From Litoditis marina (lineage: Eukaryota > Nematoda > Chromadorea > Rhabditida > Rhabditidae), in the NCBI GenBank assembly GCA_964036275.1, contig OZ038433.1, positions 51,725,902 to 51,789,901 of the forward strand: a stretch of DNA of 64,000 nt. The letters run 5' to 3'. The notes beneath the pieces are model-generated. The model did not search any database and had not been told where the DNA came from. It saw only the letters and a program-made list of their open reading frames with translations. Numbering within the stretch: position 1 is the first letter of the stretch; every line of letters begins with the position of its first letter. This document shows, in pieces, positions 1-64,000 of this stretch. Made by a program: the position numbers and the translations under genes.

Positions 1-547
1 TGCGCGTGCCAAGAATTGATGTCACCAGCAATTGAACCACTTTACATTTAAGTTTTTGGGATTACCGGTTGAATCGTTCCTTTTTGCAGAAAAAGGCGGT
101 TTTTTTACTAGTTTTCCAGTTGATTGTTTCTATCAAATTAAATAAGTTGATTCTACCTAATTACGATTAAAACACACAACTCCATTCTAGTCAGTATAGT
201 TAATTGTTAACCTTGTTTATGTATCATGGTAATTCTTGTACTTGTTGTTTAGTTAGAATACAATGAACCCATGCTGTTAAACAATTGTTCTGTTCTACAT
301 TTCTCGCAAACTTGGTATCATTCTCGGAATCCTCGGCCCACCTTATGATATGAACACCTCGGGTGTCTAACATATCTAAGGTCAATCTGCTCGCGCGCAG
401 TCCTTCGTCATTGTCACTTACCACTGAACCACCGCATATTGCTTTGTAGTATCCCGCACAAAAGTGGGATACTTGTTTAAAATACTCTATACCTTTTCCC
501 TTTCTATTTTGTTATCAAAGTCATTTTATAAGACGGGACCGCGCCGC
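1..547. other. Unannotated left flank
   Basis: AT-rich sequence with no exon, RNA gene or repeat that I can support. A short minus-strand open frame (positions 224-424) has no recognisable motif and no clear splice context, so I treat it as chance. Confidence 0.5.
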
Positions 548-3442
548 GAAAAGTAGGAGGTGGCGATGATCGCCATCTCCAGTAGGAGGTGGCGATGATC
601 GCCATCTCTCCAGTAGAAGGTGGCGATGATCGCCATCTCTCCAGTGGCGATGATCGCTATCTCCCCAGTAGGAGGTGGCGATGATCGCCATCTCCCCAGT
701 AAGAGGTGGCGATGATCGCCATCTTCCCAGTAGGAGGTGGCGATGATCGCCATCTCTCCAGTAGGAAGTGGCGATGATCGCTATCTCCCCAGTGGGAGGT
801 GGCGATGATCGCCATCTCTCCAGTAGGAAGTAGCGATGATCGCTATCTCTCCAGTAGGAGGTGGCGATGATAACCACCTCTCCAGTAGTAGATGGCGATG
901 ATCGCCATCTCTCCAGTAGGAGGTGGCGATGATCGCCATATCCCCAGTAGGAGGTGGCGATGATCGCCATCTCCCCAGTAGAAGGTGGCGATGATAGCCA
1001 TCTCTCCGGTAGGAGGTGGCGATGATCGCCATCTCCCCAGTAGGAGGTGGCGATGATCGCCATCTCTCCAGTAGAAGGTGGCGATGATCGCCATCTCTCC
1101 AGTAGGAGGTGGCGATGATCGCCATCTCCCCAGTAGGAGATGTCGATGATCGTCATCTCCCCAGTAGAAGGTGGCGATGATCACCATCTTCCCAGTAGAA
1201 GGTGGCGATGATCGCCATCTCTCCAGTAGGAGGTGGCGATGATCGCCATCTCTCCAGTAGAAGGTGGCGATGATCGCCATCTCTCCAGTAGGAGGTGGCG
1301 ATGATCGCCATCTCTCCAGTAGGAGATGGCGATGATCGCCACCTTCTACTGGAGAGATCCATTAGGAGGTGGCGATGATCGCCATCTCTCCAGTGGAAGG
1401 TGGCGATGATCGCCATCTCCCCAGTAGGAGATGTCGATGATCGTCATCTCCCCAGTAGAAGGTGGCGATGATCACCATCTTCCCAGTAGAAGGTGGCGAT
1501 GATCGCCATCTCTCCAGTAGGAGGTGGCGATGATCGCCATCTCTCCAGTAGAAGGTGGCGATGATCGCCATCTCTCCAGTAGGAGATGGCGATGATCGCC
1601 ACCTTCTACTGGAGAGATCCATTAGGAGGTGGCGATGATCGCCATCTCTCCAGTGGAAGGTGGCGATGATCGCCATCTCTCCAGTGGCGATGATCGCCAT
1701 CTTCCCAGTAGGAGGTGGCGATGATCGCCACCTCCCCAGTAGGAGGTGGCGATGATCGCCATCTCTCCAGTGGCGATGATCGCCATCTCCCCAGTAGGAG
1801 GTGGCGATGATCGCCACCTCCCCAGTAGAAGGTGGCGATGATCGCCATCTCTCCAGTGGCGATGATCGCCATCTCTCCAGTGGCGATGATCGTCATCTCC
1901 CCAGTAGGAGGTGGCGATGATCGCCATCTCCCCAGTAGAAGGTGGCGATGATCGCCATCTCTCCAGTGGCGATGATCGCCATCTCTCCAGTGGCGATGAT
2001 CGCCATCTTCCCAGTAGGAGGTGGCGATGATCGCCATCTCCCCAGTAGAAGGTGGCGATGATCGCCATCTCTCCAGTGGCGATGATCGTCATCTCCCCAG
2101 TAGGAGGTGGCGATGATCGCCATCTCTCCAGTGGCGATGATCGCCATCTCTCCAGTAGAAGGTGGCGATGATCGCCATCTCCCCAGTAGAAGGTGGCGAT
2201 GATCACCATCTCTCCAGTAGAAGGTGGCGATGATCGCCATCTCTCCAGTGGCGATGATCGCCATCTCCCCAGTAGGAGGTGGCGATGATCGCCACCTCCC
2301 CAGTAGAAGGTGGCGATGATCGCCATCTCTCCAGTGGCGATGATCGCCATCTCTCCAGTAGAAGGTGGCGATGATCGCCATCTCCCCAGTAGAAGGTGGC
2401 GATGATCGCCATCTCCCCAGTAGAAGGTGGCGATGATCACCATCTCTCCAGTAGGAGGTGGCGATGATCGCCATCTCCCCAGTAGGAGATGTCGATGATC
2501 GTCATCTCCCCAGTAGAAGGTGGCGATGATCACCATCTTCCCAGTAGAAGGTGGCGATGATCGCCATCTCTCCAGTAGGAGGTGGCGATGATCGCCATCT
2601 CTCCAGTAGAAGGTGGCGATGATCGCCATCTCTCCAGTAGGAGGTGGCGATGATCGCCATCTCTCCAGTAGGAGATGGCGATCATCGCCACCTTCTACTG
2701 GAGAGATCCATTAGGAGGTGGCGATGATCGCCATCTCTCCAGTGGAAGGTGACGATGATCGCCATCTCTCCAGTGGCGATGATCGCCATCTTCCCAGTAG
2801 GAGGTGGCGATGATCGCCACCTCCCCAGTAGGAGGTGGCGATGATCGCCATCTCTCCAGTAGGAGGTGGCGATGATCGCCATCTCCCCAGTAGAAGGTGG
2901 CGATGATCGCCATCTCTCCAGTGGCGATGATCGCCATCTCCCCAGTAGGAGGTGGCGATGATCGCCATCTCCCCAGTAGAAGGTGGCGATGATCGCCATC
3001 TCTCCAGTGGCGATGATCGCCATCTCCCCAGTAGGAGGTGGCGATGATCGCCATCTCTCCAGTAGGAGGTGGCGATGATCGCCATCTCCCCAGTAGGAGG
3101 TGGCGATGATCGCAATCTCTCCAGTAGGAGGTGGCGATGATCGCCATCTCCCCAGTAGGAGGTGGCGATGATCGCCATCTCTCCAGTAGAAGGTGGCGAT
3201 GATCGCCATCTCTCCAGTGGCGATGATCGCCATCTCCCCAGTAGGAGGTGGCGATGATCGCCATCTCTCCAGTAGGAGGTGGCGATAATCGCCATCTCTC
3301 CAGTAGGAGGTGGCGATGATCGCCATCTCTCCAGTAGGAGGTGGCAATGATCGCCATCTCTCCAGTAGGAGGTGGCGATGATCGTCATCTCTCCAGTAGG
3401 AGGTGGCAATGATCGCCATCTCCCCAGTAGGAGGTGGCGATG
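548..3442. repeat. 31-bp palindromic minisatellite (about 2.9 kb)
   Basis: Tandem units of about 31 bp built around GGCGATGATCGCC, an odd palindrome with 6-bp arms. The flanks (GGAGGT before, ATCTCC after) extend it to a nearly perfect 25-bp hairpin. Many units are a 24-bp variant that lacks 7 bp (AGGAGGT). Short inverted units interrupt the array near 1340-1370, 1585-1625 and 2675-2715, and longer blocks of units recur as higher-order copies. Because 31 is not a multiple of 3, three successive units cycle through all frames and the minus strand stays open for up to 335 codons in overlapping frames. These frames (MAIIAT, DGDHRH, RWRSSP blocks) are by-products of the repeat, not genes. Confidence 0.95.
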
Positions 3443-3445
3443 AAT

Positions 3446-3672
3446 TTACGCGCTCTAAGTTATAGAGAACTCTCGCGCTCCAAGTTGAAGAGAACTCACG
3501 CGCTCCAAGTTAAAGAGAACTTACGCACTCCAAGTTAAAAAGAACTCACGCGCTCCAAAATAAAGAGAACTTACGCACTCCAAGTTAAAAAGAACTTACG
3601 CGCTCCAAGTCTTAGAGAACTTACGCGCTCCAAGTTCCAGAGAAGTTACCCGCTCTAAGTTTTAGAGAACTT
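3446..3672. repeat. 25-bp tandem satellite, about 9 copies
   Basis: Units of 25 bp resembling CGCGCTCCAAGTTAAAGAGAA plus four bases, with point differences (CGCACTCC, AAGTCTTAG, AAGTTCCAG). The array sits exactly between the forward 31-bp minisatellite and its inverted block. It is unrelated in sequence to the 31-bp unit. Confidence 0.9.
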
Positions 3673-3684
3673 AGAACCTACTTG

Positions 3685-3915
3685 AGAGATGGCGATCATC
3701 GCCGCCTCCTACTGGAGAGATGGCGATCATCGCCATCTCCTACTGGAGAGATGGCGATCATCGCCATCTCCTACTGGAGAGATGGCGATCATCGCCACTG
3801 GGGAGATGGCGATCATCGCCACCTCCTACTGGGGAGATGGCGATCATCGCCACCTCCTACTGGGGAGATGGCGATCATCGCCACCTCCTACTGGGGAGAT
3901 GGCGATCATCCTCCT
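3685..3915. repeat. Inverted block of the 31-bp minisatellite
   Basis: About seven units of the same minisatellite in reverse orientation (CTACTGGAGAGATGGCGATC pattern). With the main array it forms a large interrupted inverted repeat around the 25-bp satellite. Confidence 0.92.
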
Positions 3916-3920
3916 TAGTA

Positions 3921-3995
3921 GGTGGAATGGTGTAGTGGCTAAGGCGCCACCCAACACTCGAAGGGTCACACGTTCGATCCCCACCACTGCCAAAT
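3921..3995 (+). repeat. tRNA-like sequence (possible SINE head)
   Basis: TGGTGTAGTGGCTAAGGCG resembles an A box and CGTTCGATCCCC a B box, at tRNA-like spacing. The T stem and acceptor stem do not pair properly, so this is not a functional tRNA. It could be a tRNA pseudogene or the head of a tRNA-derived SINE. About 145 bp of non-repeat sequence follows. Confidence 0.4.
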
Positions 3996-4342
3996 CGAGG
4001 CGTTCGCCGCTTCGTGGGCGATAAATTGGTAGTAGAATGTCTACGAAAGTTTTAGCCTCCCCCGGTGTTCCGTGGCTGGATAGGGTTGGTAGGCCAAATT
4101 CAGTCTGCCTTACAGAGTTTCCCTCTGAGACTGCCCCTTGCAAGTTCCCTAAGGAACTTTAAAGAACAGGGGTAACTCTAACTTTCTTCAACACATGCTC
4201 ACAGAGAACAGGTTGTGATATTCAGTATGTACCTTTTCAATGCTGCCAAGCAGTTTCGATCGGCGCACAAACTACTTGCTCTGTTTATCAACATTTTGAA
4301 CTAACTCAAGAGGTTCGAGAAACATGTAAAAAAATTTAAAAC

Positions 4343-6452
4343 CAACCGCTATGTTGTGAGTTTCCACGGTTTCCGTCGACTCTTCGGAAGCAGCCAAACT
4401 GTCCACATCACCAGAACTAAAATCGAGTGTTGTTTTTGTGCACTCCAATGTTTCATGTCACTTTTATAGGAATAGGTAAAACACTTTAATGATGTGTTGA
4501 CAGTGAAAAATTGATTTTGTGTAATTCTATTTAGTTGCTTGTGCGCGCTAAATTAAGTACTTATTGAACATAACTTCACGTTACACTTCAAGTGTAGCTG
4601 AAATACACACACACCCTCCGAACTAGAAGTATGTTAAATCTAGACAACACTTTTATCATTCCTCTGCTGTAGTTTCGAGAAACCGTATGCTAGAATATCC
4701 CAAAACACAGAGAAGTTTTCTAATCGTTTTTGCATACTAATCACTACATTAGATTTTCAAAAACTCTTTTGATAAGACACTATAACTCACTCATCGATTA
4801 ATCGTCCAGATCGGTTTTGGTGGACTCCTTTGCCTTTTTCTCCACCGTTCTTTCCAGATCCGCCGCCTAAAACAATGAATAAACATTAATTCAATTGTTA
4901 TGTATTTGTTAGTTGTTGGTGAGATTACGTTGAAACTGTGAAAAAAAACTGAGTTGATACCTGTAACCATAATTATAAATTCAGAGATCTTCATTGAACG
5001 GAACATGTGCGATATTCCACAACTCGTCTTTTTTCGACGCCTTTCTCGATGATAGTTCTATTGGCTACGTTCAGTATTCTGAGTTGTACTATCAAGTAAG
5101 GCTTTGTTAAAATAGAGTCGAAACCCTACTCGACTCGCCAATCAGAGTTTTGAGCAAAAACTCAATGCCTCAACTAAATTTAATGTTTGTACTGCGACCT
5201 TGTTTTCAAATCGACTGTTTTCCAATCGTTCATGTGTCTGTGCGTTTCATCAATAATATATAAGCAGACCAAAGTTTCTCAAAAATAACTAGCCTGTTCC
5301 CGTTCTACTGCTGTTTTCAGAGCTGGTTTCATCGGACAAGTCCTCTGTGGAATCGGTCGAATTTCCTCCGGCTGCCCCACTGTTGGAACCCTTCCCGTGT
5401 CCACCACTGTTTCCGGCTCCAGATTCCTTGCTGACCTGTCGGCTCTGAGAGCCGCCTGCACCGTCTTCATCGACTTCGGCTACGCCTCCTTTGCCTTTTC
5501 CTTTGCCATTTTCTGTCGATTTTTCGCTCTTTCCTTTGCCAACTTCTTTGGATTTCCTTCCTTTTCCTTTGCCGCCATTCCCATTTTGGGCTCCGCCTCC
5601 TCCCACTTTGTTTTCTTTCTCTCCGCTCTTCTTTCCGTCACCGCCGGCGGAATCTACTTCGGAACCACCGTCTCTCTCGCCGTCTCCGCTATCTTCTCCA
5701 CCGTTTCCTGACTATCCGTCGGATTTTCCGCCGGACTGATCCTTTCCACCATTTTTACCGGCTTCACCACTTTCTTTGCTTGCGTCTGCTCCGCTTCCTG
5801 TGTTTTCTCCGCTCTCCTTTCCTCCGTTCTTGCCTTCTCCCGAATCTTTTCCGGAGCTGTTTGGTTTCTTTCCGGCTCCGCTTCCCGCACCGGATGAGTT
5901 GTCTCCTTCCTCAGAGCCTTTGCCGCCAGAGGTTTGCTCTCCTTCAGATGAAGCTCCGCCCTCTTTGTTAGAAGATTTTCCTTTTACTTCAAAAGAGCCG
6001 CTCTTTTGTTTTGAAGCTCCGCCCTCTTTACCCGAAGCTCCGCCCTTCTCTCTCGGAGATCCGCCTTTTTCTTTGGAAGCTCCGCCCTTCTCTCCCGAAG
6101 CTCCGCTCTTTCCTTTCAAAGCTCCGCCCATTTCTTTCGAAGCTCCGCTCTCTTCATTTGAAGCTCCGCCCTCTTTGTTGGAAGCTCAGCCTCCTTCAGA
6201 TGTTGAAACTCCGCCTCCTTCAGATGAAGCTCCGCCCTTCTCGGTTTAGGTTGGCGAGATTGTGAATCACCGTCCACCTCACTGAAAAGAAGAACAATTT
6301 TGCTATGTTGACCATCGAAGGTCAGTATCTTCACAACCATCTTAAATCACATAAAAAGCAGAAATAGAAAGAGAAAGACAAAAGAGAGAGAGAAAGAGAG
6401 GGAGAGAGAGATAGACAGAGTAAGAGAGAATGTTAGACTAGAAGTGTGGTGC
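4343..6452 (-). pseudogene. Broken partial duplicate of the quahog-like gene linker exons
   Basis: This is a close copy of positions about 37266-39342 of the qua-1-like gene, introns included. It covers three consecutive exons: a Gly/Ser/Lys-rich exon (about 5289-6281), a small exon (4791-4866, 3 bp longer than its parent) and a third (4347-4416). Splice acceptors are kept. The large exon is broken twice: an indel near 6236-6245 shifts the frame just after the SRQPKP segment, and a TAG at 5712-5714 interrupts the GGKSDG region. The copy carries no signal peptide, Cys-rich or Hint exon. Homology ends at about 6452, where the adjacent transposon begins. It is non-functional as a quahog protein; transcription cannot be judged from sequence. 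Confidence 0.88.
6361..6432. repeat. GA-rich microsatellite
   Basis: Impure AGAGAGAGAAAG tract. The parental locus has the matching tract at 39225-39300, so it was part of the duplicated segment. Confidence 0.85.
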
Positions 6453-6457
6453 ACACT

Positions 6458-6480
6458 TATAGTTCGTTCCACCGAACAAT
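6458..6480 (+). repeat. Left terminal inverted repeat of the DDE transposon
   Basis: 22 of 23 positions match the reverse complement of 9209-9231. Confidence 0.85.
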
Positions 6481-7415
6481 GTACATTTACAAAAGCCGAA
6501 ACCTAAACCGACTTACATAAAGGACTAAATAACCGCGCGCGCGTCGCGGGCTGCCTAGCGGTCGCGGTCTGGAAATTAGCCAGCTCTCGGTGCCGCAGAA
6601 TCTTCAAATTCAAAATTATTTTACTTTCTCCTCAAATTCGATAGTTTTCTTATTCTGTTTGTTTTATCTTATTCTTGCTTCTTCAAATACTTATAGATAC
6701 CATGTATACCATGTTTGTATACCATGTTTCTTATCTTAATTGAAATGAAAGGGAAATCTCTTGATAATAATGATAATTACCCTCTTAAGAGTTAGGTTTC
6801 TTTATGTTTGTCTTTGATTATTTTGTTTACAGGCAAGCTTTGTGTGCTTCCGTCGATTTTCGTCTCTCTGATGTGGTCCATATCAAAGGACGTTACTGGT
6901 CAGTTTTAATTCTTTTTTATTTGTTCTGGCTAGGATCGATCGGTAGGATATAATATTTTCGATCGTTGAGCGTTTTCTGGAGATACTTTTTTCGTTTGAT
7001 AACCTAAGAGGCCGACAAACTTTGAATGCACGACTATTGGACCAAAAGTAGTCCGTTTTCATATTTTTAGATTGAATTACGTGAAATTCGACCAATCTTT
7101 TCTGTTCGGCATGAAATTAGATCGTTTTTTGATATTTTCTGGCGCAGAACTTCACTGGGGTATGGTCGTATTAGATGTGTTTGTCCGTATTTCATGTAAT
7201 AGTAGTATTGTAACTCAGCATATATTTTCAGTCCTCCATCCAAATCATTCTATGGAGCGAGTGGTCACCCTTACTCCAGAATTGAACGCGGAAAAAAACT
7301 GTGGACTAGGTAATAAAAACAAACTTATCCTAAATTTTGTACGTCCACTATCCGCTTCGTATAGATTCATTCATCTAATAATGTTTTTGATAATGTTCAT
7401 GTGTGATATATTCAG

Positions 7416-8141
7416 ATTGAGGCCCATTGCGCCTCCGCCGGCGGTCGAGATACTCTGAAGGAGTATGCGGTAGAGAAGATTTGCTGGCGTCTGGGAGCAA
7501 AAGTCATTCGACTACCCCCTTATCACTGCATCTATACTCCTATCGAATTGACCTGGTCGCAGTTGAAATACCACTGTTGCAAAGACGGCAAAACTACAGA
7601 CAAGTTGGCTCCGGTTTGTAGATTATTCTTGTGAAATCAGATTATCAGCATTTATGTTTGTATTATTTATCCTCCATTAATTTGAGTTTTTGACACCTAT
7701 CTTTGTACAAGAACTGGATTGAACACAAACGTTTTGAAATAAAAAGTAGAGTGGAATGAATTCATCGATCTGCTTTATTCAACTTGTGATTCAAAACGTA
7801 TATTTCGCTCATTCAACCATAAAAAATGTCAAATCATCTGTTCTGTACCCACCCTTTCATAGTCTATTTTCCAAATATACGTTTTACAGGTGAAAGAAAG
7901 AACTGAAGTGTGGCTCAAAGCGGTAACTCCGGAGATGTGCGCGGGCTGGTGTCGGAAAGCCAAACGAGAGGAAGATGAAGCTCGGGAGAAAGAGGGTCTG
8001 GATAGAGTTGTGCCCTCCATTGCACCAGTGATTGTACCGTTCAATCCGGACAGCGATGACGAGGACGTTTTTGCACAATACTACAATGCACTCGATGTGG
8101 CCTATGTTCCACTCGATTCGGACGAATCGGACGAACTGTGA
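7416..8141 (+). CDS. DDE-type (Tc1/mariner-like) transposase, C-terminal exons
   Basis: Two exons in phase 0 join cleanly: 7416-7613 (acceptor TTCAG, donor CCG|GTTTGT) and 7890-8141 (acceptor TTTACAG, stop TGA at 8139-8141). The first contains LPPYHCIYTPIELTWSQLK, the usual end of a DDE catalytic core, in which the E of PIE is the third acidic catalytic residue. The second continues with a WLKAVTPEMCAGWCRKAKRE segment and an acidic tail ending DSDESDEL. Possible earlier exons lie near 6833-6897 (reads DFRLSDVVHIKGRYW) and 7234-7307, but the phases do not join without a stop. The N-terminal DNA-binding part and first catalytic Asp are therefore not placed, and the gene may be decayed upstream. 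Confidence 0.7.
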
Positions 8142-9055
8142 GCATAGTGAGTTGTTTATTACTCTAGTTTGCGTGCATTTTTCTTATTGCTTCTATTTGC
8201 GATTATAGTTGATTATTCTAATGTTTGTTATTGCTTCAATAGGTCAATAAGAGGAATTATCCTAGTAGTACGGCACTGGCTGTCGGTAATAGAATGTAAT
8301 ATTATATGCCTGTTTATTTGCGATTATAGTTCTAGCTGTCTAGGTGATCTTTAGAAAAGAGGGAACGTTTGTTCGCAAATTGCAAATGATTTTGTATTTT
8401 TTCGCATTATTTTTCTCAAATAGCGAAAACGTTTTCTTTTTGATTACTGCTGTTGATGAACTCATACAAACATGTGGACTAGAAATTGAGCAACGCCGAA
8501 CTCTATCTCTCGAAACTAAATCAAAACGCCGGCTCAGTTCCTAGTCACGTTTTTATGCTGTAGTTCTTTTTTGTTTTGTCATATCAGGGTTTTGAGGTGA
8601 TGTGAGCTTTCTCTTTCCACCGCGTTATTATATTTTCGGTTGTTCATTTTCTGTTCACTAGGTGATGATTGTTCGAACACGTTGTTATTTTTAGATGTTG
8701 GTCTACTTGATCATATTGGATAGGTTGCCTTTCTTGTGCATGATTTGGTTTGATATTATTCGTTTGTTTGTTTGTTGTGATCAACTGGGTTGATCGTTCA
8801 TTTTGTTATTGTTGGGCCTTTCAGTTGTACCTTTGTTCGTTGAGTTTTGTTGTTTTTGCTTAGTTGAAATAAACTATACACAAATGTTCATTATTGGCTA
8901 TTCTCTCCTATTTTTGAATTAATGTTATAAGAAACGTGTGCATCATATAGAATTAAATCGCTCGTCACTTGTCAGAAGACGAATATAACCGTCTGTCACT
9001 GTCATTTCTGGTCTCGTTAACTGGTTATATGGGCAAACTCCAAGACAATTATCGC

Positions 9056-9129
9056 GGGTGTCAAATGGCTGCACGCTTAGTGGCGCCGCTCGGCTCACTG
9101 CCCGTGGGTTCGAGTCCTCCCAGTGACCA
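9056..9129 (+). repeat. tRNA-like sequence inside the transposon
   Basis: GTGGGTTCGAGTCC resembles a B box, and an A-box-like region lies about 45 bp upstream. It ends in GTGACCA. The stems are imperfect, so it reads as a tRNA pseudogene or SINE rather than a working tRNA. Confidence 0.35.
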
Positions 9130-9208
9130 ATTTTTGATTGAGATAGGATATTTGGAAAAATGCCAATTTCGTGACTCCGCCCACATAAATTTACTGTAGC
9201 TGAAGGCT

Positions 9209-9231
9209 ATTGTTCGGTGGAACGGACTATA
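9209..9231 (-). repeat. Right terminal inverted repeat of the DDE transposon
   Basis: ATTGTTCGGTGGAACGGACT plus TATA's first bases; the inverted partner of 6458-6480. Confidence 0.85.
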
Positions 9232-9560
9232 CCATTTCAATTGAACTGCTTATCGTACTTAAATATATATTCAAATAACCGATAAACAAATACACTTCGT
9301 GGCCTAGTACACGGAGTGAAACATTAAACTGAACAACGCAGATGGTCTGGCAGTATGTGATTACAGAATAAGGCGTACAGTTCCTATTGAAATATTAAAC
9401 TGACATAAAGTTCATTGGAAGATATCAACAGAGATTTTGAACACTAAACTCCTATCTCCTCTGATCCAAATGTGTCTCATGTGTGGCTGAAAAAGATTTA
9501 TATAATTGAGAAAGGTTTTAATGTTGATTAGAATGATGCCTCGTTGACCATAAGGAATTA
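9232..9560. other. Intergenic gap between two transposon-like regions
   Basis: AT-rich. I see no exon, RNA gene or repeat boundary in it. Confidence 0.5.
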
Positions 9561-12500
9561 GTTAAAGGAGGACTAGTAGGAAAATTTCATATTTGGAATT
9601 GAATACGGAGATTACGAATATGTAACTCATATTCTTCAGAACACTGTAATTTCAGAGTTATAGAGCAAACTTCTGAACTTTGCCCGCCAGCTTTCGCCGC
9701 GCCGCGCGGCGAAACCTGTCGCGTGGCGCGGTGAAAGGTTTGGCAAGCAAGGCGCACGTATTCTAATTGAGACATGTCGAACAAAAGTGAAAAGTCAACA
9801 TTTTCTTCTGATAAAATATTAGAATGTATCAGATATATGAGTTCATTGCATAGTATTGTCAATATATAAGCAAATTTCTTTCTTCACAATGAACCCAGTA
9901 GATTCAAGTCACAACAAACCCCTATATGATTGGCTTTTTTCAAAGCAAGCTTATACGGTGTATGCTTACATATCCCGCTGGTTTGTAGTTTGATGCCGGT
10001 GATTTTCGGTTGAATTTCGAAATTTATGGTGTGCATCGATCAAACTACAAGTAAGATTTGGTCACTGTCTAGACAATCAGCCTACCACTAGACAAAATGA
10101 TCCGCGGCACGACAAACTGATGCAAACTATAACTTTGCGGAATTCAATGTGAGCACTGGAGAACATTAGGTTTATGATTTTTTTAGTTTTTATGAAAAAC
10201 CAATGAGATGTGCTCAAGGTACCAATGTGTTTATATAGCCAATATTTCAAACAATGACACAGAAACTAAATTACAATCATCACCGAACATTATATACGTT
10301 TCAGACTGGTGATATACTCACGAGAACAAAACTGTTGTGGAAAAATGTCATCTTTCTGCAGAGAATATCTATAAAACATGAACCAGTACTCCTATAATCA
10401 TATTTTACAGAGTAATTTCTATCAGAGACTATTATGATATCATGAAACAACAAAGATAATTCAATCCCGACAGAAGCTATTTACCACAACGGTCACCAGG
10501 AGGCAGAAGTTCCCTATGTAGAGTAGATTCCGAGATTCCTAGCCGAGCCGGTTTATTGCTGAAAAGAGTTTAGTTTGACTGATTCAAGGAGCGGCTTGTG
10601 AACTGATGACCTGACCAATTGATGACTAACCTGACCATATTCGGAAACTTTGATCAAGAATGCAAAGAAAATTTTGAGAACGGGTAACTTTTCAGCAAAA
10701 AAATAATATTCGCCTACCCCAGTCAAAAAAAAACGCGTTCCTTCTAGAAAACCTCTCAAAGTTCAGTGTACGTTGCGTTGTGAGTGTGAATATATTTGTT
10801 CGGTAACATGAAAGTCATGAAAATGCATTCCTACCTTGCGAGTTAGCAGCGGCCTGACAGATTGGGTGCCAGCAGTCCCACCGAAAATATTGTCCTGGAA
10901 GAGAGATAATAAGGTAAATTAGTGAATTACAATATATTCGAGCATTTCATATAAAGAACCCGTTGCTAGGTCATAATTCCACAAATTGCATAGATTTGCG
11001 CAGAAGCTAGTCAAAACGGGATCATGCGAATATAAATTCAGAAAATTTCTAACACTGGACAAAAACTTGGAATTTGTTTACTTTATTGACTGCGTGGCAG
11101 TATTTGAGTAGAAATGGAGTATGGAGACAGAATGTGAGAGCACACTAAGGTAAAGATTTCCACATAGCCAGAATTATTCACGAAACGGGCTCGCTTCGAT
11201 AAAACGAGGGATATTTAGCCTATTATTGATGCAAACTCATAAATGCTCCCAAATATAGAACGAAAAACGGACTCTGTTTTTGTGAAATAGCCCCTTACAA
11301 AGAGATTGAAGGATAGTCGGAGTTTTAGAATTGCTGATGCTGATACAACAATCTAAAATGGCTGAAACTCTTCTCATTTTCACAAAAAAGGCCATTCTTT
11401 CTATTCGAGTGTTGCTCTATGGAAAATGCTTCCGTTCGATTGAACTATTTAGACAAGGAAAAGAAATTTGGGAAAAAAAGTAAAAACCTGCCACTTCTCA
11501 GTATTTTTCTACCATACCTGTACCACCGCTTTGGTCATTTGGCCTGTTTTTCCAAAATAGTGCAGTAGCTGCATATGAAAAACCAAACTAGCGTGCTTAC
11601 CTGCAGGACAAACATGAACAAAGGGAAGATTTGTAGTTGACCGAGCCTTGACGACTTGACGTTCACAGTCCCACGAGGTTCGGAGTTTGGTATCTGTAAG
11701 CCAGTTGGTTATAATAGAATAAGTTGAGAACGACTTCTTGCTCGCTAAGTCCGGACAGCCTAAATGCCCGATATATAAACGCTAGTTTGCACATAATCGG
11801 TATATGGCAACCAAACTACCAACCAATCTACCAATGGAATGGGAACACATGAAGATGCCCTACAGGAACAATATGAAGTGAAAAGATAGAGCAGATTTTA
11901 GTTATTTTCGAAGAATATTTTCATGACTTGTTATTGGTAGATGTTGCCGTGAACCGTGTGCCGTCTCATTCTCATTGGAAAATGAGTAAGTCGAGAGGAA
12001 TGGCGGATGACAACCTATTTGCTATTCACACCAACAGGATGAAAGTTAGCTACTATATTAGCAACGAACACAACGATGGCAACATGAAACAAAGTAGAAG
12101 TGCAAAGAAACCAACCTGTTCGTTCCTGTGAGATTCTCCTTCCTGTTGCTGCACCCTGCTAGCCACAGATTCCTATCCTCCTATCAGATGGTTCAGTATC
12201 GAACAGATTAGATACAGCTGAATCTGAAACACTATATATAACATGATTTACTCAATAATATTATAATAATGGGCGATATAGAACATAGTAGCAGAAACGA
12301 GCATGGTGCAACTATATTGATGACGAATGAAATGAAAGAAATTATTTCGTGTATTTCAAGTGAAATTTCGTTTTAGTCACGTGGCGGCGCGGAATTCCAT
12401 AATATCTACCTCACAAACCAAAACTTCTGGAAGATGTATAAGAATTCCACAACAAAAAATGAAGACTGTTTTTACTTTATTATAATTTTCGGCTATTCCT

Positions 12501-12777
12501 GTTCGAAACACCGACCGAATTCATAGAATTTCTCGTGAGAAGGGTATAAAGAGACAGAACACACCAAATAAGAAACAAAGGTGGAGAAATAGACATCATA
12601 CTATGAAAGAATATAGTTAATACATTTGTAATTTAATTGTGAAATTGAAAAATCGAAAAAATAATAATACGCCGTTCGGTTGAAAATTCGCCGCGCGCGG
12701 TGAAAATTAAAGGGCGGACGCTACCGTAAGATATTTCAAAACTGCGATATTGAGACACCTACTAGTCCTTCTTTAAC
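9561..12777. mobile_element. Probable 3.2-kb DNA element with GTTAAAGRAGGACTAGTAGG ends
   Basis: GTTAAAGGAGGACTAGTAGG at 9561-9580 is matched inverted at 12758-12777 with one difference. Moving inward, both ends reach a similar CG-rich segment (GCCGCGC/GGCGAA type; 9685-9745 and 12685-12722), which supports a shared terminal organisation. The terminal GTTAAAGAAGGAC also ends the small MITE at 56793-56914, suggesting one superfamily. No transposase is evident; the interior has small candidate exons on the minus strand. No target duplication is clear. Confidence 0.55.
10631..12172 (-). CDS. Candidate multi-exon gene, unrecognised (low confidence)
   Basis: Four minus-strand segments have acceptor and donor signals and all begin and end in phase 0: 12116-12172 (19 codons, ESVASRVQQQEG), 11601-11693 (31 codons, hydrophobic end IFPLFMFVLQ), 10835-10894 (20 codons, DNIFGGTAGTQS) and 10631-10687 (19 codons, FFAFLIKVSEYGQ). 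A further possible exon at 10478-10558 reads RLGISESTLHRELL, resembling a helix-turn-helix, but its phase does not join. No start or stop is placed and I do not recognise the product. It lies within the inverted-end element above, so it may belong to that element, or the segments may be chance. Confidence 0.3.
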
Positions 12778-13286
12778 ACGAACACTATAAAGGAGAGAAA
12801 TCACATCAAAAAATGCATTATAAGGAAAGTTCATGCAATCCTACTTTCTTTGGGATATCATTGAAGATTTTGAGTTTTGAGTTAAGGTAAATCAGTTTTG
12901 TGTTGACCGGTCATGTTTTTCCCTCATTTGTCCCTTCATCCCTGCCTCTTCAGTAATTAGCTCAGTATACATGTTATAATACAAGATCAACAAGAGCACT
13001 TAACCACGGTCTATATGAACTACTGGTGCTACATATTGAACTACACTGTTCCGGTATGACTTCCCGGCTACAAATACTGATCTGAAATGCATCCGGATGA
13101 TTTCAGTTTAGGAATTTCTCGGTTCCTTGTTATATTTATATTTAGGAATTTCTCGGTTCCTTGTATATCTCACATGTTAGATACAACATGGGTCATTTAA
13201 TCTAACAACCCACATCTAACCTCTCAGAAATGAAAGAATAATCTCACATACGAAAATTAAACATTCCTCTCATTATCATGACACCA

Positions 13287-13469
13287 GGCACCGTAGCAAA
13301 GTCTCCTGAAAAGGTCAGCTCAGAGCTGAATCATCTGGACACCACCTGACCCAGACTTGGATCACCCCCACTATGCTTAAACACGGAAAGTTGGCAACTA
13401 TGTGGCCAGACTGTGATCAGGGTCTCAATCAGGTTGAGCTCACAACTTTTATGACTTTGCTACGGTGCC
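13287..13469. mobile_element. 183-bp MITE-like hairpin
   Basis: GGCACCGTAGCAAAGTC at the left end is repeated inverted at the right end (GACTTTGCTACGGTGCC). The interior is partly self-complementary (GTCAGCTCAGAGCTGA, GAGCTCA) and has no coding potential. Confidence 0.75.
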
Positions 13470-13756
13470 AGTTCTACAAGCTCTAGGTGTCTTTCTGCTT
13501 CTCTTTTTATGTGTGATATCTACACTCGTCTAAGACAGATGTGTAGTAGATGACCATAGCTGAGTTGTAGTTTGAACTCGATACAAGACTTAGTTTATGG
13601 GTTGGGCCAAAATACCACGGAATCACACTACAAACACAGCAGAACAAAGCCTTCACCATTAGTTTATTTTTTAGAGAAGAAACTCTATAGCTTGACCAGT
13701 CTACATTTTTGTGACTACAGGTATATTCACACAAAGAAACTGGGTCAAGCTAAAAG

Positions 13757-16700
13757 ATGTGGACCGACATTTTTGACCGTTGGACTGTATTATTATCTCT
13801 GGTGATTCTATTTGTATCTTTTGTGTGCGTCATGCTGGTTTCGTCCAAAAAAGCCATGTTTCGAGATTCGTATTTCATACTGTTCTACTTCGTAGGTAAG
13901 TTTCATCATTAAAAAACCATTATCCAGATGTTTCACCTAATACCAAGTCATTGTACTGTTTGCAGCTTGTCTAGATGTTCTGAGTTCAATGAACGTGGTG
14001 CTATTTCGTCTAACAGAAAATTCTGAACTGGGTAGGTTCACCCCCATTCATCCCTCATAAACAATAAGAAAGCGACATTGTCCCTGTATATTAACGAGTG
14101 CGAATTAACATATTCTATACTAACTGTGTTCTGATAGACTTTACCAAACCTGATTGAAAATGAGAGAATTTCGCAAATTATTTGTCTGAGCAAATAAAAC
14201 GAAAACGAGAAATGTTTGTTCGATGAATACTCACTACTTTCAAATGTGCAGTACTGCAAAAGTGCACATTATGTATTGAGCGCGTAACAGAGTAAACTAA
14301 ACACTACATTTCATTTTTATCTTCCATGTCTCCATTTTCCGGTAATTGGAGTGCCACATATATCAATGTGAAAACACGTGATCGCGAATAAACATCATGC
14401 GCAGCGCGGAGCGCTGCGCAGATTATTTTTTGTTCTCAACTATGCAGACGTTAGTAGTGTATGTACCCCCCCTGTCCAAAGTCCCCCAGTTGTCCAATTT
14501 CTCAGAGTCGCCCTTAGAACCCAAAATGTCCCCCAGCTAGCCATTGGCCCCTGGCTAGTCATGCCCCCAATCGGATCACGTCCCCCGGCTAGCCATAATC
14601 ACTTTCGAAAATATTGCGAAATTTTTTCTCAAATTTTTTTCTTTTTCCAAGAACACAGACAAACATTTCATTTTACAAAAATCTAATTTTAATACAAATT
14701 TGATCCTATATCTCGATGGCGAAGACGTTCTCTTTCCCCAATCGGATCATCTCCTCAGGCACTACCTAAAAGGCTCATGTCCCCAATCGGATCACCCAAC
14801 AGTCCCCCAATCGGATCAGGTCTCCCAGATTACTCATTCCCCCAATCGGATCACTTTCGAAACTAATCTCGAAATTTATTACGAAATTTTTTCCTCAATT
14901 TTTTTTTCGAAAATTTCATAGTTCTCGTGTTACCTCAAACTTGGGTAATTGAACCGAGAAATGTACACATACGTATCTAGTACAGGTTGACAGTATCAGG
15001 CATCTAATAGTTTCGTAATCCGTTTACAGGTAAGTTTTTCTCACGTTATGTCCCCAGAATGTTCAGGCCTGAAATGTTTCCTAGCCCGCCGCGATATCAC
15101 CCAGATTGAGCCCTCGAAAGCCCCCCGGATTAGTCACCCAGGATGGTCCCCGAATAGGGGAAGTAACCAGTGTGTTCCCCAGAAAGAAAATTCGAAAGTT
15201 CAAAAGTCAAGTCACTTAGTCAAGTATATTTAAGAGGCAATCAACAATAGCGAAGAGAATGAGATAATGCAAACAGATAAAATACGGAAATACGCATGGA
15301 AGAGAAGATGGAATAAATCCATCATATAGGGATCAAAGAATTGGGTTCGTTGTTCAGTACTCCTTTCACATTAATATTGTTTTAGGTTTTCCGAAGTCGG
15401 GTTTTTCGTAAAAAACTCTAGAAACTCGGCCACCTCTGGCAATAATTTATCGTAGGTGTTTACATTCTTCTTTACATTCTTACATACACAATTTTCTCTA
15501 AATCCATCCAACATTCTGAAGCTTCACATGTGTTTTCGAAGCCATCACAATCGAAATCAATAAGACCGTTGTCAAAGCTCATATTTAACGGAACTAAGTT
15601 TGACTCCTTTTACTGGCTGCTCTTCTGTCTGCAAAATGAATTGAAATCATAATCCGTTACTGTGGCTGACCTTAATGTATGATTTTGTCACTCAACTTTT
15701 CTCCACTTCCGCTTCGGTCTTCACCAACTAAGTGTGCCTTTTTTTATAAGAACAACAGTCTATGTTTGCATGTGAGTCAAAAATTGGCATCCTTATTTTT
15801 CCCCTTCCAATCTTCGAGTATTCGTAAGACAGCTTCGGGACAAGAGAGACAAATTTCCGGCATGCCACTGCGGTCATTCAAAACGTGTTCGCTAGTGAAT
15901 ATCATAGTGTGTTTTGTTCAACAGTAGACACGAAATCACAAATTTGGTAGTTCTAATTTTCGAAATGTTGCAAAGAGGGCGGGACCTTGGACTGGGTTGA
16001 TGAATGCTCATTCCATTTACGAAAATACCATGAGGGTTCGAAGGGTGCGTGGCCAAGACCTGTGATTGGTCATATCTTCACTTCCGAAATGAACAGCTCA
16101 TAAATACGCAAAGAGTCATTTAACACATCTTCATCACCAAGTTATGGCGTCTTTCTTCGAGTCGGAGTTGAGAATTGAGTCGCTTCTCTACGCTGTTACT
16201 ATGAAAATTTATCATGCTCATCTACGTGTCGAGACTCAACCATCTAAAATAGAGTGAATCCGTGAAAGGATTGATCGTTCCAAGTCAGATGGATATTTGC
16301 AGCGTTTCAGTTCAGAAGATCTCGGTGCATGTGGTATTTCTTAGTCGCGAGAACGCTATGGCCTGGACGCTCCCAAGTCAATTGCGCAAAGGCTTCGTTA
16401 TCACCATTTCCAATACTATGTTCAACTGTACCAACGCTTTCCAGCTGCTAAGAAGTATTCACTAACATGGGAATACAACACCAAAGCTTCCCAAAACTGG
16501 CTATCGCCTGTTTCAACAATAAATTCGGTGTATCTACGTTCAGAACGGGGACTTTTGTCAAGAAAACGTGTCGAGGACGTCTCAAACGGTAAGTCAGCTA
16601 GCAACGTCATAAATGCTCAAAAGTTTGCCATCACTGTCGTCGCAAGGAATGCACTGGAACTTGTATTCTCTCCGAACTGCCACGAGACTTTCCACATACA

Positions 16701-19700
16701 AGGGTGATACTGAAGAGTTGTTATGTCTTTAATAAATATTTTACCTCTATTCTGTTTTTGATACATATACAGAACTACGACTACACTTGATGAAACTAAT
16801 ATCTCGCGCAAAAATAATACCACATTCAATCATAGTTAGTGAAAACTTAGTGAAAACTCCTGTCGTTCTATTTTCATGAGCGCACGTCAATAACCATTGC
16901 ACCGTTCGAGTCATCGAGCACCATAGCACGATATTTATCAATTTAATAATCACGAAAGACAGTAACTATGAGCTTTTATCAATTCAGAAACAGTATCTCT
17001 ACATCACGAAAAAAACACAAGCTTATATAAATTTAATACCAACACTAAACCATTCGGGAATGGAGAGGTCACGCCAAGTGCCCTCGTAGAGTACGTTTCC
17101 ACATTATTTCGCCATGTGAGTCAGAACCATGAAGAGAGGTCGGCTAACTTAATTTTTCGATTCAGCCTTCTCGACTAAGTTTTAGGCATGAGAGTGTACC
17201 TGACTATAAACGTAAATAAGCAGACGTGACGCCCAGGTTTCATTATCTCTGCACATTCTTAATAACAGTTCACCTTGGGCGAAATGCCACAAAATTATTC
17301 CGTTGTACGCGTATCGATCACACAGTTTTGCAAAACATTCTTGGGAAGTTCCAACAGACACTGATTGTTGCGCCTGCAAGCTCGTGAAAGCGAGGTGTAT
17401 CAGCCAAAGAGCCACGGAAACGTCGTGAATGCATGTCTGTGTAGTGTCTATACTCGTTGCCAATAGTTTTTGGGTTTCAGTCATAGTTCATTATACAGGA
17501 ATCACCTAATTTTGCAATGTTAGAAATGTCTTTACATCTCACACCGTGATTTCAAATGTAATTTACCTCGAGATCAGTGGCCTATGTACTTAAAAGTACC
17601 GAAACTGTCGTCAAATCCAATGATGCCGTGAAGACTTGTGGTTTACATGTGTCTCAGGTATAAAATGTGCTAGACTCCTTTTTATATTGAAAATCTCCGT
17701 TCAAAAAGCCAAAGTTTGCCATTGTGTCGCAGAAAGTACGCCTTTTCCATGAATATGTCTTGTTTTTATCTTTAGTACCGCCACTCTATAGAATCTCAGT
17801 CAAGAGGGTTTACCTGAAAAGAGTGTAAAATGCCGAGAAAGGCATAGAAGTAGGCTTCAGCCAAGGACATCACACAGATAATTTAAATTCAAAATGAGAA
17901 TATCAAAAATGTGAACAAGTCCAGAAGGGGGTCAATGGAACAACACGCTAAATTCAATCATTATAAATTCAATATAGAAGAGCTCTACACCGAAGAACAG
18001 CAAAAGACCTTGAAGTCAGTTATGAACCAACTGTGATACAACTCAGTTTATTGTGAATTACCTTATAGATTTATTGAATATGTATTGTGATTCATTACAT
18101 ATTTTTGGCGAAAGCATCGAAATTGGCCCTAGATCTCTAAATATTGCATGCCTATCAGGAATCTCTATGACCCTTTAGTCTCTCCATACTCTCCTGATTC
18201 TCGTTTTGCAAAAAATCTCTAACTATCCAGTAATATCTTCACGAAATGGTATGGAAACCCCCACTATGATTGATTTTCGCATATGTACGAAACGTAATGA
18301 AGATATATTGATTTTAAAAAGATATATTGATTTTAACACTATAACTCAATAGTTTTCATATAAAATACGCAATACTTACAAACGCACTACTTCAATTTAC
18401 AACATATAAACTTTCGGAAACGGAGCGGTCACAACAAGTGATCCCGTAGTGCCCATTTTCCATTCATCCGCTCTTGCTTTTACTGCGACAAACTATCAAA
18501 CACAGAGTTTTATTACACAAATAACAAGCCATATCTAGAATATTCATTTGGAATATTATACCTAAGTTACAAATTTGGTATCAAAATTAGCTTTTTTCTC
18601 GGATGAAGTAGCAACGACTTAAGTTTTTTCTCTTTTCACAGGAAAACCATCCTGTACAGTTGCATTCAATTCTTCTTTCCGCGATGAAGTAGCAACCGTG
18701 GGATTTCCTCCCTCTTTCTGGGTCTTCGAAATAAGAGTGTTTACATGATTATTGGAATCAGCATGTATACGTTTGAGATAAGAAGGATGGTTCTTAAAGC
18801 GAGTAATAAAGTCTTTGGGAGAGAGATTCAACGAAGGGACTTCTATTCCGGAATGGTGTGCGTGTATGTGAGATAGTCTTCTCTGTTTGGATGAGAAAAA
18901 CTTGTCACATAGGGTACAATTATGTAGGACAGAGAGAATGCATAACCGACCGCTCAAAACAGATTAATATATTTAAACGAACAAACAGCTTTGACAAGTT
19001 GTATTGATGTATTATTCCAACTGCGTTCGATTCCATTACATGAACGCATCAAAGGTAATCACGGAAGCATTCAAAACTGTATAATCTCGTATCAAAACCG
19101 TTTCAATGCATGCCAAAAGACTCAAAATACAATTTCCGAAACCTAAAATGCATTTTCCTAGAGCTATCGACTATTTTCCACGTGTCAGTAAACACTTTTA
19201 CAGCCCAGAAATTTACTATAATTATCTCGCTCCTATATTGGTCATTGCAATGTGTGAGGTAAAAATTCTCTTCCACATTACCAACGGAAGAGTGCCTAGA
19301 TTTTTCTCTGTACGCACACTTTCAAATGTAAAATTTTGGAAATAAAATGACTTTGACAGATGTATAGATTAGTCTATATACACAAAAACTGCACATCTCC
19401 ACTCTGATCTTTCTAATAATAGTACGAATAGCACATTTCTTAATGAATATCGTGCCAATGTATGCCCTAAAAGTGAAAATTCACTTCCCAATAGTAAGAA
19501 TGCACTTTGTCGAAGCTATTGAGCACTTTCTCAAAGCTATCGAGCACTTTCAGAAGGTAATAATACACTCTCACATCCCAAAAAATAATTATAATTCGTT
19601 TCTTTCGCCCCATATATGGGTACTTTTGATGTGTAATTCCATGGAGTAGTTCTCAAAAAAGTGATATTATCCTTTTGTACACCATGAATTCGCTATAATT

Positions 19701-22700
19701 CGTTCTTTAGGCTCTCATATAAGGACAAATTTGTATGTGTAAGGTAAGGCCATCAAATATGCTTGAAAAGTAATAATACACAGTCGTAGACTGAAAATTC
19801 CCTATAATCCATTTTTTTTGCACCATGTATGACCATTTTCAATGTATAAGGTATTCATTTTCCGAAAGTATCAAAAAAAACCTTCAACTTTTCTATATTC
19901 TTTCAAACCGTGTGGAAAAAAACCAGAAAGCATATTCTAGAAACAAGAGTATGTATTAGGAAAACTACTAGGCTCCCCACAATCCTCAGATGAGTTGCAG
20001 AAATGTCTTAAAATGTACCTTTTTCTATGAACGCTCAGTAGATACCATGAATCTAGTATCCTACATCGGAAACCCTCTGAGAGTTACTTGGGACACCGAT
20101 ATATCTATCCACTAGAGAAAGCGTGCTGGAGAACTTTCTATAATTTCATCCTCAAAACTTATGGTAAGAGCGTTTCGTTTTTAAGGGACACAGCAGAGAA
20201 AACATGGTGATACATGTGCTTGAAAGTATGATTCGATGACATTCCTTGAGAGTGTCTTAAACTACTTTGAAAACTCAAAACATAGGAAAATTACAACTTT
20301 CTTATTTGCAAACCAGTTGATAACTCGCATAGAAGACATGAGAAAATTCAAATGCATAAGAACAATTCCTTACTTCATAAATACAAACGTTACTTCCATC
20401 ACCAAATTACCGGAGTGGAGAGGTCACAACAGGTGATCTCGTAATGTAAGGTTCTTCTTCTTATTGACAGAGATGTATGTTTCTCCGGTATGGTTTTAAA
20501 GAATGGAGCTAAGAATTCGGACTTTTTCCATCGGTATTCAAGAACGAGCATCTCGTAGATACTTCAGAGATACCCCAGTATTAATCGACTATTTAGGTTC
20601 ATATGTTTTCAAGCACTAGAAAGTCAGTCACATTTCCGTAGATTTGAAAATTCCGCTATTCTATAATAGATTGTAGTCTTCCAGGTGTAAAAATCCTCTA
20701 CGACACACGTTCAAGTCGTTTTTCTGTATAAAATTTTCTCTCTAAAGTATCATACAGTTAGTCTTTCGCCAAAGAAATCCTGAAATCGATCAATCAACGA
20801 AGAGAAGAACTGAACTTATCTTGATTCTCTGTAGAACATTCTATCTCAAAATATTATTATTCAGTTGATCGTGTATCAAAAAAGTATGAAATTAATGAGT
20901 GGGAAGATGAATGACACTTCATAGCCATTAGTGGTATACCTACCTCCACAAATTTCAAGGAAGTCCATGAAAATTTAATACAAATACAAGAAAAATGCAC
21001 TTTCCGTAAGTGAAAATGTACAAATTACTGATATTTACTAGGAATCCACCATAATACTCACTTTTCACACCTAATTAATGGAAATCACTCCCGAAAGTTT
21101 AGATATTTCACATAAGTATTTCGCTCCCTCTGTACTGATTCGTATTCAAGTTTTAAATCTACCTGTCTGGTCTACCCCTTTTCTGTTTGTCTGTTTTGAG
21201 ACTTGTATGCATTGAAAAGAAACGTACACTCGAGGGCACTAGGCGTGACCTCTCCGTTTCCGAATGGGTTGGTGTTGAAAGTAGGGAGTGTTATTGATGC
21301 TTAATACATTTTGAAATGTATTTCACCTTTTTCTGTCTTCTATTTCCTCTTTTTTATCTTTTTGTCTTTTATTCACTTCGTATTCTCCTTGGATTTCCTG
21401 TCTGGAATCTTTTTAAATCAGAAATTACAGTTTCGATATATTTTCTCTTTTCTGAAGTATTGCGAAAGAGTTATAGTGAATTTCGAGCAAAATACGAAGT
21501 GAATAAAAGACAAAAAGATAAAAAAGAGGAAATAGAAGACAGAAAAAGGTGAAATACATTTCAAAATGTATTAAGCATCAATAACACTCCCTACTTTCAA
21601 CACCAACCCATTCGGAAACGGAGAGGTCACGCCTAGTGCCCTCGAGTGTACGTTTCTTTTCAATGCATACAAGTCTCAAAACAGACAAACAGAAAAGGGG
21701 TAGACCAGACAGGTAGATTTAAAACTTGAATACGAATCAGTACAGAGGGAGCGAAATACTTATGTGAAATATCTAAACTTTCGGGAGTGATTTCCATTAA
21801 TTAGGTGTGAAAAGTGAGTATTATGGTGGATTCCTAGTAAATATCAGTAATTTGTACATTTTCACTTACGGAAAGTGCATTTTTCTTGTATTTGTATTAA
21901 ATTTTCATGGACTTCCTTGAAATTTGTGGAGGTAGGTATACCACTAATGGCTATGAAGTGTCATTCATCTTCCCACTCATTAATTTCATACTTTTTTGAT
22001 ACACGATCAACTGAATAATAATATTTTGAGATAGAATGTTCTACAGAGAATCAAGATAAGTTCAGTTCTTCTCTTCGTTGATTGATCGATTTCAGGATTT
22101 CTTTGGCGAAAGACTAACTGTATGATACTTTAGAGAGAAAATTTTATACAGAAAAACGACTTGAACGTGTGTCGTAGAGGATTTTTACACCTGGAAGACT
22201 ACAATCTATTATAGAATAGCGGAATTTTCAAATCTACGGAAATGTGACTGACTTTCTAGTGCTTGAAAACATATGAACCTAAATAGTCGATTAATACTGG
22301 GGTATCTCTGAAGTATCTACGAGATGCTCGTTCTTGAATACCGATGGAAAAAGTCCGAATTCTTAGCTCCATTCTTTAAAACCATACCGGAGAAACATAC
22401 ATCTCTGTCAATAAGAAGAAGAACCTTACATTACGAGATCACCTGTTGTGACCTCTCCACTCCGGTAATTTGGTGATGGAAGTAACGTTTGTATTTATGA
22501 AGTAAGGAATTGTTCTTATGCATTTGAATTTTCTCATGTCTTCTATGCGAGTTATCAACTGGTTTGCAAATAAGAAAGTTGTAATTTTCCTATGTTTTGA
22601 GTTTTCAAAGTAGTTTAAGACACTCTCAAGGAATGTCATCGAATCATACTTTCAAGCACATGTATCACCATGTTTTCTCTGCTGTGTCCCTTAAAAACGA

Positions 22701-25700
22701 AACGCTCTTACCATAAGTTTTGAGGATGAAATTATAGAAAGTTCTCCAGCACGCTTTCTCTAGTGGATAGATATATCGGTGTCCCAAGTAACTCTCAGAG
22801 GGTTTCCGATGTAGGATACTAGATTCATGGTATCTACTGAGCGTTCATAGAAAAAGGTACATTTTAAGACATTTCTGCAACTCATCTGAGGATTGTGGGG
22901 AGCCTAGTAGTTTTCCTAATACATACTCTTGTTTCTAGAATATGCTTTCTGGTTTTTTTCCACACGGTTTGAAAGAATATAGAAAAGTTGAAGGTTTTTT
23001 TTGATACTTTCGGAAAATGAATACCTTATACATTGAAAATGGTCATACATGGTGCAAAAAAAATGGATTATAGGGAATTTTCAGTCTACGACTGTGTATT
23101 ATTACTTTTCAAGCATATTTGATGGCCTTACCTTACACATACAAATTTGTCCTTATATGAGAGCCTAAAGAACGAATTATAGCGAATTCATGGTGTACAA
23201 AAGGATAATATCACTTTTTTGAGAACTACTCCATGGAATTACACATCAAAAGTACCCATATATGGGGCGAAAGAAACGAATTATAATTATTTTTTGGGAT
23301 GTGAGAGTGTATTATTACCTTCTGAAAGTGCTCGATAGCTTTGAGAAAGTGCTCAATAGCTTCGACAAAGTGCATTCTTACTATTGGGAAGTGAATTTTC
23401 ACTTTTAGGGCATACATTGGCACGATATTCATTAAGAAATGTGCTATTCGTACTATTATTAGAAAGATCAGAGTGGAGATGTGCAGTTTTTGTGTATATA
23501 GACTAATCTATACATCTGTCAAAGTCATTTTATTTCCAAAATTTTACATTTGAAAGTGTGCGTACAGAGAAAAATCTAGGCACTCTTCCGTTGGTAATGT
23601 GGAAGAGAATTTTTACCTCACACATTGCAATGACCAATATAGGAGCGAGATAATTATAGTAAATTTCTGGGCTGTAAAAGTGTTTACTGACACGTGGAAA
23701 ATAGTCGATAGCTCTAGGAAAATGCATTTTAGGTTTCGGAAATTGTATTTTGAGTCTTTTGGCATGCATTGAAACGGTTTTGATACGAGATTATACAGTT
23801 TTGAATGCTTCCGTGATTACCTTTGATGCGTTCATGTAATGGAATCGAACGCAGTTGGAATAATACATCAATACAACTTGTCAAAGCTGTTTGTTCGTTT
23901 AAATATATTAATCTGTTTTGAGCGGTCGGTTATGCATTCTCTCTGTCCTACATAATTGTACCCTATGTGACAAGTTTTTCTCATCCAAACAGAGAAGACT
24001 ATCTCACATACACGCACACCATTCCGGAATAGAAGTCCCTTCGTTGAATCTCTCTCCCAAAGACTTTATTACTCGCTTTAAGAACCATCCTTCTTATCTC
24101 AAACGTATACATGCTGATTCCAATAATCATGTAAACACTCTTATTTCGAAGACCCAGAAAGAGGGAGGAAATCCCACGGTTGCTACTTCATCGCGGAAAG
24201 AAGAATTGAATGCAACTGTACAGGATGGTTTTCCTGTGAAAAGAGAAAAAACTTAAGTCGTTGCTACTTCATCCGAGAAAAAAGCTAATTTTGATACCAA
24301 ATTTGTAACTTAGGTATAATATTCCAAATGAATATTCTAGATATGGCTTGTTATTTGTGTAATAAAACTCTGTGTTTGATAGTTTGTCGCAGTAAAAGCA
24401 AGAGCGGATGAATGGAAAATGGGCACTACGGGATCACTTGTTGTGACCGCTCCGTTTCCGAAAGTTTATATGTTGTAAATTGAAGTAGTGCGTTTGTAAG
24501 TATTGCGTATTTTATATGAAAACTATTGAGTTATAGTGTTAAAATCAATATATCTTTTTAAAATCAATATATCTTCATTACGTTTCGTACATATGCGAAA
24601 ATCAATCATAGTGGGGGTTTCCATACCATTTCGTGAAGATATTACTGGATAGTTAGAGATTTTTTGCAAAACGAGAATCAGGAGAGTATGGAGAGACTAA
24701 AGGGTCATAGAGATTCCTGATAGGCATGCAATATTTAGAGATCTAGGGCCAATTTCGATGCTTTCGCCAAAAATATGTAATGAATCACAATACATATTCA
24801 ATAAATCTATAAGGTAATTCACAATAAACTGAGTTGTATCACAGTTGGTTCATAACTGACTTCAAGGTCTTTTGCTGTTCTTCGGTGTAGAGCTCTTCTA
24901 TATTGAATTTATAATGATTGAATTTAGCGTGTTGTTCCATTGACCCCCTTCTGGACTTGTTCACATTTTTGATATTCTCATTTTGAATTTAAATTATCTG
25001 TGTGATGTCCTTGGCTGAAGCCTACTTCTATGCCTTTCTCGGCATTTTACACTCTTTTCAGGTAAACCCTCTTGACTGAGATTCTATAGAGTGGCGGTAG
25101 ATAAAGATAAAAACAAGACATAGTCATGGAAAAGGCGTACTTTCTGCGACACAATGGCAAACTTTGGCTTTTTGAACGGAGATTTTTAATATAAAGGAGT
25201 CTAGCACATTTTGTATCTGCTACACATGTAAACCACAAGTCTTCACGGCATCATTGGATTCGACGACAGTTTCGGTACTTTTAAGTACATAAGCCACTGA
25301 TCTCGAGGTAAATTACATTTGAAATCACGGGTGAGATGTAAAGACATTTCTAACATTGCAATAATTAGGTGATTCCTGTATAATGAACTATGACTGAAAC
25401 CCAAAAACTATTGGCAACGAGTATAGACACTACACAGACATGCATTCACGACGTTTCCGTGGCTCTTTGGCTGATACACCTCGCTTTCACGAGCTTGCAG
25501 GCGCAACAATCAGTGTCTGTTGGAACTTCCCAAGAATGTTTTGCAAAACTGTGTGATCGATACGCGTACAACGGAATAATTTTGTGGCATTTCGCCCAAG
25601 GTGAACTGTTATTAAGAATGTGCAGAGATAATGAAACCTGGGCGTCACGTCTGCTTATTTACGTTTATAGTCAGGTACACTCTCATGCCTAAAACTTAGT

Positions 25701-28700
25701 CGAGAAGGCTGAATCGAAAAATTAAGTTAGCCGACCTCTCTTCATGGTTCTGACTCACATGGCGAAATAATGTGGAAACGTACTCTACGAGGGCACTTGG
25801 CGTGACCTCTCCATTCCCGAATGGTTTAGTGTTGGTATTAAATTTATATAAGCTTGTGTTTTTTTCGTGATGTAGAGATACTGTTTCTGAATTGATAAAA
25901 GCTCATAGTTACTGTCTTTCGTGATTATTAAATTGATAAATATCGTGCTATGGTGCTCGATGACTCGAACGGTGCAATGGTTATTGACGTGCGCTCATGA
26001 AAATAGAACGACAGGAGTTTTCACTAAGTTTTCACTAACTATGATTGAATGTGGTATTATTTTTGCGCGAGATATTAGTTTCATCAAGTGTAGTCGTAGT
26101 TCTGTATATGTATCAAAAACAGAATAGAGGTAAAATATTTATTAAAGACATAACAACTCTTCAGTATCACCCTTGTATGTGGAAAGTCTCGTGGCAGTTC
26201 GGAGAGAATACAAGTTCCAGTGCATTCCTTGCGACGACAGTGATGGCAAACTTTTGAGCATTTATGACGTTGCTAGCTGACTTACCGTTTGAGACGTCCT
26301 CGACACGTTTTCTTGACAAAAGTCCCCGTTCTGAACGTAGATACACCGAATTTATTGTTGAAACAGGCGATAGCCAGTTTTGGGAAGCTTTGGTGTTGTA
26401 TTCCCATGTTAGTGAATACTTCTTAGCAGCTGGAAAGCGTTGGTACAGTTGAACATAGTATTGGAAATGGTGATAACGAAGCCTTTGCGCAATTGACTTG
26501 GGAGCGTCCAGGCCATAGCGTTCTCGCGACTAAGAAATACCACATGCACCGAGATCTTCTGAACTGAAACGCTGCAAATATCCATCTGACTTGGAACGAT
26601 CAATCCTTTCACGGATTCACTCTATTTTAGATGGTTGAGTCTCGACACGTAGATGAGCATGATAAATTTTCATAGTAACAGCGTAGAGAAGCGACTCAAT
26701 TCTCAACTCCGACTCGAAGAAAGACGCCATAACTTGGTGATGAAGATGTGTTAAATGACTCTTTGCGTATTTATGAGCTGTTCATTTCGGAAGTGAAGAT
26801 ATGACCAATCACAGGTCTTGGCCACGCACCCTTCGAACCCTCATGGTATTTTCGTAAATGGAATGAGCATTCATCAACCCAGTCCAAGGTCCCGCCCTCT
26901 TTGCAACATTTCGAAAATTAGAACTACCAAATTTGTGATTTCGTGTCTACTGTTGAACAAAACACACTATGATATTCACTAGCGAACACGTTTTGAATGA
27001 CCGCAGTGGCATGCCGGAAATTTGTCTCTCTTGTCCCGAAGCTGTCTTACGAATACTCGAAGATTGGAAGGGGAAAAATAAGGATGCCAATTTTTGACTC
27101 ACATGCAAACATAGACTGTTGTTCTTATAAAAAAAGGCACACTTAGTTGGTGAAGACCGAAGCGGAAGTGGAGAAAAGTTGAGTGACAAAATCATACATT
27201 AAGGTCAGCCACAGTAACGGATTATGATTTCAATTCATTTTGCAGACAGAAGAGCAGCCAGTAAAAGGAGTCAAACTTAGTTCCGTTAAATATGAGCTTT
27301 GACAACGGTCTTATTGATTTCGATTGTGATGGCTTCGAAAACACATGTGAAGCTTCAGAATGTTGGATGGATTTAGAGAAAATTGTGTATGTAAGAATGT
27401 AAAGAAGAATGTAAACACCTACGATAAATTATTGCCAGAGGTGGCCGAGTTTCTAGAGTTTTTTACGAAAAACCCGACTTCGGAAAACCTAAAACAATAT
27501 TAATGTGAAAGGAGTACTGAACAACGAACCCAATTCTTTGATCCCTATATGATGGATTTATTCCATCTTCTCTTCCATGCGTATTTCCGTATTTTATCTG
27601 TTTGCATTATCTCATTCTCTTCGCTATTGTTGATTGCCTCTTAAATATACTTGACTAAGTGACTTGACTTTTGAACTTTCGAATTTTCTTTCTGGGGAAC
27701 ACACTGGTTACTTCCCCTATTCGGGGACCATCCTGGGTGACTAATCCGGGGGGCTTTCGAGGGCTCAATCTGGGTGATATCGCGGCGGGCTAGGAAACAT
27801 TTCAGGCCTGAACATTCTGGGGACATAACGTGAGAAAAACTTACCTGTAAACGGATTACGAAACTATTAGATGCCTGATACTGTCAACCTGTACTAGATA
27901 CGTATGTGTACATTTCTCGGTTCAATTACCCAAGTTTGAGGTAACACGAGAACTATGAAATTTTCGAAAAAAAAATTGAGGAAAAAATTTCGTAATAAAT
28001 TTCGAGATTAGTTTCGAAAGTGATCCGATTGGGGGAATGAGTAATCTGGGAGACCTGATCCGATTGGGGGACTGTTGGGTGATCCGATTGGGGACATGAG
28101 CCTTTTAGGTAGTGCCTGAGGAGATGATCCGATTGGGGAAAGAGAACGTCTTCGCCATCGAGATATAGGATCAAATTTGTATTAAAATTAGATTTTTGTA
28201 AAATGAAATGTTTGTCTGTGTTCTTGGAAAAAGAAAAAAATTTGAGAAAAAATTTCGCAATATTTTCGAAAGTGATTATGGCTAGCCGGGGGACGTGATC
28301 CGATTGGGGGCATGACTAGCCAGGGGCCAATGGCTAGCTGGGGGACATTTTGGGTTCTAAGGGCGACTCTGAGAAATTGGACAACTGGGGGACTTTGGAC
28401 AGGGGGGGTACATACACTACTGACGTTTTGAAAAGTTGTTTTGCCCGTTTCTTCGTTATTTGTGAACCATTTTCCGAGAAACTTGCCGTGAGCAATTAAA
28501 GGGCATACATCTACAAGATTTGTGAATTTGAGTTCAAAATGACTCAGTTGTGAGTTGGGAGGGTAAACGTCTCGCAAAAACAACTTCCGTAACGGGGCGG
28601 CGGAGGCGGCGGCGGCTACAAAAAAATGTCCGCCCTTCTTTCGAGGCACAGCTTCGCTCTCAATGAAAATCTACTAACACGGTTCACACTGTTGTGAAGC

Positions 28701-31700
28701 GAAGAAACTCGGTTGCGCGTACAACCTAGCTTTCATTTGCATTCACATGTCGGGGTGGCACAGTGGATACGATTTCTGTTCTAGTGAAAACGGATTGAGG
28801 TTCGACTCCCGCCTCGAGCGGGAACATTTGCAATAATCGGCTAGTATAATTTCGAGCTATCCCTTTGCTCGATGCTGTGTCAAACTTTACCAAAGATGAC
28901 CTGCATTATTTTTACATGGTTATATATCATTTTGATAAGAGGTTCTCCGTAACTATAGAAAAAGAGGTTGATTAGTATAAAAAACGAGTGTCAAGAATGT
29001 AAAGATTAGTTTTAGACATCACATAAACGAAAAATATAAAACAGGTCCAATGAACGGCTATTAAAAGAGAAAGGCTAATTTCGCTTGGTTGAAATAACAC
29101 AAAGTATCCCAAATATTACTCAGTACCGATGATGCGACATCTGAATACATTACACGAAAATCCAGTTCGATTTTTGCCATATTTCAAACAAGCGAGCTTG
29201 GCCTTTCTCTGTCAATATCCGTTCATTGGACCTGTTTTATATTTTTCGTTTATGTGATCTCTAAAACTAATCTTTACTTTCTTGACACTCGTTTTTTTAT
29301 ACTAATTCTATTCCATTCTATTCTACTTTACTCCAGAACAATATGTTGTTGTCTCACCACAATATTACAAAATCAACAGTTTTTTCTTCCATCCAATCTA
29401 CATTTTCATGAAACGTTACTTGTTCTGCGCACGAGGCTTTGCCTCATTTTTTACAACATTCAATCAGTTCACAGGCATCAAGTTTCTTCAAATGCATGAG
29501 AAGGTGCGATGTTTTCGAATAATTGTTTTATGGTTTGTACTGTACAGTTGAAGGAACCAAGTGAAATGAGTCAATTTTGAATTCGAACAAGTTTTGCGGC
29601 TTGCTCTTACACACAACTTCAGCCTGGATACGTGTTTTTCACGTGAAAATAAACTGTGTTTCTAAACAATCGTAACCTCATGTAGGTTATGTTATACTGT
29701 CAGTTAATCGCACAGTCACGTGAAACATGTTGAACACAGCAGAACTCGGAAAACTGAAACGACAAAGTGCACACTTCCTCATTAGAATGCTAACTTTACG
29801 TGAATATTCAATAGACTTCTAGTGTATACTTATTCACGTATTGTCCCAGTAAACCGTTCCCTAGCCGAATGGGCAGTGCTCGGTGCTGAGCTGAACTCTC
29901 TCTACATTATATACACGACAAAGGACGATATTCTAGGTTCTATTCTCAATCCGTTCGTTACAGATTATATTGAACCGGTCTCTTGAGTTTCCCATACTAT
30001 CCTGACTGGTACATCTGACACCACAAAGTCACATTCTAATGTTGGTTGCTTTTACAGATATGGAGAAAACAAAATGTGGTCAAATGTATTGGTCTATCAT
30101 TGTGCATCTCTTTGCTGACAATGCCTGAAATAACAGAAAAAAGAACTATGATGCCGTCTCACTTTGCAGCTGGATTCTACAGTCCACTTCAACCAGAATG
30201 GCTCCACAAGGTAGGTTGTCGGACCCGTCCAAGTTCACGTTTTCATATTTTCACGTTCGCTAGAACCAACATGTTTGTTTTTTCGTGGCATAGCCCTTCG
30301 GAAAGAGAGAACAAAAAAATATTCGGTGAAGGGAAATCGCCACGTTGTCCCGGAACGTGTGTATTTGGTTTGGTTCATGTTTCAAACACAGTGTATCAAA
30401 ATCACGTGATCTGTTTGTGGTCATCTAGACAACAATGTGGTCAGAATGAGCCCAGACACAGTATAAATCTGTCTTGATGAGGGTTACTTTGAGCAGAACT
30501 ATGTCGTAATTATTGGCAGATATTTCAGGCTCTACTAATTCTTACCATACTGTTTTCCACCGTCTATACTTGCTTTGTTGTTCCATTCACAATTTGCATC
30601 ACTGCCAAGCTTCACAAACTTAAATCAAGGAAGGCTGGGTCAAGACAGAGAGATAAAGTAGGCTGGATTGGCTTGAATTTTCAGAGCCCGCCCGAAACGA
30701 AAAATGTTAAGCGAGGCAGCGCCCTGTTGCGATCGACAGCCTAGTTCTTGACGGAGATTGTATAGTCCGTTTAGTTCAACTGGACTCGTATCTATCAAAA
30801 GTGTTGCATGCATCCATGCCACCTCTCGCGTTGCGTATGCAGGGCGCCAACTCGCCAGATCGAGGCACAATCAATGGTCCTTCCAACAGCCAAGTAAAAA
30901 TTAAACAAAACATGAAAACCACCTACGCATACAATTATGGCAAATTCTTCAATTAAGCCGGTAGTCTGTTAACCGTAAAAGATTTGTCAAACCGTGATGG
31001 ACACCGTACCATCGAATTTGTATGGGACGGGGTTTGGCGAGCGACCAGTTCGTCTGCGTATCATTGGTCTACTCACTCTCTCAACTGCTAGCAGATAATC
31101 AACGACCGCTCGCCCCGCGTCGCTCAGTCAATTGAACCCTCTGCTGTCTCTATGAGAAAAATACCTCGGCTTCACTGTAGAAGAGGACAACACTTGTTTA
31201 CAACTACTCCAACACGTTCTTAGCACGGAGCTCTATTATCATCCAGACAATTATATAGGAGAGAGATAGAGAGAAAATAGACCACTACTCATTGATTGCA
31301 CAACTGCACACACTGGTTTATATGTTACACTTGATGTCACGTTAACATTGGAGGCGGGGCGAGAGACAGGAATAAGGCCAATCAATAGCCAATGGGAAAG
31401 CGATATCATGTTGTGATCAAAGAACACAACCCAACAATAACCCTTTTCAATATGCGATCGAGAATATTTCCAGCGTTTCTTCTTCTTTGCCACATTGAAT
31501 TGTGTTTTCTATATCTCGAATGCCTTTCTTTCATCATTTTACTTCTGGATGTTCAAGTTTCCATATGATGAACATATATTCAATATAATGTCTGATATCG
31601 TATTCTATGTAAGTGAGTATGTAACTTCAAGCTGAGAGCGTGAAGCGTACCAGAGTGTTGAAAAATTTAATGTGAAACAATCAGAGTTCATTGAAATTTA

Positions 31701-32240
31701 CCAAAACATTTAAGTTTTGGAATAATTTGACACTTAACGTGAAGAATAAACTTGGTTTCCATTTCTGCGATCTCTCCGAAAGCAAGTTTGGCAGCGTATC
31801 AAATAAATTCGCGAGTTGTTTCTGGCAATGTTCGAGTTATTCGAAGAGACACAAAGTCAGTTTTTTGGTCAGGTTCTACACACTTTATATAGAAATAGGC
31901 AATGTTTTATCTAAGAAAACACAAATCCCAAGTTTACTGTAGACTACCGTGGGAATGATGAGATTTATACCCCAGAAACCCGGTCTTTAATAAATAATAT
32001 CTTGAACTGTCTAATAATGCTAAACAACTTCAATCTAGATGGAAAACACCTTCATATTTGAATATAACTATCTCAATGTTTCAGCGAGATGTGTATTTCT
32101 ACTTTGTCGTGGTTCCAGCCAACCCTCTGTCTATTCTCATCATCAGCTCCAAAGCTCGCGAGGAAGTTTTTCGAGTATTTTCCCGGAAAACAAAACAGTC
32201 GAACATTGTGACTGTGACCAGCGCAAGAGCCATGGCATAG
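13757..32240 (+). CDS. Seven-transmembrane serpentine chemoreceptor (SRG/SRV-like)
   Basis: Seven exons join in phase: 13757-13895, 13966-14031, 29337-29503, 30058-30210, 30529-30657, 31474-31608 and 32085-32240. Together they give 945 nt, 314 residues plus stop, a normal length for nematode chemoreceptors. The start MWTDIFDRW leads directly into TM1. Hydrophobic segments follow, including SYFILFYFVACLDVLSSM, a basic third loop (KLHKLKSRKAGSRQRDK), an FFFFATLNCVFYI segment, and a last segment ending ANPLSILIISSKAREEVFRV, the NP and basic tail typical of nematode serpentine receptors. By family it should sit in the plasma membrane of a sensory neuron. I infer the SRG superfamily from overall pattern only. 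Intron 2 is about 15.3 kb because it holds the 14-kb palindromic element, yet every exon is open. The exon 5 acceptor could instead lie 9 bp upstream. Confidence 0.82.
14398..14420. repeat. Short CG-rich palindrome
   Basis: GCGCAGCGC-GGA-GCGCTGCGC, a perfect 9-bp-arm hairpin about 30 bp outside the left end of the palindromic element. A related sequence (GCGCAGCGCGAAGCGCTGTG) occurs at about 60937-60957 in another dispersed repeat. Confidence 0.7.
14447..14452 (+). repeat. 6-bp target-site duplication, left copy
   Basis: GACGTT immediately before AGTAGTG. The same hexamer follows the element at 28422-28427. Confidence 0.8.
14463..14868 (+). repeat. C-rich subterminal repeats, left
   Basis: Recurrent CCCCCAATCGGATCA (five or so copies) and CCCC-GCTAGCCAT or close variants (three copies), within the first 420 bp of the element. 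Clusters like this near transposon ends are usually recombinase-binding sites; here that is inference. Weaker C-rich variants continue near 15045-15180. Confidence 0.75.
16144..16707 (+). pseudogene. Decayed 188-codon frame with two in-frame stops, left arm
   Basis: One frame runs from ATG at 16144 to a final TGA at 16705-16707 with internal stops TGA (16255-16257) and TAG (16342-16344). Between and after them the translation looks protein-like, for example RIESLLYAVTMKIYHAHL, then RLRYHHFQYYVQLYQRFP and VINAQKFAITVVARNAL, with no repeats or low complexity. The segment after the second stop is 120 codons long. I do not recognise the family. It could be a pseudogene, or an exon whose stops are removed by splicing I cannot see. 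The opposite-strand frame here is shorter and I treat it as a shadow. Confidence 0.5.
17042..17090 (+). promoter_or_regulatory. Conserved palindromic module, copy 1 (left arm)
   Basis: ACTAAACCATTCGGGAATGG followed by AGAGGTCACGCCAAGTGCCC and TCGTA. The core GAGGTCAC-N5-GTGCCCTC is itself an inverted repeat. Four copies occur per arm: 17042, 18401, 20401 and, inverted, 21222. It could be a protein-binding site or an RNA stem; its function is unknown. Confidence 0.6.
17182..17484 (-). CDS. Hypothetical 100-residue ORF, left-arm copy
   Basis: Identical frame to 25390-25692 in the right arm. See that entry for description. Confidence 0.35.
   Translation of the reverse strand: MTETQKLLATSIDTTQTCIHDVSVALWLIHLAFTSLQAQQSVSVGTSQECFAKLCDRYAYNGIILWHFAQGELLLRMCRDNETWASRLLIYVYSQVHSHA
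18401..18450 (+). promoter_or_regulatory. Conserved palindromic module, copy 2 (left arm)
   Basis: CTTTCGGAAACGGAGCGGTC followed by ACAACAAGTGATCCCGTA; it keeps the TTCGGAAACGG lead-in and the GTCAC...GTG core seen in the other copies. Confidence 0.55.
18619..18957 (-). CDS. C2H2 zinc-finger ORF, left-arm copy
   Basis: Mirror of 23918-24256; see that entry. Confidence 0.4.
   Translation of the reverse strand: MSGRLCILSVLHNCTLCDKFFSSKQRRLSHIHAHHSGIEVPSLNLSPKDFITRFKNHPSYLKRIHADSNNHVNTLISKTQKEGGNPTVATSSRKEELNATVQDGFPVKREKT
19085..19870. repeat. Degenerate internal tandem repeat, about 340-bp period (left arm)
   Basis: Two diverged copies start near 19105 and 19455 (TGCATGCC/TGTATGCC, then AAAATGCATTTTC/GAATGCACTTT, then AGAGCTATCGA/AAAGCTATCGA, then TATAATTNNTTTC, then ATATTGG/ATATGGG). 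A third partial copy lies near 19685-19860 (CTATAATCCATTTTTTTTGC). The short open frames here are products of this repeat. Confidence 0.55.
20401..20446 (+). promoter_or_regulatory. Conserved palindromic module, copy 3 (left arm)
   Basis: ACCAAATTACCGGAGTGGAG followed by AGGTCACAACAGGTGATCTC and GTAATG. The symmetric core is GAGGTCAC-N5-GTGATCTC. Confidence 0.55.
21222..21278 (-). promoter_or_regulatory. Conserved palindromic module, copy 4, inverted (left arm)
   Basis: On the minus strand it reads CCATTCGGAAACGGAGAGG followed by TCACGCCTAGTGCCCTCGAG. This is the closest copy to the centre of the palindrome, and its mirror is at 21597-21653. Confidence 0.6.
21385..21490. other. Central spacer of the 14-kb palindrome
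   Basis: About 106 bp of unpaired sequence between ATTCACTTCGTATT and AATACGAAGTGAAT, AT-rich and without features. A DNA or RNA hairpin of the arms would have this as its loop. Confidence 0.9.
23918..24256 (+). CDS. Hypothetical 112-residue protein with one C2H2 zinc finger
   Basis: The frame begins MSGRLCILSVLHNCTLCDKF. Residues about 14-36 have C-x2-C-x12-H followed by further His (CTLCDKFF...LSHIHAHH), consistent with a C2H2 finger, the most common nucleic-acid-binding fold. The rest is polar (SPKDFITRFKNHPSYLKR) and the end is basic (VKREKT). No clear splice sites flank it, so it may be a complete small ORF or a remnant of a longer protein. It is preserved in both arms (mirror 18619-18957). 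In a mobile element such a finger could be part of a DNA-binding protein; that is inference. Confidence 0.42.
   Translation: MSGRLCILSVLHNCTLCDKFFSSKQRRLSHIHAHHSGIEVPSLNLSPKDFITRFKNHPSYLKRIHADSNNHVNTLISKTQKEGGNPTVATSSRKEELNATVQDGFPVKREKT
25390..25692 (+). CDS. Hypothetical 100-residue ORF in the palindrome
   Basis: MTETQKLLATSIDTTQTCIH start, mixed composition with four Cys, and a moderately hydrophobic middle (VSVALWLIHLAFTSLQA). The ATG follows AATGAACT with no obvious acceptor. The last codons overlap a possible donor (CAG|GTACAC). No family recognised. Both arms keep it open, which may reflect arm homogenisation rather than selection. Confidence 0.37.
   Translation: MTETQKLLATSIDTTQTCIHDVSVALWLIHLAFTSLQAQQSVSVGTSQECFAKLCDRYAYNGIILWHFAQGELLLRMCRDNETWASRLLIYVYSQVHSHA
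26167..26730 (-). pseudogene. Decayed 188-codon frame, right-arm copy
   Basis: Mirror of 16144-16707 with the same two internal stops. The shared lesions mean they predate the inverted duplication, or the arms have been homogenised since. Confidence 0.5.
28004..28411 (-). repeat. C-rich subterminal repeats, right
   Basis: Inverse of the left cluster: TGATCCGATTGGGGG repeats and ATGGCTAGC-GGGG variants next to the right terminus. Confidence 0.75.
28422..28427 (+). repeat. 6-bp target-site duplication, right copy
   Basis: GACGTT directly after CACTACT, matching 14447-14452. Confidence 0.8.
28749..28819 (+). repeat. tRNA-like sequence in chemoreceptor intron 2
   Basis: GTGGCACAGTGGATAC resembles an A box and GGTTCGACTCC fits the B-box consensus. 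The acceptor ends (GTCGGGG / CCTCGAG) pair poorly, so I call it a tRNA-derived pseudogene or SINE head. Confidence 0.4.
28975..29302. mobile_element. Foldback MITE with about 80-bp arms
   Basis: The left arm 28975-29054 (GTATAAAAAACGAGTGTCAA...) and right arm about 29219-29302 are close inverted copies that include CAGGTCCAATGAACGG / CCGTTCATTGGACCTG. About 165 bp separates them. It lies just upstream of chemoreceptor exon 3. Confidence 0.85.
29694..29827 (+). mobile_element. 128-bp MITE family A, copy 1
   Basis: Starts ATACTGTCAGTTAATCGCAC, contains AGTCACGTGAAACATGTTG and GACAAAGTGCAC, and ends ATTCAATAGACTTCTAGTGT. Imperfect inverted ends (CAGTCACGTGAAA / TTTACGTGAATATT). Other copies: 34677, 50020 (partial), 50557, 53665 and 55732. 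Confidence 0.8.
30895..31190. repeat. Dispersed repeat fragment in chemoreceptor intron 5
   Basis: The segment TTGGCGAGCGACCAGTTCGT near 31030 resembles 35890-35935 (TTGGTGAGCGGTCAGCCCGT). This suggests two diverged copies of a dispersed repeat. Boundaries are uncertain. Confidence 0.4.
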
Positions 32241-33302
32241 GGTCATTTCAAAAAGGTACCTTCATCCTTTTTTAGTCGGCGACAGATACACCGAACAAAG
32301 TATAGTTATCGATCGTCTGTACTCCACGTGTCGCACACGATCAATGATCATACTTTGCTATATGTATCGACCGCCGACAAACAAGTATTGAGAGGATGTA
32401 AGATCTTATCAAGGAGTTTGTATTTATGAAACAAAAATTTCATTTAAAGAGTTAAAGCCAACAATATACCGAAATGTTCATCGACAATACTACATGAAGA
32501 CTAGTTATTTTCATTTCTACTGGGATTCTACTCATATTAACCTTAGAACTCCTTCGGTTCGTTTGAAATACGTAAATGTTATCGGAAAGACTGATTCTTT
32601 CGCATTCGAGTCTGATTTAAAACTTCCAATAAATACTGTTGAATCCTAAGTAGGAATGTTTTGCATTATAAGGTATTTTGAATTCAAATAACTGTTTATT
32701 CGAAGCAACTTCAACTTTTATATATCAAGTGGTTTTACGGGACTTCTATGTCACTCAAATGCTTCAACTGATAAATATAAGAGGAACTATCAAAGACCCG
32801 CTGTTCCGTTGAAGTAGCGATTTCGAATTCCTGACATCTGAGAGAAATTTGAAGTTAACTAAAAACAAAGTTCTAGTTGGTTTTATTTTTTCTGTATCTT
32901 TTTTAGTTTTATATTCACAAAATATGTTATATTCATTCTTTGTCACATTTTTAACAACAATAAAACATATGCTGCTTACAAAAACTTCAAACTTGTGAAC
33001 GAAATAAAAAGGAAAGATACATTGCACCAGCTGATTTCTATTGCAAATTTGAGCATTGGCGGCTTGTAACTAAATGACGAATCTTCGAATAAGAGAAAAA
33101 TCAATAAATAAATCAATAAATAAACTCAGTGAAATCCGCTACAACGCATGACCCGTGACAGCACCAGGCGGAAAACACAGGGGAAATGAGAGCTACAGTA
33201 TGACTCCGGGAGGGAACGAGACTCATTTATAAGTAAACATACGACTATTATCCCGGAAAAGAAATCGATTTTGTGGATTCACAAAAAAAGGGGGAATGAA
33301 TA
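32241..33302. other. Convergent intergenic region
   Basis: Lies between the stop of the chemoreceptor gene (+) and the stop of the quahog-like gene (-). A plus-strand AATAAA occurs in CCAATAAATACTG at about 32630 and could end the receptor mRNA. The minus strand has no perfect AATAAA close to the quahog stop. No other exon seen. Confidence 0.5.
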
Positions 33303-36150
33303 TCAATACTTTGCGAACGGCAGCACGAATTGGCTCAAATCGTGTGCATAGTTGATGAGCGAAGGGATGCCTTGACTGTCCACTTTGGCTCCTGGAACAT
33401 GGAAAAAATCAATAAATGTAGAGAGATCAAACTACACCCTCGCCTATACGGTATATCTAGTTTTGTTCTGTGTCCGCTACTCTATGTTAATTCACAATCA
33501 TTGTTGTAGTGAGATGGTTGGCGTGTATTGAAGTGATCACATGTTTCAGTTGATGTATAAGTATCTCAGAAAAACTAGACAAAACGTTAAAGAAACGCAA
33601 ACTTTTTTGTATCCTGATAGGTTTTAAGACGTATTTAAAAAGTATTTGTATTTCTAACAGCATTTTCCTGATTTTTTGTACGTAGCTCTTTCGCGGTGTA
33701 CATTACGTATTTCCATTTTTTGAGAAAACAGAGCGAGATGGAGATTAAAAAGTTATAAGTTCGCAATCAGGTTTTCCAGCTCTATACTGTGGAATTGCTA
33801 GCTCGAAGGTCAAAATTAGAGAGAAATGGTCTCTTTGGAAAACATATGCATAAATGAAGACAAAATAATGACTGAAAAAACACGTACCGTATCCGATGTT
33901 GAAGAAGTCGTTGGCATACATCAAGAAGTCGAATATCACCTGGAAGTTATGGTTTATATGTTCAAAATACATATTCACGTAGTATAACGCATTTCTATGT
34001 TATCGCTATTCTTCATATACTAGAGGTTCGGTAAATAGTCAGTGCGTGAAGAGATTCGATATCAACAAAAAAAAATAGAAAAGGTGCAGTGAGAGATAGC
34101 ATGTTTTTGATCTCTCTACGCTATAAGTTTCTTGCTTTTTTCACTATGGTGTTTCACGTGCTATACAAAGAAGTGAATTTAGTCTTTGATCTACCTTTTG
34201 GACGGAATGGCTTTCCAATTGAGAGAAGCAGGAGGAGAGAACTCCGTCGGTAATCAGTGATCCTTCCACTGTCATTGGAGAGTAGATTCCCGTAGAGAAT
34301 TGACGTCCAATCTGGAGAAAATCAAAGATCATAAATCATTAACAGACTTGAAAAGTTGTTAAGGTGGCCAGCAGTTATTTGAAGTTCCATCATAGTTGAT
34401 CATGATGTATTTCAAAAAGTCATGCTGCTCATACATAGTTGAAGCGAATACCAAATTCCTTCCACAAACCCGCTAATGTTTATTTTGCCATCAATTTGAT
34501 CTCTACGTGATCTTATCGTAAAACATTGATCACCTCCCCCTTAAACTGTGGCCGAAAACGGGTCCTGCCAGCTTTTTTGTGATTACTTCTGAACCCAATC
34601 AACGGAAATTCCAAATAACCTAGTTCATTTATGGATCGTACAAATTTGAATCAAAGTTGTGAGAAAATAGAATGATGTGTTAGTCATTAGCACAGTCACG
34701 TAAAGCATCTCAAACACATCATAAGTCAGAAACGTGCAATGACAAAGTGCACGATTCCTTATTAGAATATTAACTTTATGTGACTATTCAATTTACTTAG
34801 TATACGTACCTTCACAATAGGGTCAGCTATCATTTCCCCTGACGCGGAGACCGAAACGAGACAGTCGCCGACAGCCGCAGACTGCGCGAATCGAGAGGCC
34901 TCGACGATCGGGTGAACGCCCTCGGAAGATGAGATGCTGCTGAAACATTTGAGTGAAGGAAAAAACCACCAGTCAGTACGTTCTACAGCAATCCAACAGC
35001 AACATTTTCCGATCAAACTTTTCAACTTTGAACTTCACCAGCAGTTCATATTCAACCAAATTACAACAAATACTAAAATTCAAAACACAATGATTTATGA
35101 TTTTCCGCATTCAGCAAATGTTATTGTCATATAATTGATGAGTTGTCAGAACTAATCTCATAAATCATTGACATTTGTAGTATCAAGAAAGACATTAGTT
35201 CGCTTACAGCCTCGTTCCACGTAGGTGTTTTCCCATATACATTTACGTGTTTTACGTGAACATTTCGTTTTCTGGTATAATACCGCCAAATTCATAATAG
35301 AACTAATCGTCACCTATTCATCTGCTGGCAGTTTCCGAAGGGAATCAGATGGAGGGGTGTGAGCGCCAGTCTTTTGCCGGATTCTGTGAAAAAAACTACA
35401 AACTGAGCTCGGGTGGCCGGCTCACGGTGGTAGAACATTTCGACGCGTTCGTACTTCAGAACACCCGCCGCCGATGGGACCAGAACCTGTAAATACCACT
35501 GTACCGTTGAGCATCTACGAGAAAGACAAGTAGCGCGCCTCACTGTTTCATCGTGATTATATATTGATGATTTGTTGGATTACTCACTACAAAGAGCAGT
35601 TGTGCAGGAATATTATAAGTTCTGTTATCTTGATAAAACACTTGATATCGACAAATTTACAGGCATTTTATCAAACTTATATAAATATATAGTATAAGTT
35701 ATTCGTACTACAGTATCCTGAAATAATGTTCAAGCAATGATCTGCATGGAAAGTTTATCACCGGTTAGAGTATCACTTGGCAGTGATGAGTTAGTGGTCC
35801 ATGTTTGAGAAATACGATAAAGTCGTGCAAATTCGTTTTAAAATGTAACATTTTATGAAATTTTGTAAACATGCGATCAATTTTATGCTTGTCGGAGCTT
35901 GGTGAGCGGTCAGCCCGTCTGCGTTATTTTATCTACACACCCTCCCATACGCTGGCAACGACAAAGTTCAATCGATTGATAATTTGCGGTTTTTCTCAAG
36001 GAACTGAATTCTATAGTTATAAACAACTAACATAGTCTCCGACTTCCAACTGATGCATTTTCTTCGCTCCGTGAACCGTTTGAACGACAGTTTCTCCAGC
36101 GAAACAGTTCATTTTCTTCATGGCTGACAGAACTCCGCCGGCATCTCTTT
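33303..36150 (-). other. Hint (Hog) autoprocessing domain exons
   Basis: Six exons encode about 226 residues. NCFAGETVV carries the presumed nucleophilic Cys; MHQLEVGDYVLVP, YERVEMFYHR, LTPLHLIPFG, VGDCLVSV, GIYSPMTVEGSLITDGVLSS and a hydrophobic C-terminus follow in the order known for nematode Hog domains. The TxxH pair and the Cys are intact, so cleavage competence is expected but not shown. Confidence 0.85.
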
Positions 36151-39100
36151 CTTGAAAAAAGGGTCTTATGAAAACAGAACAGAAGAAATCACTTGAATGT
36201 TTGTATCAAAACATTACTTATATAATTTCTCGATTTCATTTCTGCCAAACTTGAACATGAGATTTCACAAAACGAAACACGTCCAAAACTACATTTGAAC
36301 AATAACAAACTTGAAAAAGCCCAACTTCCTCCTTTGTTAATGTAAACTTTTAAGGTTGGCCTTCATTCAAGTCGAACACAAACTGAAAATGGTACCAACA
36401 CTCCATAACTCTAGTGTGGGCATACACATGTTGGTTAATGCTCCTCCATGTTTCACGAAGAGGCTTTGTTGCTTAGCCTAATGTCCTACCCTGATGAATA
36501 GCCTATACATTTTCGAATGAAGACATCCAACAGTCAAATGCAGTCTATAACCTATACATACAATATAATATTGAAATTCACTATTATGAGTTTGAATAAT
36601 ATACAACTCACGTGCGGGAGCGTGTAGAAGTCGATGGGTGCCTATCTCAGGAATATCGTCGTCATCGCTTGCTCCGCTATTATCAGTGAATTGTCTTGCA
36701 AATTGATTTTCCTCTTCTCCGTTTGAGCTAGAAACGTTTTATTCTCGAATGTATTACCATTTGTCTCCACGAATCACGTGATTTGCTTTCTGTATCAGCC
36801 CATACCCATACGGTGTGTTTGCAGCTCGATCTCGTTGCTATTCGGCCGAATTCCACAAAATATGAAGTGTATCAGGACATAACTACAATAAATATTTGTT
36901 CGCTTCTTTTAGTATCAATTCATGTACATTTTAGTGCTGGTACACAGTTAGTTTCAGTTCTCAATTTGCAGCGGTTCTGACTAGAAATCGCACAAGTCAA
37001 ACCAGCAAAACTCAATATTAGTAGAAAAAGAACTCACTCCTGACCAGAATCGTCTCCTCCTGACTCCTTGTTCTGCAAATTTGGGTTTAAATGAAACATT
37101 GAAGTAATAATAGTGATGGTAAATCGTTCTTCGGAGTATTGTTCAGCCTAGATGCGTTGAAGCATGTAAAACTATCACTGCTTGCTCGGTTTCTATTTTT
37201 TTAAGAAACTCAAAAGTTTCACAAATTGTTCTGATTCTATAATGACTTAGTTTATGATATCTAAACTAACCGCTATGTTGTGAGTTTCCACGGTTTCCGT
37301 CGACTCTTCGGAAGCTGCCAAACTGCCCACATCACCAGAACTGGAATCGAGTGTTATTTTTGTGCACTCCAATATTTCATGTCAGTTTTAAAGCAATAGA
37401 AAGAAGGCACGTTAATGGTGTGTTGACATAGTGAAAAGTTGATCTCGTGTGATTCTATTTAGTTGCTTTTCACAAATTCGCTCTAAATTTCGTACTTATT
37501 GAACGTAATTTCAAGTTACACTTCAAGTTTAGCTGAAATACCACCCATCCTCCGAACTAGAAGTATGTTTGAAACAAGACAAAACTTTTATCAACCCTCT
37601 GCTGTAGTTTCGAGAAGTGGTATGCTAGATTATCCCAAAGCACAGATAAGTTTTTCAGTCATTCTTGCATTTGCATTATAATCACTACTTTCCCTGTTCA
37701 GAAAGGTTATAGAACATTTGAGCGGACACTATAACTCACTCATCGATTAATCGTCCAGATCGGTTTTGGTTGACTCCTTTGCCTACTCCACCGTTCTTTC
37801 CAGATCCGCCGCCTAGAACAATGAATAAACACTAAATTAAGTTGATGATAAGATTCAGAGATCTTCATTGAACGGAACATGTGCGATATTCCACAACTAG
37901 TCTTTTTTTCGGCGCTTCTCTTAATACTATATTTATTTGCTACGTTCAGCTTTCAGAGTTGTACTATCAAGTAAGGCTTTGTTGAAATAGAGTCGAAACC
38001 CTACTCGACTCGCCAATCAGAGTTTTGAGCAAAAACTCACTGCCTCAACTTAATTTAATGTTTGTACTGCGACCTTGTTTTCAAATCGACTGGTTTCCAA
38101 TCGTTCATGCGTCAGTGCGTTTCATCAATAATATATAAGCAGACCAAAGTTTCTCAAAAATAACTAGCCTGTTCCCGTTCTACTGCTGTTTTCAGAGCTG
38201 GTTTCATCGGACAAGTCCTCTCCGGAATCGGCCGAATTTCCTCCGGTTGCCCCACTGTTGGAACCCTTTCCGTGTCCACCACCGTTTCCGGCTCCAGATT
38301 CCTTGCTGACCTGTCGGCTCTGAGAGCCACCTGCACCGTCTCCATCAACTTTGGCTCCGCCTCCTTTGCCTTTTCCTTTGCCATTTTCTTTCGATTTTTC
38401 GCCCTTTCCTTTGCCAACTTCTTTGGATTTTCTTCCTTTTCCTTTGCCGCCATTCCCACTTTTGGCTCCGCCTCCTCCCACTTTGTTCCCTTTCTCTCCG
38501 CTCTTCTTTCCGTCACCGCCGGCGGAATCTACTCCAGAACCCCCGTCACTCTCGCCGTCTCCGCTATCTTCTCCACCGTTTCCTGACTTTCCGTCGGATT
38601 TTCCGCCGGACTGATCCTTTCCACCATTTTTACCGGCTTCACCACTTTCTTTGCTTGCATCTGCTCCGCTTCCTGTGTTTTCTCCGCTCTTCTTTCCTCC
38701 GTTCTTTCCTTCTCCCGAATCTTTTCCGGAGCTGTTTGGTTTCTTTCCGGCTCCGTTTCCTGCACCGGATGAGTTGTCTCCTTCCTCAGAGCCTTTGCCG
38801 CCAGATTTCGAGGTTTCCTCTCCTTCAGATGAAGCTCCGCCCACTTCGTTAGAAGATTTTCCTTTTCCTTCAGAAGAGCCGCTCTTTTGTTTTGAAGCTT
38901 CGCCATTTTCTTTGGAAGCTCCGCTCTTTTGTCCCGAAGCGCCGCTATTTTCGCCTGATGCTCCGCCTCCTTCAGATGAGGAAGCTCCACCCTTCTCTCC
39001 CGAAGCTCCGCCTTTTTCATTCGAAGCTCCGCCCTCTTCGTTGGAAGCTCCGCCTTCTTCAGATGTGGAAGCTCCGCCTCCTTCAGATGAAGCTCCGCCT

Positions 39101-42100
39101 TTTTTGTCTGGTTTAGGTTGGCGAGATTGTGAATCACCGTCCACTTCACTGAAAAGGAGAACAAATGTTGTTATGTTGACTACCAAAGCTCTTTACAGCC
39201 ATCTTAAACCACATAAAAACAGAAATAGAGAGAGAAAGACAAAAGAGAGAGAGAGAGAGCATAGAGAGAGAGAGAAAGAGAGAAAGAGTGAGAGAGAAGG
39301 TCTTCAATGTGACTGTGGAAGTTAGACTAAAAGTGTGGTGAGAACCGTGAAAATGGTTTTTCCATTGGAAACACTCAATTCATGAATAGAGTTAAATCAT
39401 TGGATAACCATGTGGTCTCTTACCAAATTCAATTTAATAAGTACTAAACATTCAAATGATTATCGTTGTAGTTTCATACCTTACAGAAATGACAAAATGA
39501 ATGCAAGTTAAGTTTCGCACAATAGTTCATATTTGGTTCATAAAAGTCATATTTGGACGAGATTACTTCATTGGAAATCAACAGTGAAAGAAAGGACACT
39601 CACCTCTCCTTAGAATCACTGCTATGAGAGCCATTCGAGTCGCCTGTAAACGAGCAAATACTCATGCACCCAAATGTAGCTGATATTGTATATAGGAAGC
39701 TTTATGTAGTTTTACCGATATTCTTCTGGCATGATAGTACCAAATGAAAGATATTCCTCAAAAGATAACGTGGTTATTTTCGAATGAGTGTACATCTAAT
39801 CAATAGTTTCGATTGATTCTTTTGAACTTATTTTATTCATCTCTAAAATAGATCAATATTACGTGTTCATACACAACAACGCGCAGGAAATCAAAAACTA
39901 TAAATATAATAGATGCATAACTAACCATTTCCCTTTCCACCCTTATTCTTGCCGCTCTTCTTGTCTCCCAGCAGATCTGAGTCAGTTTCCTGAAACATTC
40001 GACTGATTTAAAATACCCTCGACTTCATTGTCAACGTTTCTTGACCACATTTCCGGTCAATTGAAGGGCAACTGTATGTCTCAAACATATTCGAGGAAAT
40101 ATTCTTGCAAATACAATCTAGTGACGTTTTGCAATAAAAATCCCTCGGAATATGAGATCTGAACTGGGAAAAAGTAAATTTACGTTTTTTTACCACGATA
40201 AAATGGGTGAATATCGTTAATTTAACTTTCTCCAAGCTAGCACTTCAATTTGATAGGACTCACCTCGCCTGCGCCCTCTCCATCTATGGCTGTTTTTGGC
40301 TGATCTTTTCCGCCACTCCCACTGTCTGCACCCTCTCCTTCTCCAGAACTATTTCCATCTTTTCCACCGTGTCCTGCTCCTAGAAGAACAGATAATGACT
40401 TTATTTCAGTTTTCAACTTTGTTAATGCTGAAAGAGCAATCTCTATAACCTATCTAAAAATTGAGATGGAAACGCAAAAGAATTTCATCTTTGAATGCTG
40501 TAATATTTCGATAGTAGATCGCAAAACTATCTCATTTATGGATATTTCTATCAACACAATGGTTTGAATGAGTTAAGAAACACACATAACATTCTCTAAC
40601 GTTCATCACTAATGTGGTGGAATGTTTCAAGATCTCTATATTGTTTGAGGGAGACTATCAGGGATTTCTGACCGTTATTTCCGTTGTTTCCTCCATTTCC
40701 GTGGTTGTGTACATGGCTTTCCGAGTGGGCGTTCGCCTGAAATTCAAATCGAAATTTGTGTGTCAAAATACCAGCTTTTCTCTCATCATTGTGAAAAAAC
40801 TGCATTTCAGCTGATTCTTGATTTCTTCGTATTCAGTGTGCGTCTGAGTTCCACATTCCGAGTGAATATTTCCACAGGAAATTCTTATTTTTTGACAGTG
40901 AAGTTTAATCAGCGGAATAGTTTTCATCTTTCCTATCAAAACTCAACTTTTCTTTTTCACATCGTGTAATCACAAACAAACAAACTCTGCAGCTTTCACC
41001 GTATATTAACATATCGGCTGCAACATTTGATTGCGTATACTCATAGTAAGACTCTCTCCCATTCTGTTTTCCAAATCATGTCTACATTGCTCAGAGAATA
41101 CAGAGGAATAGTGTGGTCTCAAAATTGTTTTGATAACCCAGTATCTCGAGTGAGACACATCAAACGTATGTTAGAAGATCCCGGCACCTTCATCCCATCC
41201 TGCGTCTCTCGCTCTGCCTTACTATTTCGCGCCACTCGTATGTAAGAGCAGAGAGACAGCGTTTGATTGAGGAGACGCAGGATGGGATGATGGTGCCGGG
41301 ATCTTCTAGCATACGTAGCCAACTTATGTAGAGTCTATCAAGGCAGAGGGCAATTTGCGGTTCAACAAACACTGTTTGAAGTTTTTGCTACGGTAAGTAA
41401 TTATAAGTAAAATACGGTGTATGTCGAGTTTTATCGATGTGTTAGTAGTCTAACCGCGTTGATTTTCGGCGAAAACTGGTGAAATAAATACCCGAGGTCC
41501 AAACTACAAAGAAGATTTGGCCATTGCCAAATATGTTGTTTGTCTTGCATGTGAAAAACATTTTGTGTGTTTCGATCTATTTTATGAATTGGATAATTAC
41601 TAACGGTGGCACTGGGTGCATCTCCCTTTCCGTCTGTATGGATGGTGATGTTGATGTTGCCGGGCTGCTCGCCGTTTACCTGTAAACAACGGACAACATT
41701 TACAAAACGGATGTAATATAAGAGTTTGTTTGCTATCGAACAAGTGACTTTTCCCACGGGTAGATGTCGTACTCTGGTTATTAAAAGTGCACTAAATGCT
41801 AAGGCAACACATGAACACCAAGGTCTTATCTCCTTTTTCATTTCGTGTTTTTGTGTTTCTCTAACGAGAAAGTGCCACACTTTTGAGTGTATGTGAACGA
41901 ATAAGTAATATCTGCTTCTATCATCATGGTCTAGTCATTGAGCAACTGATCTGCGTTTTCACATTTGTTATAGCATTTCGATTAACTACAATGCCAAAAT
42001 ACTCATTTAGTAAACGGTCACTTTCAGAGTACGTATGCTAGAACCTTCATCTCACCCTGCGTCTCCTCAAACACACGCTATTTTTCTGCTCTTACATCCC

Positions 42101-45100
42101 TCCGGGATGTGAGAGACGAGAAATAGTGAGGCAGAACGAGAGACGCAGGATGGGATGAAGATGCCGGGATCGTCTAGCATACATACTCAGCTCATATTGC
42201 TATTAGAGTTTTAGATGTAAAACCCACAAGAGCGTAGATCACTTTATTCTACACGTTCGATCACGTTTCACCAAAAATCTCACCGTTCCTCGGCTGAATC
42301 CACCCCGATCGCCGAAATTGTTGTTGTTGTTTCCACTAGAATCCACGTTCACAGTCACATCCTTTCCGTTTGATCCAGAATCTGTCAAATATTAATATTC
42401 TGAAATGTCTTATTGTAGAGAAGCACGATTATGTGGACCAATCCCATGACATCGGTCCTTAAAACTGCAACTGAAAAATGCATTGCGGTGTGAAGGACTG
42501 AAGCGCTGCGATTGGACCATTTAATCGTGCTTGTTTAACAGCCATTCGAAATTTGCATAATACTTGAATGTTTCACTACGTGTGTGGGATTGATCACAAA
42601 TATAAAACAACCACAAATAAAAACTATAATACTGGTAAATAAACTCTTCCAAATATTTTACAGGATGCGCAAGTAAATAACTCGAATTAGAAGCAAACAT
42701 AGAAAGTAGTACGTCTGAGTAGATTTTACATTCGAAAAGCAAGCATTAAATTTATTTGCAACCGGGAGGTACGCTCAATCTCTTCTGCGACACTTCTACG
42801 AACTATGCCACACTCGCATGTGTTACTGGATCTATAACTAAACGATCGAACCGAAGATATTGCCTCTACAAAAAAAACAATTTGAAATAACTTACCACTG
42901 CCAGTAGAGGGTTCTCTGTTCTCTTCTCGAGTTCTTTTTTGTTTCATTCCATTTCCCCAAGCGCTTTTCGCCCATGATGACCAGCTAAAATTGAAAGAAC
43001 TGACAAAAAAGGACCAAAAAAATCAATTGTTTTTTTTGTAGTTTGATCTCAATGTGCGCCGTAATTCACGAATTTCAATAGAAAACTACAAGCGCAGAGG
43101 GATGGAACCCTGGAATATGAATTTGTATGAAACGGAAGAAGTGTTACCAACTTCAAATCTCAAACAGATTTGCATGATATTAAAAATTTAAGAACTTTTA
43201 CATCATTCTAAATGTCTCTACACGATTAAGGTGCTAACCACTACTTATATGTAAACTCTGTGAAACATTCACCAGCAGTGCAGTAGTGAAACCCAGGAAT
43301 ATTCTCACCTTGAACTAGTCCACGAACTCCAGCTGATCGCTTTCCATTCGCCAGCTTCGTCCTGAAACATCGGAATGCGAATACACATCAATCAATGAAA
43401 GTATATAACTTATTTTACAATTTGCCGAGTAAATCATACCTTTTCCTGTCCAACCTTCTCGTAGGATGTGCATCTCGGTCGGCAAATGGTGACGCGGTAG
43501 CCATCCCTAGAACAAAAAGACTTCCCAGTTGTCACATTTATATTATATGATTTTAAGTGTTTCATGAAGTTCCGAATCATTCACTAACCGTTCAAAAACA
43601 ATGCACATTTATAACTAGTTAGCTGAAGGGCTTATCATGTGTACTCATGAACGAATCATTATTATCTCTTCTCAGCTAGCTAACAGACAAATGAGTTCCG
43701 AATAATGTATTTGATTTGTTTTATTCAGTTTTCGGTGTAATAAAGTTTGATGAGAGTTTCAGAGCAAACAAGATCATATATAAGAAAATCCAACAACTCT
43801 GTGAGTTTAAAAGATCATGAAAGTCAAACATGTTTCACCTTTGGATACCTGCATGAGTTCTTAAACTCTAACACGTTCCAACTCAGGATTATTCCATCAA
43901 ATGTCTTTCAAAAAGGTGAGTTCTAGCTACGCTTATACGAGTTGAAATTACTGCACCTGAATGTACGATGCATAGTACAATATAACTCGGTCAAAATTGT
44001 CTCAATGTGCACAGGGAATCGTGATGCGTTATAAACAACACAAAAAGTGAAATAGGCAGTATAGTGGTAGACCATTTCAAATGAGCTGAGAGCACAGCGC
44101 GTAAATTTTGGACAGAAAATTCATTTCACGGGAATCGAACCCGTGGCTAGTAGGATTGTAGTACCGCCACACTGTCACTGCGCTAAATGGGCCAACCTTT
44201 GCAATGCTCGGGAAGAATAGATATGTGAACAACTCTAGATATTGAACTAAATGAAAACACTCCTAGTGAGGAATTATGACGGTAGATTTAAAACGTTTCA
44301 AGATAGTTAATAAAAAATAGTAGAGTAGTTAAAACATTTGTTCGGAAATTTTCCACTTTTTGAAAATGTTTTATGAAAAAAAGCCTCCCATTTACATATT
44401 TCTTTTGTTCTTATATCTTTGCTATGGCTTGACAATAATAGTTTTGAATGATAGAGCTTATTTAAAAAGAATTAACCAACACTAAACTGAAAATAGAATG
44501 TGAAAGCACAATGCATTGGCAGAACTTCCAAAAATGGTATTGATTGATGCCATCTGCGCGCCCCTGCTAACACCCGGTCAACTTATAACACCGTCTTTTC
44601 ACCCGATTATCCGTGGTCCACGACTATAGATTATCGTGTGTCTTTGTGTTTAAACTACATCATATTTTGACCTTTACCCATGTGATTTCCCTACACAACT
44701 CACAGTCTTCTCTCGATTCCCTTTACGAGTAAAGTGGGCGGAGCTTTGTTTTTGAGAAGGAACAGTCTCAATCGATATCCCGTAACTCCATCGATTTGTT
44801 CCGGAATATCGGCTGCGCTCTGAAGTTATTGATTAGTTAGGTTGATCAGAGTTGTAAGCTAACTTAGATCTGAGAGATTTCTCTCATTTTGCATAATTTC
44901 GTCCACATAGTTTTTAAACACACAGAATTTTTTGATTTTATGAATTTTACAGCGGAACATTCATAGTTTGCAGTTCCGAAACTTGTTTTGCTAGGGCTTC
45001 AAAGTCAGAAAACGATACTTTTTGTGCTGTTCTGCTGTGTTTGTACTTTGATTCCGCTAGTAATGTGACGTAGGTTAAACTAAACATCAGCTTTTGTCAT

Positions 45101-48100
45101 TTTAAATTATAAGAAAAACTAGGAAATTGAAATTATTATACAAAACCACGTTGCTTGTACAAACAAGCTCCACTAACTGTTGATATCGGGCTACTTAATA
45201 ATTTATAAACGAAAAAGCCCAAAGGAGAGAGGAATGAAATGAGGGAAGAGAGTGAGAGATAAAACAAGTCAGAAAAAGGTCCTAAGTCCTACCTTGAGTA
45301 CTGTAAGTGGTTGATCGTCCTGTGTCTTCTGCTCTTCTTTTGGTCCCGGCACGGAGGAGCCATCGGGAAGTTCGTAGATGAAACAGTCATTTCCCGTGTG
45401 GGTGGGAATCATGTGAGGCGGTCGCGGGTTGAACAGGTTGCAGCACGTGTGCTCCACTCTGAAACATTTGGGTGAAATAGTTTCTTGGAGAGTTTTTAAG
45501 ATTACATATGTGCTACGAGATGTCCGAAAAGAGGTGAATGTTAAAAACCACACAATTTCGGCGACCTGGAATGACAATGCTCTATTTTTAGAGGCTTTAG
45601 TGCCAAAAACGGTGTAAAAACGTGAGATAAAACAAGGTCGTGGCAAGCTAACTAAAATTTATCAAAAAGTGAGGAACCAACAATTGTGTGATTTGTACGA
45701 GCTACTCAAGGACGGCATAACTGCAACAAAAAGGGAAAAATATAGAGACTGATTATTTTAAAGTGATGATGCCACAAAAAGGGAAAGATATGTTTTCACA
45801 GTAGATGTTAAGTCACAGCTTGTGTCGACAACAGTAATCTCGCTCATGGTTTTCAAATTTCGTATCTCAATCGGAAAGCTGTGACTTGTGATCTACCGTG
45901 AACTAGTTAGCAAAATATCTTTCACTTTTTGTGGCATCATCACTTTAAAATAATCACTCTCTATATTTTTCCCTTTTTGTTGCAGTGTCCCTAGAAGTTA
46001 TGCCGTCCTTGAGTAGCTCGTACAAATCACACAATTGTTGGTTCCCCACTTTTTTATGAATTTTACACTTTTTGTAGACATTCCGGAGGCATGTCTAAAT
46101 TTGCAATTGAAACCCAAAAGAACTAACTATTATACATTTGCTCTTAAAATGTTAACATGCGCAACTAAAAATTGAATGTCGACAATGTATGTTTCGAATT
46201 CATTACTTTCGTCAAATATAGACATTTTTATACTCTACGTGAAACACTTGTGAGACTAACCACATCAGTTCTAACGAACGCTTTTGGCTCATGAGATCAT
46301 GTATTATTAGTAAACTTCTTATAAAACGACACATCTCCTTATTATATCTCCACTTCTCGACTATGTTTGTTTTCACACATTCATCACATATAATTTCCTT
46401 GTTTTTGGATTGTGGTTTGTTTGCTACATAATTTGTCATTCGAAACTCTAACTCGCAGTGCCGCGCACTTTTTGTCGACTTCAATTCATTTTGATTGGCA
46501 GAATTGTGTCAAACCGGACGATTACATGTACTAGAAGTGGCTGAGAGCCAGTTTACTTGGCGGAAAAGGCGGAATAGTTGAAACATTGAGACGAAGTTGT
46601 TTCAATCAGAGAACTATGGGTTGGGGGTAACATTCACAAGTGTAGTAAGAAGACCAAAGGGGAAAGGGTACTGTAACTGTTGGTACAGTCACTTGGAAAA
46701 AACACAATTGTAACATAATGTACTGAATTCATTAATTATGTAGTCATATATTAACTAAGTTTTCGTCACTGTTGGTACTTTTTGACAACTGTCTGGATCA
46801 GTCAAATGTTTCGGCTAGACCACCCATTTAGGTTAATCAACGCGATCGTTCGAAAACTGATTCAATTAAGTTCAGTTTTTTTAATACATCTATGAGCTAA
46901 CGCTGTTTTTCTGAGTTATTCCAAAAGGCAGTATAAACACAATCCCAAACAAATGTCAAAGTAAACAATTTGTGTTTAGTATATGAACTGCTAATGGTAG
47001 AAAATTATCATTAGACATGAAGAATTTATATTTTAAAAAATTAGTTTTCAGGAGCATTTTCCCAGTTTTCTCCGTAAAATGTATTTACATTACGTTTCTA
47101 ATTTCTCGGAAAGGCATTCAAGTCAGTATTTCATTTTTCCGTTTACAACTTTTCTGAGCGAAAGATGGTGAACAATGGGCTTTGTTGCTTCATTTCGGCT
47201 ATACGCGAGGTTTATCGGTTGTCAATGGTCACGTGAAGATAGATGAATATAGGTCACACACTAAGGTTCAAACACAACTTGATTTCACAGCGATACCTTA
47301 ATCTTTGATTTTTGTTTTGTATATAGTTTCAGGTTATAGTTTTCCAGTTGGGGTTAATTATCCTATTTATTCGATTACAGTAAAAACCAACACATAACTT
47401 CAACTGTGCTGATACCAAGTTTCTTTGAAAACCATTTGAGTTGACACATTGATTATGGTGAATGCTGTTTTTGCTAAGACATAATGCAGAATTTGAACAG
47501 TGGGAGAGATCACAAGTCGAAGATCAAAAACCAAACTCACGGACTGGTGGTGGTCACTTGGTTCACGTGGGCCACAAAGTTCATTTGACCTCCGCATTGT
47601 GGTTGCAACTCGTCGTAGTCGCATCGCTAAACTCAGGAAAGTCTTTATTTTCAAAAGTATGTTCTTTAGAGGAGACCGGATAGCAACATGGTTTCTCGTA
47701 AAGTTTTGATTGGACGCGTTGCGTGTCATGCGACATTGTCATGTGAATATCACGTAAACTAATCAAACTAGTATACGAGTTGTTTGTACTCTCTGATTTC
47801 AATACAGTTAAAAGCAGCCCAGAACAAAACCTCTGCTCAAGTTTTGTTCAAGCCTTTAGGTAGTTTTTGAGTATTAAAGAATTTGACACGCACTAATGAA
47901 CGAAATAACCTAAAAAGATTAAAAACTAGGTATCGTTCAATCTAAATTAATATGAATATCAATAATAATGATAATGGGGCTAAGAACTTTTTGGAATGTT
48001 TTGAGTCGTTTTCATTCCTACCGAGCCTGGTAAATGCATGGCTTCAACTGAGTGAACAATCGATTCCTAATCTTTATTACAGTGTACGAGAACGTTCTTG

Positions 48101-49311
48101 GGGAGTATAAGTGTGTATTATAGAACGATCATTTTGAAATAGTTTACTTTACGCTCATTAGGAACAATGTGAACTATACTACCACATCTAGCGATTTGAT
48201 ATGTTCTACAATGTACAAATTGAAGATGAAAACATAGCAGAAAAAACTATGTCCAAATTTGTTCTGTGTAAACTTACCAGTTTTTCGTATCCACACAAGT
48301 CGAGATGTTGACAATGCATGCGAATGGTGTCGTTTCCGAAACTTTGTACTACTAGTACCTGAAAATAGTGTACCATTATATTTTTTGTTTGATTTTGTTT
48401 GACTTTTGTAAAGATGCAGGGAAACAGTGAATTGTGGTATTTTACTTTTGTGAAGATGTTCAACGGAAATCGGCCGGGTATAAACTGGCGAATAACTAGA
48501 CTTTACGTTTGGAAAACGGTGTGTATCCCATTACAACTTGCTGTTCTAAGTTTCAGGACGACATTTCATATGTAAAACTTTTCGAATTGTATTGAAACTA
48601 AACAGGTGGAGCGTTATATAAAAAGCAGATATAACGTGGAAATTTGTAATGACTTTCATTTTCGAAAACCCTGGGTTCTACTCGGGGAGAAACGCTTCTC
48701 TACTTGCGGCCAAGTGTTTCACAGCTTTTATATAGGTAGCGTCGATCAGCGAGTGTAATTCGCTTTTGTTTTCTTATTTTCTGATTCTATATTCATGAAC
48801 ATTCCGGTTATTCATTCCAACCTCAAACATATGCATATTTTTTCTGCTCTCATATCCCGCCAGAACACGAGTGTTGCGAAATAGTGAGACAACGCGAGAG
48901 ACGCAGGTTTGGAATAACGTACCGGATTGTTTAACCATGTTCTTGGAAGTCGAATACTAATGTTTCTGTCTTAACAAAAGGATATTTCACCAACTTTGCT
49001 GTTGATTCATAATGACAATTCACTGTATATGAACTGTATACGATGTTATAGTTAGATGAATATGCCCAGTAAATGATGAACTCAATAATCGTTTCGACCC
49101 TGATTCAAGATAGATAGATAAGCTGTGTTTTCCATACACCACTTGTAGTTTTATCGCGGTGCTTTTCGAATGAGTATCGTAAATTACGGCGTGTTTTTGT
49201 TTCAAACTACAATCAACGTTTGTTCCTCTCCTATGTTCACTGTACCTGGTCATTCAAACATTTGTAATTGATTGCGGCCACGCCGGGAATAAGTAGCCAA
49301 AACAGCCACAT
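33303..49311 (-). CDS. qua-1: Quahog/warthog-type hedgehog-related protein with Hint domain
   Basis: 25 exons join in phase (3120 nt, about 1039 residues): 49311-49246, 48358-48278, 47626-47541, 45458-45293, 44819-44704, 43506-43440, 43361-43309, 42984-42896, 42381-42284, 41679-41605, 40736-40673, 40379-40264, 39989-39926, 39643-39604, 39148-38184, 37812-37740, 37340-37271, 37072-37038, 36727-36612, 36150-36032, 35486-35314, 34939-34810, 34311-34195, 33939-33888, 33391-33303. The ATG directly follows ATGTTTCAG, fitting SL trans-splicing or a 5'UTR intron. Residues 1-16 (MWLFWLLIPGVAA) look like a signal peptide. A Cys-rich N-terminal domain follows (HTCCNLFNP, VTICRPRC), then a Cys-free WSSWTSSSWSSWAKSAWGNG stretch, a Gly/Ser/Lys/Asn linker of about 550 residues, and a Hint domain from Cys 829 (NCFAGETVV) with the TxxH motif LTPLH (896-899). 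Hint domains self-cleave the precursor. C. elegans qua-1 acts in moulting and has a similar layout; orthology is by recall and pattern. The exon 15 donor is uncertain. Confidence 0.85.
34677..34803 (+). mobile_element. 128-bp MITE family A, copy 2 (quahog intron)
   Basis: Contains CACAGTCACGTAAAGCATCT and CAATGACAAAGTGCACGATT and ends ATTCAATTTACTTAGTAT. It abuts the donor of the exon at 34810-34939, so the end of the MITE lies within 10 bp of a splice site. Confidence 0.8.
39225..39300. repeat. GA-rich microsatellite in quahog intron
   Basis: Impure AGAGAG tract, the parental counterpart of 6361-6432. Confidence 0.85.
41164..41316. mobile_element. MITE family B, copy 1 (about 153 bp)
   Basis: Left end ACGTATGTTAGAAGATCCCG and a near-perfect inverted right end, with ATCCCATCCTGCGTCTC and GAGACGCAGGATGGGAT inside. 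Other copies: 42031-42187, 58304-59516 (interrupted), with diverged remnants near 48838-48940 and 55635-55712. Confidence 0.88.
42031..42187. mobile_element. MITE family B, copy 2
   Basis: ACGTATGCTAGAACCTTCAT to GGGATCGTCTAGCATACATA. The centre is a hairpin (TTACATCCCTCCGGGATGTGA). The left arm lacks the CCCGGC segment. Confidence 0.85.
42416..42534. mobile_element. MITE family C, copy 1 (about 120 bp)
   Basis: GAAGCACGATTATGTGGACC at the left and GGACCATTTAATCGTGCTTG at the right form an inverted repeat. GGTCCTTAAAACTGCAACTG / GCGGTGTGAAGGACTGA extends it. Its partner copy is at 56793-56914. Confidence 0.85.
44122..44192 (-). repeat. tRNA-like sequence in quahog intron
   Basis: On the minus strand the T arm is perfect (ACGGG-TTCGATT-CCCGT) and a D-arm-like TAGCGCAGTGACAGTG lies upstream. 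The anticodon and acceptor stems do not fold cleanly, so a tRNA pseudogene or SINE is more likely than a working tRNA. Confidence 0.45.
45664..46055. mobile_element. Foldback element, about 390 bp
   Basis: The left arm (45664-45805) and right arm (45910-46055) are inverted copies sharing GAGGAACCAACAATTGTGTG, GAGCTACTCAAGGACGGCAT and TTTTAAAGTGATGATGCCAC. The right arm has a 16-bp insertion. The centre also contains a shorter inverted pair (TCACAGCTT / AAGCTGTGA). Confidence 0.88.
46060..47540. other. Quahog intron sequence without further features
   Basis: AT-rich intron (between exons 3 and 4). A minus-strand open frame at 46212-46484 has no recognised motif, so I do not call it. Confidence 0.5.
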
Positions 49312-49861
49312 CTGAAACATTTGAATGAGTTTATCGGAAAAGGTTGTTGCGACAGAGCGGAGGGACAATAAATATTCAATAAGTTGAAGGAGTTGTCTAA
49401 CTTGACGAATACAGTGAGTTAACTAAAGGCAAAACAAGATAAATGGTGAATAAAACTCCGTTTCAAGCGAAAGTTCCAATATACCCAAATCTGCTTGTCA
49501 TCCACATTGAAAAATGTACTTGCACGCGAAAAAGGAAAAGTGGACGAAATTCTGCTCATGAAGTTCATACTGTAGTAGATGTATCTCTCCGTAACGTCGA
49601 GAAGATTCATAAATATATGTATTATATTGCAAACAAAAATCTAGCGAATACATTGTGTAGATATACAAAACATCTACAAAGTGCAGATGTTCGTTGAAGT
49701 GTCCACTCTATATAAGCGAAATAGAGCGAAATATGACCTTTTGCGATAAAGGAACGGAGGAACGGATGTGAGCGAAAGAGGATTGGGAAAGGGAAGAAAA
49801 ACAAGAATGAATGGAGATGAAAAGAGCAAAACAAGTTGCCTAGTAGGCGAAAGAGAGGAAG

Positions 49862-49924
49862 AGAGATGAAGAGAGAGAGAGAGAGCGGGAGAGAGAGAGA
49901 GATATAGAGAGAAGAAAGAGAGAT

Positions 49925-49985
<61 letters not shown>
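49862..49985. repeat. GA dinucleotide microsatellite
   Basis: Long (AG)n tract, pure over about 50 bp (49928-49984), in the presumed upstream region of the quahog-like gene. Flanking Ser/Leu or Arg/Glu frames are artefacts of the repeat. Confidence 0.95.
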
Positions 49986-49987
<2 letters not shown>

Positions 49988-50019
49988 GAGAGGAAAATGC
50001 AATCGACCAAGTTTCAACT

Positions 50020-50103
50020 TTTTGTGCACTTTTTCATTGCATGTTCCTAAGTTCCGATGTGTACAAGACGTGTCACGTGACTTTGCAATTGACCAACAGT
50101 ATA
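50020..50103 (-). mobile_element. MITE family A, truncated copy
   Basis: Keeps GTGCACTTTTTCATTGCATG and CGTGACTTTGCAATTGACCA at the CAGTAT end; the other end is missing and the GA tract lies nearby. Confidence 0.65.
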
Positions 50104-50556
50104 ATGACAAACATCCAGTTTTAGTCAGAAAAGGTGAATACTCGCATCCGGGCGCGTACACGGGCGAGATTGGATGGATATCTATCTCTCTGCAGCCGAA
50201 TGTTTCACCAATATTTAGTCATCGCCTGAGATGCGGAGATAGCTTTGTCGTCGCGCCGAAAATGATAAATGCGCAAAATTATGAGGGTGGGCGTTCCTTA
50301 TTTGAGTACGGTTAGTGTGTTCAAAAGTACAAAGTCAAGTTTTGGCTAGCTGTCTCGCAGGTGAAGAAACTGATACTTGATAGTAGTCAGTTAGTAGGGC
50401 TGTCTCATTCCAACGTGAACTTCTACAGTAACTTCCACAGTTTTCTAAATGGTGCAGTTTGGATAACTACAGTGGTTGTTTAGTCATTTGAATTTTTTTT
50501 CATGAGGCTACAAACATTAATACGGAAATTTAAATTTTTTTCTTAAACTTTGAATG

Positions 50557-50682
50557 CAGTTAGTCCATTGCATAGTCACGTGCAACATGTTGAACACAGC
50601 AAAATTCGGAAACGTGCAATGACAAAGTGCACGATTTCTTATTAGAATGTCAAATTCCTGTGACTATTCAACTTACTACAGT
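50557..50682 (+). mobile_element. MITE family A, copy 4
   Basis: GCAGTTAGTCCATTGCATAG through CAATGACAAAGTGCACGATT to CTATTCAACTTACTACAGTA. It ends a few bases before a candidate exon, so it may supply part of that acceptor region. Confidence 0.78.
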
Positions 50683-50688
50683 AGTTTC

Positions 50689-50851
50689 AGATTCGTACTG
50701 TGGGAATCCACATGGGAATGACACGGACTATACATGTTGCACTTGTCAACCAGTAACCCAGTTTCTGCACGGACAGGTCATGCCAATGAAAAAGGAAAAA
50801 GTTGATGAGAAAAGAAATGGGTACAGATGTTGTGGTTGTTTACACAAAGGT
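50689..50851 (+). CDS. Candidate orphan exon, Cys-rich
   Basis: After an acceptor GTAGTTTCAG the plus strand reads [20 protein letters not shown], continues through a basic stretch ([12 protein letters not shown]) and YRCCGCLHK, and reaches a possible donor AAAG|GTGAAA. Two CC-x-C clusters suggest a secreted or metal-binding fragment, but I know no family. It may be a gene remnant or a chance frame beside the MITE. Confidence 0.25.
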
Positions 50852-50883
50852 GAAATGGGCGTTCGGAATGGATGTGGAATGAT

Positions 50884-50921
50884 GAGATCGGAGAGAGAGG
50901 GAAATGGAGAGAGAGAGAGAA

Positions 50922-50973
<52 letters not shown>

Positions 50974-51004
50974 AGAGAGAGGGGGAGAGAGAGGGAGGGG
51001 GAGA
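50884..51004. repeat. GA-rich microsatellite
   Basis: AGAGAGAGA tract with GGGA interruptions. Frames across it are low complexity. Confidence 0.95.
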
Positions 51005-51251
51005 GGAAGCGGGAGAAAAAATTAGGTAGGAAAGCAAGGAAAAACAGAGAAGAGAAGAGCAACACCTCCAGAAGCATAAGAGGTATGTTAGAAATACTTT
51101 TTTCAGACCATATCATAAACACTGTTAGGCATAACTCATCGTATGAAAACATCGGTGCTACCAATCTTAAATACTAGTTGGAGTGAATGTTTTACAGATA
51201 CTATAGACACGCAACAACTTTTCTTTTATTGAACAGTTTTTTTTCATGCAG

Positions 51252-51480
51252 TTCTAGCACAAGCATGAGACCGCCTTTCCCAACAACATTGTTTCAATGT
51301 CTCACTTCACCAAAATGGGCAGAAATTCCTAGAGGATTACTGTATGATTGGATGAAAAGATGTAGAAATGGGTGTGCGCATATCTTTCTCAAAGCGACCC
51401 TAAACGGGTCAAACAACGCCCCGAAAAAAGGAGGGGGAAATATCAGTGGAGAAACAACCGGTCCGACCACATCTACTTAA
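51252..51480 (+). CDS. Candidate terminal exon, unrecognised
   Basis: After TTTTTTTTCATGCAG the frame reads SSTSMRPPFPTTLFQCLTSP, then a WAEIPRGLLYDWMKRCRNGC stretch, and stops TAA at 51478-51480 after a Gly/Thr-rich tail. The composition looks protein-like, but it does not join in phase to the Cys-rich segment upstream and no family is recognised. Confidence 0.25.
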
Positions 51481-52119
51481 CAACCTATTTGTTTTCACAA
51501 TTCATACTAGACGTGAAACATTCAGGTCAATCAACTGAAGTGGTGGAAAACTGGCGTGAGGTTGAACAGAAGAAAACAGTTGGGAATTACTTAAGGTTGT
51601 AAGAAAAAGATATAATTGATATTGATATTATAATAAAATGATATTAACTGATGATATTAATTTTTGCACCCGGTTTCTTGGTATAACATTTGAAAAGTTA
51701 GCGGGCAAATATACATTGGCCATGTAACATTTGAATGTGTTATTGCGATTGGAATGGGGCGCATTGTAGACGCTATGACGCCGGAAACAGAGAAAAATTG
51801 GAAATCATGTAGAATTTCTTACTAATTCATCAGAGGCTACTGAACATAATAGATTTTTTACAATAATACAAAACATCCCCCCCCCCCATCTATTAATATG
51901 TGAGTCATATGTTTAAAAAATCAGCCATTGTGGGCTTTAACACCTAGCTAGAGATACACTTCGATAAATTACAATAAATGTTCTCTAATGAACACTTAAA
52001 CATAATCAGAAACTTTCCGAACAATCTTCATTTTCTGTAATAGAGACTAACAATAGAGTACGATCATGGTAACTTTTCGAAAACATAATTGGAATGGACG
52101 GATGGTTTTCTAAGTATCC

Positions 52120-52345
52120 TACTGTTGGAGTCTCAGTCAGAACAAAAAAGACTATAACTCATCAGTAAGTGTCATACCATAAGACTCTCCTTAGGAATGA
52201 AAACGAATATAACTCAACAAAAAGGTCGTACTGTGGGAGTCGCACCATGAATGGAAAAGACTATAAGTCAACATAAAGTATCACACTGTACGAGCCTCCG
52301 TTGGACGAGAAATGACTATAACTCAACAAGTGTGAGTTGGACGGG
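52120..52345. repeat. Degenerate tandem repeat, about 65-bp period
   Basis: Three to four copies of a unit around GACTATAACTCAACAAAAAG and CACTGTGGGAGTCTC-like sequence. Confidence 0.7.
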
Positions 52346-52489
52346 ATTCTAGTAGTTTATATAGGACGTCTTGAGGGAGCTAGATTGTACATAGTATGCG
52401 GGTGAAATGATTGAGATTAATGGAGATGGGGAAAATAAACTGAGCGCCGGATGAAAGAAAGTGGAAGTTGGAAATGGAGAGCTACAATT

Positions 52490-52730
52490 AGTGGGCGAGA
52501 GAGAGAGGGGAGGACAAGGGACTGTAAAGAAGTAGAAAGAAAGGGGGAGAGGAGAGAGAGAGAAAGTGAGAGAATGAGAAGGTGGAACAGAAAACATTCC
52601 GAAGAGAAAAAACGTGGTTTTTGCTATGGTTTGTTGAGAAGATATAGTGAAGCCATGAGACACAGATAAAGGCACTGAGAGAGATAGAGAGAGAGGGAGG
52701 GAGAGAATAAGAGAAAGAGAGAACAGCTTC
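52490..52730. repeat. GA-rich low-complexity tract
   Basis: Interrupted AGAGAG/GGGAGAG sequence. The Arg/Glu-rich or Ser/Phe/Leu-rich frames through it are artefacts. Confidence 0.85.
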
Positions 52731-53342
52731 CAACCCCCCCCACTTGTACTTAATGGACCAAGGGATTACGGTAGTTGGTACGCAGTTGTTTTCTCGGTGT
52801 TCTTTCGATTGTGAGAAAGTACACGGCTGTTGATGATGAGTTGATAGGAGCGGGGGCCTTGTGGAATGCATGTCAGTCAGTCTCACTTTGCCCTATATAC
52901 CGAATGATCACTTGCACTTGCGGATATCACTGACACAGCGAAACAAAAAAACACCGTAGGAAAGAGCTGATAACTACTAAAGAGGACTGACAATAGCCTT
53001 GTTATAGTATGATCTAGATACAAGCTCTCGAGTTTCGATGGAGGGTAGCGGAATCGAACTACAAACACATCGGATCAGTGCAGCATACACCGTATATGCG
53101 TGGGAAGGAGCAAACGCTGTACGAACATTTCGGAAACAACTGGGGTAGATAGGCAGCTTTCATGCAACAGTATATAACAGTAGATATAAGGTTTATTCAT
53201 GAATGTGTATTTGAAAAAACAACACAAATCACGAAAAACTAGGACCCCTAAGGGGTAGAGCAGTAGATGTTCCAGAATTCCGATGTGTGAAAGTGTAGTT
53301 TGACGCGATTGTATTTCACACGTCAACAAACTGTTTTTCCGA

Positions 53343-53403
53343 GAGCTGATATTTTGCCGATCAAAGCGCATCAGACAACGTGATAAGTTGGAATCAGCAC
53401 CCC
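53343..53403. repeat. 57-bp conserved dispersed segment, copy 1
   Basis: TTTTGCCGATCAAAGCGCAT followed by CAGACAACGTGATAAGTTGG and AATCAGCACCCCT is identical at 57922-57976. The flanks diverge quickly, though a related GAGAGC-GAT lead-in is shared. Confidence 0.8.
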
Positions 53404-53664
53404 TTTCTACAGCTCAGATTCGGACATCTTTGATAGAATAGGGAGCAGCTTTCGTTCACATTCAGTTTAAATAACTAGTTGAGGATATTCAGAATTAGTT
53501 ACATAGAATGCATGATATTCAGTTTTAAGTGGTTCTCGCATTTGCTTAGATGAACATTTTTCGGATTTGTATCAGGACTCACGAACGATCTTTTTCCTGC
53601 AAAACTTATTTTGATGATTTCACAAAAGTGAATAGAACAATCACGTGAAACGGAAAAAAACATT

Positions 53665-53796
53665 ATACTAGAAGTAAATTGAACAATCACATAAAGTCGG
53701 CGTTCTAATGAGGAATCATGCACTTTTTTATTGCACGTTTTTGAGTTATGCTGTGTTTAACATGTTTCGCGTGACTGTGCAATTGACTAACAGTAT
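53665..53796 (-). mobile_element. MITE family A, copy 5
   Basis: Reverse orientation: ATACTAGAAGTAAATTGAAC to GTGCAATTGACTAACAGTAT. A partial repeat of the end (GAACAATCACGTGAAACGG) lies just before it at about 53635. Confidence 0.8.
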
Positions 53797-53849
53797 AGCA
53801 GTGAATAAACCAAGATGAACTTTCGACGGCCTTGACCAGTTCAATGTTT

Positions 53850-54193
53850 CAGGTAGAGTTGCGTCTTCGTCCTGGCTGTACCATAAAACAGCGGCCGATT
53901 GTAAATGGGGGCTAATTCCCGAACAATCCGCATGTAGGAAACACAGAGGATTAGCCGCCGCCGCAGATACCTTTGTCCAATCTTCCCATTGTCCACGACA
54001 ATTGACTGAGTATTCAATTACGGTATGTTGTGGAATGTAAGCAATGAAAATTGCCTGAATGTTCAATTCCGGTACGTTGCTTAATGTAGGCAATTCACAT
54101 TGGGAACAATCAGGTCATCAGTCGTTTCACCCCAGAAACTCAGAAAGTATTCAACGAGTTGCTGAGGGGAATAGATTGCACAGAAAAAGCTTG
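53850..54193 (+). CDS. Two C-terminal exons of an unrecognised Cys-containing protein
   Basis: Two plus-strand exons join in phase 0: 53850-54020 (acceptor AATGTTTCAG, donor ATTACG|GTATGT) and 54112-54193 (acceptor CAATCAG, stop TGA). The first reads SSSWLYHKTAADCKWGLIPE, then QSACRKHRGLAAAADTFVQS and CPRQLTEYSIT; the second reads VISRFTPETQKVFNELLRGI and DCTEKA. Four or more Cys and amphipathic runs suggest a small folded, perhaps secreted, domain. I cannot name the family. Earlier exons are not placed: a MITE lies just upstream, so this may be a gene remnant or the end of a longer gene. Confidence 0.42.
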
Positions 54194-54578
54194 AATTCTG
54201 AGTCAGAAAGTGAGTCTGACCATCCATTGTGCAAACAAAAAAGGGGTCTGAACATCAGGATAAAAGTTGGTAAGCTTCCGACCTTTTATTTTTTCAGCTC
54301 GTGTGAAATTGACGAATCTTTTCCATGTTTCCGGTTGGAATACTATTTCGTTGTTTTCGGTTCTCATACTAAATCAGAACGGAGCAAAAGTCATTATCGA
54401 ACTTCGGAAAATATGAAGATTTTGAAGGATGCTAAATTTGAAGGTTTATAACCAGTGTTGTAGACTACATAGCGATAACTGTGGGATTGTTCTATCCGTG
54501 TTCAATGCATAAGTATCTAAGATGACTGAAATGTTTCAGCAGGGGTATAAATATCTAGGATGACTGAAATGTTTCAGC

Positions 54579-54783
54579 ACTTTCGCTTGTTTGCGTGCTC
54601 GCGGACGGGTGTCATTCATCGCGGAGATACGCATCTTCTACCCATATCGCAATAATTGACCATCATCGCCTAATAATGACTACTTTCGCCTTTTTTCAAC
54701 CCCTTCAATGGTTTATGATGAGTCGTCTTGAAACTGGGTTAACAAGGCCTATTCGGCGCCTCTTTGGTTTTGGCGCCGCCTAA
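54579..54783 (+). CDS. Candidate terminal exon, unrecognised
   Basis: After ATGTTTCAG a frame runs to TAA at about 54781-54783 (TTFAFFQPLQWFMMSRLETG, then a basic end), and AATAAA follows at about 54812. A second frame (FACLRARGRVSFIAEIRIFY) is also open for most of it, so the reading frame is undecided. Confidence 0.22.
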
Positions 54784-54849
54784 ATGCTCTCGATAAAACA
54801 TTTCAATCAACTAATAAAAACATCGAGAACATGTATACGTATGTAGTTT

Positions 54850-55200
54850 GAAGAGGGTCTTTCCGGGACGTTTGTTCTACTTTCAAATGTGGTTTCGCGA
54901 CCAACAAATGTAGGCCCCGAATACTATGTTTTTTTGATAATCATTTTATGTCTTTATGTGAACTCGGGACAAGTATTTGCCAGGCTCTAGTACAGCCAGT
55001 GAAACATTGATCTACCATTTCTCCAAACCCAAACTATATAATAATAATAATCTTAATACTAATAATCTTTTACGGCAACTATTTCAGCCGTGTGATACTT
55101 TTTTCAACTAACAATCGAAACAATCATCACTGATGAATCCGTAAAGGGGTGGGGGTCCGTAGAAGAGAAACTGCATGGGTGATCGTTATTAGCAGCTCAT
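54850..55200. other. Non-coding stretch
   Basis: AT-rich, with an imperfect AATAATAATCTTAATACTAA run near 55030-55065. No gene seen. Confidence 0.5.
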
Positions 55201-55221
55201 GCGGTCCGCCATGAATATACC

Positions 55222-55291
55222 GCGCCAAGTGGGATCGAACCATGGTGTTTTGAGTGCTAGCGCGCACACAACCAGTCGACCACCCGGCCCC
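55222..55291 (-). repeat. tRNA-like sequence
   Basis: The minus strand has GGTGGTCGACTGGTTG (A-box-like) and ATGGTTCGATCCCA (B-box-like) in a tRNA-sized span. The T stem mismatches, so pseudogene or SINE. Confidence 0.4.
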
Positions 55292-55731
55292 TATTCTTAC
55301 ATAACATACCAACTAACGAGAAAGGACAACTCTATTCTATAAAAAATACATTGTATTTTTATTACTTGAGAGTTCCATTAGAATATGATTGCTTTCAATG
55401 GTTTGAAGTTTTTGCAAACGCGCAAGAACGTCCTTTGAGCATAACGAACGTTAACACAAGCAGTGTTAATAACACTGCTTTTTGCAGAAAATGTAAAATA
55501 CAAATACTAACTAATGGTTTCAAAACAATTATATTTATGAAAATAAAAGAATGAGTACATTGGCGTTAAACGTTGAGTAACGTCAACGACTGTGCATTTT
55601 GCCAACCACGCTCGTGAATTCCGAGTAATGCTTGAACAACCCGGTAATTTCATCTGATGCTGCGTCTTTCACTTTGTCTCACTGTTTCGCGACACTCGTG
55701 TCGGGCGGAATCTGACAGCACAGAATAATCG

Positions 55732-55863
55732 TACACTAGAAGTAAATTGAATAGTCACGTAAAGTTAGCATTCTTATGAGGCATCGTGCACTTTGTCATT
55801 GTACGTTTTGAGTTCTGCTGGGTTTATAATGTTTCACGTGACTGTGCAATGGCCTAACAGTAT
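55732..55863 (-). mobile_element. MITE family A, copy 6
   Basis: ACACTAGAAGTAAATTGAAT to GTGCAATGGCCTAACAGTAT, same layout as 53665-53796. Confidence 0.82.
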
Positions 55864-55869
55864 ATGTTT

Positions 55870-56790
55870 CAGGAGACATAGATTGGAATAAAAAGGTCGA
55901 GATGTTCAGTACGAGTGCCTCTCATTGATGTAAAAAAAAGAGTTGCACATCACTCAATACTTGGCTAGCCATGTCTGGTGTAGATGAAAAACTTTGAGTA
56001 CACTATCACATCAACTAGTTCCAGGTGAGGGGGGGGGGGACACTATAAGAAAAGTAGCAATCTCATCCACTGGAGATCCCATTGAATGACTCACTTCATC
56101 CAGCCTTGCTGTGAGAGATTCATTCATTTCCATGGAAAGATTGTGTAACTATTCGTGAGTTTGTGAAAATTACTACCGTACTCAGGTGTTTCATGTGTTG
56201 TTCAATACTGATGTTGTAGGAAATGGCTAGTTAGTCGAAAACACCAGGCTTTAGTTTGAATATCAGTTCGAGGTTTTCTGAAATAGCCATAGTTTCACCC
56301 AACTATAACTACAATGAGCGGTCCACTACTCAAATGCCATACTCTGAAGAACACATGTTCCTTTCAGACCGTTATTCTCTTACTATGTTGCAGAAATGAG
56401 AGAGTATAATATACCAGAGTCTGAAAACTACCTGAAAACTTCTATATCAAAACATATACCTTAAAGTTTCAGAGTCATACTGAAAACGGCTCTGCGTGGA
56501 ACGACCTTTCTGTGGTCGTACTTTGTAACTTCAAACAGTCGGGTACTCTATTTGAGATTTCCACAACCAGTTCTGACTTCTGGCTGAAGTGAGGGTAACT
56601 TCGTTGCACTTTTTGCTAATCACTCGCTGGTGCGCCAGTTCAGACACGTAAAGTAACTTATATCCGAACAAGTGACTGAGACGTCTGTGAAACGTCATTC
56701 AATTATGGGGTAGAGGCAAAACGTCTTTCATTCTGTTCTCTATGATTTTAACCAGTTCAATTGTCAGAGCTGAGCTTTCCCTTTATTTGC
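55870..56790. other. Non-coding stretch
   Basis: No exon I can support. TTTCAG-like acceptors at about 55871 and 56477 lead into short frames only. Confidence 0.45.
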
Positions 56791-56792
56791 TT

Positions 56793-56914
56793 GAAGAAGG
56801 AGGATCATGTGGACCAATCTCGTGTTAACGGTCCTTTGAACTGCAATTGAAAAATGTATTGCAGTTTAAAGGACTGAGCCGTTGCGATTGGACCATATAA
56901 TCGTCCTTCTTTAA
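56793..56914. mobile_element. MITE family C, copy 2 (about 120 bp)
   Basis: GAAGAAGGAGGATCATGTGG at the left and CCATATAATCGTCCTTCTTT at the right are inverted, with TGCAATTGAAAAATG / ATTGCAGTTTAAAGGAC in the middle. It shares its terminal GTTAAAGAAGGAC with the 9561-12777 element. Confidence 0.85.
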
Positions 56915-57915
56915 CTAGCCTAATCCGGCTGTTTGAGCTTACAAAGCACGGTCACTGATCAGCAGTGTGTCATATCCCGTGCATTTCGAAATCGAGAACG
57001 GTTGTTCCGAACTGTCGCGCAAAAATCAGTTTTCCTTTCAATAAAAAAACCAGAATGAAGGGATTGACAAAGAGAGATTGAAAACGGAGAAAAACGAAAA
57101 AGGGAAAGCGAACACACTATTGTGGTGATCTAAGTGATTTCTACTTAACCAAAAAGGCCCAAAGTCAAGACACATGAGAAAAAGAAACGGATTGTTGTAA
57201 GAACGCTGTTGTAATTTGGCTTCAGGATTTGTTTACTTATTCGATTTTACAAAAAGATTTTTTGCTCTTTACCAGCTTTCTCGAATATGAATACGGTCAC
57301 TTTGAGAACTATTTCTAGTTTTCTATTTGTCTGTCTCGTTCATAATATCATTGTGAAATGCGTGTCCCACTAACTTATCGAAAGACTCAAGTCGAATTTT
57401 CTTCTCACAGTTCCACCTAGGAGAACCGAGAATTGTAAACAAAGTACTTTGTACTTCATTAAAACGTTGGTTTTCCAAGATTTACGCGAGGTTATAGTCT
57501 GTTTCACGCCGCAATATCCCTATACAGTAAGATTGTAAGTCTTTCAAGTAAGTTTTTCATATGTTGTTGGTGTTGTAAATAGATAGTTTCGCCTTTGTGA
57601 TTTCGTTTTCCAAATTGGTCACTACAAATATAGAATACAGTGAATTTAAAATTCTGTTTGTTGGTCAGATGAATTCCCTTGAATAGATTACCGTAGAAAG
57701 TTGTCGATTGATGAAACTTTTCGGTAAAATAAGTATATATGAGGTACGTGGCACAATTTTAATAGTTTTGTTTGAACTCAGCTCTTTCTTGATGTAGGAT
57801 AGGTGTTCGAGTCAACAAACATGAACACATTGTTGGCATGCTTATCAAATGGGCGTGAAGCACTCAACCGCCCTAAAACTTTTGGGTAAAATGTCGGGAA
57901 AACCGGTGTGAGAGC
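56915..57915. other. Non-coding stretch
   Basis: About 1 kb of AT-rich sequence with no supported exon or repeat. Confidence 0.45.
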
Positions 57916-57977
57916 GGATGTTTTGCCGATCAAAGCGCATCAGACAACGTGATAAGTTGGAATCAGCACCCCTCTCT
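57916..57977. repeat. 57-bp conserved dispersed segment, copy 2
   Basis: Same core as 53343-53403, starting GTTTTGCCGATCAAAGCGCA and ending GGAATCAGCACCCCTCTC. Confidence 0.8.
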
Positions 57978-58303
57978 TTTTAGGTCAAAGGTAGGGAGCA
58001 ATGCCTGAAACATTATACCATTTTACTAACAATCACATAGACATAACCACCACTTTTTTATCAGTTACAATCACATTTCGTTTCACTTGAATCGTTCTAC
58101 ATACAGAGCAGAAATCTAAAACACTGATAGACGAGATTGAACTAAAAACACAAACGAAACAGTATTAGAAACTTCGATTGTGAATTCTTGATTTTGTAGA
58201 AACACCAGAGCTGAAAAATCAAGAGCTGTCAGGTGTTTCACCAACAAAATCATATATGGCACCCCCGCGCGGTTCACATAATTAACTTAGCGCCTCAAAA
58301 GAG

Positions 58304-59516
58304 TACGTATGCTAGAAGAGCCCGGCACCTTCATCCCATCCTGCGTCTCTTGCTCATTATTATTTATTCCTGCATATATAAAACATAGAACAAGAAGTTT
58401 TACAAGATGTTAGGAATAAACTGAGTCCCCAAAGGGATGAGAGCATAACTCTCTCATCTTCGGATTGAGGGGAGCTTTTTAGAGAAACAGTTGATTTCTC
58501 GCATCATCTATTGAAGCGCATATGGAATGTTCTCAAATAAAACAGCTACATCAATAACGTCTAGATAGGTCTTAAACTGATTAATATTTTCCAATCTACC
58601 AATATCTCTACTTATCGAATTCCACAATTTTACAACTCTCGGAAAAAACCAATTGTTATCACATATTTTATCACACAATACAAGTCGATGCCTATCCCTC
58701 GGGAGGTTACTGTTTTTCCATGGAACGGTGGGTAGTTGGGATAGGCCCGACTTTATCTTGTAAGCCTGTAACAAATCATTTTTAACACGTCTGAAATAAA
58801 ACGGTTTCTCATTCAATTGGTTCAAGCGATCTGCGTATGAATCGTACTGAACATGGCATTTTTGAAACGCTGAAGCCGTGAATCTTCTGAGTGGTCCTTC
58901 TGATACTAAGGATAACCTAGAGTTTAACGCTGGATTGAAGACTTCAGAACAGTAAAGAAGTATAGGAGAAACATAAGTGTTGAACAATGCCATATACTCA
59001 TTTGGGGTGCAGAAAGAAAAGGACCGAATTATTTTTGTAGAAATCGCTGAAGCTTTGGCAACCTGTTGATTAATATGAGATTCAAAATTCAACTTTTCGT
59101 CAATCATGATTCCAAGATCTCTGATCACTTCTTTTGCTTCAATTGCTTTTCCATTGATGTAGTACTTTTCTCTTGCATTTTTTTGCGCCAAGATGGAGTA
59201 CATTGATTTTGTTTTCTGCGAGAGGAAGACGCCAATGCACAGACCAATCATGTACTATGTTAATGGTGTCTTGAATGACTTTTGGATCAGAACCATATAT
59301 TTTGCTCTAATAATATAAAGTTTATTGCGCATAGATTCAACAACCAAAAGTAGTAAGAATTAACTAATTGAGTTATTGAAATTTCTATGGTCTGCCCCAC
59401 TATTTCTCGTCTCTTACATCCCGGCAGGATGTAAGAGCAGAGAAATAGCGTATGTTTGAGGAGACGCAGGATGGGATGAAGGTGCCAGGATCTTCTGGCA
59501 TACGTAATCTGGTCTC
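58304..59516. mobile_element. MITE family B, copy 3, split by a retrotransposon
   Basis: The left part (58304-58348, ACGTATGCTAGAAGAGCCCG to GCGTCTCTTGCTC) and right part (59391-59516, ACTATTTCTCGTCTCTTACA to TCTGGCATACGTA) are the two ends of one MITE, separated by about 1.04 kb containing a reverse-transcriptase fragment. The retrotransposon is therefore younger than this MITE. Confidence 0.85.
58349..59310 (-). pseudogene. 5'-truncated non-LTR retrotransposon, RT C-terminal region, frameshifted
   Basis: The main frame (58508-59251, -) encodes the RT thumb and the region after it: VIRDLGIMIDEKLNFESHIN and TYVSPILLYCSEVFNP, then KLWNSISRDIGRLENI near the end. Upstream, another frame carries the preceding HDWSVHWRLPLAENK...VLHLG segment, and the two connect across an A7 run at about 59179-59185, so there is a 1-base frameshift. 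Homology stops at about 59310, before the catalytic FADD. The 3' end is marked by an ATAAATAATAATG-like tail (58349-58362). Jockey/CR1-type by motif order; clade not resolved. Confidence 0.82.
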
Positions 59517-59936
59517 GTTTTTGAGTTATTGTTGAAATAGCTAGAATTAAATCACATATTCTGAATTGTGGAATGGAAATGTTTAGAAGTCCATCAATCA
59601 ATTCGACATGAGCTAATAAAAAGGTTGCTTCGAAACCACGACAAAAACACGTCTGAATGATGAAACTGACACCTACCTTTATCGAGCGCTCGTGTGTTTC
59701 ACAACTGTTATAAAGAAGCTCTAAATCCAGAGAAACGCTATTCCGAATAAATCCTGCATGAGCTTGATTGAAAATGATGAAAAAATTAAAAAGTAAACCA
59801 TATTTAAAAGATGAAAAGTGAAAAAGTAAACCATATGTCAATACAGATAAACGAATCACAAACGGGATACATTGATTGGCCCAGACTCACAGGATGAACA
59901 AATAAAACAGTAGAAGTCGTATTCAAATGCATTCAC
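59517..59936. other. Spacer between retrotransposon fragments
   Basis: A minus-strand frame here (59287-59859) includes a partly hydrophobic segment (FEATFLLAHVELIDGLLNIS), but it overlaps the MITE and has no convincing splice sites. I see nothing I can name. Confidence 0.35.
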
Positions 59937-60910
59937 TTAAAGTACTTTTTGCGGCAGATAACCACATCGGTACATTTCTTGCTCAATTTCAAGTACTTGG
60001 ATCCAGCCCGTACTGTGAAAAATTTGCACAATGGCTAGTATTTGGAGTTGGGACACTTTCGCGCTATTTCCAGTTTTCAAAACTTTGAAAAGATTGTATG
60101 TTCGATGCTTCGCGGACTTGATGATATGTTTCACATGATCTTTGAATGAAAGGTTCTGATTCAACAAAAACCCGAGATCTCGAACATTTTGATCTACTTT
60201 TCTGAGATTTGTTCCGTTCATTTCGTAGGTTTGACGCGGGTTTTTGGTGCCTAAATGCAGGACACTTGTTTTTTCTACTGATAGTGAAAGACCCCAATCT
60301 ACAGACCATTTATACATCCTATCAAGGCATTTCTGAAACTCCTCATTACTTTCGCCATTACTGAAAGATTTGAAAACTTTTATATCATGAGCAAAAACTT
60401 TACAGCGTATAACTGGAGATTCAGTAGGAATACTAGGTAGTTCGAACGTAAATATGTTAAAAAGAATCGGGGAAAGAGCACAACCTTGTGGAACTCCACT
60501 AACTAATTCACGTGAGCTGGAAAAACTTGAATTAACTCTTACGGCAAACGTGCGTTTTCTAAGACATTCTCTAATCCATGATACGATAGTACTATGAAAT
60601 CCAAGTTTTTCAAGTTTGTTTAGCAGCATTCTGTGCGAAACTCGGTCGAACGCTTTCGAGAAATCGAAATATACTACATCCACAGAATCTTTCTTATCTA
60701 AAGAAAGGGTCCATTCATTAATGCATTCTAGCATCTGTGTTTCTACAGATTTCCCTTTTCTGAAACAGTGTTGGTGAGGAGATAAAATATTGTTCTCATT
60801 CAGATGTTTTATCATTACTCACCTTAATATTTTTTCGAACAGTCGGCAAAATATAGACGTAATGCTAACTGGTCTGAAGTTACTTGGGTTGGAAAATGGG
60901 GGTTACTCTG
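59937..60910 (-). pseudogene. 5'-truncated non-LTR retrotransposon, RT domain with stop
   Basis: Frame 59937-60815 (-) has the RT core: CFRKGKSVETQMLECINEW, YFDFSKAFDRVSH (catalytic Asp in box A), GVPQGCALSPILFNIF (box B) and a degenerate box C reading FAHDIKVF, where the family has FADD, so one catalytic Asp is lost. WGLSLSVEKTSVLHLG and LGFLLNQNLSFKDHV follow. The same frame continues upstream as NFRPVSITSIFCRLFEKILR after an in-frame TGA at about 60822-60824. The 5' end is truncated at about 60910 and the endonuclease is absent. It is a different copy from the one at 58.3-59.3 kb. Confidence 0.85.
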
Positions 60911-61488
60911 GTAGAGGAGTTACCAGAGAATCGCGCGCAGCGCGAAGCGCTGTGCGAGATTTGTCTTTGGTCCGGCTAATGCGCGCTTTCATTTTTTTAG
61001 TTCACTCTCAAAAAGGTCCAATTGTGCAAATCAGAACTTTTTATGATTTGCTGATTTTCTATGGCACATTTACAAGCTATGTTCGAAATTTGAACGAAAT
61101 CGGTCAAGTTTGAGCCAAGTTATGACGTTTTCGCTTCATCAAGAGCGCCAACTTCCGTCGTGTGTGTGTGTGTGTATCTGTCTGTGTTGGTGCGCACTCC
61201 TAGGAAATTTTTATGTATGAACCGATTTGACTGAAAATTTCGGACACGATAGATATCCCTCTCAAACCTTGGGGGCGCAAACTTTTTTTCGAAAAAAGTT
61301 ATTTTTCATCAAGTTATAGGCCTTTGAAAATGTCTCTGCGTCTCTTAATTTTGTGAACTCTCTCGCCCTCTCTGTCGGGGTAAATCGAATTGCGTTATAA
61401 CTCAGCTCAGTCCTAACCAATTCAAGTAAAATTTGAAGTATGATACCACGACATGAATTGACATCGGTTTAGATGTAAGTCTTCTACT
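60911..61488. repeat. Dispersed repeat with CG palindrome and GT microsatellite
   Basis: Contains GCGCGCAGCGCGAAGCGCTG (near 60936), related to the palindrome at 14398, a short (GT)n run at about 61160-61173, and sequence with no coding signal. It directly abuts the 130-bp satellite. Confidence 0.45.
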
Positions 61489-63400
61489 GATGACGTCATC
61501 GAGGATTCTGGAGACCAGATGACGTCATTTTTGAAAAGTGCAAAGTTGACGTCACATCTATTTTTAAACGATGGTAATATCTTAGAAAGGGTCAATTAAC
61601 GGTGAAACTCAATCTAAAAGTGACGTATTCTGAGATTCTGGAGACCAGATGACGTCATTTTTGAAAAGTGCAAAGTTGACGTCACATATATTTTCAAATG
61701 ATGGTAATATCTTAGAAAGGATCAATTAACGGTAAAACTCAATCTAAGAGTGACGTATTCTGGGATTCTGGAGACCAGATGACGTCATTTTTGAAGAGTG
61801 CAAAGTTGACGTCCCATATATTTTCAAATGCTGAAAATATCTTGGAAAGGGTCAATTAACGGTGAAACTCAATCTAAGAGTGACGTATTCTGGGATTCTG
61901 GAGACCAGATGACGTCGTTTTTGAAAAGTGCAAAGTTGACCCCACATACATTTTCAAATGCTGAAAATATCTTAGAAAGGGTCAATTAACGGTAAGACTG
62001 AATCTAAGAGTGACGTATTCTGGGATTCTGGAGACCAGATGACGTCATTTTTGAAAAGTGCAAAGTTGACGTCCCATATATTTTCAAATGCTGAAAATAT
62101 CTTGGAAAGGGTCAATTAACGGTGAAACTCAATCTAAGAGTGACGTATTCTGGGATTCTGGAGACCAGATGACGTCATTTTTGAAGAGTGCAAAGTTGAC
62201 GTCACATATATTTTCAAATGATGGTAATATCTTAGAAAGGGTCAATTAACGGTAAAACTCAATCTAAGAGTGACGTATTCTGGGATTCTGGAGACCAGAT
62301 GACGTCATTTTTGAAGAGTGCAAAGTTGACGTCCCATATATTTTCAAATGCTGAAAATATCTTGGAAAGGGTCAATTAACGGTGAAACTCAATCTAAGAG
62401 TGACGTATTCTGGGATTCTGGAGACCAGATGACGTCATTTTTGAAAAGTGCAAAGTTGACGTCCCATATATTTTCAAATGCTGAAAATATCTTGGAAAGG
62501 GTCAATTAACGGTGAAACTCAATCTAAGAGTGACGTATTCTGGGATTCTGGAGACCAGATGACGTCATTTTTGAAGAGTGCAAAGTTGACGTCACATATA
62601 TTTTCAAATGATGGTAATATCTTAGAAAGGGTCAATTAACGGTAAAACTCAATCTAAGAGTGACGTATTCTGGGATTCTGGAGACCAGATGACGTCATTT
62701 TTGAAGAGTGCAAAGTTGACGTCCCATATATTTTCAAATGCTGAAAATATCTTGGAAAGGGTCAATTAACGGTGAAACTCAATCTAAGAGTGACGTATTC
62801 TGGGATTCTGGAGACCAGATGACGTCATTTTTGAAGAGTGCAAAGTTGACGTCCCATATATTTTCAAATGCTGAAAATATCTTGGAAAGGGTCAATTAAC
62901 GGTGAAACTCAATCTAAGAGTGACGTATTCTGGGATTCTGGAGACCAGATGACGTCGTTTTTGAAAAGTGCAAAGTTGACCCCACATACATTTTCAAATG
63001 CTGAAAATATCTTGGAAAGGGTCAATTAACGGTAAGACTGAATCTAAGAGTGACGTATTCTGGGATTCTGGAGACCAGATGACGTCATTTTTGAAAAGTG
63101 CAAAGTTGACGTCACATATTATTTCAAATGCTGAAAATATCTTAAAAATGGTATGATAACGATAAAACTTTATCTAAAAATGACTTATTCTGGAATTCAG
63201 AAAGCCAGATGACGTCAACTTTTAAAAAAAAATTGACGTGAAATATGTTTTCGAATGCTAAAAGTTTCTTAAAAATGTTCAATTCACGATAAAACTTCAT
63301 TCAAAGATGACGTATTCTGGGACTCTGAAGGGCAGATGAAGTAAGTTTTCAGAACTGCAATGTTGACGTCATGTTTTTCTTTGAATGATGATAGTACTTG
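61489..63400. repeat. 130-bp satellite, about 14 units
   Basis: Units start TGACGTATTCTGGGATTCTG at 61621, 61751, 61881, 62011, 62141, 62271, 62401, 62531, 62661, 62791, 62921 and 63051, exactly 130 bp apart. Diverged units precede and follow (from 63181 on). Two subtypes differ at GACGTCACATATA/ATGGTAATA versus GACGTCCCATATA/CTGAAAATA, and a three-unit (390-bp) higher-order period is visible: 62011-62400 closely matches 62401-62790. Most units carry one or two TGACGTCA octamers. Confidence 0.95.
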
Positions 63401-63511
63401 ACAAGTGGTTCATCAGAAAAACAATTTTATCTTCAGCGTACAGATCGAACCACCTCTCTACATACCTACGGCATGTGTACAAAAAGAGAAAAATTCATGA
63501 AAAAGTGGGGG

Positions 63512-64000
63512 CCCAACGACTGTGAGATTTGTCTTCTGCTGTGCGCCCCTTAGACAACTACTCTTAAATGGAGCAGCTACTGCTACAAAAACCGAAAAAT
63601 AATAATATACTCAAGTATAACTGTTCATCACAAACATACAAAAGTCGTAAAATATTTTTCAAACCTGTAAACTAGAATCTACAAATCACAGCTGCGAAAG
63701 AGAAAACAACTGTTGAATAATACGACAAGCGTAGCACTTAGAGTTGAAGTAACGACAAAAAACTACAAACCTTTGTCCGCAACACCAGAAAATTTACAAT
63801 GGACTACGTTGAGTTAACCTCTGTGATTTGTAGATTCTAGTTTACAGGTTTGAAAAATATTTTACGACTTTTGTATGTTTGTGATGAACAGTTATACTTG
63901 AGTATATTATTATTTTTCGGTTTTTGTAGCAGTAGCTGCTCCATTTAAGAGTAGTTGTCTAAGGGGCGCACAGCAGAAGACAAATCTCACAGTCGTTGGG
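63512..64000. mobile_element. Inverted-repeat element reaching the window edge
   Basis: 63512-63690 (CCCAACGACTGTGAGATTTG...) and 63822-64000 are perfect inverted copies of 179 bp as far as I can read, around a 131-bp centre. The right arm is cut by the end of the window, and the CG-rich GTGGGGG before 63512 suggests the pairing may extend. No ORF inside. The high identity implies a young element. Confidence 0.9.

Follow-up and report, generated by a model that had tools for sequence, protein, structure and literature searches.

We found that the window, the whole stretch of 64,000 nucleotides from Litoditis marina that was analysed, contains a palindromic element of 13,969 bp (14453–28421) with GACGTT on both flanks. 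This palindromic structure with a 6-bp duplication is confirmed. It is quite probably a non-autonomous palindromic Maverick/Polinton in which the PolB-side end has been doubled in inverted orientation; its origin by fold-back copying and its mobilisation in trans are the parts of this explanation that we infer.

Structure of the element and its Maverick relics

The termini of the element are AGTAGTGTATGTA and its inverse. The features of the element are as follows, in window coordinates.

14447–14452, no strand: left target-site duplication GACGTT (from the sequence)
14453–21384, + strand: left arm, 6,932 bp, starting with AGTAGTGTATGTA (sequence alignment)
14453–14724, + strand: outermost 272 bp, matching one end on C106 at 97.4% identity
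16002–16702, + strand: stretch containing a broken relic of the open reading frame that directly precedes the PolB domain; the right arm has its mirror image
17511–17775, + strand: 265-bp tract with all 14 differences between the arms; its left version is 98% and its right version 95% identical to the copy at C4:12.47 Mb
17988–18105, + strand: relic that aligns with the 3' end of the PolB region of Mavericks (comparison with full-length Mavericks)
18619–18963, − strand: open reading frame with a relic of the zinc-finger-like tail adjoining the protease gene; no Pfam match
18982–21384, + strand: inner 2.4 kb of the arm, with only short matches to the Maverick stretches read
21385–21490, no strand: central spacer, 106 bp, with a homologous stretch in the C76 copy and in the copy at C1:16.11 Mb (74%, other orientation)
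21491–28421, − strand: right arm, 6,931 bp, the left arm copied in inverted orientation (sequence alignment)
28422–28427, no strand: right target-site duplication GACGTT (from the sequence)

The two arms were 99.78% identical over 6,939 columns in BLAST, a span that includes a few duplication bases. Aligned base by base, they differed in 14 columns (nine substitutions and five gap columns), all confined to 17511–17775 in the left arm and 25100–25362 in the right arm, and the rest of each arm, about 6.67 kb, was identical. The first-pass annotation had described a GACGTT duplication, near-identical arms of about 6.93 kb and a spacer of about 106 bp, and the alignment bears out this description. 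The spacer is asymmetric and recurs in other copies; its opposite orientation at C1:16.11 Mb was dismissed as meaningless, because the element is symmetric.

Collinearity links the arm to the PolB end of the Maverick at C16:21.82 Mb, which argues for a Maverick derivative, and also to the left part of C106. The PolB core is missing. The element therefore has the ends of an autonomous family together with sequence remnants of that family in the same order. The earlier suggestion of a non-autonomous Maverick derivative is thus supported at the sequence level by the collinear PolB-end arm, the shared ends and the 6-bp duplications. It had also been noted that viral-type genes were not seen. This is correct as far as intact genes go, although the element does retain relics of the PolB region and of the tail of the protease gene. 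None of the four arm open reading frames submitted to Pfam gave a match. C106 was dropped as the parent despite having the best-matching 272-bp end, because its flanks carry no matching target duplication.

In the genome search, the inner part of the arm at 19600–21300 matched only at loci of the palindrome family. The inner arm is strongly conserved between the window and C76. Selection was dropped as the cause because the more distant copy at C1:16.11 Mb lacks this conservation, and recent exchange would be the simpler reading.

Full-length Mavericks and palindromic copies

The genome also contains full-length Mavericks, not necessarily intact, that have ends of this type and 6-bp duplications. 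Those at C16:21.81 Mb and C18:2.17 Mb have matching 6-bp duplications (GTCAAC and GCCATG, respectively) and matches to both PolB and integrase. The former has terminal inverted repeats that start with AGTAGTG, as does the window element. The PolB at C16:21.81 Mb and the integrase at C18:2.17 Mb each contain a stop, so an intact helper was not found in these two.

The inner arm was detected at 19 or more loci in one genome search, and 17 of the 19 carried an inverted pair by our own count; locus counts from such searches are lower bounds. A 6-bp target duplication was found in every one of the 12 family members whose two ends were both read and intact, and these matching duplications beside such ends rule out chance for the window element. 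Thus, the copies with AGTAGTG ends and 6-bp duplications that the first-pass annotation had proposed to look for do exist, and full-length relatives that combine such ends with PolB and integrase were also found. In a thirteenth member (C4:34.75 Mb), the right terminus is gone and the flank repeat on that side is longer, which counts against our explanation.

In the intervals tested, the family has neither a protein-primed PolB gene nor a retrovirus-like integrase gene, and only relics of PolB are left. None of its 17 intervals overlapped any of the 111 listed PolB matches, and none of 19 overlapped any of the 101 listed integrase matches. These intervals include C16:22.62–22.63 Mb, a putative member recognised solely by an inverted pair of outer tracts (87%).

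Arms were at least 99% alike in five of the six copies read on both sides, and the similarity between copies was about 71–99%. The exception is C397, whose arms are heterologous (about 86% alike in their outer part) despite its intact duplication AACCAC. In the region trees, the two arms were strict sisters for the window, C17, C4:15.34 Mb and C325 in every tree that contained both. Near its centre, C76 has micro-repeats that occur in mirror image in the two arms, which also favours the proposed explanation. Besides C397, several observations count against it. The arms of C311 are 99.8% alike yet not strict sisters, C311L lying at least as close to C446L and C397L. Unlike ends were found at C2:3.86 Mb and C16:27.1 Mb, the inner arms at C2:3.86 Mb are 99% and 95% identical to the window, and repeats or inserts occur in one arm only in C17 and at C4:15.34 Mb.

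Two separate palindromes were also found. The one at C1:3.48 Mb (duplication ACTGTT) has PolB in both arms and belongs to a PolB-bearing lineage, and the one at C16:18.6 Mb (duplication TACGTG) has integrase in both arms and comes from the integrase end. Thus, one genome end has been duplicated in inverted orientation in each case, namely the PolB end in the window family and at C1:3.48 Mb and the integrase end at C16:18.6 Mb, which indicates repeated formation.

Origin and maintenance of the palindromes

The element would consist of the PolB-side end of a Maverick, minus the PolB core, joined to an inverted copy of itself, with the same terminal sequence at both ends. It may be explained by protein-primed strand-displacement replication, in which a displaced or broken strand would fold back near the centre and be copied to a new end. 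Alternatively, the two arms of a displaced strand might anneal and be corrected, which would equalise them; chromosomal gene conversion could be another way to the same result. The palindromic product would then be replicated and integrated in trans by the PolB and integrase of full-length Mavericks, as a defective-interfering-like satellite. Since other loci in the genome hold relatives built in the same way, the mirror form seems to be a long-lasting parasite of full-length Mavericks. The element sizes are only suggestive of helper-dependent replication or packaging and of interference.

We give about an even chance to a broader proposal, in which Mavericks recurrently shed palindromic half-genomes from either end. 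One lineage of these would have become long-lived, self-symmetrising satellites that are replicated, and perhaps packaged, at the expense of full-length Mavericks; these defective-interfering genomes would be inherited as integrated copies and would preserve a record of protein-primed fold-back replication.

In Y-chromosome palindromes, the arms are kept alike by gene conversion. A similar process after insertion, acting on a palindrome that arose once by ordinary rearrangement, is an unlikely alternative here. Outside the 265-bp tract the window arms are identical, and the tract itself might be a patch derived from another copy. The nearest sequence to its left version is the copy at C4:12.47 Mb, and its right version scores highest with C325 (94%), followed by that same copy, and the search for an exact donor among the other copies found none. 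Trees of different regions visibly disagree, as judged by eye, so exchange between copies is likely. However, C397 with its intact duplication retains dissimilar outer arms and C2:3.86 Mb retains unlike ends, and a single rearrangement is at odds with the repeated formation described above.

It is rather doubtful that the palindromes are kept because their long-hairpin transcripts feed small-RNA silencing of Mavericks, an idea that is compatible with fold-back copying and mobilisation in trans. RNA transcribed across the centre could form a duplex of 6.9 kb, and there are many copies in the genome, but the copies behave as mobile elements with insertions of their own.

Inverted arms made by fold-back reads or a mis-joined haplotype are very improbable: the related contigs C325 and C311 do terminate inside the second arm, but palindromes read at both ends lie between two distinct flanking sequences that bear a matching 6-bp duplication, one tract distinguishes the window arms, and the asymmetric spacer recurs elsewhere.

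Relation to known elements

The window family shares with Mavericks/Polintons (polintoviruses) the AGTAGTG-type ends, the 6-bp duplication and, in collinear order, relics of the PolB region and protease-gene tail. It differs in having no PolB or integrase match and in that a second, inverted PolB end occupies the place of the integrase/capsid half. Our literature search, which covered titles and the beginnings of abstracts in part of the journals, with Repbase outside its scope, found no palindromic Maverick.

Adenovirus symmetric recombinants (SYREC) and similar end-duplicated defective genomes are giant palindromes of a protein-primed linear replicon. Both they and the window family carry one genome end twice as a giant palindrome, but the Maverick palindromes are integrated and form a diversified family. 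In yeast pGKL linear plasmids, palindromic deletion derivatives arise from one end of a protein-primed linear DNA, as in the window family, but they are extrachromosomal. Among the papers listed in literature searches, none was relevant to SYREC and none dealt with palindromic pGKL derivatives, and the accessible part of a review of adenovirus packaging (PMC5033970) does not mention duplication or symmetry.

In the accessible text of one source (PMC11071308), the PolB of Mavericks is the main ground for concluding that they replicate by protein priming. Genome-scale palindromes from either end, with arms apparently re-equalised copy by copy, are a by-product that such replication could leave, and their retention in chromosomes makes them datable and comparable. 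Mavericks are also reported, in the part of a further source available (PMC10680173), to be virus-like elements that carry genes between nematode species. If our explanation is true, Mavericks have integrated satellites of the defective-interfering type, which is relevant to how hosts coexist with such virus-like elements.

Foldback/Galileo transposons consist mostly of inverted repeat. The window element shares this feature, and its long arms without coding capacity resemble theirs. However, they belong to another superfamily, and the relics in the window arms come from Mavericks and follow the Maverick order. It is hardly credible that the element is a foldback or MITE-like one from a different superfamily that gained Maverick fragments by chance, since its ends, its 6-bp duplication and the collinear order of its relics all agree with full-length Mavericks of this genome.

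The palindromic element and its genomic copies

We compared the arms of the window element base by base and found 14 differing columns, all inside a single 265-bp tract. Outside this tract, the arms were identical over about 6.67 kb each.

14453-28421, palindromic element, GACGTT target duplication on each side
17511-17775 (left arm) and 25100-25362 (right arm), tract of arm-arm differences
21385-21490, spacer of 106 bp

The motif GGAGAGGTCAC occurred in the left arm at 17062 (+), 20417 (+) and 21245 (-), so in both orientations, and was repeated across many family copies; it is possibly a promoter-like or origin-like motif.

The genome (261.8 Mb, 522 contigs, here C1, C2 and so on, with copies placed by Mb and the window at C4:51725902-51789901) contained 44 matches to the terminal 201 bp, the element's own two among them. 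We counted 92 occurrences of the exact 13-base end, compared with 21 of the reversed pattern. Inner-arm sequence (19600-21300) was matched at no fewer than 19 loci, comprising at least 17 inverted pairs and at least two single arms (C446 and C2:24.50 Mb among the matches listed); these counts are lower bounds because 40 of 110 candidates were scored. Two pairs (C325 and C311) were cut off by contig ends. Identity to the window ranged from about 71% to 99% among the inner-arm matches listed. The unmatched centre measured about 260-516 bp in 12 of the 17 pairs, about 320 bp at C2:24.32 Mb, where the match of one arm stops short, and several kb to about 11 kb on C311, C397, C17 and at C4:15.34 Mb.

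Every one of the 12 members whose two ends were read and found intact had a 6-bp target duplication.

Target duplications of family members
Window element, GACGTT
C17, GATAAT
C397, AACCAC
C18, CTCGTT
C4:18.16 Mb, GTTACA
C16:38.5 Mb, AGGGTA
C16:27.1 Mb, CAAATT
C4:12.47 Mb, GACCAC
C2:3.86 Mb, CATGAT
C76, GACAAG
C4:15.34 Mb, TTTGGG
C3:22.39 Mb, GTTATT

The last is a short member (7.1 kb) known through a tract of the outer arm, not the inner-arm search. Both ends were also read in a 13th copy (C4:34.75 Mb): its right end is short by about 22 bases, and the left-flank sequence reappears there as a longer copy. From C2:22976702 onward, a family arm gives way to an extended satellite array whose units, some of them inverted, measure about 433 bp.

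Coding content and Maverick relatives

None of 17 family intervals overlapped any of the 111 PolB matches listed (91 of 123 candidates scored), and none of 19 overlapped any of the 101 integrase matches listed (E up to 1e-10; 111 of 199 candidates scored). The tested intervals included C3:22.39 and C16:22.63 Mb, known from the outer-arm tract only. At C1:16.11, C2:24.32 and C16:22.63 Mb and on C376 they were the matched cores only; C325 and C311 entered only the integrase test, with intervals ending at contig ends, and the single arms on C446 and at C2:24.50 Mb fell outside both tests.

Relatives with coding capacity were found elsewhere. C106 encodes PolB (PF03175) and an integrase with chromodomain. 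It also has an ATPase-like ORF and an adenovirus-type protease match, the first scoring under the Pfam cut-off and the second slightly under its own. The best named relatives of its integrase ORF, ranking below five matches without a name, were in Caenorhabditis species (nearest 50% identity), which points to a nematode host. At one end, C106 matched the last 272 bp at the tip of the window arm with 97.4% identity, and a relative of the ORF just upstream of the PolB domain (the upstream ORF) was present at both ends. C106 may be a recombinant, because no matching 6-bp duplication was found in its flanks. C182 has an end sharing 98% identity with the first 190 bp of the window element, and an integrase ORF lies 2.4 kb from that end. 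Integrase and PolB matches occurred together at C16:21.81-21.83 Mb (14,756 bp, GTCAAC on both sides, a stop in one PolB match) and at C18:2.17-2.20 Mb (GCCATG duplication, a stop in the integrase).

The window arm matched the PolB side of the C16:21.82 Mb Maverick collinearly, in the order end, stretch before the upstream ORF, upstream ORF, PolB 3' end, intergenic DNA, and zinc-finger-like tail adjoining the protease gene. The PolB core had no match in the arm in this comparison, and a few short repeats matched inverted or out of order. From its position and strand, we infer that the upstream ORF corresponds to the PolB N-terminal region. In the window, each of the three forward frames of its relic is interrupted by stops; the C76 arm matched the upstream ORF at 90% over 626 bp.

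Arm symmetry and other palindromes

In trees of three arm regions, the arms of the window element and of C17 were strict sisters in all three, those of C4:15.34 Mb in two and those of C325 in one. The C311 arms were 99.8% alike in one region, in a tight cluster with the C397 left and C446 left arms, not as strict sisters, and the C397 arms fell in different groups in the one region holding both. Aligned arm against arm, C17 differed at 6 columns over about 7.0 kb, aligned as two overlapping stretches, C311 at 13 over 2.4 kb and C4:15.34 Mb at 54 over 6.7 kb; the C325 arms were identical across 1.0 kb. Repeats or inserts were confined to one arm in C17 and C4:15.34 Mb. For pairs not read through, the two arms' bit scores against the inner-arm query were equal or nearly so (C76, 1688/1688; C1:16.11 Mb, 715/715; C18, 2593/2589), except at C2:3.86 Mb (2963 versus 2681). 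Micro-repeats specific to C76 were mirrored in its two arms, and the two ends were unlike each other at C2:3.86 and C16:27.1 Mb. Arm symmetry looks to have been remade copy by copy. Because the region trees visibly disagree by eye, the sequences also suggest exchange between family copies.

Two palindromes outside the family were flanked by 6-bp repeats.

C1:3481507-3494507, 13.0 kb, ACTGTT on both sides, PolB matches in each arm
C16:18.59-18.61 Mb, TACGTG on both sides, integrase in each arm

The first has ends and arms unlike the window family, about one arm difference per stretch read, almost no spacer, and no integrase inside among the integrase matches listed. A stretch at C16:24.63 Mb, unpaired among the matches listed, shared 97% identity with its arm and had an integrase match 2.2 kb beyond; C3:21.33-21.34 Mb is a palindromic relative. 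In the second, 4.5 kb was read from each end and the arms there were 99.3-99.8% identical; the middle was asymmetric where read (801 bp). By match positions only, C2:16.31-16.33 and C16:3.00-3.02 Mb carry the same inverted integrase-match pair. We infer that end duplication took place separately at least three times, involving both Maverick ends. An inverted pair at C4:52930004-52939491 has PolB matches in both arms, an inverted repeat within each arm, and retrotransposon-like ORFs in the middle.

Proposed origin, element sizes and other window features

In adenovirus and linear plasmids, protein-primed replication displaces single strands whose complementary ends can form panhandles, and copying of a folded-back strand as far as its end yields an exact palindrome. 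Comparison cases of palindromic end-duplicated DNA are adenovirus SYREC and the pGKL derivatives. Polinton PolB is described as having a terminal-protein-like domain, and the enzyme is regarded as protein-primed (PMC11071308; PMC6431247). A displaced Maverick strand could likewise fold back and be copied to its end into a palindrome, and displaced strands could pair through their complementary ends into panhandles. Such replication would account for near-identical arms, origin from either end and end exchange. The family elements are presumably mobilised in trans, because ends and duplications are shared. Taken jointly, the best explanation, which we hold to be quite probable, is a non-autonomous palindromic Maverick with arms equalised by fold-back and full-length Mavericks as helpers. 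We found no description of palindromic Mavericks in the titles and abstract openings searched. Mavericks are reported to move genes between nematode species (PMC10680173).

Among 11 members with both ends located and without a large insert, ten measured 12.7-15.9 kb and one 7.1 kb; four elements with PolB and integrase matches measured 14.8, 14.8, 18.2 and 23.8 kb. This length comparison suggests a possible packaging limit.

Other features were observed in the window.

552-3910, large minisatellite, 31-bp unit, about 96 copies
5435-6246 and 38310-39322, two repeat-rich stretches resembling each other, with about 33 kb between them
59940-60818 (-), reverse transcriptase domain (PF00078), probably part of a LINE-like element
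61503-63371, satellite array, 130-bp unit, about 14 copies

Both repeat-rich stretches contain GAAGCTCCGCC-type repeats and similar ORFs. The 31-bp unit recurs beyond a 25-bp repeat array, in a shorter stretch and in the opposite orientation.
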